A program made the position numbers and the translations under genes. Below the pieces are notes generated by a model. The model saw nothing but the letters and a program-made list of their open reading frames with translations, made no database searches and was not told the origin of the DNA. Shown piece after piece: positions 1 through 64,000 of a DNA stretch of 64,000 nucleotides. Position 1 is the first letter of the stretch. The number at the start of each line of letters is the position of its first letter. Source of the DNA: Gossypium raimondii (taxonomy: Eukaryota; Streptophyta; Magnoliopsida; Malvales; Malvaceae); assembly GCF_025698545.1 (NCBI RefSeq), contig NC_068569.1, positions 3,348,001 through 3,412,000 on the forward strand, read 5' to 3'.

Positions 1-95
1 TTGGCATGAAATAATACCATGAATGGTTTATGAATTAACACATGTTGGTAAGCCTGATATATGAATAAATGATCAAATTGAGCGGAACGCCGGAT

Positions 96-569
96 TTGAG
101 TACTTCTGATCAAGTGACAAAGTGATAAGTGATAGCTTCAGCTACACTTATCTGATCAAGTGACAAGTGGAAAGTGGAAAGTGATAAGTGATAGCTTCGG
201 CTACACTTATCTGATCAAGTGACAAGTGAAAAGTGATAAGTGATAGCTTCGGCTATACTTATCTGATCAAGAGACAAAGTGATAAGTAATAGCTTTAGCT
301 ACACTTATCTGATCAAGAGACAAAGTGATAAGTGGCTACACTTATCTGATCAAGAAACAAAGTGATAAGTGGCTACACTTATCTGATCAAGAAACAAAGT
401 GATAAGTGGCTACACTTATTTGATCAAGAAACAAAGTGATAAGTGGCTACACTTATCTGATCAGAAACAAAGTGATAGGTGGCTACACTTATCTGATCAG
501 GGACAAGTGATAAGTGATCATACGTAAGACCATAGTTATACTATGGCAAAGTGAAAGTGAAGTACTCAA
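96..569 (+). repeat. LTR hairpin-chain module, copy in L1 (first)
   Basis: Closing arms TTGAGTACTTC and GAAGTACTCAA are intact. Nine hairpins lie inside, with the same order and loops as in L3. Confidence 0.8.
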
Positions 570-2296
570 TTTTCCGTGACTAATCGAAATGAGGTATCAA
601 GACCTCGGATTTAACTGAGCCATAAATATTTTTATAAATATTTATGGAGTGTTAAAAGTTAGTATTAAAGTTTCGTAAGAAATTTTAAAGTTCGATAATT
701 AATTGAACAAAAGGACTAAATTGTAACAAATGCAAAATTTTGGGAAATGATTAAATAGCTTAAATGATAAAAGGAAGAGGCTTAAAGGACAAATAGACCC
801 AAGATCTATTTGGGCTGGACGGCAGAGGCATGAAATCAGCAAGAAAGTAAGGAGAATTAAGGCAAAATTGGAAAATTGCAAAATTTGCTTAATAAAGTTA
901 GGACCCAAGTGGAATTATCTAGATTTTCTTATTTCTGAATTCTCATCAGCTAAAACACCATGGAAGGGCTTCTTAAGCTGGTTCTTCATATTTTATTACA
1001 AGTAAGTTCAATTCTTGACTATTTCTTGAAATTTTGTATTTTATGACTTTTACAACTAGGCCCACTTATTAAATTCATTAGTTTTTGATTTTATGAAAGA
1101 AGTTGAAAGTTGATATGAATATGTGCTGGAAGTATATGATGATTTAGCATGAAATTAGAGCTTTAAATTGTTCATATGCTGATTTTATTGAAAGAATTGA
1201 ATAGAAAGTGAATGTTTGGGACCTAATAGTAAAAGAGTTTGAAGATAGAGTTATATGTGGAAATTCTGAATTTCAATAGTTGTGTAACAACTTATAATGT
1301 CTAGTAAAGTACTAATTGAGAAAATTAGATTAATTGAGGGTTAATTGAGAAAGGACCGAATTGTATAATGTGAAATTTGGGGAAAATAAATCAACATTTT
1401 GCACTAAAGCAGTTTTGGACAGGCATAGTGTAACTTTGAAAATCACCAAAATTGTAGAGATTGAATTAGAGGATGAATAAAATATGAAACTAAAGCTTAT
1501 TGAGTCTAGTTTCTTATAAAAGAAATGATGTAAGCAATGGAATTGTAAATCATGAGATATAATAGATTTTGTGAGACAAGGTCAGAATGAATTCGGGTTC
1601 CCTGTTCTGACTTTGGAAAATCATTAAAATTGAAAAAAAATGATTATGAGTTATAGTTTATATGGTTAGAATCCTTAATGAGTCTATTTTAGAAGAAACA
1701 AGCTAAAACATCATCCGAATTCTGTACAATGAGATAATTAATTTTAGTGAAGAGTGGTCGGAACTGTCAGACAGCGAAACAGGGAAACTTTAAAGAATAA
1801 ACTGTACTTTTGGCTGAACCAAAAATTATGAAAATTTTATGGTATGAAGATATGTGAGTCTAGTTTCAGGAAAATTAACGGATCTTAATTTGGATCTGTA
1901 GCTCCGGATAAAAATAATTTAGTGACTCTGACTCGGATAAACAGCTTTGAATATACATGTTATGAATATTGAAATTATGGTTAATGTTGTTTAATTGTTA
2001 TAACATTAGGATGTGGAATGGAGAGAGGAGGAGGAAAATTGGGAAATATATGAATGATTCGTGTATAAATGGTCATATGTTTGATTATAACTCATAAACG
2101 ATGAAATATGAATGATGCTTATTTTGTGCATTATTGGTCATGGTTTAAGCTCATGTGGAAAATAAAGTTTCATAGTATATGTGTATTATATTCAGATATG
2201 ATTTGGCATGAAATAATACCATGAATGGTTTATGAATTAACACATGTTGGTAAGCCTCGATATATGAATAAATGATCAAATTGAGCGAACGCCGAT

Positions 2297-2753
2297 TTGA
2301 GTACTTGATCAAGTGACAAAGTGATAAGTGATAAATTAACTACACTTATCTCGATCAAGGACAAGTGGAAAGGAAAGTGATAAGTGATAGCTCACACACT
2401 TATCGATCAATGAAGTGAAAAGTGATAAGTGATAGCTTCGGCTATACTTATCTGATCAAGAGACAAAGTGATAAGTAATAGCTTTAGCTACACTTATCTG
2501 ATCAAGAGACAAAGTGATAAGTGGCTACACTTATCTGATCAAGAAACAAAGTGATAAGTGGCTACACTTATCTGATCAAGAAACAAAGTGATAAGTGGCT
2601 ACACTTATTTGATCAAGAAACAAAGTGATAATGGCTACACTTATCCGATCGTAAACAAAGTGATAGGTGGCTACACTTATCGATCGGACAAGTGATAGTG
2701 ATCATATCGAAGACCATAGTTATACTATGGCAAAGTGAAAGTGAAGTACTCAA
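2297..2753 (+). repeat. LTR hairpin-chain module, copy in L1 (second, eroded)
   Basis: Same module with many small deletions. The first two hairpins lose their inner stems and the opening arm is shortened to TTGAGTACTT. Confidence 0.75.
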
Positions 2754-3280
2754 TTTTCCGTGACGCTCCTAATTTGATTAAGGATGGTAAGTGACAAATG
2801 GGCCAAAGAATTAAAGTAAATGGATAAGTGGTAGTGTATTTATATCGGATGTATGTTGTTATTCAAACTAAGTGATATTTTCATTGCTAAATTGAGAATT
2901 TCATAAATGTGTTATTGAATGGTATAATCAATAAACATTGAGTTAAATGGTAAATACGTATTAGTTTTGAATTTGATGTCATTGAATTTACGTGAATTAA
3001 ATGGAAATTGCTAGTGATATGATTTAAATTATGAGCATGAGAAATTGCGAATTGAATGAAATGGAAATGAAGCATTAAATTGCATGAGTATGTATCGTCT
3101 CGCAGCCCTAATTATTATGATTAAATATTTTGAGGATATATTGTGAAAAGTTATAGAAACATGTTAATTATTTTGAAAGTTTTAATTTTGATGAAATTTT
3201 ATAACCTCGGTTAAATACGTTTACAAGTGTATGTTTGGTAATGCCTACCTATCTAGTTGGATACGGTAAAGGGTGTTACA

Positions 3281-5082
3281 TTTAGTGTATCGAGCTACGG
3301 TTTAGGTTCTGGACCAAACGTAGCATATGTGAGCCTAGCTATACATGCCACGTTATTACTCTTGATGATGTGATATTCTGCTCTAACGAAATTGCTTTGT
3401 TAAGACAAGATGATTTTCAATCGAGCTATTTTGATAATGCTAAAAATGATATTGAGATAAATGAAATATGCTCACGTTATGTTGGAATTTGGAAAGGTAA
3501 GTATAAAATTTGTGATATGGATGTGTTCATGTATGAAAAGAGATGACTATAAGTTAAAAAAAAAAGTTTATGTTGTGATAAGCTCATCCAAGTATGTTGG
3601 TGATTATATAATGCTATGTGCTCAACATATTTGATTAAGTGAATATGATAAGCAAATTTACTTAAATAGATGGAACGTGTATGTACATCTTGAATAAGTG
3701 AAATTAGTATGTTCATATGATAGAATCTTATGTTTAATTGTTAAATTAAAGATAATAAGATATTTTGTTTTATGTCTAAACCATGAATATTATAATAGTA
3801 TGAAAAATTGAATTGGAAGTCAAATTGAGTAAACGAGGAATGAGTACTTTGTCAGTGATATGTGATGAATTGAGTTAAAAGACCATGGTTTGACCATGGC
3901 AACATGTGAACATGTGATTATGTGATTAGTAAGACCATGTGGGCTATGGCATCTGTAAGTGATATGTGATTCTGTAAGACCATAGTGGGTATGGCATCGT
4001 AAGTGATATGTGATTTGTAAGACCATATGGCTATGGCATCAGATGTGATTTGTGATTACGTAAGACCATAGTTGGACTATGGCATCGAGAAAATGAAGTA
4101 CTCAATTCGTAAGACGTTTCTAATTTGGCAAATGTCGGTAGTAATAGAAGCCAAGTATTGGAATTTAATTAGATATTAACATTGAGCTTGAGTAAGTAAA
4201 TTCGTTGTGAAATGTGAGTGATGAAAACATTTGTAATAAATAGATGTGTTAATTTGCTTGGAATGAATTACGTGGTTATGATGGTATTACATTGATGATG
4301 AATACAAAATCATATATATATATGTATCTATGAGAGCAAGTTGAAAGATTTATGACTTCACCATCACCCCTTATTAGTATTGTTCTATGACGAAAATTAT
4401 CTTGATGAGAGATATGTTTTCAACCTGAGTTAATTCTAATAGTATAGAAATAAATACTAAAATGTTTGAGTGAAAATGTATTGATTATGAGTTGAAACTC
4501 ATAAAGGTATGGATCAAAGAATAAAACATTTTTTTATTGATGAATGTTATAATTATACAAGCATATGAGTTATGATATTTGGATTATGATGCTATATAGA
4601 AATTTTGATTGTGAATTAGTGATTTGAGTTAGAATTTTGTGTTGAGAACAAAAGTGATTAAAAGCAAATGTTTATTAAATGCTTTGAGAATGTGAACTTA
4701 GTAATGAATTGGCTATTTGTGATGGTATGTGTTATGCGATTTATGTAAGATAAATTTGAGGCTTTACTACACTCACCCCATATTAGTAAAATGTTACAAT
4801 GAAATTTGTGAGATTTTGGTTGAATAAGCTTCGAGTGTAGTGTTGAAGTTCGTACGGAGAATAATAATGTGCTCTGAAAAGTGAATGAATTAGAAATGAG
4901 GACAATATAAAAGAGAGAAATATTTGATAGTTCCAAACTACTCGATTATCAAAATGGATATCATTCTATATGGATTGTAATTTTTCGATACTTTGTGTAG
5001 CTTCAGATGTTGAAATATCGCTATCCCGATTTTCTTATGAATCTATGTGATTATTCTAAAAATATGAAAATCCAAAATCATG
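3281..5082 (+). mobile_element. Internal region I1 (non-coding)
   Basis: This lies between the L1 end and the L2 start. The primer site is degraded (TGTATCGAGC where I3 has TGGTATCAGAGC). The last roughly 80 bp of the unit, including the polypurine tract, are missing, so the text runs straight from AAAATCATG into TGTAATAGCCC. The region contains an internal hairpin array at 3841-4104. No coding capacity is seen. Confidence 0.8.
3841..4104 (+). repeat. Internal hairpin-chain module, copy in I1
   Basis: Same arms and hairpin order as in I3. Several hairpin stems are shortened (for example CCATGTGGGCTATGG and CCATATGGCTATGG). Confidence 0.72.
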
Positions 5083-8000
5083 TGTAATAGCCCGATTTTA
5101 GGCTTAGTCGAACAAATGTTTCGGACCACAACCGACGAAAAAAAAAATGTAATGGCTTGAATTTTCAGAGGTGTCGAACGGTGATTCGAGATCACTAAAT
5201 TCGACAAATGGGTAGAAAATATTATTAATTTAGTAAGTATAAGTTAAATATGAAGTTAGGAAAATTTTTGAAATAGTGAATAGTGCACTAGAAATAAATA
5301 TTAAAATAATTAGAATCAAATGAGGTATCAAGACCTCGGGGATTTCAAACTGAGCCATAAATATTTTTATAAATATTTATGGAGTGTTAAAAAGTTAGTA
5401 TTAAAGTTTCGTTAAGAAATTTTAAAGTTCCGATAATTAATTGAACAAAAAGGACTAAATTGTAACAAATGCAAAATTTTGGGAAATGATTAAATAGCTT
5501 AAATGATAAAAGGAAGAGGGCTTAAAAGACAAATAGACCCAAGATCTATTTGGGCTGGACGGCAGAGGCATGAAATCAGCAAGAAAGTAAGGAGAATTAA
5601 GGGCAAAATTGGAAAATTGCAAAATTTGCTTAATAAAGTTAGGACCCAAGTGGAATTATCTAGATTTCTCTTCATTTTTCTGAATTCTCATCAGCTAAAA
5701 CACCATGGAAGGGCTTCTTCAAGCTGGTTCTTCATATTTTTATTACAAGTAAGTTCAATTCTTGACTATTTCTTGAAATTTTTGTATTTTTATGACTTTT
5801 ACAACTAGGCCCACTTGTTAAATTCATTAGTTTTGATTTTATGAAAGAAGTTGAAAGTTGATATGAATATGTGCTGGAAGTATATGATGATTTAGCATGA
5901 AATTAGAGCTTTAAATTGTTCATATGCTGATTTTATTGAAAGAATTGAATAGAAAGTGAATGTTTGGGACCTAATAGTAAAAGAGTTTGAAGATAGAGTT
6001 ATATGTGGAAATTCTGAATTTCAATAGTTGTGTAACAACTTATAATGTCTAGTAAAGTACTAATTGAGAAAATTAGATTAATTGAGGGTTAATTGAGAAA
6101 GGACCGAATTGTATAAACTGTGAAATTTGGGGCAAAATGGAAATCAACATTTTGCACTAAAGCAGTTTTGGACAGCAGCAGTAGTGTAACTTTGAAAAAT
6201 CACCAAAAATTGTAGAGATTGAATTAGAGGATGAATAAAATATGAAACTAAAGCTTATTGAGTCTAGTTTCTTATAAAAGAAATGATGTAAGCAATGGAA
6301 TTGTAAATCATGAGATATAATAGATTTTGTGAGACAAGGTCAGAATGAATTCGGGTTCCCCTGTTCTGACTTTGGAAAATCATTAAAAATTGAAAAAAAA
6401 TGATTATGAGTTATAGTTTATATGGTTAGAATCCTTAATGAGTCTATTTTTAGAAGAAACAAGCTAAAACATCATCCGAATTCTGTACAATGAGATAATT
6501 AATTTTAGTGAAGAGTGGTCGGAACTGTCAGACAGCGAAACAGGGAAACTTTAAAGAATAAACTGTACTATTTGGCTGAACCAAAATTATGAAAATTTTA
6601 TGGTATGAAGATATGTGAGTCTAGTTTCAGGAAAATTAACGGATCTTAATTTGGAGCTCTGTAGCTCCGGATAAAAATAATTTAGTGACTCTGACTCGGA
6701 TAAACAGCTTTGAATATACATGTTAGTGAATATTGAAATTATGGTTAATGTTGTTTAAGTGTGTTATACACATTAAGGATGTGGAATGGAGAGGAGGAGG
6801 AGGAAAATTGGGAAATATATGAATGATTCGTGTATAAATGGTCATATGTTTGATTATAACTCATAAACGATGAAATATGAATGATGCTTATTTTTGTGCA
6901 TTATTGGTCATGGTTTAAGCTCATGTGTGAAAATAAAGTTTCATAGTATATGTGTATGGTATATTCAGTATATGATTTGGCATGAAATAATACCATGAAT
7001 GGTTTATGAATTAACACATGTTGGTAAGCCTGATATATGAATAAATGATCAAATTGAGCGAACGCCGGATTTGAGTACTTCGATCAAGTGACAAAGTGAT
7101 AAGTGATAGCTTCAGCTACACTTATCTGATCAAGTGACAAGTGGAAAGTGGAAAGTGATAAGTGATAGCTTCGGCTACACTTATCTGATCAAGTGACAAG
7201 TGAAAAGTGATAAGTGATAGCTTGGCTATACTTATCGATCAAGAGACAAAGTGATAAGTAATAGCTTTAGCTACACTTATCTGATCAAGAGACAAAGTGA
7301 TAAGTGGCTACACTTATCTGATCAAGAAACAAAGTGATAAGTGGCTACACTTATCTGATCAAGAAACAAAGTGATAAGTGGCTACACTTATTTGATCAAG
7401 AAACAAAGTGATAAGTGGCTACACTTATCTGATCAGAAACAAAGTGATAGGTGGCTACACTTATCTGATCAGGGACAAGTGATAAGTGATCATACGTAAG
7501 ACCATAGTTATACTATGGCAAAGTGAAAGTGAAGTACTCAATTTTCCGTGACTGCTCCTAATTTGATTAAGGATGGTAAGTGACAAATGGGCCCGAAAGA
7601 ATTAAAGTAAATGGATAAGTGGTAGTGTATTTATATCAGGACGATGTTGTTATTCAAACTAAAGTGATATTTTCATTGCTAAATTGAGAATTTCATAAAT
7701 GTGTTATTGAATGGTATAATCAATAAACATTGAGTTAAATGGTAAATACGTATTAGTTTTGAATTTGATGTCATTGAATTGTACGTGAATTAAATGGAAA
7801 TTGCTAGTGATATGATTTAAATTATGAGCATGAGAAATTGCGAATTGAATGAAATGGAAATGAAGCATTAAATTGCATGAGTATGTATCGGGTCTCGCAG
7901 GCCCTAATTATTATGATTATAATATTTTGAGGATATATTGTGAAAAGTTATAGAAACATGTTAATTATTTTGAAAGTTTTAATTTTGATGAAATTTTATA

Positions 8001-8084
8001 ACTCGGTTAAATCGTTTACAAGTGTATGTGTTTTGGTAATGCCTCGTACCCTATTCCGTGTTGGATACGGTTAAGGGTGTTACA
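5083..8084 (+). mobile_element. LTR copy L2 (about 3.0 kb)
   Basis: Full-length LTR, TGTAATAGCCC to GTGTTACA, 3002 bp. It is nearly identical to L3 and L4 over most of its length. The hairpin array lies at 7071-7541. The sequence after the LTR, TTTAGTGGTATCGAGC, is a one-base-deleted primer site. Confidence 0.88.
7071..7541 (+). repeat. LTR hairpin-chain module, copy in L2
   Basis: Nine hairpins are present. Both closing arms are intact. One inner stem has lost a base (TAGCTTGGCTA). Confidence 0.8.
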
Positions 8085-8660
8085 TTTAGTGGTATCGAGC
8101 TACGGTTTAGTTTGTTCTCGGACCAAACGTAGCATATGTGAGCCTAGCTATACATGCCACGTTATTACTCTTGATGATGTGATATCTCCGGCTCTAACGA
8201 AATTGCTTTGTTAAGACGAGATGATTTTCAATCGAGCTATTTTCGATAATGCTAAAATGATATTGAGATAAATGAAATATGCTCACGTTATGTTGGAATT
8301 TGGAAAGGTAAGTATAAAAATTTGTGATATGGATGTGTTCATGTATGAAAAGAGATGACTATAAGTTAAAAAAAAAAAGTTTATGTTGTGATAAGCTCAT
8401 CCAAGTATGTTGGTGATTATATAATGCTATGTGCTCAACATATTTGATTAAGTGAATATGATAAGCAAATTTACTTAAATAGATGGAACGTGTGTATGTA
8501 CATCCGCTTGAATAAGTGAAATTAGTATGTTCATATGATAGAATCTTATGTTTAATTGTTAAATTAAAGATAATAAGATATTTTGTTTTATGTCTAAACC
8601 ATGAATATTATAATAGTATGAAAAATTGAATTGGAAGTCAAATTGAGTAGAACGCAGGAA

Positions 8661-8940
8661 TGAGTACTTTCGCTCGGTGATATGTGATGAATTGATTAAA
8701 AGACCATGGTTTGACCATGGCAACATGTGAACATGTGATTATGTGATTCGTGTAAGACCATAGTGGGCTATGGCATCGGTAAGTGATATGTGATTCGTGT
8801 AAGACCATAGTTGGGCTATGGCATCTGTAAGTGATATGTGATTTCGTGTAAGACCATAGTGGGCTATGGCATCGGTATGTGATTTGTGATTACGTGTAAG
8901 ACCATAGTTGGACTATGGCATCGAGAAAATGAAGTACTCA
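8661..8940 (+). repeat. Internal hairpin-chain module, copy in I2
   Basis: Arms TGAGTACTT and AAGTACTCA are intact. One CCATGG hairpin and four CCATAG/CTATGG hairpins are present. Confidence 0.8.
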
Positions 8941-10006
8941 ATTCAGTAAGACGTTCTCTAATTTGGCAAATGTCGGTAAGTAAAATAGAAGCCAAGTATT
9001 GGAATTTAATTAGATATTAACATTGAGCTTGAGTAAGTAAATTGTTGTGTGAAATTGTGAGTGATGAAAACATTTGTAATAAATAGATGTGTTAATTTGC
9101 TTGGAATGAATTACGTGGTTATGATGGTATTACATTGATGATGAATACAAAATCATATATATATATGTATCTATGAGAGCAAGTTGAAAGATTTATGACT
9201 TCACCATCACCCCTTATTAGTATTGTTCTATGACGAAAATTATCTTGATGAGACAGATATGTTTTCAACCGAGTTAATTCTAATAGTATAGAAATAAATA
9301 CTAAAATGTTTGAGTGAAAATGTATTGATTATGAGTTGAAACTCATAAAGGTATGGATCAAAGAATAAAACATTTTTTTATTGATGAATGTTATAATTAT
9401 ACAAGCATATGAGTTATGATATTTGGATTATGATGCTATATAGAAATTTTGATTGTGAATTAGTGATTTGAGTTAGAATTTTGTGTTGAGAACAAAAGTG
9501 ATTAAAAGCAAATGTTTATTAAATGCTTTGAGAATGTGAACTTAGTAATGAATTGGCTATTTGTGATGGTATGTGTTATGCGATTTATGTGTAAGATAAA
9601 TTTGAGGCTTTACTACACTCACCCCATATTAGTAAAATGTTACAATGAAATTTGTGAGATTTTGGTTGAATAAGCTTACGAGTGTAGTGTTACGAGAAGT
9701 TCGTATCGGGAGAATAATAATGTGGTCGGAAAAGTGAATGAATTAGAAAATGAGGACAATATAAAAGAGAAATATTTGATAGTTCGAAAACTACTCAGAT
9801 TATCAAAATGGATATCATTCTATATGGATTGTAATTTTCGATACTTTGTGTAGCTTCGGATGTTGAAATATCGCTATCCCGATTTTCTTATGAATCTATG
9901 TGATTATCTGTAAAGATATGAAAATCCAAAATCATGTGAATTTGAAATATATTGTGAAGTAAATCATTAACCTACCATCTGGTAAGATTTTCGGGACGAA
10001 AATCCT

Positions 10007-10018
10007 AAAGGGGGAGAG
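10007..10018 (+). other. Polypurine tract before L3
   Basis: AAAGGGGGAGAG lies 1 bp before the TG that opens the LTR, the expected position of a plus-strand primer. Confidence 0.8.
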
Positions 10019-10290
10019 TTGTAATAGCCCGATTTTAGGCTTAGTCGAACAATGGTTTCGGACCACAAATCAACGAAAAAAAATGTAATGGCTTGAATTT
10101 TCAGAGGTGTCGGAACGGTGATTCGAGATCACTAAATTCGACAAATGGGTAGAAAATATTATTAATTTAGTAAGTATAAGTTAAATATGAAGTTAGGAAA
10201 ATTTTGAAATAGTGAATAGTGCACTAGAAATAAATATTAAAATAATTAGAATCGAAATGAGGTATCAAGACCTCGGGATTTTAAACTGAG

Positions 10291-10318
10291 CCATAAATAT
10301 TTTTATAAATATTTATGG
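10291..10318. repeat. Perfect 12-bp-stem palindrome in the LTR 5' part
   Basis: CCATAAATATTT, loop TTAT, then AAATATTTATGG. It is present in every LTR copy that retains this part (for example near 626, 5353, 15242 and 20197). It is present with one mismatch in the separate element near 60057. The flanking words GAGGTAT(C/T)(A/G)AGACCTCG are shared between the families. Confidence 0.85.
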
Positions 10319-11998
10319 AGTGTTAAAAGTTAGTATTAAAGTTTCGTTAAGAAATTTTAAAGTTCCGATAATTAATTGAACAAAAGGACTAAATTGTAAC
10401 AAATGCAAAATTTTGGGAAATGATTAAATAGCTTAAATGATAAAAGGAAGAGGGCTTAAAGGACAAATAGACCCAAGATCTATTTGGGCTGGACGGCAGA
10501 GGCATGAAATCAGCAAGAAAGTAAGGAGAATTAAGGGCAAAATTGGAAAATTGCAAAATTTGCTTAATAAAGTTAGGACCCAAGTGGAATTATCTAGATT
10601 TCTCTTCATTTTCTGAATTCTCATCAGCTAAAACACCATGGAAGGGCTTCTTCAAGCTGGTTCTTCATATTTTTATTACAAGTAAGTTCAATTCTTGACT
10701 ATTTCTTGAAATTTTGTATTTTATGACTTTTACAACTAGGCCCACTTATTAAATTCATTAGTTTTGATTTTATGAAAGAAGTTGAAAGTTGATATGAATA
10801 TGTGCTGGAAGTATATGATGATTTAGCATGAAATTAGAGCTTTAAATTGTTCATATGCTGATTTTATTGAAAGAATTGAATAGAAAGTGAATGTTTGGGA
10901 CCTAATAGTAAAAGAGTTTGAAGATAGAGTTATATGTGGAAATTCTGAATTTCAATAGTTGTGTAACAACTTATAATGTCTAGTAAAGTACTAATTGAGA
11001 AAATTAGATTAATTGAGGGTTAATTGAGAAAGGACCGAATTGTATAAACTGTGAAATTTGGGGCAAAATGGAAATCAACATTTTGCACTAAAGCAGTTTT
11101 GGACAGCAGCAGTAGTGTAACTTTGAAAAATCACCAAAATTGTAGAGATTGAATTAGAGGATGAATAAAATATGAAACTAAAGCTTATTGAGTCTAGTTT
11201 CTTATAAAAGAAATGATGTAAGCAATGGAATTGTAAATCATGAGATATAATAGATTTTGTGAGACAAGGTCAGAATGAATTCAGGTTCCCTGTTCTGACT
11301 TTGGAAAATCATTAAAATTGAAAAAAAATGATTATGAGTTATAGTTTATATGGTTAGAATCCTTAATGAGTCTATTTTAGAAGAAACAAGCTAAAACATC
11401 ATCCGAATTCTGTACAATGAGATAATTAATTTTAGTGAAGAGTGGTCGGAACTGTCAGACAGCGAAACAGGGAAACTTTAAAGAATAAACTGTACTATTT
11501 GGCTGAACCAAAATTATGAAAATTTTATGGTATGAAGATATGTGAGTCTAGTTTCAGGAAAATTAACGGATCTTAATTTGGAGCTCTGTAGCTCCGGATA
11601 AAAATAATTTAGTGACTCTGACTCGGATAAACAGCTTTGAATATACATGTTAGTGAATATTGAAATTATGGTTAATGTTGTTTAAGTGTGTTATACACAT
11701 TAAGGATGTGGAATGGAGAGGAGGAGGAGGAAAATTGGGAAATATATGAATGATTCGTGTATAAATGGTCATATGTTTGATTATAACTCATAAACGATGA
11801 AATATGAATGATGCTTATTTTTGTGCATTATTGGTCATGGTTTAAGCTCATGTGTGAAAATAAAGTTTCATAGTATATGTGTATGGTATATTCAGTATAT
11901 GATTTGGCATGAAATAATACCATGAATGGTTTATGAATTAACACATGTTGGTAAGCCTGATATATGAATAAATGATCAAATTGAGCGGAACGCCGGAT

Positions 11999-12472
11999 TT
12001 GAGTACTTCTGATCAAGTGACAAAGTGATAAGTGATAGCTTCAGCTACACTTATCTGATCAAGTGACAAGTGGAAAGTGGAAAGTGATAAGTGATAGCTT
12101 CGGCTACACTTATCTGATCAAGTGACAAGTGAAAAGTGATAAGTGATAGCTTCGGCTATACTTATCTGATCAAGAGACAAAGTGATAAGTAATAGCTTTA
12201 GCTACACTTATCTGATCAAGAGACAAAGTGATAAGTGGCTACACTTATCTGATCAAGAAACAAAGTGATAAGTGGCTACACTTATCTGATCAAGAAACAA
12301 AGTGATAAGTGGCTACACTTATTTGATCAAGAAACAAAGTGATAAGTGGCTACACTTATCTGATCAGAAACAAAGTGATAGGTGGCTACACTTATCTGAT
12401 CAGGGACAAGTGATAAGTGATCATACGTAAGACCATAGTTATACTATGGCAAAGTGAAAGTGAAGTACTCAA
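11999..12472 (+). repeat. LTR hairpin-chain module (nine hairpins inside a closing stem), copy in L3
   Basis: The module opens with TTGAGTACTTC (11999-12009) and closes with its exact reverse complement GAAGTACTCAA (12462-12472). Between them are nine tandem imperfect repeats. Each has an arm GATAAGTG and partner CACTTATC, separated either by GCTA or by an inner stem TAGC-loop-GCTA. The inner loop is TTCG with a C-G closing pair in two hairpins (for example 12086-12114), the classic extra-stable cUUCGg tetraloop. Other copies have TTCA, or AGCTTTAGCT with an A-for-G change. A last hairpin, CCATAGT-TAT-ACTATGG, precedes the closing arm. Hairpins are separated by TGATCA-containing spacers. RNA structure is inferred from complementarity alone. 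Confidence 0.85.
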
Positions 12473-13022
12473 TTTTCCGTGACCGTTCCCTAATTTGATT
12501 AAGGATGGTAAGTGACAAATGGGCCCGAAAGAATTAAAGTAAATGGATAAGTGGTAGTGTATTTATATCAGGACGATGTTGTTATTCAAACTAAAGTGAT
12601 ATTTTCATTGCTAAATTGAGAATTTCATAAATGTGTTATTGAATGGTATAATCAATAAACATTGAGTTAAATGGTAAATACGTATTAGTTTTGAATTTGA
12701 TGTCATTGAATTGTACGTGAATTAAATGGAAATTGCTAGTGATATGATTTAAATTATGAGCATGAGAAATTGCGAATTGAATGAAATGGAAATGAAGCAT
12801 TAAATTGCATGAGTATGTATCGGTCTCGCAGCCCTAATTATTATGATTATAATATTTTGAGGATATATTGTGAAAAGTTATAGAAACATGTTAATTATTT
12901 TGAAAGTTTTAATTTTGATGAAATTTTATAACTCGGTTAAATACGTTTACAAGTGTATGTGTTTTGGTAATGCCTCGTACCCTATTCCGGTGTTGGATAC
13001 GGTTAAGGGGTGTTACATTTAG

Positions 13023-13034
13023 TGGTATCAGAGC
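13023..13034 (+). other. Primer binding site, tRNA-Met type
   Basis: TGGTATCAGAGC lies 5 bp after the LTR end. This is the usual plant retrotransposon site complementary to the 3' end of methionine tRNA. In I1, I2 and I4 the same site has lost one or more bases. Confidence 0.85.
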
Positions 13035-13598
13035 TACGGTTTAGTCGGTTCTCGGACCAAACGTAGCATATGTGAGCCTAGCTATACATGCCACGTTATT
13101 ACTCTTGATGATGTGATATCTCCGGGCTCTAACGAAATTGCTTTGTTAAGACAGAGATGATTTTCAATCGAGCTATTTTCGATAATGCTAAAAATGATAT
13201 TGAGATAAATGAAATATGCTCACGTTATGTTGGAATTTGGAAAGGTAAGTATAAAAATTTGTGATATGGATGTGTTCATGTATGAAAAGAGATGACTATA
13301 AGTTAAAAAAAAAAAAAGTTTATGTTGTGATAAGCTCATCCAAGTATGTTGGTGATTATATAATGCTATGTGCTCAACATATTTGATTAAGTGAATATGA
13401 TAAGCAAATTTACTTAAATAGATGGAACGTGTGTATGTACATCTGCTTGAATAAGTGAAATTAGTATGTTCATATGATAGAATCTTATGTTTAATTGTTA
13501 AATTAAAGATAATAAGATATTTTGTTTTATGTCTAAACCATGAATATTATAATAGTATGAAAAATTGAATTGGAAGTCAAATTGAGTAGAACGCAGAA

Positions 13599-13880
13599 TG
13601 AGTACTTTCGCTCGGTGATATGTGATGAATTGACGGAAAAGACCATGGTTTGACCATGGCAACATGTGAACATGTGATTATGTGATTCGTGTAAGACCAT
13701 AGTGGGCTATGGCATCGGTAAGTGATATGTGATTCGTGTAAGACCATAGTGGGCTATGGCATCGATAAAGTGATATGTGATTTCGTGTAAGACCATAGCT
13801 GGGCTATGGCATCGGTATGTGATTTGTGATTACGTGTAAGACCATAGTTGGACTATGGCATCGAGAAAATGAAGTACTCA
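13599..13880 (+). repeat. Internal hairpin-chain module, copy in I3
   Basis: Opening arm TGAGTACTT and closing arm AAGTACTCA are complementary. Inside are five hairpins: CCATGG-TTTGA-CCATGG once, then CCATAG-loop-CTATGG four times with loops such as TGGG, CTGGG and TTGGA. The change from G-C to A-T at the same stem position is a compensatory pair. Spacers contain TGTGATTCGTGTAAGA. The module is followed by ATTCCGTAAGACGTTCTC, which resembles the sequence after the LTR module. Confidence 0.8.
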
Positions 13881-14960
13881 ATTCCGTAAGACGTTCTCTA
13901 ATTTGGCAAATGTCGGTAAGTAAAATAGAAGCCAAGTATTGGAATTTAATTAGATATTAACATTGAGCTTGAGTAAGTAAATTCGTTGTGTGAAATTGTG
14001 AGTGACAGAAAACATTTGTAATAAATAGATGTGTTAATTTGCTTGGAATGAATTACGTGGTTATGATGGTATTACATTGATGATGAATACAAAATCATAT
14101 ATATATATGTATCTATGAGAGCAAGTTGAAAGATTTATGACTTCACCATCACCCCCTTATCAGTATTGTTCTATGACGAAAATTATCTTGATGAGACAGA
14201 TATGTTTTTCAACTGAGTTAATTCTAATAGTATAGAAATAAATACTAAAATGTTTGAGTGAAAATGTATTGATTATGAGTTGAAACTCATAAAGGTATGG
14301 ATCAAAGAATAAAACATTTTTTTATTGATGAATGTTATAATTATACAAGCATATGAGTTATGATATTTGGATTATGATGCTATATAGAAATTTTGATTGT
14401 GAATTAGTGATTTGAGTTAGAATTTTGTGTTGAGAACAAAAGTGATTAAAAGCAAATGTTTATTAAATGCTTTGAGAATGTGAACTTAGTAATGAATTGG
14501 CTATTTGTGATGGTATGTGTTATGCGCATTTATGTGTAAGATAAATTTGAGGCTTTACTACACTCACCCCCATATTAGTAAAATGTTACAATGAAATTTG
14601 TGAGATTTTGGTTGAATAAGCTTACGAGTGTAGTGTTACAGAAGTTCGTGTACGGGAGAATAATAATGTGGTCGGAAAAGTGAATGAATTAGAAAATGAG
14701 GACAATATAAAAAGAGAGAAATATTTGATAGTTCTGAAAACTACTCAGATTATCAAAATGGATATCATTCTATATGGATTGTAATTTTTCGATACTTTGT
14801 GTAGCTTCAGATGTTGAAATATCGCTATCCTGATTTTCTTATGAATCTATGTGATTATCTCAAAAGATATGAAAATCCAAAATCATGTGTGAATTTGAAA
14901 TATCTTGTGAAGTAAATCATTAACCTACCATCTGGTAAGATTTTAGGGACGAAAATCCCT

Positions 14961-14972
14961 AAAGGGGGAGAG
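14961..14972 (+). other. Polypurine tract before L4
   Basis: AAAGGGGGAGAG immediately precedes the L4 start. Confidence 0.8.
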
Positions 14973-14973
14973 T

Positions 14974-17972
14974 TGTAATAGCCGATTTTAGGCTTAGTCG
15001 AACAATGGTTTCGGGACCACAACCGAAAAAAAAATGTAATGGCTTGAATTTTCAGAGGTGTCGGACGGTGATTCGAGATCACTAAATTCGACAAATGGGT
15101 AGAAAATATTATTAATTTAGTAAGTATAAGTTAAATATGAAGTTAGGAAAATTTTTGAAATAGTGAATAGTGCACTAGAAATAAATATTAAAATAATTAG
15201 AATCGAAATGAGGTATCAAGACCTCGGGATTTTAAACTGAGCCATAAATATTTTTATAAATATTTATGGAGTGTTAAAAGTTAGTATTAAAGTTTAGTTA
15301 AGAAATTTTAAAGTTCGATAATTAATTGAACAAAAGGACTAAATTGTAACAAATGCAAAATTTTGGGAAATGATTAAATAGCTTAAATGATAAAAGGAAG
15401 AGGGCTTAAAGGACAAATAGACCCAAGATCTATTTGGGCTGGACGGCAGAGGCATGAAATCAGCAAGAAAGTAAGGAGAATTAAGGGCAAAATTGGAAAA
15501 TTGCAAAATTTGCTTAATAAAGTTAGGACCCAAGTGGAATTATCTAGATTTCTCTTCATTTTTCTGAATTCTCATCAGCTAAAACACCATGGAAGGGCTT
15601 CTTCAAGCTGGTTCTTCATATTTTTATTACAAGTAAGTTCAATTCTTGACTATTTCTTGAAATTTTTGTATTTTTATGACTTTTACAACTAGGCCCACTT
15701 ATTAAATTCATTAGTTTTTGATTTTATGAAAGAAGTTGAAAGTTGATATGAATATGTGCTGGAAGTATATGATGATTTAGCATGAAATTAGAGCTTTAAA
15801 TTGTTCATATGCTGATTTTATTGAAAGAATTGAATAGAAAGTGAATGTTTGGGACCTAATAGTAAAAGAGTTTGAAGATAGAGTTATATGTGGAAATTCT
15901 GAATTTCAATAGTTGTGTAACAACTTATAATGTCTAGTAAAGTACTAATTGAGAAAATTAGATTAATTGAGGGTTAATTGAGAAAGGACCGAATTGTATA
16001 AACTGTGAAATTTGGGGCAAAATGGAAATCAACATTTTGCACTAAAGCAGTTTTGGACAGCAGCAGTAGTGTAACTTTGAAAAATCACCAAAATTGTAGA
16101 GATTGAATTAGAGGATGAATAAAATATGAAACTAAAGCTTATTGAGTCTAGTTTCTTATAAAAGAAATGATGTAAGCAATGGAATTGTAAATCATGAGAT
16201 ATAATAGATTTTGTGAGACAAGGTCAGAATGAATTCGGGTTCCCTGTTCTGACTTTGGAAAATCATTAAAATTGAAAAAAAATGATTATGAGTTATAGTT
16301 TATATGGTTAGAATCCTTAATGAGTCTATTTTAGAAGAAACAAGCTAAAACATCATCCGAATTCTGTACAATGAGATAATTAATTTTTAGTGAAGAGTGG
16401 TCGGAACTGTCAGACAGCGAAACAGGGAAACTTTAAAGAATAAACTGTACTATTTGGCTGAACCAAAATTATGAAAATTTTATGGTATGAAGATATGTGA
16501 GTCTAGTTTCAGGAAAATTAACGGATCTTAATTTGGAGCTCTGTAGCTCCGGATAAAAATAATTTAGTGACTCTGACTCGGATAAACAGCTTTGAATATA
16601 CATGTTAGTGAATATTGAAATTATGGTTAATGTTGTTTAAGTGTGTTATACACATTAAGGATGTGGAATGGAGAGGAGGAGGAGGAAAATTGGGAAATAT
16701 ATGAATGATTCGTGTATAAATGGTCATATGTTTGATTATAACTCATAAACGATGAAATATGAATGATGCTTATTTTTGTGCATTATTGGTCATGGTTTAA
16801 GCTCATGTGTGAAAATAAAGTTTCATAGTATGTGTGTATGGTATATTCAGTATATGATTTGGCATGAAATAATACCATGAATGGTTTATGAATTAACACA
16901 TGTTGGTAAGCCTGATATATGAATAAATGATCAAATTGAGCGGAACGCCGGATTTGAGTACTTCTGATCAAGTGACAAAGTGATAAGTGATAGCTTCAGC
17001 TACACTTATCTGATCAAGTGACAAGTGGAAAGTGGAAAGTGATAAGTGATAGCTTCGGCTACACTTATCTGATCAAGTGACAAGTGAAAAGTGATAAGTG
17101 ATAGCTTCGGCTATACTTATCTGATCAAGAGACAAAGTGATAAGTAATAGCTTTAGCTACACTTATCTGATCAAGAGACAAAGTGATAAGTGGCTACACT
17201 TATCTGATCAAGAAACAAAGTGATAAGTGGCTACACTTATCTGATCAAGAAACAAAGTGATAAGTGGCTACACTTATTTGATCAAGAAACAAAGTGATAA
17301 GTGGCTACACTTATCTGATCAGAAACAAAGTGATAGGTGGCTACACTTATCGATCGGGACAAGTGATAAGTGATCATACGTAAGACCATAGTTATACTAT
17401 GGCAAAGTGAAAGTGAAGTACTCAATTTTCCGTGACCGTTCCCTAATTTGATTAAGGATGGTAAGTGACAAATGGGCCCGAAAGAATTAAAGTAAATGGA
17501 TAAGTGGTAGTGTATTTATATCAGGACGATGTTGTTATTCAAACTAAAGTGATATTTTCATTGCTAAATTGAGAATTTCATAAATGTGTTATTGAATGGT
17601 ATAATCAATAAACATTGAGTTAAATGGTAAATACGTATTAGTTTTGAATTTGATGTCATTGAATTGTACGTGAATTAAATGGAAATTGCTAGTGATATGA
17701 TTTAAATTATGAGCATGAGAAATTGCGAATTGAATGAAATGGAAATGAAGCATTAAATTGCATGAGTATGTATCGGGTCTCATGAGCCCTAATTATTATG
17801 ATTATAATATTTTGAGGATATATTGTGAAAAGTTATAGAAACATGTTAATTATTTTGAAAGTTTTAATTTTGATGAAATTTTATAACTTTCGGTTAAATA
17901 CGTTTACAAGTGTATGTGTTTTGGTAATGCCTCGTACCTATTCCGGTGTTGGATACGGTTAAGGGTGTTACA
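14974..17972 (+). mobile_element. LTR copy L4 (about 3.0 kb)
   Basis: 2999 bp with TG...CA ends and very high similarity to L3, differing by scattered small indels. The hairpin module lies at 16954-17425. Confidence 0.88.
16954..17425 (+). repeat. LTR hairpin-chain module, copy in L4
   Basis: Nine hairpins with both closing arms intact. It is almost identical to the L3 copy. Confidence 0.82.
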
Positions 17973-18545
17973 TTTAGTGGTATCGAGCTACGGTTTAGTC
18001 GGTTCTCGGACCAAACGTAGCATATGTGAGCCTAGCTATACATGCCACGTTATTACTCTTGATGATGTGATATCTCCGGCTCTAACGAAATTGCTTTGTT
18101 AAGACAGAGATGATTTTCAATCGAGCTATTTTCGATAATGCTAAAAATGATATTGAGATAAATGAAATATGCTCACGTTATGTTGGAATTTGGAAAGGTA
18201 AGTATAAAAATTTGTGATATGGATGTGTTCATGTATGAAAAGAGATGACTATAAGTTAAAAAAAAAAGTTTATGTTGTGATAAGCTCATCCAAGTATGTT
18301 GGTGATTATATAATGCTATGTGCTCAACATATTTGATTAAGTGAATATGATAAGCAAATTTACTTAAATAGATGGAACGTGTATGTACATCCGCTTGAAT
18401 AAGTGAAATTAGTATGTTCATATGATAGAATCTTATGTTTAATTGTTAAATTAAAGATAATAAGATATTTTGTTTTATGTCTAAACCATGAATATTATAA
18501 TAGTATGAAAATTGAATTGGAAGTCAAATTGAGTAGAACGCAGAA

Positions 18546-18828
18546 TGAGTACTTTCGTTCGGTGATATGTGATGAATTGATTGAAAAGACCATGGTTTGA
18601 CCATGGCAACATGTGAACATGTGATTATGTGATTCCGTGTAAGACCATAGTGGGCTATGGCATCGGTAAGTGATATGTGATTCCGTGTAAGACCATAGTG
18701 GGCTATGGCATCGGTAAGTGATATGTGATTTCGTGTAAGACCATAGTCGGGCTATGGCATCGGTATGTGATTTGTGATTACGTGTAAGACCATAGTTGGA
18801 CTATGGCATCGAGAAAATGAAGTACTCA
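18546..18828 (+). repeat. Internal hairpin-chain module, copy in I4
   Basis: Same organisation as I3: one CCATGG hairpin, then four CCATAG/CTATGG hairpins between complementary arms. Confidence 0.8.
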
Positions 18829-19904
18829 ATTCCGTAAGACGTTCTCTAATTTGGCAAATGTCGGTAAGTAAAATAGAAGCCAAGTATTGGAATTTAATTA
18901 GATATTAACATTGAGCTTGAGTAAGTAAATTAGTTGTGTGAAATTGTGAGTGATGAAAACATTTGTAATAAATAGATGTGTTAATTTGCTTGGAATGAAT
19001 TACGTGGTTATGATGGTATTACATTGATGATGAATACAAAATCATATATATATATGTATCTATGAGAGCAAGTTGAAAGATTTATGACTTCACCATCACC
19101 CCTTATTAGTATTGTTCTATGACGAAAATTATCTTGATGAGACAGATATGTTTTCAACCTGAGTTAATTCTAATAGTATAGAAATAAATACTAAAATGTT
19201 TGAGTGAAAATGTATTGATTATGAGTTGAAACTCATAAAGGTATGGATCAAAGAATAAAACATTTTTTTATTGATGAATGTTATAATTATACAAGCATAT
19301 GAGTTATGATATTTGGATTATGATGCTATATAGAAATTTTGATTGTGAATTAGTGATTTGAGTTAGAATTTTGTGTTGAGAACAAAAGTGATTAAAAGCA
19401 AATGTTTATTAAATGCTTTGAGAATGTGAACTTAGTAATGAATTGGCTATTTGTGATGGTATGTGTTATGCGCATTTATGTGTAAGATAAATTTGAGGCT
19501 TTACTACACTCACCCCATATTAGTAAAATGTTACAATGAAATTTGTGAGATTTTGGTTGAATAAGCTTACGAGTGTAGTGTTACGAAGTTCGTATGGGAG
19601 AATAATAATGTGGTCGGAAAAGTGAATGAATTAGAAAATGAGGACAATATAAAAAGAGAGAAATATTTGATAGTTCTGAAAACTACTCAGATTATCAAAA
19701 TGGATATCATTCTATATGGATTGTAATTTTTCGATACTTTGTGTAGCTTCAGATGTTGAAATATCGCTATCCTGATTTTCTTATGAATCTATGTGATTAT
19801 CTGTAAAAGATATGAAAATCCAAAATCATGTGTGAATTTGAAATATCTTGTGAAGTAAATCATTAACCTACCATCTGGTAAGATTTTCGGGGACGAAAAT
19901 CCCT

Positions 19905-19917
19905 AAAGGGGGGAGAG
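19905..19917 (+). other. Polypurine tract before L5
   Basis: AAAGGGGGGAGAG immediately precedes the L5 start. Confidence 0.8.
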
Positions 19918-19918
19918 T

Positions 19919-22878
19919 TGTAATAGCCCGATTTTAGGCTTAGTCGGAACAGTGGTTTCGGGACCACAAATCCGACGAAAAAAAAAATGTAATGGCTTGA
20001 ATTTTCAGAGGTGTCGGAACGGTGATTCGAGATCACTAAATTCGACAAATGGGTAGAAAATATTATTAATTTAGTAAGTATAAGTTAAATATGAAGTTAG
20101 GAAAATTTTTGAAATAGTGAATAGTGCACTAGAAATAAATATTAAAATAATTAGAATCGAAATGAGGTATCAAGACCTCGGGGATTTTAAACTGAGCCAT
20201 AAATATTTTTATAAATATTTATGGAGTGTTAAAAAGTTAGTATTAAAGTTTCGTTAAGAAATTTTAAAGTTCCGATAATTAATTGAACAAAAAGGACTAA
20301 ATTGTAACAAATGCAAAATTTTGGGAAATGATTAAATAGCTTAAATGATAAAAGGAAGAGGGCTTAAAGGACAAATAGACCCAAGATCTATTTGGGCTGG
20401 ACGGCAGAGGCATGAAATCAGCAAGAAAGTAAGGAGAATTAAGGGCAAAATTGGAAAATTGCAAAATTTGCTTAATAAAGTTAGGACCCAAGTGGAATTA
20501 TCTAGATTTCTCTTCATTTTCTGAATTCTCATCAGCTAAAACACCATGGAAGGGCTTCTTCAAGCTGGTTCTTCATATTTTTATTACAAGTAAGTTCAAT
20601 TCTTGACTATTTCTTGAAATTTTTGTATTTTATGACTTTTACAACTAGGCCCACTTATTAAATTCATTAGTTTTGATTTTATGAAAGAAGTTGAAAGTTG
20701 ATATGAATATGTGCTGGAAGTATATGATGATTTAGCATGAAATTAGAGCTTTAAATTGTTCATATGCTGATTTTATTGAAAGAATTGAATAGAAAGTGAA
20801 TGTTTGGGACCTAATAGTAAAAGAGTTTGAAGATAGAGTTATATGTGGAAATTCTGAATTTCAATAGTTGTGTAACAACTTATAATGTCTAGTAAAGTAC
20901 TAATTGAGAAAATTAGATTAATTGAGGGTTAATTGAGAAAGGACCGAATTGTATAAACTGTGAAATTTGGGGCAAAATGGAAATCAACATTTTGCACTAA
21001 AGCAGTTTTGGACAGCAGCAGTAGTGTAACTTTGAAAAATCACCAAAAATTGTAGAGATTGAATTAGAGGATGAATAAAATATGAAACTAAAGCTTATTG
21101 AGTCTAGTTTCTTATAAAAGAAATGATGTAAGCAATGGAATTGTAAATCATGAGATATAATAGATTTTGTGAGACAAGGTCAGAATGAATTCGGGTTCCC
21201 TGTTCTGACTTTGGAAAATCATTAAAATTGAAAAAAAATGATTATGAGTTATAGTTTATATGGTTAGAATCCTTAATGAGTCTATTTTAGAAGAAACAAG
21301 CTAAAACATCATCCGAATTCTTTACAATGAGATAATTAATTTTAGTGAAGAGTGGTCGGAACTGTCAGACAGCGAAACAGGGAAACTTTAAAGAATAAAC
21401 TGTACTATTTGGCTGAACCAAAATTATGAAAATTTTATGGTATGAAGATATGTGAGTCTAGTTTCAGGAAAATTAACGGATCTTAATTTGGAGCTCTGTA
21501 GCTCCGGATAAAAATAATTTAGTGACTCTGACTCGGATAAACAGCTTTGAATATACATGTTAGTGAATATTGAAATTATGGTTAATGTTGTTTAAGTGTG
21601 TTATACACATTAAGGATGTGGAATGGAGAGGAGGAGGAGGAAAATTGGGAAATATATGAATGATTCGTGTATAAATGGTCATATGTTTGATTATAACTCA
21701 TAAACGATGAAATATGAATGATGCTTATTTTGTGCATTATTGGTCATGGTTTAAGCTCATGTGTGAAAATAAAGTTTCATAGTATATGTGTATGGTATAT
21801 TCAGTATATGATTTGGCATGAAATAATACCATGAATGGTTTATGAATTAACACATGTTGGTAAGCCTGATATATGAATAAATGATCAAATTGAGCGAACG
21901 CGGATTTGAGTACTTCGATCAAGTGACAAAGTGATAAGTGATAGCTTCACTACACTTATCCGATCAAGTGACAAGTGGAAAGTGGAAAGTGATAAGTGAT
22001 AGCTTGCTACACTTATCCGATCAAGTGACAAGTGAAAAGTGATAAGTGATAGCTTCGCTATACTTATCGATCAAGAGACAAAGTGATAAGTAATAGCTTT
22101 AGCTACACTTATCTGATCAAGAGACAAAGTGATAAGTGGCTACACTTATCTGATCAAGAAACAAAGTGATAAGTGGCTACACTTATTTGATCAAGAAACA
22201 AAGTGATAAGTGGCTACACTTATCTGATCAGAAACAAAGTGATAGGTGGCTACACTTATCTGATCAGGGACAAGTGATAAGTGATCATACGTAAGACCAT
22301 AGTTATACTATGGCAAAGTGAAAGTGAAGTACTCAATTTTCCGTGACTGCTCCCTAATTTGATTAAGGATGGTAAGTGACAAATGGGCCCGAAAGAATTA
22401 AAGTAAATGGATAAGTGGTAGTGTATTTATATCGGAGACGATGTTGTTATTCAAACTAAAGTGATATTTTCATTGCTAAATTGAGAATTTCATAAATGTG
22501 TTATTGAATGGTATAATCAATAAACATTGAGTTAAATGGTAAATACGTATTAGTTTTGAATTTGATGTCATTGAATTGTACGTGAATTAAATGGAAATTG
22601 CTAGTGATATGATTTAAATTATGAGCATGAGAAATTGCGAATTGAATGAAATGGAAATGAAGCATTAAATTGCATGAGTATGTATCGGTCTCGCAGCCCT
22701 AATTATTATGATTATAATATTTTGAGGATATATTGTGAAAAGTTATAGAAACATGTTAATTATTTTGAAAGTTTTAATTTTGATGAAATTTTATAACTCG
22801 GTTAAATCGTTTACAAGTGTATGTGTTTTGGTAATGCCTCGTACCTATTCCGTGTTGGATACGGTTAAGGGTGTTACA
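19919..22878 (+). mobile_element. LTR copy L5 (2.96 kb)
   Basis: Full-length LTR with one hairpin repeat fewer than L1-L4. After its end at 22878 the expected primer site is absent and unrelated AT-rich sequence begins. Confidence 0.86.
21906..22336 (+). repeat. LTR hairpin-chain module, copy in L5 (eight hairpins)
   Basis: One GATAAGTG-GCTA-CACTTATC hairpin fewer than L1-L4. Several single-base losses occur in the inner stems. The eight-hairpin form is shared with L6. Confidence 0.8.
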
Positions 22879-25294
22879 TTTTAATTGATCAATTGGAAAT
22901 ATATGAAAAAAATTTATATATAATGTTTTGTATTTTATTATCCTTTATAGATTTATGAATATTATGAATATATAAAAAATAGGAAGTTGTAATCAAAAAA
23001 AATAGTATTTGTATTTTAATATGATTTATATAAAATAAATTATGAGAAATAAATAATGGACAGGTACATTTTAATTTGAAAAAAAAAGTATTTAGTATAT
23101 AAAAGAATGAAAATAATTGAAATATGAATAAAGAAGAGAAAAAATATGAGAACATAGATAATAAATTTAAAATGAATTAATTATTATCAAAAAAGATTAG
23201 TATATAAGAGTTGATCAATTTTGTACAGCTATAAATAGATAGAATGAATAAATTAATGAGATATTTTTTATTTAAAATGAGATATGCTATAAATATATGA
23301 TTATTATTTAATACTAATATGTTAAGTATAAAGCGATTATAATGAATGTATTTTAAATGAAGAGATTGAAAAAATATATAGGAATATATTGTACTAAAAA
23401 ATGAATATATTTGAAAATGTTATTAAAATAATAAATTATATGAACAGATTTAGAAAAAATCATATTATTTAAAGGATAGAAAATTAAAAATTTCGATGAA
23501 ATTATGAAATTTTAGTAGATATGTTGAAAAAATACAAAATATATTAATATGTAGATTAATAGTAGGAAATGAAATAGTGATGTTAAATAGTATGAGCTGA
23601 TATGGTACTAAATTATATGTATTTAGTACTAGTGATAAAGGATATAATAATGAGAATAGAAAATTTATAAAATGATTATTAACAAGTATATGACTAAGAA
23701 TAAGTTCTCAGAAAGTCAGAAGAGAATAAGATGCATTAGAAAAAGACTCAAAAGTGTCAGAGAAAGCATCAAAAAAATTCACATTAGGATATGCAAAAAA
23801 AGATGAAGGTTTAAAACTTATGATAAGTTATTACTATTAAGAAGAAATATAGATAGATTTAATATTATGAATGATAAATGATAGATAATTCTGATTGGTA
23901 GGTATCAAGTTTAATTTATGTATTGGTAGTTTAAGTTTGAACCAAGTATTATTAAATTAATGATTATTACTGTTGAATTATTGTCTAGATTGTTTGCTGA
24001 CAATTTTTATAGTTTTGATAATTAAAATATGAAAGTTAATATGCTCACTAGTTGGAATTTGGAAAGGTAAGTATAATTGTTATGTTTATGTTGAATGACT
24101 AAATTAAAAAAAAAAGTTTATTTGTATAAGCTATCCATTGTTGGTATTAAAATTTGGTTAACATATTTGTAGTATATGATAATAAATTTATAAAATGGAT
24201 GGTTTCTTGAAAAGTAATATATTTATAAAAATTATGTTTAATTGTAAATAAAGATAATGAGTTATTTGTTTTGTAAACCATAATTTATAATGTATAAATT
24301 GAATGGAATAAATAGAGAAAGAAACTTATTGAAATTATTTATTGGAAATATGGTTTGCCAGAAATGATAAATTATTATGTATTCGTTAACCATATGGGTA
24401 TGCATGATTGAAGTATAGTGATTCGAAGATATGCTATGGTATTGATATGGATTGAAACATGGTTTGCAGCAAATGTGATTGTATTATGAATAAGTGACTA
24501 TGGCATCGGAATAGTACTATTCGTAAGATCTAATTGGCAATGGAGTAAAATAAGCAATATTGGAATTATATGTATACATGTAGTAATTTTAATGTAGAAT
24601 GATTGAAAATTGTAAATAATGATGTTTAATTCTGGATAATTCGGGTATGGGTATTAATGAGAAAAAATTTATATGTATCATGAGAGAAGTAAATTTATGT
24701 TCACATCCTTTAATTGTATAAAAATTTTTTAAGATTAGTTTAACTGAGTTATTAAATTAGAAATAAATAAAAATTTAGTGAAAATTATGATTAGTTAAAT
24801 TAAAGGATTGGATCAATATAATTTTTTATTGATGAATTATAATTATAAGATATAGTTTATATTTGAATTATAGTTATAGAAATTTATTGTAATTTGATTA
24901 ATAATTTTTGTGAGAACAAAAGTGATAAAGAAATTTTAAAATTTTTAATTGAATTTAATATGTATTTGTTATGGATGTTTGATTATGTGTAAAAAATTTG
25001 GTTTAATACCATTTATAAAATGTTAAAAAATTTTGAATTTGGTTGAATAAACTTGAAGTGATGTTAAAATTGGTTGAAAAAGTGGTAAAAGTAATGATTA
25101 GAAAATTGAGGATTAAAAAGAAATATTTGTATTAAATACATTAAAAATGGAATTTATTGATTTAATTTCATATTTGTTATTCGATGTTAATATGTGATTT
25201 TATGAATCATGGGAATAAAAAAGAAAATTAAAATCATGATAGAATTAATAAATGTAATAAATATTAACCTACTTTTAATTTTGGATCAAATAAA
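22879..25294 (+). mobile_element. Degenerate internal region I5
   Basis: 22879 to about 24030 is very AT-rich sequence without clear similarity to the array. From about 24035 (ATATGCTCACTAGTTGGAAT) to 25294 it follows the I-region order but with deletions everywhere. The internal hairpin module survives only as traces (CCATATGGGTATG; TAGTACTATTCG near 24505). Loss is by deletion more than substitution, so low-quality assembled sequence is as likely as age. Confidence 0.6.
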
Positions 25295-26653
25295 TGTATC
25301 GATTTTAGCTTATGTTCGAAAGTTTGGACCAAATCAGAAATTGTAATGCTTGAATTTAAGTCAACGTGATTCGTAAAATACATTAAGGATGTGGAATGGA
25401 GAGGAGGAGGAGGAAAATTGGGAAATATATGAATGATTCGTGTATAAATGGTCATATGTTTGATTATAACTCATAAACGATGAAATATGAATGATGCTTA
25501 TTTTGTGCATTATTGGTCATGGTTTAAGCTCATGTGTGAAAATAAAGTTTCATAGTATATGTGTATGGTATATTCAGTATATGATTTGGCATGAAATAAT
25601 ACCATGAATGGTTTATGAATTAACACATGTTGGTAAGCCCGATATATGAATAAATGATCAAATTGAGCGGACGCCGGATTTGAGTACTTCGATCAAGTGA
25701 CAAAGTGATAAGTGATAGCTTCACTACACTTATCCGATCAAGTGACAAGTGGAAAGTGGAAAGTGATAAGTGATAGCTTGGCTACACTTATCGATCAAGT
25801 GACAAGTGAAAAGTGATAAGTGATAGCTTGGCTATACTTATCGATCAAGAGACAAAGTGATAAGTAATAGCTTTAGCTACACTTATCGATCAAGAGACAA
25901 AGTGATAAGTGGCTACACTTATCTGATCAAGAAACAAAGTGATAAGTGGCTACACTTATTTGATCAAGAAACAAAGTGATAAGTGGCTACACTTATCGAT
26001 CGTAAACAAAGTGATAGGTGGCTACACTTATCTGATCAGGGACAAGTGATAAGTGATCATACGTAAGACCATAGTTATACTATGGCAAAGTGAAAGTGAA
26101 GTACTCAATTTTCCGTGACCGTTCCCTAATTTGATTAAGGATGGTAAGTGACAAATGGGCCGAAAGAATTAAAGTAAATGGATAAGTGGTAGTGTATTTA
26201 TATCGGACGATGTTGTTATTCAAACTAAAGTGATATTTTCATTGCTAAATTGAGAATTTCATAAATGTGTTATTGAATGGTATAATCAATAAACATTGAG
26301 TTAAATGGTAAATACGTATTAGTTTTGAATTTGATGTCATTGAATTGTACGTGAATTAAATGGAAATTGCTAGTGATATGATTTAAATTATGAGCATGAG
26401 AAATTGCGAATTGAATGAAATGGAAATGAAGCATTAAATTGCATGAGTATGTATCGGGTCTCGCAGGCCCTAATTATTATGATTATAATATTTTGAGGAT
26501 ATATTGTGAAAAGTTATAGAAACATGTTAATTATTTTGAAAGTTTTAATTTTGATGAAATTTTATAACTCGGTTAAATACGTTTACAAGTGTATGTGTTT
26601 TGGTAATGCCTCGTACCCTATTCCGGTGTTGGATACGGTTAAGGGGTGTTACA
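25295..26653 (+). mobile_element. LTR copy L6, 5'-truncated, right end of the array
   Basis: A degenerate 5' stub (25295-25378, TGTATCGATTTTAGC...) is joined to the LTR at offset of about 1.69 kb (CATTAAGGATGTGGAATGG). It is then highly similar to L5 up to GGGGTGTTACA at 26653. Non-array sequence follows. Confidence 0.75.
25680..26108 (+). repeat. LTR hairpin-chain module, copy in L6 (eight hairpins)
   Basis: Eight hairpins, like L5. The closing arms TTGAGTACTTC and GAAGTACTCAA are intact. The shared count with L5 suggests these two LTR segments are each other's closest relatives. Confidence 0.8.
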
Positions 26654-28560
26654 TATTGGTTCACTATTATTCAATCAGCTCTTGGGGCTCGTTCTCAACT
26701 AATACATATAGTAGCATACATACTTTATCTAGCTTAACACACATATAAGCATATTATACCAAATCATTAACATTTCATAACTTCTATACTACTTTTGTCA
26801 TCTTAGGTTGCCCGAAAACGATGACTTTTGCTATCAAGACTCATTATACCATCTCGAGTGGTCTGGAAACAATGGGTTATTCAAATTCAACATTCTACCA
26901 TCTCGGATAGCCTGACAACAATGGCTTTCACCATACTTACATTTTACTATCCCAAATGGCTCAACAACAATAGTTCTCACGGTTTACCTAACCTACCATC
27001 CTGTACGGCCCGACAACAATGACATTCAATATCTAAATATTTTAATATCCCGAATAGCTTGGCAACGATGGTTTTCTACCTAGGGCATGGCAACTAATAT
27101 AAACAATACTCGAGTTTAACAAGGTAACATTTAATCAATAAACATCATAACCACGTGTCGTGCTTTAATGTCATCACTAATTCACCATTTCATCACATCA
27201 TATAGTATATTTCAATACATTTTCATACTAAATAACACATATCAATCAAATCATATAATTTTTTATTCTATTCAATTTAGTCCATGTCTCAGAATGTCAA
27301 TCTCGAACATAATAATTCAGTTCAAATAGCCATTGAGAACTCATCTCAATGTTATATCATGCAAAACATCATAAATATCCAATAATTAAATTGATCCCGA
27401 GTCATAGAAATACAAATCGGGTCTCGTGTCATTCCTCAACAACTCTCGCTTTTGCTTTCCCTTTCGATAGCCCAGCGTTGACATTAGCTACGTACAATCA
27501 TATAACATATATCAATATAAAATTCCAGCCAATTCACAAACAATTATTAATTCATGCATATTTTACAATTTATTCAATTTAGTCCTTAAGCCCAATATAA
27601 GCATAACTTTCAATTCCTAGCTTTGGATTGAAATTCGATTTCACATATTTTCATCAAGGACCCTCTACTTCCTATTCCTATGGAAATTTCATAATTTTTA
27701 TATTTTATTCAATTTGGTCCCCAATGTACGAAATAAAAATTAAGCTTTACAATTTAATCTTTTTCATAAATTAAACTTAATTTCTATCAATTTCACATAA
27801 TTCTTCAAGAAACCAACAATGCAACTTTATAAAATTTTAACAGTTTCAAGAAATTGGTACATGGGATAGCTAAATTAAGCTCTCATGAGTTCAAATTCAT
27901 AAAATTACAAAAAGAAAAAAAAGACTTGAATTCACATACCAATTTAAGGCTGTATGTTACAAAAATTTCTTAGGTTTTTCTTCTTTGGCAAAGACAAGGA
28001 TGAATGAAGAAGATAACTTCTCATCCACTAATTTTATTATATATAGTAGGGTCAAATTTTAATTAATTTAGCTTAATTAACTTAAACTTAGTTTAATTAA
28101 ATTAAGCTAACATTTAACTTATCTAGTGGAGATGTGATCATCATCCACTAGTTTCTATTGGAAAATGGTTCGATTTCCATTTAGGACATTTGGATAATTA
28201 CTATTTTAATCATCAAGCATTTCATCAAATAAAAATTTATAGCGATTGGACTTTTACAATTTAGTCCATGAGCCCTAATTAACTATAATTTCGGCCAAAT
28301 TATTTAACTAAATTTCAATTCATCAATATAATAACTCCTTAACTATCCCTATTTCATATTTAATGACTCGATTATAACAATGAATTAAATGAAAACTTTC
28401 GAATAATTCAATGACTATTTTGTAACCTTCTGAAGTTGAGTGACCAAAATATAAACTTACTAATAGTTTATGGCATTGGGGGCAGTTTACCCTTAAAATT
28501 GAAAGAGAGGATAGTCGGCGTCGTTTTGTATCATATAGCGGACCTATGGCCCACATGAGT
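26654..28560 (-). mobile_element. Decayed LTR-type sequence, probably minus-strand
   Basis: AT-rich, non-coding, with repeated words such as AATTTAGTCC, ATTTGGTCCC and TTTACAATTTAGTCC, typical when read in reverse of plant Gypsy-type LTRs. It contains a minisatellite (26793-27088). The last roughly 130 bp (GGTCACTCAACTT in reverse) resemble another common plant repeat. Element borders were not found. Confidence 0.5.
26793..27088. repeat. Minisatellite, about 48 bp x 6, degenerate
   Basis: Six imperfect units share the core ACCATCtCGgatgGCctGaCAACAATGg read loosely, for example near 26849, 26897, 26945, 26995 and 27040. The units begin with an ACCATC-like word and carry CAACAATGG about 20 bp later. 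Confidence 0.65.
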
Positions 28561-28664
28561 TACTATTTTTTCATCTTATACATCCCTAAGTTGCAAAAAT
28601 AAACCAAAAAGGAAAAAGGAAGAAAATAAAAGAAGAGACAGAATAGAAAAGAAACGAAAGAGAG

Positions 28665-28672
28665 ATATATAT
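28665..28672 (+). promoter_or_regulatory. Possible TATA element of the PP2A B55 gene
   Basis: ATATATAT lies 470 bp upstream of the start codon and is followed by CT-rich leader-like sequence. No transcript start can be proven from sequence. Confidence 0.3.
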
Positions 28673-28791
28673 CCCACAATCCGCCAAAAAGCTACGTCGC
28701 ATTTCCTGCTCCGTCATTATCTTTTAATCTCCAACTTTCTATTCTCTCAAACTAAAAAGGAAAAAAAAAAAAACTGTGGAAGTTTCAATCT

Positions 28792-28848
28792 ATGAGAGAG
28801 ATGAAGGCAATCTACAGTAAAATCTCGTCGCTGTTCATTTTTCTTTAA
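28792..28848 (+). CDS. Upstream ORF 1 in the PP2A B55 leader (18 aa)
   Basis: ATG with a stop after 18 codons, 285 bp before the main start. It would be translated only if the mature leader includes this segment. Confidence 0.3.
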   Translation: MREMKAIYSKISSLFIFL

Positions 28849-28978
28849 AAGTTTATCTGATCGATGTTCATTACCTGTAAAAACGAAAAAAAAAAGAAAA
28901 AGAAAAAAAAAGGCGCGGATAATTTATCATTGTGGAAGCTGTTTTCTTATCTATATGATCGATTGAGAGCTTGCATTT

Positions 28979-29026
28979 ATGAAATGGAGATTGCTTCGAA
29001 TCAATGAAGTGTTTCGATTTTGTTGA
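28979..29026 (+). CDS. Upstream ORF 2 in the PP2A B55 leader (15 aa)
   Basis: Short ATG-to-TGA frame ending 107 bp before the main start codon. It is a possible translational attenuator; nothing else supports it. Confidence 0.3.
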   Translation: MKWRLLRINEVFRFC

Positions 29027-29133
29027 AAATCTGAGTGCCAGATCGGCTCGTTGATGCATTGAGTTCGCTTTTATTTCAATTCTTGAGGTGGAATCTGTTA
29101 AATTTCTTCGCTCTTTTTTCTGGGGGAAAAGCA

Positions 29134-32100
29134 ATGAGCAACGGCGGTGCCAAAGCAGCTGTGGCTTCGGTGGGAGCACCACAACCGCTGGACTGGAAGT
29201 TCTCGCAGGTGTTTGGAGAACGGACGGCCGGAGAGGAAGTACAGGAAGGTGTAATATTTGGAATTTTGGATTTATTCAATTCGATTCTTCTTAGGGTTTA
29301 ATTACGTCTAACTGTTTATCAATCATCCAATTTTAGTTAATTTTTATCATATAATCGTTTTTCCTCATTGCTATATCCTTTTCCCATTGTTTAAGTTGGT
29401 ATACGTGAGTTCAATTTGATGTATATTCGATTGGATAGAAGTATAATGTTAGGATCTAGGTGTAGCTTCATCACTCAATAGCTTCTTAAAGTGTGATGCG
29501 AAACAATGACGTGTAAATTGTGGTTTAACAATCTGTTCATGTTCTATAATTACTGGTTCATTTTGAGATGAGATTAATTGTTATTTACGGAATTATAGAA
29601 ATTATTAATCTATAAACTGTTATTCATACATGCCTTGCTGTTTAGTTTTGCGAGTATATCTAATTATACTAGGGTATTGGAGACTGGTGCACCATGTAAA
29701 AAGGTATTAAACAAGTCTTTGCTGGTAAGTGTCTCAGTTTGCAAGCGTCATTGATGCTTTTGACTAACATGACCAATATTGAAGTATACTTTCTTCATGT
29801 ATGAAATTACTGTAGTAGTTTCTTTTGCATTGGAGGTGTTATAGAAAATAGAAAAAAGGTCCAAGTGAACTAATCAAATCATTTGACTTGGAATCCTGCC
29901 ATGTGAGTGACTAGATCTATGAGCTACTGTTGTTTTGAGCCAGTGGGAAGTATATTGGTTATGTGAGCTGTTTTTGACTGAGCTTTATTAGCTTTTCTCT
30001 CCGTGATGCTTTCCTTTCATTGTCCTCAATGATAAGAGGAATTAAATTAGAACTTTTTAAGGACATATTATTATCCATAATGCCTTTTTCTTGACAATTC
30101 TGTTTGTATGAAGAAACCAGTCATGGGTATGATGTGCTTGGTTCTTGTTTGTCCTTCATGTTTTGCTTCATCTGCTCACTTCATTTACGTCCTTTTTTCA
30201 TTTTTCTTTTCAGTTGATATCATATCTGCTATTGAATTTGATGGAACTGGTGATCACCTTGCCACTGGAGATCGCGGGGGTCGGGTGGTTTTGTTTGAAA
30301 GGACTGACACTCGAGATGTATGTCTGCTGACTGTTTTCCTGTTTATATTTCTGAAAGTATCTTGCTTCAGTCACTGTCTTGCTCCATGTTATGTTGCCAC
30401 ACTTTGCTATAAAGTTCTCTGACAAAAAAGTATAATATGTAGTATGCTGGACATTGGAGAGATCTGGAGAAGATGGATTATCCAATGAATAGGCACCCTG
30501 AGTTTCGATATAAAACTGAGTTTCAGAGCCATGAACCTGAGGTATTTATTACGCAAAGTTTTAGATTGTTCTAGTTTACCAAACATTTCTGGACTTGAAT
30601 TTTCATTATAGTGATAAACTTTATTGGTTTGATACAGTTTGACTATCTCAAGAGCTTGGAAATTGAGGAGAAGATTAACAAAATTAGGTGGTGCCAGTCA
30701 GCCAATGGTGCTCTATTTCTTTTGTCTACAAATGACAAAACAATAAAGTTCTGGAAGGTAGGTAAAGGCATCTTTTTATTCTGGATTTTACCATCATGAA
30801 TTTGTACTCAGATTAGTACCGTGATAATCTCTCTATTTTGTTTTTCCAAGGAACACCAATTTCCCACAAGCAGCAGCACAGAAAATCTAAAAATCAAACC
30901 CTGCTGCTATGTTAGTTTTTCTAATGTGATGTCAAATTTGGACAGGTACAAGAGAAGAAGGTCAAAAAAGTATGTGACATGAATATGGACTCCAGCAAAG
31001 CCATGGGAAATGGTCCTATTGTTGATTCAAGCATATCAACAAGCTCCAAACAATTCATTGAGAATGGAGGATACATAAGAAATGACTTTTCATTCCCAAC
31101 TGGGGGTTTCCCATCTTTGCGTTTGCCAGTGGTAGTTTCCAATCCAGAATGCTTATTTCTAAGAATAACAATTAAAGATATTTTGTTTTTTGTTTTTTTT
31201 TTTATGCTTCAATGGTTTAGGCAATGTTTGATATGTGAATGTTATTGTATATATGATTTGCTAGTCTAACATTTAATGCTATATAATCAGGTAACCAGTC
31301 TTGAGACGAATCTTATGGCTAGATGTCGAAGGATATATGCTCATGCCCATGACTATCATATTAATTCCATTTCGAATAACAGGTCCATATCCTTATTTGA
31401 TTTAATTTAGCTTCAACCTTTCCTCGCCCTCTCAATCCTTATGGTACATCTCCTTAGTTTCCATCGAGTTTCAACTCTCTTGGGGCTGAATCTTTTTTAT
31501 TGTTGTGGTTTGAGGATGGTGCTTGACTTTTGAAGCTGAAAACTCTTAGTTTGGTCATGATTTTACCAAATACTTAATTATTCCTTTCTTCTTGATTTGT
31601 AGTGATGGTGAAACTTTTATTTCGGCTGATGATCTGCGAATTAATCTCTGGAACCTGGAAATTAGCAACCAAAGTTTTAACATTGTTGATGTGAAACCTG
31701 CAAACATGGAGGATTTGACTGGTGGGAATCCGTTTTTTGATTGGCAATTTTGGATCCATTTGGATTTTCTTATTCTTTTTTCTTCTATTGCATATGGTTG
31801 ATTGGAAAAAGAACCTATTCTTTCTGGTATCCCCATCCCTCTTTGCTTTCCTTTCAGTTCACCACCCTCCTTCTCTGTCTTTCTCTTCTTTTCTTTTTCT
31901 TTTGAGAGGGTAGGAGTTGGGGTTGAAGGGAGGCAGGGCCCTATCTCACTCTTTGGGTTTTACAAACATCATTCCTGTCAGCTTATATTATGATCCCCTG
32001 TAAACATACTACTATATGTATATGTCATGTTCGCATAATTTATTTGCTTCAGTTCATACTTGCAGAGGTGATAACTTCAGCAGAATTTCATCCTAAGCAC

Positions 32101-33721
32101 TGTAATATGTTAGCTTATAGTAGTTCAAAGGGTTCAATACGTCTTATTGATATGCGACAGTCTGCACTATGTGATACTCACAGCAAATTGTAAGTGGCCT
32201 GGGGTATTTCTGTTTTTTATTGGTTTATTTGTTTTTGTGGTTTGAAAAATCGTCATTAGATTTAGCCACTTATATTGTATTTTCCTTCTGATTTTAAGAT
32301 TCTTTTATGCTACAGGTTTGAGGAACAAGATGATCCCGGCACCAGGTCTTTTTTCACAGAGATCATAGCATCAATCTCGGACATTAAGTTTGCTAATGAT
32401 GGGAGACATATTCTAAGTCGTGACTACATGACCCTTAAGGTTGATAAGTTTCTATATAAAATTAATTTTTCTCTTTCAAGCAACCTTTGTCATGCCTTTC
32501 GGATATGATGCTAGTATAATAGCTGAATCTCTAGATTTATATACTCCTTTCTCTTCTATTGTTCTGTAACAAGGTCTTCATTTTTCGGCTGACAGTTGTG
32601 GGACATAAATATGGATTCTGGTCCAGTTGCTACTTTCCAGGTTCATGAACATCTTAGACCTAAGGTAACATATTTGTTTAAGATTCTTCTGATGGGTTTA
32701 GATCATATTTAGAAAGGGACACTAAGTATGTCTCCACACGGTGGATTTTTTTTTTGGGATCTTGAGCAGCTTTGTGATCTCTATGAAAATGATTCCATCT
32801 TTGACAAATTTGAGTGTTGTCTTAGTGGAGATGGACTTCGAGTGGCTACTGGTTCATATAGGTATGGTTTATATATCTTAATGGCTCTCTTTATCCTTTT
32901 AAATTAAACATCCACTATATGCCAGGACCTGGACATTATTATACTGTGGTGTCTTTTTGTGATTTCAGCAATCTGTTCCGGGTATTTGGTTGTTCTGAAG
33001 GTAGTGCAGAAGCAACAACACTGGAAGCCAGCAAAAACCCCACGAGGTAATGTTTTGATGTTTTTGGCTACTTTTTAATCCAAAAAAAGGAAAAGAAAAG
33101 AAAAAGGGAATATATTATTGGCTACTTGACTATCATAAACATGATAACGTGAGTAGCTTCTAAGGTATTTGTTTGACCTTTTATTGTTTTGAGAAGCCCT
33201 CAATCAATGTCTTGTTGGTTGTCAGAAATTATTCCCCTTTTAAGTTATTATTGAATTTCCAGGGGACAAGGACAGACTTCATCAAGGCCTTGCAGATCCC
33301 TTGGTAGTCTCTCTGGTGTTGTCAGACGAGGTATTGTTTAACATCCTTTGTACAGAGTTGAAAATTTTGAGACGTCTTGATTTGTGTTCCGTCAGTTTAA
33401 TATTCTTTTCTTGCATAATAAATTCATTTAATCACTGATTTGTGATTGGTGAATTAGGATTATGACTTTTGCTAACTAGTTCTCGAACAATTACTGATTC
33501 ATGGAAAACATTTTATATATTGTATACATGTCTGAGGGTTATTTATCTATATATCTCTTTCTCTGACTCCATTTTCAGTGAAAGGAGCAGATAACTTGGG
33601 AGTCGATGCTAACGGAAACACTTCTGATTTCACAACAAAGTTGCTACACCTAGCATGGCATCCGACTGAAAACTCTATTGCTTGTGCTGCATCAAACAGT
33701 CTTTACATGTATTATGCATGA
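29134..33721 (+). CDS. Protein phosphatase 2A regulatory B subunit, B55 family
   Basis: WD40 propeller subunit that directs PP2A to substrates. Fourteen exons read in frame: 29134-29248, 30214-30317, 30443-30541, 30638-30757, 30946-31131, 31291-31382, 31603-31721, 32066-32189, 32316-32439, 32596-32664, 32770-32861, 32969-33046, 33263-33330, 33579-33721, giving 510 aa, the usual B55 length. The start is the first ATG of the MSNGG N-terminus. Family hallmarks include [16 protein letters not shown] (about residue 107), [28 protein letters not shown] (about 226), repeated WD-type blades (IKFWK, INLWNLE, LWDINMD) and the C-terminal NSLYMYYA. All junctions inspected are GT-AG. Cellular role (cell cycle, hormone and nitrate signalling) is known for the family, not shown here. 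Confidence 0.95.
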
Positions 33722-34138
33722 AGCTGACCCAACAAAGCTCGAGATTATTTTACTAGAGATATCGCTTCAAATTCTTCCCTAATTAATTATGGGGAAGAAG
33801 CTGCAGCCGATGTTATCAGACAATCTTGGTGATTCATGGAAATTCCCGATCATGTCTTTCACACCAGAGTTCAATGTAGCTGTTGTTGATCTGTTGCCCA
33901 CTGATTTAAATATTCTTTGTAGGGTTAGACACAGTGTTTATCCCTACTATGTTTTGTTTAGGTGGAAGAAAATGAGCACTCCCCCCCCCCCCCAACTTCT
34001 GAACTGAAGTCTGAATCAAAAGCTTCTCTAGCTAGGGCTGCAATGCAACGTTGCCTTGCTGGGTTTGAGAGACTAATGGTATCTTTAACCCCCAACATCA
34101 AAGGCAAAAGAAACGAAGCTATATATATAGATATAGAT

Positions 34139-34179
<41 letters not shown>

Positions 34180-35183
34180 TGGATCAATTCGCATTGATAT
34201 TATTATGTGCTTAAAATACTGTACCATTTTAACTTTATAATTTTTCATAATTATGATTGTTGCTACTTAATTTCTATCCATTCTTTACATCAAATACAAA
34301 GAAATGCTAGTTCGTCACTTCCATGTTTCAGTTGTATGTAACAGGTTAATCAAGATATAAAATGTTTATCATGTTAATCCCTTCAGAAATTATTAGTCAT
34401 AATACTTAAATAACACTTTCAGCTCCGATCAATTAAATTAATATTAGAAATAATTATAAAATAATGACCAGGTTAAAAATGTTTCGAAGTCTATTTAATA
34501 TGAAATTTTAATGCATTGAAATTTGTCGGTATTTTTAAACGTTAAATTATATTATAATTTAAACAGTTTTAATATTGTTAATGATCGGAAAGTATAGAAA
34601 CTTGATTTATGTGAACGAACGACAATAAAGTAATTAACTTCAGCAAATGGTAGAGGGCTACTTTTGGATAAGAAAAGTAAAAGTTACTGTGCTTGTAGGT
34701 GATTGTTTAGAGATAGTAGTATTTAAAATAATAATAATAATTTTATCAACTTCTTTTATAATTCTCGTCAGGAAGTTATGAAAGAGCTGACATGTTTGTA
34801 GTAGAGAATGAAGTTGCAAAATTATGTGAAAATTACATTTATCCCTATAAATAGAGGGGTATTAGCATGTTTAGATGCAAGTGTGCTTCCTATTTAATTA
34901 GAGGGATCTTTCGAGAAAGATTAAGAAGTATGCTTATATTCTAAAGCTCCAAACAATTCTTAAATTATTTGCAATCAATTTTAACATTTCTTATTAAGTT
35001 GTATGTATCCTTCTAATTTCATTTTTTAAGTAATTCAAAATAATATACATCAATAAACCTTTTATAAGTAATGATGAATAAACAGTTCATAAGCACTAAC
35101 AAATAACTCGAGACTCTGACTGAAAGTTGTTATCGAATTCAAACTTTCAAATTTATCTTGCACACAAAAATTAGGGAATTGTG
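33722..35183. other. Intergenic, AT-rich, 3' of PP2A B55
   Basis: Holds the likely 3' UTR, a 13-C homopolymer near 33981 and the AT microsatellite listed separately. No gene was recognised. Confidence 0.6.
34121..34175. repeat. AT-rich microsatellite
   Basis: (AT)n interrupted by GATATA and CATATA units, about 55 bp. Confidence 0.9.
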
Positions 35184-35351
35184 ATGTTAATCAACCGAAA
35201 CATTGCGAATCACCTACCTAACCTCCTCTTCGCACAACTCTCTCCTCCTCTCTGACCACGTAGGCTTGCCTTTTTTCTTCCTCAACCTCCATCCCTTTGT
35301 TTGGCCTCTCCAAGACTGCCGAGTACATGATCTCTAAGGTCAATGACCTTG
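35184..35351 (+). pseudogene. Fragment of mitochondrial complex I subunit NDUFS7 (PSST/20 kDa)
   Basis: A presequence-like start (MLINRNIANHLPNLLFAQLS) is followed by an in-frame TGA at 35253-35255. After a frame change comes GLSKTAEYMISKVNDL, which matches the conserved stretch before MNWARRGS in plant NDUFS7. The text then ends at GGATTTTAA with none of the Fe-S cluster-binding core. This is probably a 5' gene fragment ending near an original exon border, with a frameshift between the two halves. Identity rests on about 16 conserved residues plus the position of the presequence. Confidence 0.6.
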
Positions 35352-36187
35352 GATTTTAAAAAATAGGTTTTTATTATTTGTATTGTTGACCGTATGTCAT
35401 GTGTTATTTAGATATTCATGTTCTTTACATTTTAAAGGATGTTAAAGTCTTTTATATAAGATGTATAATTATGTGTAAATGTAAAATTTAAAATTATAAC
35501 TATCAAATAAATAAAGTAATTGTTAGTAGTAAACCATTATTAATTGGAGCGACATGATGTTGTTGCTTTATTGATTAAATTAAAGCTTATGTTTATGGGT
35601 ATGCAATGATACCTATTCTAAAGTCTCATTGTTTAAGTACTAACTATTGTACTTTGAAGATATTATATTTTCTTATAGAAGATATTACATTTTAAATTTA
35701 CTTGAATCCGCAAAAGAAAAAATGTAAACTTAATTTAAATTTGTTATTTCTCAAAATTTACAATACCAAATATGATAAATAACACTAATTATTGGTAATT
35801 TCATAATGGTAACAAAGGACTATTCACTTATGTCATAAGAATATTTACTGCAGTAAATATAAAATATAATATTTTATTACTAATAGTGAGAGTAGGAATA
35901 ACAATAATAAATTATATTAACTTGTGCAGAAAAAAAAACTTTATGAGCGACAACTTGTCCAACAATCCAAAAGAAGAGTCATTTTATAAATATATGAAAA
36001 TTAAAAAAAACACGATTGGTCGCGCACATTGAATCAATGACCTACAGTGGATTTTTTATTTTGTACATACAGAAAAAAAGAAAAATCCAATTCACGCGCA
36101 CAAGAGGAAAAAATATCCAAATCCAGGATTAATATATAGATAATAAAATCCACCGGCAAAGTTTTAATTGTTATATCGCAATCCCTC
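35352..36187. other. Intergenic, AT-rich
   Basis: Non-coding sequence upstream of the KH-domain gene. No gene, RNA or clear repeat was recognised. Confidence 0.6.
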
Positions 36188-36212
36188 TAGGGTTTCTCTC
36201 TCTCTCTCTCTC
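36188..36212 (+). promoter_or_regulatory. Telo-box-like TAGGGTTT plus (TC)n in the KH gene leader
   Basis: TAGGGTTT at 36188-36195 runs straight into a CT repeat that ends 5 bp before the start codon. Such boxes and CT tracts are common in leaders of plant growth-related genes. Confidence 0.5.
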
Positions 36213-36217
36213 AAACT

Positions 36218-39200
36218 ATGGCAGACGAAGGACATTACTCTTCAGGCCCCGACTCCGGTAGCCACAAGCGCAAATACGATGACCAGGGGCCGCTGTCTTC
36301 CGTTGGCCGGAGGTCCACAGGGTTCTCGTCTCCAGATTCCGCTCCTCCTCCTTCCTATAACAGCGTCCCGCCACCGCTTGACGGCATCGAGATGGCCAAG
36401 CAGCGAGCTCAGGAGATTGCTGCTCGCCTTACCGCGGCCTCCGCTGGCGCTGAAGCCAAGCGCCCTCGTGTCGAGAACGGTTCTGGCGGTGGTTTTGATA
36501 ACGAGAAGGGATTTATGTCCGCTCCTTCTGGTATAGCTCCCCCATTGTCTCTGTTTCTTGCCCATAACACGGTTTCTTGAATGGTAGAAACTTCATTATT
36601 TGAGGGGATTATTGCATCTAGGTTTTGTATTTAGGGTTTCGAACTTTTAACTATATATTGACTTTTTCAGCTGGTAATAGTATAGATCTGATTTTTGAAA
36701 GTTGATGCAAAGCGTAATGAAGAGCTCTAATAAATGCAGATATAAAGCACATGTCAAGCTCTGCTCCTTCGGCAATACCTGCTTCATATGGTAGCTACCA
36801 TGGTACTAGCAAAAAGATTGACATTCCACAAAATAGGGTTGGTGTTATAATTGGCAAAGCTGGAGAAACCATTAAATATCTTCAACTGCAATCTGGCGCA
36901 AAGATTCAGGTCCAGCGAGATATGGATGCAGATCCTAATTCCGTGACTAGGCCTGTGGAGCTCATGGGTACTGCTGAACAAATAGCTAAGGCTGAGCAGT
37001 TGATAAATGATGTTCTGGCGGAGGTTATTCATCCTTCATTTTTTATCCATGTGAAATTGTTGTATTGACCTGTTGCAGAATTTAAGGAATGTAGTAATAT
37101 CTTTTAATGCTTTGTCCAGGCTGAAGCAGGAGGTTCTGGCATAGTTTCTCGAAGATTGACAGGACATGCTGGAAGTGAGCACTTTGAAATGAAGATACCA
37201 AATAACAAGGTATCCAAATTTAAAGTGTTACTCAGCTTTGTTCGTTGACTTTGTTGTTTCAAGATAATATGTTATTCTGCTTGATCTCAGGTTGGCCTGG
37301 TGATTGGTAAAGGTGGTGAAACAATTAAAAATATGCAAGCTAGAACTGGAGCTCGTATTCAGGTTTGAGTCATACTAGTCATCTTTATTTGGAAGTTCTC
37401 TGTTGTTGCTTAGCTTCATATCCACGGATGTGTATTTATTTGAATTATATTCAGCTAACTTTGGACCAGCTTTTATTTATTCTTAAGCATTTTCTTAACT
37501 ATGCTCTTCTGAACCAGTCATAATTGCACCTGCAAATATGGTTTGACAGCAGTTCATATGCTATTCTTGTGCAGGTGATCCCGTTGCACTTGCCCCCAGG
37601 TGATACATCTACAGAAAGGACATTACACATAGATGGGACTAGTGAACAGATTAAAACTGCTAGAGAATTGGTTGATGAGGTCATAAGTGAGGTATGCTTG
37701 GATGTGATTCTAGGAGGAAATGTTTTCCTTGAGTTAAAATATTCCGCCCCTCTTCTTTTACCTGGATCGCTTGTGCTTGTTTTGTACGTACATTATGCAT
37801 GCCACTCCTGGAGTTCTATCCATAAATGTTCTTCTTTGAGTGTTGATTTTCTGTGATTTTGGAAGCATTATGCTTTTTCAGTTTGTTGTCGTCGTATTCC
37901 TTATATTATTAATTGCAGGGTAAAACCATCGTTGTCCATTTGGGTAAAGTAGGGACTAAATTCTTACTCCATATGTTCATTTTTTCCTAAATAGACTGTT
38001 ATTATGATTTGTCAATCATTGCCTCTGGTCAATGTTCTGAAAATCTGCCCTTTATTTTATCAAATTTTTACATTTCCTCGTACTTGTATGTACCAATTGA
38101 GAAAGTATATGGTTCTCCCACACAGGTTTTACCATTTCTTCCAAGTATTCTGATGAATAATTCTAGGTGCTTTTATATCCCCGTTTCTTGTGTAGTTATT
38201 CAGCCACTTTGAGATATAGATTGGATTTACATTATCATCAATATCTTTCTTCCCTTTGTTCCACTTGTTAAATCTTGAGAGTTGCAGACATCTTTTGCTG
38301 GTGATCCTTGTTGCTATGACAGCTGATTGAGAAATTGTCATATTTGTCAAGATGACTAGTGGAAGATGAGCAGATCCTCTACTTTGTAAGAGATTCGACG
38401 ACTGTTTTGTATCAAAATTTTATGGTTCTAGTTTTATGTTAGGAGCTAACATATGGTAGTTTGAACTGGTTGGTATCCTTCTTGAAATCTTATCGGTGGA
38501 TTTATAGTATTACATGCCAAATTCAAACTGTCAAGGTCTTATCTGCAGTTGGTTTCTTATATATTATTAAAGTAAATTGTGTGTTAAGGATTCAAACAGC
38601 TGTGAGTCACAGATGGTTACTGTTCTTTAGTTCTACTTCAGTTTTGAGCTGATGTTTTATGTTTAGTTTGCAAGGCAGGTCTTGCCCCCTCAGATGTTAG
38701 GATATAGTGCTATAAACAAGGACTTCATTCTGGTGATAGAACTCCAATATTTTCGTCATCCTTTGGTTTAGTATGTATTGGCCAATTGATAACACCAGCA
38801 TTTGTTTCTGTCTTGGCTTTTCCTCTGCATTGTGTGCTATGGTTTGAGATCCTAGCTTAATATTTAGGAATCTTTTATTTTCAGAGAGGCTTGAAGTTGT
38901 TGGATATTAAGGTTGCTAAATATTAGACTCTTATATTAAATAATGTTCCTATTTCTGTTAGTCTTCCCACTTGTTAAATAGTTAACATGGGTGCTTTAGT
39001 TTTTTGTACTTAATATAGTGCTTAATTTGGCTTATTCTTTGAATCTTTAATCTTTTCAATCTTATTTACTTATTTGAGTGTCCCTGGTTTCTTCTCCGTT
39101 ATCCTTTAACATTGTTGGCTGGGGATTACAAGTTCTCATAACCTTGAATTTTCTACTCTGAAAATTTAAATTACACTCTCTACCTGCTAAAAGATTGTTT

Positions 39201-41041
39201 TCTCTAACTAAAAGATGTTCTTTAACCCTAATTGTCGGGTTTTATTTGCATCAGATTTCTCCTCGTTCATTATTTGTGTTGGATTTTTTTCATCAGAAAA
39301 TTCTGACTTTGAGATGGTGTATATGAAGAAAATATGATGATAAAGGTTGATTATCCAATCTAAATGCAGATAATAATCTTTAAGTGTTTGATCTATATTG
39401 CATTTTTCCTTCCTTTTTGGTATATAAAATTTTAGGGTCTGTTTTAAGAGATAATTTGCTTAATTCGTGTTGATTGATTTTTCTAGGACTATTGAATAAG
39501 GTGATATGTAGTGTACTTTTAACTGTGAGTTTCTTGCCTGTACATGGCAATGTAGTACATAGTTATTTTGTCTTTAATATGAAAGCTTCTATTAGTGTTT
39601 CTGGGTTTTTTTTCTCTTTGCACCCATTCACTTCAATTAAGGAGAGGATGGGCTTCTGCTGGAGTAAAACACAATATTCCCTCCGACCATACGGTATGTA
39701 GGCATTTTAAACCCTTCGTACTATTGTACAAACTCCATTAAATCCACTGTGGACATATTTTGTGTATTTTTGCAGTTTTATGCTGATTTTGATACTTGCT
39801 GTTTAGTTTTTTTTTGGTATATCCCTATTTGTTTATAGATGCATATTCTGTTTCGCTGTATGTGTTTATGTGCCACTGTGCCTTCATCAAATAAAAGTGA
39901 ACTTGTTATTTGAGGAAATAATTTTGTGCAGAATCGTATGAGAAATCCAGCAATGGCTGGAGGTTATCAACAGCAAGGATATCAAGCACGACCACCTGCA
40001 AACTGGGGCCAAGGGGCTCCTCAAATGCAGCAACCTGGCTATGGTTATATGCAACCTGGAGCTTATCCTGGCCCTTCACCACAGTATAACATGTCTCAGC
40101 CACCTTATGGTGGCTATCCTTCCCAACCTTCATCTGGTGGATATGCCTCTGGTTGGGACCAGTCAGCTATACCACCAAACCAGCAAAGTTCTTCTGCAGG
40201 TGGTTATGATTACTATAATCAACAGCCTTCTTCACAGCAGCAGCAAACGCCTGGTGGTTCAGCAGCTCCAACTGATAATAGTGGTTACCATTACAGTCAG
40301 CCACCAGCTTCTGGCTACATTCAACCAGGACAAGGTTATGCTCAGGATGGCTATGGTGGATACCATGCACCTCCACAATCAGGTTATGGACAGCCAGCAT
40401 CATATGAACAACAAGGTTATGGTTCAGCACAAAGCTATGGCAGTGCAACGAACCCTACTCAAGAGGGTCACACTCCCTCCTATGGTGGTCAAGGGGATGC
40501 TGGTCAAGTACCTACTTCTACCCAGCCTTCTGCGGTGGGTCAGCAAGGGTACAATACAAGTCAGGTGCCTAGCCCAAATCCTGGCAGTTATCCACCTCAA
40601 GGAAGTACTCAACCTAGTTACAGTCAGAGTGGCTATGGGAGTCAACCACCAGCTCAGTCGGGCTATGGACCACCACAAGGGCAGAAACCAGTGGTCAATC
40701 ACCCTGCCTATGGGCAGACACAGCAGTCTCCTACCACCCCAGGAAGCTATGGCCAGGCAGGATATCAATCACAGCCTCCATCTTCTGGCTATGGTCAAGC
40801 AGAATCAGGTTCACAACGGCCTCAATCATCTACTTATGGTGGTGCTGCAGCTGCTCAGCCGGGATATGGTGCCCCACCCTATGCAGCACAATATAATGCC
40901 TCTTATAGCAGTTATTCACAGCCTCCAGCATATCATTCTGACAGCAATGCAAGTGGGGGCACACGTGGCACTTATGAGGCAGCGCCAGCTGCTCAAACCG
41001 GGCAGCAAGGTGGAGCTGGAAATGCATCACCGCGAACTTGA
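36218..41041 (+). CDS. Two-KH-domain RNA-binding protein with prion-like C-terminus (FUBP-like)
   Basis: Six exons (36218-36530, 36740-37023, 37120-37209, 37291-37362, 37575-37691, 39932-41041) give 661 aa in one frame. KH1 spans about residues 130-199 with its GKAG loop at 143-146. KH2 spans about 219-292 with GKGG at 235-238. Both contain the IIGK/VIGK core that binds single-stranded nucleic acid. Residues 293-661, all in the last exon, are rich in Gln, Tyr, Gly, Pro and Ser with repeated SGYG, QQGY and YGxPP motifs, a prion-like domain expected to condense. The layout matches plant proteins named far-upstream-element-binding-like. Intron 5 is 2.2 kb. The N-terminus has a possible nuclear signal (HKRKYDD). 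GGTAAGTTT at 41046 could open a 3' UTR intron. Confidence 0.93.
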
Positions 41042-42577
41042 TTAGGGGTAAGTTTGTTTTAAGACGATTAAATATTTTGGTACTTCATGCAAATGGTTTT
41101 ATTGTACTCCAGGTATAGATCTAGCTATAGTTTTTGCAATGTGATTTAAAGTAATGCTAGTGTTTTACTTCGATATTTTGATGCTGCAAATGGTTTTGGA
41201 TGGTTTATTTGTCTTGCTTTTTTATGCTTATCTTTTTAATCTGAGGACTATAATTGCTTGTTTTAAGTAGTCATTTTGTTCATCTTATAAATTGATATTC
41301 TTGAGGAATGTCCTTATCCTTTGGAGGCTGGTTATAATGTTATACAAGGCAGATGCTGCAGCATTCCTATCAATGATCGACGAGGGAGCAAGCAATTGCC
41401 ATCTGGGCCAAACAAACTGAAAATAATACCCAAAAAAGTGAAATTTACTGAAATGCCCCCTGTTAAATTGGTAATCCTACGTTACCATTTATTATTCCGC
41501 TAATCTTACAATTTTCTTCTGGTGATTTTCGGTCTCTGACGTTCCAATATTAGCCATTTTTTTTCTCATGTGCTTTCGCCTTTTATTTCTCCAAACCTAA
41601 AATCCTATCGGAGTGAGACCAGGGCTGAACCGAAAGGAAGGTGATAGAATTTCCCGCTGCTCAGCTCTCTGTGTGCCGAAAATTTCGCTTCATCTTCAAA
41701 CCTAAATATAATGAATGATAATTATAGTAGGAGCATTCGATTATTTTTCTTGACAATAATGGTGCCATAATTTAATTCAACTTACAGTATCTTTCTGGCA
41801 AAATCGTCACAATGAATAAAAAAATAGGGATCACTTTAAAGAATATGGCCAAAAACAGGAGGAAAATGAGGAGATTGCAGACTAACCGAGTTGTTTTCAA
41901 AGTTAATTCTTCGCTGCCATGTGTTAAAACTTGAAACTGAAAATTGTTTCCTGTTCTTCGGCAATGGGGAGACTGGGTCTCTGACAGATGGCGTAATAAT
42001 GAACGTTCAAGCTAGCAGAACTCACCAGGAAGGAATTTATATTAATAGGGTAAGGTATATTCTCGGTTCTCAATTTGCTCTCTCCCAACCCCCAAGCACG
42101 TATCGCAAAAAAAACTATTCATTTGTTTCCTCTTCACAGGTTCTCACGCTTCACTCTTATTTCCTTCTTAATATTTCCCTATTCAACTCTTATACTGTTG
42201 TCTCTTTCTTTAATCTTCATTGTTTACCGACCGAGTTCTATGGAGGTTTTATAGGTTTTCTTTGGAACATGTTCATATTTCCCGTCTTTTTCATTTCCTT
42301 GTTTTAATTAGTTTAATGCTGCTTAAGAAATTACGTCTCCTCTCTTGTTTCAAATTGATTTGTTGATTTGATCTTTAGAATTTGGATATATTTATCGTGT
42401 GGGAATTACGTCACGGTATGATGTATTTAAGACGCGCAATTCTGGAATGATTTGATGGAGAATGTTCAAATTTTACGAACAACGATGCTGAGTTGAAAAT
42501 CTTTTGGTGCAAGTCGAACGCTTTATCGTAAAATTATACGGATTCAATCATGATATTTGGTTTTATTTGTGAAGCTA
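41042..42577. other. 3' UTR of the KH gene and leader of the ATP synthase g gene
   Basis: No other gene was recognised. A promoter and a leader with a possible 5' UTR intron ending at GTGAAG just before 42574 would fit the end of the stretch. An ORF of 138 codons near 41891-42307 has no recognisable protein features. Confidence 0.5.
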
Positions 42578-43477
42578 ATGGCGTTGACATTCAAGTTAGC
42601 TCAGTTGCAGTCCAAGGCAACTCGAGCATCCCAGTTGGTATCAAAGCATGCTCCTCTGTACTACAAGCAGCTACTTGAGCAGAATAAACACTACATTCAG
42701 GACCCACCCACTGTTGAGAAATGTAACCTTTTGTCAAAGTAATTATTTTACACTCGTCTAGCCAGGTTATCTCCTATGATCAAACCACTGCATTGTAATT
42801 TTGGGTGATATCTTTCCCTCTTTTGTGAGATTCTTTGCATATAGATTGATAGACACTGCAAATGATGGTTGAATGTTAAAGGTCTGAGCAGGAAGCTTAT
42901 GCTGGTAGTTGATCTTGGTGGCAACGGTAAAAGGACAACGGAGAGGGTTCTTGTCCTTGTTTCGAGTTATTGCTTCGACTTTTGCAATCTCTCCTATAAC
43001 AATCAATGCCATGCAAAGCATGGTGATGGGTTGAAACAAAAGGCGTGGCTGCATTTTAGTGTTAAACGTTAGCATAGACTTCTCCCAACATCGTATATTC
43101 ATTTTTTTCTTTTTCCTTGAGCCTCTATCGATTGCCCTATGCTTCCCTGCATTGATCAAACCTTCATGCTGATCCATTGGATATTGCTTTGTTTACAGAC
43201 AAGTTTTCCTTCTTATATCGTCACTGCTTAGTGTTGTTTGATTGTGATTTTCTGTGCTTGTGATGATATGTACATGTGAATTCGATGCAGCATTCCTAGC
43301 CGATACGAGGCATTCCAGAAGGAGATGGATTATGTGAAGCTAATGTGGAAGAAAAGGAATGAATGGAAGATTGAAGATGCAGGAATTGCTACGCTGTTCG
43401 GGTTAGAATGTTTTGCTTGGTATTGTACAGGAGAGATTGTTGGTCGAGGTTTCACCTTCACCGGCTATTACATCTAA
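42578..43477 (+). pseudogene. Mitochondrial ATP synthase subunit g, interrupted by one in-frame TAA
   Basis: Subunit g sits in the membrane part of F1Fo ATP synthase and helps dimerise it. Two exons, 42578-42765 and 43291-43477, would encode 124 codons, the family length. Exon 1 gives MALTFKLAQLQSKATRASQL... through CNLLSK, then TAA (42740-42742, codon 55), then LFYTRLA. Exon 2 gives IPSRYEAFQKEMDYVKLMW through GEIVGRGFTFTGYYI and a stop. Family members have KQLLYTRLASIP here, so CAA became TAA. The change also makes AA|GTAATT. Splicing at 42739 to exon 2 would keep frame, remove the stop and lose nine residues (codons 54-63 replaced by one Asn). The gene could therefore be dead or still make a shortened protein. 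Confidence 0.85.
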
Positions 43478-44009
43478 TTGAGTCACCAATATCGGCTTCT
43501 AAGATGAGCTGGTCTAGCTTTTTACTGTATTCGTTTTCTTGAATGTTTCCGTCAAAACATACGGTTTTGCCGTTCTGTAAGAAAAATCAGACTGAGCTAG
43601 CGATAACCTTTTCTGTTTCAATAATTTTCTCATCTTCCTCCTTGCATAAATATGATCAATCTCATAACAAGATGCATAACCAAACGCTGTGCAGTCAATA
43701 TGCACAGATATTTCTCAAGGATAGCGGCAGATATATAAAGAATATGTGGTCGTAAGCAGCTTTCTGCATCTCTTTGAACATGGAAATTATGAAAGACCAA
43801 AAGTGAATGAAAATAACATGGAAATTATGAAAGACCAAAAGTGAATGAAAATAAAATCTCAAAATGCCCTCCCTCAATCCTCTTGTTGGTTTTGGTAGGT
43901 TAATTCCATTTTCCTTTTGATCCATGCACTTGTATTATTCTATTTTTAAGATGGTTATCATTTTCACGTTTTCCTATCTCAAGCTCCGGAGAAAAGGGAT
44001 TTCGGGAAT
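43478..44009. other. Short intergenic region between converging genes
   Basis: 3' flanks of the ATP synthase g and ferrochelatase copies, with one 38-bp tandem duplication. No gene seen. Confidence 0.6.
43777..43852. repeat. 38-bp exact tandem duplication
   Basis: Two copies of a unit starting AACATGGAAATTATGAAAG (43777-43814 and 43815-43852). Confidence 0.9.
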
Positions 44010-45817
44010 TCAACGGCAGTCGGATTCTTTGGCAGTTTCCCTTAAGATTGATAGGCTTTTTGCAGATGGTAGAGCTTCAACCACAGCATCAGCTAGATCT
44101 GTGATGAATGAAGAGGTGCAACCTAGAGCAGGCACCCGACCCAATTCTCTATACCGGATTTAAGAGCTAAGTCCTTGTATCACATGTCTATCTCTTCAAG
44201 AGTCTCTATGTGCTCACTTACAAAGCTGAAATTTGTGATGGAAGTTGAATTAATCTACCACCACATAATCTAAGCATTTCGATCCACATGATAACAGCTA
44301 CTCAGATGGACCTTATCGGAACAGCTAGAAGACTCTTCACACCTTTCCGGCCAAGCTCAACAAGAACTTCATTAGTGTAGGGCTTCAGCCATTGCACCGG
44401 ACCAACTCTACTCTGTAAGGCAAGCATGGATAAGTTGTTATTATTCCATGTGAAAGCAGACACTCGGGTTCTAAAACTAACCTGTGCTCTCGCATAATTA
44501 AGTATATGCACTCCTCGATTTGATCCTTGTACGGATCTCCATCATTCTCGTCGTAGCTAACCGGCACACCATGGGCACTAAAGAATATAAGGACCTCTTC
44601 AGGCTTTTCAAATTTGCTCAACTGTGTCACAATTGAATCAGCTATAGACCTAATATAACCTTGTCGTCGGTACCAGAAGCGGATGATCGAAACAGGTAAT
44701 CTCAATAAATATGCATCGTCCCTGAAACATAACTTGCATTCAGAGCCAAACGGCGAACAACAATGGATGGTTTCAAGCAGGAATAGGCTTAATAAAAATG
44801 ATCTAACACCTACATGAATATTCGCTGCAAAACTCGTATGCTTGACCCAGTTGTGGAGATTGAGAACTGAGGAAACAATGGCAGTAGAACAAGCTTCGTT
44901 ATCCTGTCCCACTTAATCTGCTGCATAAAATAAATAATGCTTAGAAATATAGAAAAAAAAAATGCATTTGAAGACTGAAAACTTGTTCGACCATCAAAAG
45001 ATATGATTACGAACCTGCTGAATTGCCTCCTCCATGAAAGGGTACCAACATCGCATTCCCACATATACATTGGCATGTAAATTCTTAGCTTCCAAAGCCG
45101 TTCTAAGAGCATCTGCCTGCATGCATCAAAATTTTCCGGCACCGGCACAAGGTAAACGTCTCAAATTTTTAGAATTAAGGGATTTTCATTTTTACCTGTT
45201 CATCTGTTATTCTACGCAAAGGTGAGCCACCACCAATGGCAGCATACCATCGTTTGGTTTTGGGAGCAAGAAGAATAGATATTAACTTTGCCAATGGTCG
45301 TTGAAGGAACTTAAACAGCTTAGGCAGCCGTATTACATCCTGCATGAGGAAACGGTATCACCATTAGTAGATTTAAAAAAGCCCAGAAATGGATATAAAA
45401 AAAAAGGCTATACGTACGGGATCAGCAAACAAGTTACACAGAAAGGGTTGAACATCATTAAGATTCTCTGGTCCTCCAATATTCACAAGTAGGACACCAA
45501 GCTTCTCAGTGGCGGCATGTCTGCAACGGCATTCTTGCACGAATTTTTCACTGGATGTGCAAATCCCCATGGTGCTGTTCGCTTGAAAGTTGAGATTTCT
45601 CTTCTGAATTAGGCCACCAATGAGACGGCTATGATATTGGGTATTCGAGTATGAACTTGAGATGACCGAAGGATTATATATTCTGTTCACGAAAACAAGA
45701 AGTTTGAAAAATGTAGAAAAGAAAATATTAGGTCTAAAAACCAAATAAAAAAAACAGTATGAACCTTTTGATTAAAACCCAAAGCTTTGATCTGCCGGAT
45801 AATGATACGGCCACCAT
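44010..45817 (-). pseudogene. Ferrochelatase (FC1-like, no CAB domain), disrupted
   Basis: Ferrochelatase inserts Fe2+ into protoporphyrin IX, the last step of heme synthesis. Exons on the minus strand: 45765-45817, 45418-45682, 45196-45339, 45015-45116, 44814-44917, 44482-44721, then about 44312-44447 and 44010-44225. The first six join in frame. They encode a transit-peptide-like N-terminus, then [53 protein letters not shown] and the catalytic FFSAHGVPVSY. Lesions: the intron after exon 6 is only about 35 bp and its acceptor reads CACAT instead of an AG; TGA (44180-44182) follows EHIETLEEIDM; a one-base deletion near 44140 shifts NW(G)RVPALGC; the C-terminal membrane segment is missing. 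[17 protein letters not shown] is still readable. It looks like a recent pseudogene, unless some indels are assembly errors. Confidence 0.88.
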
Positions 45818-47007
45818 AGTTTGGAATCTGAACTGAATTGAAATGTGTGTGTTTATGTGAGATTATGGAAAATGGAAAGTCGAAGAAAAACTGGGTTGGC
45901 TCTCAAGAGAAGAGTAAACGTATTGTTAAAGCTAATACAAACCTTTTAGTTCACATTAACGAATTAAAGGCGCCTTAATATTAAACCTCTTCACAAACTT
46001 CCAAAGTCGGTATGGTGTTTGAATTCAGAATTGTAATGTTATTATGTCATGAAATTGAACTGGTAAATTAAAAAAGTTGGTATTAAACCTCTACTCAGCT
46101 GATAAATAGAAACAATTTCAAGAATCTTTGTAAATCATTTCAAAAATAAGCTTTTTATTGGGTTTTCATCTGTTTTTTATTTTTCTGAACTGGCCGATTA
46201 GGTTCTGATTGTGGGAGAGTGAATGGTTTCATTTCATCTATTAATTTTACTTGGGACAGATGCCTACGCAAATCAAAATTGCGAATATTACAATTAATAA
46301 TTCTTTTATTTATAAAATAGAAATTTTTTGAAAATAATATATTTTTATTAATTAAAAATAAAAAAATTTAAAACAACATGAAATAAAAGATACATTAATA
46401 CTTTTAAAAAAATAATAAAACCTCATACTTAAGGATGTAATTGTAATCATCTAACCATCTAATGAAAGGAGCTAATATGTTTAAAAACTGAATTAAAAAT
46501 AATTATAAAATTAAAGCAATATGAAATAAAAATACAAATGTAAGTAAGAAAGAAATCGAACCCGACGCTCAATAATAAAAAACTAACATTTAATCATCTA
46601 ACCAAAACTAAAAACGCATCCAAATTAAAGCGTTTTTTTGTAAAATCCATTGAAATTGCCGCATTTTTAATTTTCACATATTCTCTTTAAAATCGATCTA
46701 TTTCGATAATTAAAAAAAAACTTTAATCTCTCAATTTCCCTGAAACATATTTAAGGAATTCACCGGGGGATTTTAATGTTTTTTTTTTAAAAGTAACTCA
46801 AAATTTATGTTTTTGTTTGTTAAAGTAGATCGTGCTGGCTGTCTTGTGTATCCAACCATCTCTTAAGTAAATGCCACCCTTTTAATGAAAAAAAAATATT
46901 CTAACAATAATTTTTTGAAGGATTTAAAATTTTTCCAAAAATTAATAAAATTATCAACATTTAAAAAGCCAATGTCTAATCAAGTAATTTCAACACAACC
47001 CGTACTT
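45818..47007. other. Intergenic, AT-rich
   Basis: Upstream flank of the ferrochelatase copy. No gene recognised. Around 46555 GAACCCGACGCTCAATAATA resembles dispersed plant repeats, not assigned. Confidence 0.5.
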
Positions 47008-47036
47008 TAGGGTTTTGGAGAAACCGCTATATAAAA
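47008..47036 (+). promoter_or_regulatory. Telo-box plus TATA box
   Basis: TAGGGTTT at 47008-47015 and TATATAAAA at 47028-47036. This pair is typical of plant promoters of snoRNA clusters and translation-related genes. No protein gene follows. Confidence 0.5.
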
Positions 47037-47223
47037 GCAAGCAAGCACTGACTATATTTTGTAAGCAGCCATCCAATCTCATCTTCCGCTCCTCTCTCCA
47101 GTTCATTCTCTTCTACTATGCATTTCATTTTAGAGTTTATATGGTTATTAGATTTTGTTTTCTTATATTACAAATGGGAATTCTGTGATCAGTAGTGGTG
47201 AGTCAGATAGTTGCAGATTGAGC

Positions 47224-47352
47224 GGCTCCATAACAGAGTCAACAGCAGGTGCCGATCCATGGCGTCCTGACTGCCGCTTGGAGCCCAGATTTAGTTAAAC
47301 GGGAGAAGACCCATGAAACTCACCGTTGTTTCATGACACAATAACCCGTTTA
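47224..47352 (+). ncRNA. Candidate structured RNA, two adjacent strong hairpins
   Basis: Hairpin A (47224-47285) has outer stem GGCTCC/GGAGCC, middle stem AGTCA/TGACT and a GC-rich inner stem. Hairpin B (47296-47352) has outer stem TAAACGGG/CCCGTTTA and inner stem CATGAAAC/GTTTCATG, all perfect. They lie about 190 bp after a TATA box. The double hairpin recalls H/ACA RNAs, but no clear H box or terminal ACA was found, so the class is unknown. Confidence 0.4.
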
Positions 47353-47639
47353 TATTTAATTTTTGTCTTATTTCATCGACGTTTTTTTGGAGAATAAAAA
47401 ATGTTAAGCAAACGGTAAGACTTTTAAAGCTAACAGTTGAAAGCGGGCATCCAGTCAGACACGGGTGTTTGTTGTTTTACAATAGCAATCCACCTTTTGC
47501 ATGGTGCCCAAAGCTAGCTGCTTACACGATTGGAGGCCGCCTTTCTTTCTTCATTGTTTCCTTCAAATTTAAAGCAGCTAAATATGTATATATAAATATG
47601 TAATTTTTGTATTATTGGTATTGATTAATTTGTATTAAT

Positions 47640-47700
47640 GGCTCCACAATCGAGTCAGCAGTGAGAGCCTTTTTCGAGACGCCTTGTCTGCCGCTTGGAT
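47640..47700 (+). repeat. Second, diverged copy of hairpin A
   Basis: GGCTCC, GAGTCAGCAG, then CTGCCGCTTGGA match hairpin A in the same order, 416 bp downstream. The loop region and the last stem bases differ. Confidence 0.55.
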
Positions 47701-47719
47701 TCAAAAGAAATTTACTGGA

Positions 47720-49695
47720 AGACTATTGCTTGAAATATTTTCTAATTTTATGTAAGAAATTTTACAAATTTCAGCCTACATTTCACCATCAATTCCTTTT
47801 ACTTTTGTACCCTTCATCTCGTCAGTTTCATTAGCAGCCATTTTTGGAGTTGAAGGTGTCTTCTGTTCCACCACAGCATTTCCCCCTTATTTTTTGGTCT
47901 TGCTGAAGAACTCTGATCGGACATTTTTTTGAATCTTGTAAGGTCTGATTAAACATACACAAGCAAACAAGAAATCTAATACGAGAGTTGTTAGAGGACA
48001 AATTAACTGTTGTAATATTAATCATCTCATCATATTATTTAGCCTCGAAAGGAAAATGAAACCAAAGATGGAACTTCCACCTATCAATCTTAAAACTCAG
48101 AATCAATTAATCATTGCCTTTTCTCACCTTACAGAGAATATCAACAGATTGGTATTTGCTGTGGTGTAATGATGTTGCGTCGATTATTTCGATGAAGCAG
48201 TCCCGTCTGTCTCTGCTAAAGACCTTAAGGAAGAAGAGATGAGTGAACTGAATTGGAAATTTTACAAAAAAAGACAAGAATAAAACTGGCTCTTCTTGGT
48301 GGAAGAAATAAAACGTTGTTGGGAGTAAATAATTTGATGTTGAGAAAACAATAAATATTATGTAGATATAATTATTATATTATAAAAATATTAGGTTAAA
48401 ATACAAAATTTAAGATTTAGTTGTTAATTTTAGTCCGTAGTTTCTATTAAAATTTATTAATTTAACATATTTATTTTTGACAATGACAATCTAATCAAAA
48501 TTTTAATTATTGGATTTAAATAATAGGATAGCCTAATCAAAACAATTAAAGTGACAAACCATATGCTAGACAAATTTTGATAGGTGATTTTAACAATTAG
48601 ATTAAAATTTTAAATAAAAATATGAGTATAAAAATTAAATCTTAAATTTTGTCAAAATTTTTGACAATGACAATATTTTAACCAAAATAATTATAAAAAT
48701 ATATAATTTTGTGTTAAAACTTTGAGTAATGTGTGCATTTAACTTTGAGTAGCAGAATTATTTTCAATCCAGGAGTAAGTTGGAGTGTGTTTATATTCTT
48801 GTTAAGAGTTAAGTACAATTACGATAATTTTAGGTATTATATAAAAAATAAAAAATATTAAAACTTGAAAATTTGTAATTATTTTAATATGTGACAAGAT
48901 TTCAACTTGTTAGAAAAAAACTACATAGATAAAATATTAAATAGTCATTTTTTATTTATCATGAATTGTTATTATAGTTATTAAATTTTGTTTAACTTAT
49001 TTGTTTTAAATTAATATTATAGTTTACTTTCTTATATATTATTTAAAATAAATATGTAAAATCTATGTGACATTAAGGACTAATATTTTTAAAAGGAGTG
49101 TTAGACATTTCAAAATTTTTAGAATATAATAATTAAATATATTTATAATAGTATGTAATACATGTATAGCTAAAACATTTTCTATTTGCATAACTCCATT
49201 GTAAGTAAACTAAATAATTATCAATATTATATCATTTTCTTCGGTGGCTCTAAATTTGAATTGTGATAAAACTTTTCTAAATTAAAAATATAGTATTAAA
49301 AGAAGTTGATTGCAATACTAAATAATAATTATAAATTACTCAAAAGTTTGCAGTTTAAATTAAAGACATATTTAATTAGCTTTTACATTAGTACTTTTCG
49401 TTTCATTGGCTTTAACTTATTAAAAGCTTAGCATCTATGCTACATCCTCATCCTCAAAGAAAACTGCAAGTCCTTTGAAGTATAATCCTGGATTTGGGTG
49501 GAACTGAAGAACTTGCCTTACCTTGCTATAATACCAGATTTAGATCTCAATAACAGTTGAAAATTTTCATAAATCTGTGAATACATTCAATTATTCAAAT
49601 ATAAACCCTGGAATCTGTGTTGGAGATTTCACCTTGTTCTCACGTTTCTTCTCAGCCTCTAATAACTCAAAAATTACTTAGTGAATCGGTGTTGT
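47720..49695. other. Intergenic, AT-rich, plus 3' flank of SHMT
   Basis: No gene recognised. 48300-49430 is very AT-rich with no clear element ends. Confidence 0.55.
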
Positions 49696-52261
49696 TCACA
49701 CACCAGGAATGGGAAATTGGGTTGTAAGTGCTTCGACTCTACTGCAGAGACTCGACACCTTATCTGTCAACACAAAATCGGAAGACACCGCAAACTTTAA
49801 GAATTCTTGAAGCTTTGATGACCCGGAAACTAATCCTTTAGCATCAATAGTTATTTGCACACCCTCGTGTATGAAATCCGCAATAGCTATGAATTCCTTT
49901 TCTTTAAATCCCCGAGTGGTCATAGCGGGTGATCCGATGCGAATGCCACCTGGAACAAGTGCGCTCTTATCCCCTACAAGGCAAAATTTTGAGATGTGTC
50001 AACACTGGTCATATATATATATATTGTGCGCGTGTATGTAAATGCAAATAAAGCAGAACATACCAGGCACTGAATTTTTGTTCAAGGTGATAGAGGCCAT
50101 ATCAAGTATTTTCTCGACCCGAGCCCCATCAATACCCTATTGAAAGAGAAGTTAATACAAGTGGAGAGGCATAGGAAGCTTAGGCTGTCTTAAAAGAAAC
50201 AAAAATGATTCCTGAAGCTATTCAAGTTTTCAAGAATCAGAGAAGATATAGTTACTTACCAATGGCCTCAGATCCACAAGCACAAGATGATTGTCGGTGC
50301 CACCAGAAACCAACGTATAGCCAAGTTCAACCAATCGGTTTGCAAGGGCTCTACAATTAGACACTACCTGCAGGATGAAGTACCCACATTAGTCTTGACA
50401 AACGGGACATAAGTTTGACCGAATTTTTTGTATCTTTGACAGACAGTACCTGATTCTGGTAAGCCTTGAACTCGGGCGACTGTGCATGCTTCAAGCAAAC
50501 TGCTAGTCCGCCAATTGTGTGGTTATGAGGGCCACCCTGCATAGACAACATTAGGCTTCTCATGACATAGCCAGTTCATAACTTGAAAACCTTAGCTTGA
50601 TGTTTGAAAGCCAGCAGGAGGTTGGAATAGGGAATTCAGATAGTAAAAGGAGCAAATGAGGCAAACTAACCTGTAAACCTGGAAAAACAGCATTATTGAT
50701 GGCAGATTCTAAATCAACTCCAAGAACAGGATCCTTTTTGAAGAAGATCATACCACCTCTTGGACCTCTCAAAGACTAAACGAGTGAGAAAATTAATTAG
50801 GTTGTTCACATGAAGATCAAGCACGCTTAATATACATTTAAACAAGCAGAACAAGTAGCATGTCAAGTGAATTTAACATGCATAGAGTTCCACACAACAA
50901 TTGAATATATTAATCCCGAACCTTGTGTGTAGTTGTCGTCACAATATCACAATATTCAAAGGGGTTAGCAACTACAGAAGCAGCAACTAGTCCACTTATA
51001 TGAGCCATATCCATCATGAGGAATGCACCGACAGCATCTGCGATCTTCCAACAGGTATCAATCCGATAAGTTATATGCTAAAAGAAGGAATATATGCAAC
51101 ACATATATAGAAAAAGCTTTCATTAAATGATAGCTAAACTAGGGTAGGCATTATAGCACACCCAGCAACAAACAACTTACTTTCCTCATGCGAGGATAAT
51201 CGAAATCACGAGGATATGCACTGGCACCAGCAATTATGAGCTTTGGTCGAAAGAGGGTAGCTGTTTTCTCAAGCATGTCATAATCAACAAGGCCTGTTCC
51301 ATATTTCTATCAGATTGAATCAACCACCAAGCAAACATACCAACCACTAAAACTCAGTAAGTCAAACAACGAGGAATAACCTGTGGATTCATCAAGTCGA
51401 TAAGGCATTGACTCGAAATAGATTGATGTACCAGATACTCGTCTTTTAGGAGTCATAAATCCATGTGACAAATGTCCTCCATGAGGTAAGTCCAGACCCT
51501 ATACCAGTTATATTAAGAAATCATTGATTTGAGTACCATCTAGCAGAAAAACACTAATTTACGGTAGCTAAAACAGGCAGAAGAATATTACCATTATTCG
51601 ATCATGTGGATTAAGAATAGCTGTATAAACCTCAAAGTTTGCCGGAGAACCAGACAACGGTTGAACATTAATGCCCCACTTCTTTTTATCCAAATGAAAT
51701 GCTGCCAAAGCCCTCTTCTGGCAAAGTATTTCAAGTTCATCAATGTACTCATTGCCACCATAGTACCTGCAATAAACAAAAAGATCATTGGCTGCAATCA
51801 ATTAAATCAAAACCAAAAACAGAATTAAATCTCTTTTCACTTTGCTCAATTATATATAGCATATACCTTTTACCAGGTAGTCCTTCGGAATACTTGTTTG
51901 TGAGGCATGACCCGACTGCCTCCATCACAGCACGGGATGTAAAATTCTCAGAGGCTATAAGCTCAAGGCTTTTAAACTGCCTCTCCTTCTCCTTTTTAAT
52001 AATAGAACTTACCTCAGGATCAGCTTCACTGAGGCCATGGTCCACTAAGCTGTTTTCGAGAACAGAGGCAGAGACTGAAGAGCTAGGCCTCCCTGTAGCT
52101 AAGCTGCCTTCAACTTGAGCTCTACAGGGCTTCACTGAGTTAAGCTTAACTTGGTGTGGGTATCCAACAAAACGAGACCCTTTTAAAGGAAAAGCTGGTT
52201 TATTAACTCTCATAGGCTGCTGCAAAGAACCCATCATTGCAGTTCCACCACAAGCTTGCAT
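49696..52261 (-). CDS. SHM3: Serine hydroxymethyltransferase, plastid type
   Basis: PLP enzyme that interconverts serine and glycine, loading or unloading a one-carbon unit on tetrahydrofolate. Ten minus-strand exons: 51867-52261, 51592-51766, 51381-51498, 51181-51293, 50922-51044, 50671-50775, 50450-50536, 50260-50367, 50064-50136, 49696-49973, giving 524 aa without a break. Residues 1 to about 75 form a Ser-rich transit peptide. Conserved blocks follow: [73 protein letters not shown] and [15 protein letters not shown]. The Lys of the last block (about 308) is the PLP Schiff-base residue. The N-terminus and exon layout fit plant chloroplast SHMT3 rather than the mitochondrial or cytosolic forms. 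A 5' UTR intron is likely (AG near 52296). Confidence 0.95.
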
Positions 52262-54726
52262 TCTGGCTTTCCACTAGTATTCCCCACAAATGTCCTGCGA
52301 ATTTACAAGGGAACATAACATAGAATTAAAATGAAATATTCATTTCAACATCTTTTTTTGTTCTTTTCTTAAAGCAAAAAAAAAAAAAGAACAGCCTAAA
52401 AGTAATCCCGTATGAAAAGGAAAAAAAATGGATTTTTTCTTTGAAAGTGAAGTTCTAGCAGGAGGCTAATGAAAAGCTGACACTTAAAGAAAATTCTTAA
52501 CTTCACCCTAAAACATGTATTAACTAAAGACAAACAGAAAATCTTAAGTTAAAACACACACACACACGCACAAAAGAGCAAATTTTTCAGTCTCTAGAAT
52601 CGGATAGGATAGTACAAATACCGCACCAATAAAATATAAAACGATGAATATAAGGCTAAGAAAAAGACCTGGCAGAAACCAGGAAGTAGAATTCAATATG
52701 AAAAATAAACAATTAAACGAAAATAAAAAAAGGGAATAATTCAAAAGAATAAATGGCGAGGAGAGCCTACTTCTGTGAAGAGCTCTGTTCTTTCCTCTTG
52801 GATTCTAGCGTTTTAGTTTTGGAGTGCAATGGGTTCAAGCGAAGTAAAGGGCTAATAGTTTAAACCCTACAACATTATTGACATAATAGAGTCGTAAAGC
52901 CAAGCGGATGGACTGGAGATATTTGTTAATTTCCCTGCCTCACGAGCTCAACTCGTAAAATGCAAGCAGAATCTTTCTTTGTTAAGAGGAGAAATAAATT
53001 CGCGGGTTGGTGTATTGTGTCTGTTCCTGGAATGCGCTCTGATGTTGCCACTTGGCATATCAAGTCCTGATCATGTGATCAGAATGGTCGAACAAATAGA
53101 AGGAAAAAAAAACAGTGACACGCATTGAATTTAGGCAAGGAAGCATATCATTTTGGCAGAAAAAGAAAGAAGGAATAAAATGAGGGGCAAATATACGCGA
53201 TTGTAATTACTCTCCAAAAAGCAGTGTGAGCCGCTTGTTTATCTCTTTCTCAAGCGGGTTGGTCTACTGTGCTGTCCTTTCTAGCGGCCTCCGCATGAGG
53301 GTGTCATTAGGTCTTTTTTTTCGAATGACTCGCTTTCTCAAATTGAATCGGTTTGTTTTTTCGAGTCATCGGTGGCTTGTTTGTCTCCGATCGTTGGGGA
53401 ATTTTTTCTTATATCCACTATTTAACGGGCTAAAATTCATGAAGTTACACAAGTTTAGCTAGTAATATTCTGACCATCCCCAGCTCACGAGGTTTTGATT
53501 TGGTGGCTAAAACTATACAACGTGGCTTGTTTTTGTGATGTTAGTGATTTCATTGGGTTTTTTCCCTTGTAAAACTTTGGGATCAGTGTTTATTAAGTTG
53601 AAAACAGAACCAATATGAGAAATAACTTTTAAAACATTTGAAAAAAAAAAAAACTAAATGTTATGTACCAAAAGCATGATCGATCAGACATAAAAATTCA
53701 AGATTTAAGAGAAATGTAGGGTGTAGGCTCACCCAAATTCCTAGGCCGAAAACAACCCCAATTCATAGCCATTTGGACTGAGGAAAAACTTACTTGTGAT
53801 GAGAAGGATTAGGCGTAAGTTCATAACAATCCTTGCAACAATATTTTTATTCAATTGTCAATTAAATCCAGTAAATATAAATGATTTGAAGCATTAAAAT
53901 TTCAAAAGCAAAACAGACGGGAGAAATCAGTACTATCAGTGAATTTGAGATGTCTAAGAACGTACGTTATTTGGCTTCCCCTTTAAAACTAATGTAGTGA
54001 ATATAGTTCATCACCAAAACTCTTACGAAAATGCAGAATATCACTTGTTAAAATTTTTTTTGAACATATCATTTGCTAAGCTTTGAAATTTTGAATACCT
54101 AAACATAAAATGTTAGCATGGCATCGAAAACTGGAAAACAGACAAAATCAAACAGCCCATTACTATTTTCGTAAAGTCTTTTACTAGCACCTATTTAATA
54201 TTAACGTTGTCGTATCAAACAAATCTTTGTTTAATAGCTCAAGTTTTAGGTAAGTACCTGCTTTATCCGTGGTATTGTAATTTGTAACAAATTTTCAACC
54301 AAATGCACTCCTCCAAATAAAACGTACGTGATTTAGACAAACTTTGTTGAATTTAACCGTATATTCCATGGCGATGCTTTGAGCATCAGAGAAGTCGATG
54401 CCATCTCCATATATAACCCTAATCAAGACAAATTAAATCTTCAAAATTTCCCCAAAAGGAGAACAAAGACCTAGGTCGATGTGCTTCGTCAAGAGACCAA
54501 TTAGAAGAACAATCACGATCTTCGCTGCTGTGGTCATGCGTACGCGCCATTTTCGCCGCCAAACGAGCAAAGTAGCCAAAAACAAAGGGAAAAGAAAACC
54601 AAAACGTAGCGTTTTATCGGACTTTCTTAAGCATAACGCAAGATCAAAACGCATCGTTTTACTCGTCCGTTTGGCACCTTCCTCCCCCCCCCTCTCTCTC
54701 TCTCTCTACCTTTTGTTTGGTTGCGA
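52262..54726. other. SHMT leader and promoter, then intergenic sequence
   Basis: A likely minus-strand 5' UTR intron occupies about 52297-52770 (reverse strand GTAGGC... to ...TTCGCAG). The rest is the divergent upstream region toward the BABAM1 homologue. A 78-codon frame at 53226-53462 shows no recognisable features. A CT tract occurs near 54690. Confidence 0.55.
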
Positions 54727-55969
54727 ATGTCTTCCTCTTCTCTCCCGAAGGAAGGAAATCGGGGACAAATGAATATGGAAGGAATCGAAGGCGACGCCAC
54801 GGTGGGAGGAGCAGGGCGTTACATATTGAATCCGACGCGAATAAACAGCGAGGACATAATATTTTGCGTTGATGTGGACGCAGAGTCGCTTGTTGAAATG
54901 AAAACAGCGGGAGTCACCAGATTGGATTCCATAAAGCAAGCTATCCTTCTCTTTGTCAATTCCAAGCTCTCTATCAACCCCGACCACCGCTTCGCTTTCG
55001 CCACTCTCTCCAAAACCGCCTCTTGGGTACTTTTCGCTTTTCTTTTCTTTTTCTTTTAGATTTGATTATAATCTAGGCTTTCATTGATTTGAAAATTAGG
55101 GTTTTGAATCTTTTTAATTTAGGCATTTAATTTAATGTCCATTTTTTTTTTTGTTTTTTATAGCTTAGAAAAGAGTTTAGTAGTGATGTTGAGTCTACCA
55201 TTGCTGCTGTTCGAGCACTCTCGGCTACCACTGTCTCTACTGGGCAAGCAGACCTCACCAATTTATTCCGCTTAGCTGCTCATGAAGCCAAGAAATCTCG
55301 TGCCCAGAACCGCATTTTAAGAGTGGTCCGTATCTATTTCTTTTCTTCTTCTAATCAATTGTTATCATTGGTTAAGTAGGGGAAAAGATTCAAACTCAAC
55401 AGCCCTTATGTAAGCGTGTACCTACCAATTAGTATGTCTTATACACAAGCTTGGACAATTTTGTTTATAAATGATTCTGTTCATAGGAATGGTTAAATCT
55501 CTTCCATTTGTAATAATGATTAAAGTAATTTGTGGTTTGCATATAAATGATTCTGTTTTCTTCCTGTTGCTCGGAAACCTTACAAGTGGTGTTATATTTT
55601 GTTGTCTTTTAGATTCTTATATACTGCAGATCATCAATACGACCCCATCATCAATGGCCTGTAAACCAGAAGCTCTTCACTCTGGATGTGATGTACCTCC
55701 ATGACAAGCCTGGACCTGATAATTGTCCCCAGGCAGTTTACGATGCACTGGTTGATGCACTTGAACATGTTAGCGAGTACGAAGGATACATCCATGAGAG
55801 TGGACATGGGCTACCTCGTACCCTCTTCCGCTTCATGTCCATGTTGTTGTCTCACCCTCAACAACGTTGCCCTCAAGATGACTGTGATATTCCCAAGCCC
55901 CTTATGAAGAAGTCAGCTGAATCAGCAAATGGTGAAGATAATAATGTTCATGTATCCACCAGTCGGTGA
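54727..55969 (+). CDS. BRISC/BRCA1-A complex member 1 homologue (MERIT40/BABAM1-like)
   Basis: Scaffold protein with a von Willebrand A-like fold. In animals it holds together the K63-specific deubiquitinase complexes BRISC and BRCA1-A. Three exons (54727-55026, 55164-55325, 55613-55969) give 272 aa. The family pattern is visible: IIFCVDVDAES (metal-site-like start of the vWA strand), KQAILLFVNSKLSINPDHRFAFATLSKTASW, RVILIYCRSS, FTLDVMYLHDKPG and the C-terminal MLLSHPQQRCPQDD. The start chosen is MSSSSLPKEG, the first ATG. The donor after exon 2 is GTCCGT, weak but required by the frame. The downstream part corresponds to LLAHPLQRP in animal BABAM1. Confidence 0.88.
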
Positions 55970-57430
55970 GAACATCGAGGACCAGAAATTCATGTGGCTT
56001 CAATCATTGGGTAACGTTATCATCAGTATGGTTTCTGGATGTGTACTGAAATTAAGATGTATCTGCAAACATTCTGTACATATCAAACAAACCTTTTCCT
56101 TTGTGTTTGTCAAACTGTTTCTTTTATATGAGATGGAATCTTTTCATCATTAGCTTTAACTTTTAAATGTTCATGTTGTTGTGGGAAGGTGTTATGGAGT
56201 AGCATCCCTTTTAGCAATAATTTAATAATGAAATCTCTTTGATCGTTTTACTTAGGCAGGCATACCAGACAAGGCATCCCAAAAGTGTACCAGATACAGA
56301 AACCTTAGATCCAAGCCAACATTTTGTCACACCCTGCAGCGACATTAACCACATTCCACATGAGAGGTGCATATTTAAGCTTTTATATCCCATTGATTTG
56401 ATCCATACAAAGTCCATGGATGGTGATGATGGTGTTTTCCATGATTCTACCATGCTTTATTAATACATCGGTTCTTGATTGTGTAATGGATTCGAACTTA
56501 GCCCTAAAACTATTCAATTTGAGTGTCTTATCTCCCAAAGTCAAGATTTCCAAGCATTTCCAATTGGATTAGAAATACATATCCATTAAAGGATTATACG
56601 CATGCATGTGTTATAGAAGTTATGGTCTCTGATAAGATGTGTGGGTTATCCAAACAACTAAAATCTGACATAAAGAAACAATCAAGCGTGCTTATAAAAA
56701 AGTGTATTGCAGTGTTAGGATTACGTTCGTCCTTGTCATCATTAACGCGTGTTTATCCTTTATAGGCTTCTTCTAGCCTGGAAAAAAAAATGGGCACGTT
56801 TGACAATCAGCTTATAGCACTAGAGATAAGACGGCCAACAAAGAACTCAAAGTACAAATCGTTTTGTTTTGGTTTCGAATATTAGTTTGGAGTCAATTGT
56901 TGATCTTAAAGAATAAGAATGATATAGATTCAGTGCTCCATTATCAAGTATTGAAAAACATTATCTTAATGAATAATTGTTAAAATTGTAGTCAATGGTT
57001 CCGAGGCTGGCAAGTCGGCATTTGTGTTACGGGGGTTAAAACAGGATTTTACTAAGCTGATTTGAGCTAAATCGACTCAATTTTGATTATATGTTATTTT
57101 TAAAAATTAATATCAAAATAAAATGAATTTAATTTGATTATTAATATTATTAAATCAAGTATGAGACAGTATATATTTTTTCCAGTACTTTATTTTAAAG
57201 TTACGAACTTAAATCTCAAGTATAGTCGTTTTAATGAATAGCGAAAAGGTTGAAAATAAAACTTAACACCAGAAATTTTGATTTGACTAAACGATAAATA
57301 TACACTTTCTCATGAAATTCAGATCAACCTTTCTCGCTACCACATAATAGTAATAGTAATAATAATAATCAAGCAGTAAGAATATTTGTTGTGTCTATTG
57401 ACCAAATTATATATAATACTATTTTTATTG
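55970..57430. other. Intergenic, 3' flank of the BABAM1 homologue
   Basis: No gene recognised. Several small frames lack codon bias or known motifs. Confidence 0.55.
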
Positions 57431-59019
57431 GGTTTTTACATAAATAGGTTGAAAAATTTTTTCTTGAAATAGGGTGTCAGAAAAAGTATTTACCAAAATG
57501 GGTTACTTTTTTCATTGGAGCCTATTAGATAGGCGCCAATGAATAAAAAAATAATAATTTTTTTTGAATAAAATATTTTTTTATATTTTTTTAATAATTT
57601 TTTAAAAAAAATACGGGTCAAAATACGGTCAACGGTCGGGTCGGGTCGGTGGCGCCTATCGTAGGCGCCAATGAAGGTGCCTCATAGAGGCGCCAATGAA
57701 GGTGCCTTATAGAGAGGCGCCATTACTAGACCTGTCCATCGGCCGGGCCGGGCCCAAAAAAATTTCGGCCCGACTCCTAGGCTCGGCTCGAAATATGGGC
57801 CTAAAATTTTGTCCAATAAACACCAAAAAAATTTTAAAAATAAAAAAAAAGTATTTTAAAAATAAAAAATAAAAATATATTTATTGTATTCGGGCCGAAC
57901 CCTCCTATATTTCGGGCGGGCCATCGGACCGGGCCGCCCAGCCCATGGACAGGTCTAGGTGCCAATGAAGGCCTCATAAATTTAGGATTATGTTATAAAT
58001 TTTTGTGTTTGTAATTATTTAAAATTTAATTTATTAGTAATAAATTACTAAATTACTAATAAGTTACTAATAAATTTATAACATAATCTTAAATTACTAA
58101 CAAATTAATTATAAAATAATTACAATATTCATACAAAAAATTACAATATTACAATATATACCGACATTCAATATTCATACAAAATTATAATATTACAATA
58201 TTCATACAAAATTACAAAATTACAAAATTCATATAAAATTGCAATATTTTTGTTATTAATTATTAATTATAAATTATCTATATTTAGTATGAATATTGTA
58301 ATTTTTGTATGAATATTGTAATATTATAATTTTGTATGAATATTGCAATTTTTTGTATGAATATTGTAATATTATAATTTTGTATGAATATTGTAATGTC
58401 GGTATATATTGTAATATTGTAATTTTTGTATGAATATTGTAATTATTTTATAATTAATTTGTTAGTAAATTAGGATTATGTTATAAATTTATTAGTAACT
58501 TATTAGTAATTTAGTAATTTATTACTAATAAATTAAATTTTAAATAATTACAAACACAAAATTTATAACATAATCCTAAATTTATGAGGCCTTCATTGGC
58601 ACCTAGACTGTCCATGGCCGGGCCGCCCAAAAAATTTCGCCCGACTCTAGGCCGGGCTTGGCCCAAAATATGGGCCTGAAATTTTGTCCAGACCCGGCCC
58701 GGGTAAAAATCATAGGCCCAAGCCCGGCCTGGCCCGGCCCATTGGCGCCTCTCAGAATGGCACCACCATTGGCGCCTCCCAGGTAGGCACCACCATTGGC
58801 GCCTCCCAGATAGGCGCCAATACTATGTATTATACGGGTTCTATACTAACCCGAAAAAGTATAAAATTATATTTTATTTAAAAAAAAAATTATTATTATT
58901 TTATTCATTGGCGCCTATCTAATAGGCTCCAATGAAAAAAGTAACCCATTTTGGTAAATACTTTTTCTGACACCCTATTTCAGTAAATTTTTTTTTTCAA
59001 CCTATTTATGTAAAAAACC
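57431..59019. mobile_element. Foldback element, about 1.6 kb near-palindrome
   Basis: The left arm starting GGTTTTTACATAAATAGG is matched in reverse by the right arm ending CCTATTTATGTAAAAAACC. Pairing continues through AGGGTGTCAGAAAAAG, ATGGGTTACTTTTTTCATTG and the GGCGCC repeats. Pairing resumes with AAATTTAGGATTATGTTAT and a long AT-rich inner arm, to a centre near 58225-58250. Possible target duplication: CTATTTTTATT on the left and CTATTTATT on the right, imperfect. No transposase. Class uncertain (foldback or Mutator-like). Confidence 0.82.
57726..57958. mobile_element. Nested small TIR element, GC-rich
   Basis: Ends CTAGACCTGTCCAT and ATGGACAGGTCTAG are perfect inverted repeats. GGCCGGGCC-type words lie just inside each end. 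A partial relative lies at about 58603-58740 in the other arm. Confidence 0.7.
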
Positions 59020-59847
59020 ACTATTTATTCCTCTAATATGACTTTCTTAAATTTTTTAACTTAAATTCTTAATACTTTAATATATAAAGTCATTTTAGCT
59101 GAATTTTTAATGTTGGGGCTTAGATTCTTGACACCTGCACTTTTTTTATTCTTCGTTTTTTGTGGGGTTTCGAGACGTGTGGTGAGGGAAGAGAGAAGAA
59201 AATATAATGTAGGAAAGAGAAAAAAAAAAGAAAAAAGGAAAGATACGAAAGGGCAAAATTAAAGAATTTTGTATTTTTAAAATATTATTATAAGTTTAAA
59301 TGAACTTTTAGGTGTTAATGTTTTCATATATTCGTTCATTTTATTTTTATCTTGTATATTAATTTTATATAATAATTTATTTAATGTTGTATTAATTTGG
59401 ACAGATTAATTTATATTATTTAAAAGGGTGATAATAATTATATATCATATCGATGGTGAAAGTCTTAAGTCGTTATTCGGATTTTAATTTTATTATGCAC
59501 AATTGTAATGTAAGAATCTTCACAGTTTATTCCAACATATACATATCACAGTTTATTTCAACATATACATAGAGAACCTTGGCCCTAAAATGAAAAAAAT
59601 CAATTTAATTCTCTTATAAATAGAAAATTTGTAAATATATATAATGAATTTGTACTTTGACCTCCTAAAATAAAAATTTTCAACTCGTCTTCTTATAAAT
59701 AAAATTTATAAATTAATATATAATAAAATTACACTTTAGCCCTTAAAAATGAAAATATTTTTGTTTAATCCTTTCAAAAATGATGAAATTATAAATTAAT
59801 ATAAAATAATTTTATATTTGATCTATGAAAATTTATAATTAAATTCC
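59020..59847. other. AT-rich spacer between two mobile elements
   Basis: No gene. A short direct repeat of ACAGTTTATTYCAACATATACATA occurs near 59522-59570 (Y marks the one difference). Confidence 0.5.
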
Positions 59848-61963
59848 AATGTAACAATCCAAATTTCAAAGTGTTGTCGGAAATAATGATTCAAGACAAC
59901 CAAATTCTTTAGTATTTACAAGACAAACGTGGTTTTAAAATGATTTTTGAATTAGTAATTTATGTTTTATAATAAACTATTAGGTTTGATTGGCAAAAAC
60001 CTAGGTTAAGTGGTTTTAGAAAATGAGGTATTGAGACCTCGTTTCTATAAATCGAGCCATAAATATTTTTATAAATATTTACGGAGAGCCATTAAGGTAG
60101 TAGTAAAGTTTCGTTAGAAAATTTTAACGTTTTGGTAGTTAATTAATTAAAAATGACTAAATTGAAAAAGGTGCAAAACTTGCTAATTAAAAGAAATAGA
60201 GATTAAATGACTTAAATGGTAAATAAAGAGGACTTAAAGAGTAAATAGAAACAAATGGGATAGTTGAGGCGGCATAAGCAAAGAAAAATAATAAAATCAT
60301 GTGATTTAAGGGCAAAATTGAAAATAAAATAAAATAAAAATAGCCAAAATGGGATTTAAGAGTTTCTAGACAATTTCTTCTCCAATTTTCTGTCAAAAAA
60401 CACCATTGAAGAGCTCTTAAAGCTGGTTTTAATATTTTAGCTTCATGGGAGTTTAATTCTTGCATTTCTCTTATAATTTTTGTGTTTTTAAGACTTTTAC
60501 AATTAGGTCCAACTAATTGTTACCTTAGTTTTTATTTTATTGAGAATTTTGAAAATTACCATTGACAAATACTGGTTGTTTTGATTAAATAACATGGATT
60601 TAGAGCTTTAATTTTGTTGTATGATGATTTTAAAAAGTGATTTTGTTAGATGTTGATTTTAAGACAAAAGTGTGAAAAGGTTGAATATTAGGGTTTGATA
60701 TTAAATTTTTGTTTATCAAGGGCTGTATGATAGCCTAGAATATTTAGATAAAATATCAATTAATAAAAATTATTTCATTTGATAGACTAATTAGTTAAGG
60801 GACCTGAATTGCAAAATTTGTAAAAGTTAGGGCAATTGTGTAAATTTGAAAATTTGAGGGTATTAATTGTGAAGTAAATTGGAACTGAAATATATTCTAA
60901 TGAATTAGTAATTTTATATTTAGATCAAAAGCCCGTAGATACTCGTGAAAAAGGAAAATTAGCAGAATAGTCCCTAAACTTCTGCAAATCTTACAATTTA
61001 ACCTAGGTAAGTTTGTACGGTTAAAATTTAATATATATATTGAATTGATAAATGGTATTATGTATTTATTCATATCTATTTGTTGAAAGTGAAATATTTT
61101 TAAAGTTATGAATTTAAATTGAATGTTCGAAACGAATGAAGCGCGAGATTTGAGTACATTCAGCATTCGTCGAATTGACGACATTGGAGGAAAATGTGGA
61201 AAATTACCCAAGTAAATCAAGGTTCAACATTTGTTGCTAAATTTCGTTTTTACTTTCCGTTTAGCTCTCACGAGCTTCTGTTTAACCCTTATGGGTTTTC
61301 ATTCAACTCTTTTAAGCTTTTGTTTAACCCTTATGGGTTTTCGTTCAGCTCTTACGAGCTTCCATAAGGGTTTCTGTTTAGCTCTCATGAGCTTTTGTCA
61401 GCCTGCGGGCTTTAGAAAATGATGTACTCTTATCCGTAAGCCGTTCTCCGATTTGGTAAGATTTGGCAAATGACTTATGTAATTGAAATTGGAAGAATTG
61501 TTGTTTATTGTTGGTTTTGATCTGAAATAAGTGTATTCATCATTTGAAGTTGTGATTGGCAGGAAGTTTACATTGAATGATTTATTTAATTAATTTGTTT
61601 TAGTTGGTTCGGTAAGATTTACGTTTAACCCATCAAACTTACTAAGCTTTATTAAGCTTACTTGTGTTGTTTAATGTCTTTGTAGGTTATCGTGAGGTCG
61701 GGAGATCAGATCAGCACATCAAGTCACACTATCCAGCTTATTCCGGTAGTTTTTGAAACGTACACTATGGTTTATATGGCATGTATAGGGTTTGTGTGGA
61801 TTTAATCAAAGTTTGTCTTGTGTAAATGTTAGTAATTGTAATTTTGCATATATATATGTTAGGTTGGATATGACATATATTGATGATGTTGGTGTGAATG
61901 ATATATGTGTTTGTGTATATTTCAATTATGGTGAACTTAGGTAGAGTTATTGGATGAATTAAA
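59848..61963 (+). mobile_element. LTR-type element related to the array family (left part)
   Basis: It opens TGTAACAATCC. It shares with the array LTR the block GAGGTATTGAGACCTCG, the CCATAAATATTT palindrome (one mismatch), AAAGTTTCGTTA, CACCATTGAAGAGCTCTTAAA and a hairpin-chain module. The rest is diverged. It is interrupted at 61964 by a solo LTR and resumes at 63473. Confidence 0.7.
61152..61429 (+). repeat. Hairpin-chain module of a second family
   Basis: Closing arms GAGTACAT (61152-61159) and ATGTACTC (61422-61429) are exact complements. Inside are hairpins CGTC-GAATT-GACG, GCTC-TCAC-GAGC, AACCC-TTAT-GGGTT (twice), GCTC-TTAC-GAGC, GCTC-TCAT-GAGC and AGCC-TGCG-GGCT. The module is followed by TTATCCGTAAGCCGTTCTCC, matching the ATTCCGTAAGACGTTCTC that follows the array internal module. 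Confidence 0.8.
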
Positions 61964-63467
61964 TGTTGGATCGCCGGCACTCCTATGGCGCAGCGGAAAA
62001 ATTTAATAATCGGCGACCCTAACCACGGATCCATGTGTGAGGAATGAATCGGGGTGAAAAGGGTTACGAAATTACCTAATGCTTGTTCTGAGTAGACAAC
62101 AACTTCTCAACAATGTTTAGTCTGATCTACAGTCGAACCAAGCCGCAATCTATCGAGATTCCGACCTCTACGTAATCCACCCAGTTGACTACGAACGGAA
62201 GAAATCCCCAAAACGGTTTTGAAAGTAATTTTTCTTTGACGGCTGTTAGACCAAAAAAAAAAGAAAAACGGGATTCTTATATCCTATTATTTTAGGGTTT
62301 TTAGGAATTAAATAAATATAATAATATTTTAAACCGAAAATTATAATTGCATTAATTATAATATAATTTCGGTAAACCATATATTTATTTGAATTCATAT
62401 GCTAACCAATTTCATGTCCTCATTATGCGTACAACAAACTTATACATAATGTGTTGGAAATTTGATTACCGAATTAAAGTAATTCTATAATTAATTTAAT
62501 TCAAGTGAAACCCAAAAATAATACCAACTATGGTTTATTCCGTTCATTTCAACTATAGGGTGTGACCCTGTAGGTTCTTGTAACGTTAGCAGTAATACTA
62601 GAACGATTCTAATGTTACAAACAATGAGTGGCATCTAGCAATGCATCATTGCTACCTAAGTCACAAGAGATCATGATTCGACATAACCTTTTTTTTTATG
62701 ATTAACCTTTTATGCAATAATCCTTAAGTCCTTTATCTCTGGATTGGACACAAGTCATGGAATAGTCACACTTGTATAGTCCATTCCATGTTCCTTGATA
62801 CCTTAAGCAGACTACAATATACAAATAAGTATGACATCTCATATCAACTTATTTGAGCATGGCCATGCATTTCTAGTCTCACTTAATCAAGTGGCCCAAG
62901 ATATTACTCCCATTATGTAGGAGGGACTTATTCTATATCGACCAACCATATCCCTCTACATCGATTGTGGTATATCCAACATCAGCCTTTATAGAACAAC
63001 CAGTTACGGTGTACGTTTGACTATATCAAAATATACTACTCACGATGTTGGGATTATGATGATCTCAAGTTTGAGGATCATATACATATTAATCACTATA
63101 AGTAATGTCGTGACAATTACATAATAATCCAGGAAACATACTCATAATGGGTCAATCCAATATGTTGTTCTCTAACACACATATTCATGCATCGATTCTG
63201 ACATTCCATATCAATGATAACTCTTTATCATCAATCAACTACATGTTAGCCTTAATGCATTATCGTTTTCCTATCTAACAATAATACTTGACTAAGGATC
63301 TTTTAAGAATAATCATATTATTCTTAGGACATTATTATAAAACAGTTTATTTATACACACGTAAAAGAAACTGAAATAATAATGGTAACGCCTTATATTA
63401 ATAAACATGATAAATCAAGTATGTTATTACAACCATCTCATGATTGATCTTTGGGCATACTCTAACA
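61964..63467 (-). mobile_element. Complete solo LTR, probably Copia-type
   Basis: 1504 bp. On the minus strand it begins TGTTAGAGTATGCCCAAAG and ends GGCGATCCAACA, so both ends are TG...CA. It is flanked on both sides by TTAAA (61959-61963 and 63468-63472), a 5-bp target duplication. No internal genes and no second LTR, so it is a recombination remnant. The Copia assignment rests on the style of the LTR start. Confidence 0.85.
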
Positions 63468-63472
63468 TTAAA

Positions 63473-63770
63473 TAGGTAAGTTTGAGTAATTGGGTATATA
63501 TAGTGATATACTATATTTAAAACATGATTTTGGATTGTTATGATTGTCTTGTTATGGTTCATTGATGTGTTTAAATGTTGTGTATAGGTTGATACTAAAA
63601 TGGGTGAGAAATGTGGCCTTAAAATGACCTATTTTCATCACACAGGCAGAGACACGGGCGTGTGTCTCAGCCGTGTGTGACACGCGGCCTAGCACTTGGG
63701 CATGTGGTTTGGCCGTGTGTTCCCTGCATCTTTAAAATTGAGAAATAGAATGCCCAGGTAGTTTCACACT
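63473..63770 (+). mobile_element. Continuation of the interrupted LTR-type element
   Basis: Resumes the AT-rich element text after the solo LTR. It includes GGGCGTGTGTCTCAGCCGTG-type words typical of Gypsy LTRs in this style of genome. Confidence 0.5.
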
Positions 63771-64000
63771 GTAATACCCCAAAAATTTTTATATTAAGAT
63801 ATTATCTTTGATATAATAAAATAAGGAAATAAAGCGACAAAAAGGGAAAATTTTGGAGTTATGTCAACATTCAGAAGTAAATTATGACATATTAGTTCAA
63901 GAAAGGATTAAATCGCAAAAGTGAGAAAAGTTTTGTTGCCCAAGAGTAAATACTCAAACTTTGAGGGGTTAAAGTGTAAATATGAAAAAATTGAAGGACT
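63771..64000 (+). mobile_element. Start of another LTR, truncated by the window
   Basis: TGTAATACCCCAAAAATTTT is a typical LTR opening. The sequence runs off the right edge. Confidence 0.5.

Follow-up and report, generated by a model that had tools for sequence, protein, structure and literature searches.

The retroviral psi/dimerisation leader carries four stem-loops, SL1-SL4, downstream of the primer-binding site (PMC3902901). Among plant elements, Gypsy elements harbour tandem repeats (PMC11963269), and the Cassandra TRIM forms tandem LTR-internal-LTR arrays that lack gag-pol and for which RNA secondary structure has been proposed (PMC7215508). In addition, enod40 RNA contains stem-loop insertions derived from transposable elements (TEs), and TE-derived stem-loops can resemble microRNA precursors (PMC10578108). 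The repeat content of Retand, a plant Gypsy element, and the presence of tandem repeats in plant LTR elements are familiar, and tandem gene-less LTR elements and leader stem-loops are also known, each separately. In the open-licence literature, as covered by titles and the starts of abstracts, we found no description of exchangeable rows of hairpins with compensated stems.

Here, we describe an array of hairpins at 11999-12472 of a 64,000-nucleotide stretch of Gossypium raimondii DNA (the window). The array lies in an LTR. Related LTR elements of this genome carry at least four kinds of hairpin array, this one included, and two of the kinds were seen in the same LTR slot. The layout recalls the retroviral psi leader in that several stem-loops stand beyond the primer-binding site in untranslated sequence, in our case about 350-1,640 nt past the motif (type 2 hairpins in the window element, type 4 in a related element, L066; the place of the LTR array hinges on the start site). 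It differs in that the units here are many, near-identical and set in a row, and also occur inside LTRs; homology is not expected. Like Retand and other plant Gypsy elements, these are Gypsy-like LTR elements with amplified short tandem repeats, but here the repeats are hairpins, some kinds with compensated stems, placed in the LTR and in a non-coding internal region, and the window element has no pol from which to read its lineage. Cassandra is similar in its lack of gag-pol, its TGGTATCAGAGC motif, its head-to-tail LTR-internal-LTR arrays and its proposed RNA structure. That structure, however, consists of a 5S RNA-like LTR and LTR-LTR pairing, whereas here 3-kb LTRs carry rows of hairpins. 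Rfam includes a 5S model, and no Rfam match at gathering score to the 5S RNA-like sequence that is the hallmark of Cassandra was found anywhere in the window. The enod40 insertions are stem-loops too, derive from repetitive elements with a relation to tandem repeats and are retained as RNA domains, but they are single insertions in a host non-coding RNA, unlike the rows found here in a group of elements.

The window from about 0.6 to 22.9 kb consists of one LTR retrotransposon repeated head-to-tail, in which 3.0-kb LTRs alternate with a 1.95-kb internal region at a period of 4.95 kb. Direct LTRs, TG...CA ends, a primer-binding site and a polypurine tract are all present, and the LTR that contains the array is 99.0% identical to the one at 14974-17972. 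The main features are:

10020-13017, forward strand: LTR with the array, 2,998 bp, TGTAATAGCC...GGGGTGTTACA, read directly; polypurine tract upstream, primer-binding motif downstream
11754-11766, forward strand: candidate TATA box TTCGTGTATAAAT, proposed from the sequence, upstream of the array
13018-14973, forward strand: internal region without coding capacity, polypurine tract at its end
13023-13034, forward strand: primer-binding motif TGGTATCAGAGC, at the start of the internal region
13599-13880, forward strand: second module, with closing arms TGAGTACTT...AAGTACTCA and five CCAT...ATGG hairpins at 13643-13858

The primer-binding motif presumably matches initiator tRNA-Met. Because the longest stop-to-stop frame of the internal region is 108 aa and a Pfam scan of 10 of its 26 listed frames gave nothing above the cut-off, the window element is a non-autonomous LTR retrotransposon, with LARD/TRIM-like features, and it would need helper proteins. 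By size, a LARD has an internal region of several kb and a TRIM less than about 0.5 kb; the window element (LTR 3.0 kb, internal region 1.95 kb) falls between the two and belongs to neither size class. Among 32 loci scanned, three (L105, L065 and L071) have a block like the TATA candidate. If the candidate box is used, the transcript would start about 200 bp before the LTR array and so include it. Two of the related loci, L103 and L105, are head-to-tail repeats as well, with periods of 4.84 and 5.5 kb like the 4.95 kb of the window, so that tandem growth is not confined to the window locus.

Other observations concern the surrounding sequence. Window positions 1-580 are identical to 11904-12483, and from 582 on the sequence matches 10250 onward; this jump from late to early LTR reflects either a first array in a cut LTR or an assembly joint. 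Diverged internal-region fragments lie at 24038-24308 and 24758-25129, upstream of a partial LTR (25380-26654), and a diverged relative (about 69%) of the 5' part of the LTR lies at 60021-60835, distant from the tandem series. The window also holds plant-type gene fragments (ferrochelatase and SHMT) and an inverted repeat of about 700 bp at 57931-58628 (90% identity) with AT-rich tandem repeats, near which repeats with GGCGCC occur at 57663-57714 and 58739-58819. The motif GGTAAGT, which resembles a 5' splice site, stands 35 bases past the closing arm in both modules (12507-12513 and 13915-13921).

The original prediction pictured the array as a row of eight or nine hairpins whose arms are kept in each unit, with an inner TAGC/GCTA stem in four units, two cUUCGg loops and a long-range closing stem. 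Nine GATAAGTG...CACTTATC hairpins (type 1) were in fact found at 12027-12396, together with a tenth of another type:

11999-12009, forward strand: left closing arm TTGAGTACTTC, intact in 38 of 41 copies
12027-12212, forward strand: hairpins 1-4, long type, with an outer 8-bp stem, a 1-nt bulge, an inner TAGC/GCTA stem and a tetraloop
12230-12396, forward strand: hairpins 5-9, short type, GATAAGTG-GCTA-CACTTATC, period 36-37 bp
12433-12449, forward strand: hairpin 10, CCATAGT-TAT-ACTATGG, of the same type as the internal module
12462-12472, forward strand: right closing arm GAAGTACTCAA, intact in 41 of 41 copies

The inner stem is present in units 1-4, as predicted, and the tetraloops of these units read TTCA, TTCG, TTCG and TTTA in order, which places the two cUUCGg loops in units 2 and 3 only. 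The closing stem was also borne out: its arms can form 11 bp, and all but one of these pairs are present in the minimum-energy fold. The arms contain the self-complementary AGTACT and are near-invariant across copies. A claim that failed is that of arms kept in each unit, since only five of the nine outer stems at 12027-12396 are perfect (three have one G.U and one an A.C mismatch), as are 254 of 411 over 41 copies. A UUCG loop as the key conserved feature was ruled out, because loops differ between units (TTCG, TTCA, TTTA or GCTA across the array) and between hairpin kinds (mostly TGG in type 2, TTTGT in type 3 and 16 nt in type 4). No tRNA or known RNA family was found as the identity of the array; an Rfam scan of the window gave no match at gathering score to any family.

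When the 474-bp array was folded in both orientations against dinucleotide shuffles, as had been suggested, it proved far better than its controls. The sense strand has a minimum free energy of -159 kcal/mol (z -9.67) and the other strand a z of -8.39, and in neither case was any of 100 shuffles as good. A sliding scan of 9.9-15.1 kb (200-nt windows, 25 shuffles each) peaks over the array, with sense z to -8.7, while 50 control windows from 28-63 kb, on both strands, gave a mean z of -0.4 (sd 1.6, minimum -6.6). Taken singly, type 1 units exceed their shuffles by a moderate margin (three units, five folds, z -2.5 to -3.4), so the strong z of the array comes from repetition.

When the 750.8-Mb genome (281 contigs) was searched with the array, 834 candidate places emerged, and 40 of them were scored. 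The copy set used here (n = 41) joins the 7 copies in the window to 34 scored outside it and, having been picked by similarity to the array, leans to young copies. Apart from 11999-12472, the window copies are:

96-569, forward strand: array copy 1
2297-2753, forward strand: array copy 2, diverged
7071-7541, forward strand: array copy 3
16954-17425, forward strand: array copy 5
21906-22336, forward strand: array copy 6, with 8 type 1 hairpins
25680-26108, forward strand: array copy 7, with 8 type 1 hairpins, in the partial LTR

The array had been expected in every LTR copy. It is present at all seven window places and in the 34 fetched copies, which were found with the array itself as query and so cannot show presence in each LTR copy. 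On the other side stands L105, whose related LTR has no array, which makes the LTR slot optional or dispensable.

Type 1 hairpins number 8-12 per copy, and the differences look like duplications of unit blocks. The hairpins had been described as covarying, and an excess of compensatory over single-sided changes was the proposed test. Over the 41 copies the outer-stem cells comprise 3124 Watson-Crick, 116 G.U, 41 A.C and 7 other, and seven of the eight outer pairs are without any double change in 411 hairpins. Pair 8 is G-C in 287, A-T in 21, G.T in 64, A.C in 38 and G.G in 1; its 308 Watson-Crick cells compare with a mean of 291 and a maximum of 311 in shuffles. Among 108 short units of length 37, 11 are distinct, and variation is too low for a comparison of stem with spacer. 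A genome-wide pattern with spacer and loop fixed and both arms free matched 447 type 1 units (reversed control, 8); among the first 100 of these, counted by eye, 80 are perfect, 20 have one G.U at either of two sites, and none has a double change. The type 1 units are young and near-invariant, their stem variants are mostly one-sided, and there is no compensation beyond shuffles. For this array the test lends no support to covariation, and a simple amplified unit would suffice for type 1 taken alone.

A separate peculiarity of these copies is that single bases are repeatedly missing from the tips of hairpins (TTCGG to TTGG, TTCAGC to TTCAC and TTCGGC to TTCGC), often several per copy. These deletions occur in three window copies, W3 (7071-7541), W6 (21906-22336) and W7 (25680-26108), and outside the window in L011, L012, L015, L019, L021-L023, L025-L027, L034, L036 and L037. 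Compression of hairpins during sequencing or assembly would account for them, as would slippage brought about by the hairpins.

The sister arrays give a different picture. The second module, in the internal region, has flanks and closing arms similar to those of the LTR array and a different hairpin, so that the two modules amount to similar frames with different filling. Its type 2 hairpin has the form CCATNNN-TGG-N'N'N'ATGG, mostly within an AAGA...CATCG context in the window module. The pattern AAGACCATN9ATGGCATCGG has 402 genomic matches, and a pattern with all seven pairs free has 298; the reversed control gave none in either case, and the two lists overlap. Here and below, the listed matches of each pattern search are the first 100 in contig order. 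Among the 100 of 402 listed, pair 5 is A-T in 51 and G-C in 45 (96 of 100 Watson-Crick; shuffled mean 50) and pair 6 is T-A in 75 and G-C in 21 (96 of 100; shuffled mean 64), with pair 7 at 84 Watson-Crick vs 85 shuffled. The 100 of 298 listed behave in the same way, with pair 5 G-C in 55 and A-T in 41 (96 of 100; shuffled mean 51), pair 6 T-A in 69 and G-C in 26 (95 of 100; shuffled mean 59), and no excess at pair 7 (86 vs 87). Pairs 1-4 in this list vary one-sidedly, apart from one double change at pair 1. Among the fetched loci, 91 of 124 context-matched type 2 places have all seven pairs intact.

Two further kinds were found in related elements. L103 aligns with the window LTR on either side of the array, and between the window-equivalent positions 11974 and 12614 its LTR carries GATTCGGCAC-TTTGT-GTGTCGAATC hairpins (type 3). 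A pattern with the inner pairs free has 113 genomic matches (control 0). Among the 100 of these listed, pair 6 is G-C in 83 and A-T in 13, that is 96 Watson-Crick vs 74 shuffled; pairs 3-5 show no excess apart from a trace at pair 5 (92 vs 90), 21 matches have C.A at pair 3 (with A fixed by the pattern), and pair 7 is G.U in 100 of 100 (the G being fixed by the pattern). Type 4 consists of GGGGG or GGTGG, then TTGCTAAGTGCTGATT, then CCCCC or CCACC; with three inner pairs free and the outer pairs and 16-nt loop fixed, it has 1010 genomic matches (control 0). The middle pair in the 100 of 1010 listed is T-A in 64 and G-C in 32 (96 Watson-Crick vs 53 shuffled), and it is intact in 35 of 37 fetched places with at most two loop mismatches, vs 18 shuffled. 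The outermost fifth and sixth pairs are weak at these 37 places, being intact in 23 and 6.

The test that gave nothing for type 1 succeeds in part on the sister arrays. Compensation appears at two of the seven type 2 pairs and at a single pair each in types 3 and 4, and the other pairs are one-sided or invariant. The shuffles behind these pair counts ignore the relatedness of copies. Type 2 has three predominant arm types (GTC/GAC, AGC/GCT and ATC/GAT), which implies few independent double changes despite the many cells, and we estimate that the compensated changes go back to a small number of independent events, one to three for each kind, that were copied many times. One type 2 array, at L106:4878-5159, has a period of 48 bp and lacks stops in several frames of either strand. 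The frames listed for the L106 locus are 91-127 aa long, and L104 has none above 118 aa. A coding array was rejected: the window element lacks long frames, and the open frames of L106 are explained by a 48-bp period divisible by three.

Folding of the sister arrays is uneven. The type 3 array of L103 has a z of -4.59, with none of 200 shuffles as good, and the type 4 array of L066 a z of -2.33, with 1 of 100 as good and a minimum-energy fold that is not a row of hairpins. Type 2 as sense RNA folds no better than shuffles, either as a unit (z +0.54, 137 of 200 shuffles as good) or in 200-nt windows over the module (z -0.6 to +1.0); the corresponding antisense values are -2.40 for the unit and -0.6 to -1.7 for the windows.

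The content of a slot differs between elements, and hairpin kinds occur in LTR and internal region alike. In the window element, L103 and L105, type 2 comes after the primer-binding motif. In L104 and L106 it lies apparently inside the LTR, in its upstream part (the limits come from partial alignments), some 300-500 bp before the block of LTR sequence that runs up to the candidate TATA box. Type 3 occupies the LTR slot of L103, and in L105 it comes after the primer-binding motif. L066, the locus in which type 4 could be placed, has a primer-binding motif at 92, type 4 at 446-754 and type 2 at 1579-1732. A scan for hairpin clusters found one in the window outside the modules (57545-57670, by the inverted repeat there) and one other, AT-rich, in L086 among the fetched loci (L001-L004 and L009-L042 left out).

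Changing arms with kept pairing, and unrelated hairpins in similar frames, suggest that hairpin shape, rather than sequence, is what is kept. The reading that we favour, though tentatively and short of an even chance, is that selection acts on hairpins in the genomic RNA of the element. Stem sequence would then be free to vary as long as the arms still pair, and one kind of hairpin could give way entirely to another. From the position of the candidate TATA box, the LTR array would lie downstream of the transcription start. In this reading RNA, not DNA, would be the selected form. The internal module lies between the primer-binding motif and the polypurine tract, so full-length genomic RNA must contain it. 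A role specifically in packaging or dimerisation is more doubtful. It is favoured among RNA roles because the element encodes nothing and its internal module is within full-length RNA: the row might offer docking or dimerisation sites in repeated form, and by these non-coding RNAs would enter particles made by the Gag of a helper element. The RNA role raised by the original prediction gains from a structure that beats shuffles and from a frame that holds another hairpin type, and loses from the lack of covariation in the array that it named. The sense folding of type 2 and the weak type 4 structure, which is not a row, also count against an RNA reading, and in L104 and L106 the 3' end might be the one part of a primary transcript to include the type 2 array. 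Pairs allowed in sense RNA (G.U) and in antisense RNA (A.C) stand at 116:41 cells in type 1, from few sites, and 20:0, from two sites, among the 100 of 447 listed units; at 21:13 (298-match list), 26:9 (fetched loci) and 12:6 (402-match list, three pairs) in type 2; and at 7:25 in type 3 pairs 3-6, where 21 of the A.C are at pair 3. The balance is towards sense for types 1 and 2 and the opposite way for type 3 pairs 3-6, an inconsistent strand bias.

Changed arms with kept pairing do not separate RNA selection from mutation that corrects palindromes, and this is the main rival. As the element is reverse-transcribed or replicated, switches of template from one arm to another close by would perfect palindromes without function, slippage or unequal exchange would multiply the units, and the compensated changes would be by-products. 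We judge this possible but rather unlikely. It fits the varying unit number with its apparent block duplications, the homogenised short units (11 distinct in 108), the recurrence of unrelated hairpin kinds within one element group, and the apex deletions, which show that palindromes disturb copying or sequencing. It is difficult to see, however, why such a process would let one-sided variants persist (64 G.T and 38 A.C of 411 at type 1 pair 8), would leave the G.U of type 3 pair 7 uncorrected in 100 of 100 listed matches (with G fixed by the pattern), or would make so few hairpin clusters beyond the modules (57545-57670 in the window, and L086 among the fetched loci scanned). If instead one chance hairpin-bearing unit had simply been amplified, with no selection on pairing, the type 1 array alone would be explained, given its near-identical units, its predominance of one-sided changes and the moderate z (-2.5 to -3.4) of single units. 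Four unrelated hairpin kinds, a shared frame and compensated pairs would not, and such a plain minisatellite, already disfavoured by the sister arrays, strikes us as very improbable.

Perhaps the units act as DNA, as inverted pairs of binding sites in a row that forms an LTR enhancer or insulator. Tandem LTR repeats are known as enhancers in plants, in Tnt1 and Tto1, and the short unit is a symmetric GATAAG...CTTATC, perfect in 80 of the 100 listed units, which we take to resemble a GATA motif or I-box of plants. In L104 and L106, moreover, the type 2 arrays lie upstream of an LTR block. We consider this decidedly unlikely, because arm bases change with complementarity kept in types 2, 3 and 4, which is unexpected if a protein reads the arms, and because modules lie in the internal region too. 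A link to silencing, in which transcript hairpins serve as Dicer-like substrates or decoys and so steer or evade small-RNA production, runs against stem length: the stems here are 7-10 bp, too short for the usual plant Dicer substrates. We give that link the least credence, for all that it would suit rows of stems in non-coding elements with near-identical copies and the possible likeness of TE-derived stem-loops to microRNA precursors (PMC10578108).

Returning to selected hairpins in genomic RNA, one may go further and speculate, at long odds, that the rows are exchangeable recognition cassettes. Each hairpin type would then be a multivalent address for a particular Gag, gene-less elements would switch helper by acquiring a different array, and exchange of arrays between LTR and leader would drive the turnover of parasite families in the genome. 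To our knowledge, the RNA signals by which gene-less plant LTR elements hijack helper proteins are largely open. Should the compensated pairs be a by-product of palindrome-correcting mutation, the lesson would be one of caution, since covariation in repeated elements could then mimic selected RNA structure. If the rows are packaging signals, the four kinds and hundreds of genomic units would constitute a ready natural experiment, in which each kind predicts a partner and the kinds that share a slot can be compared directly.
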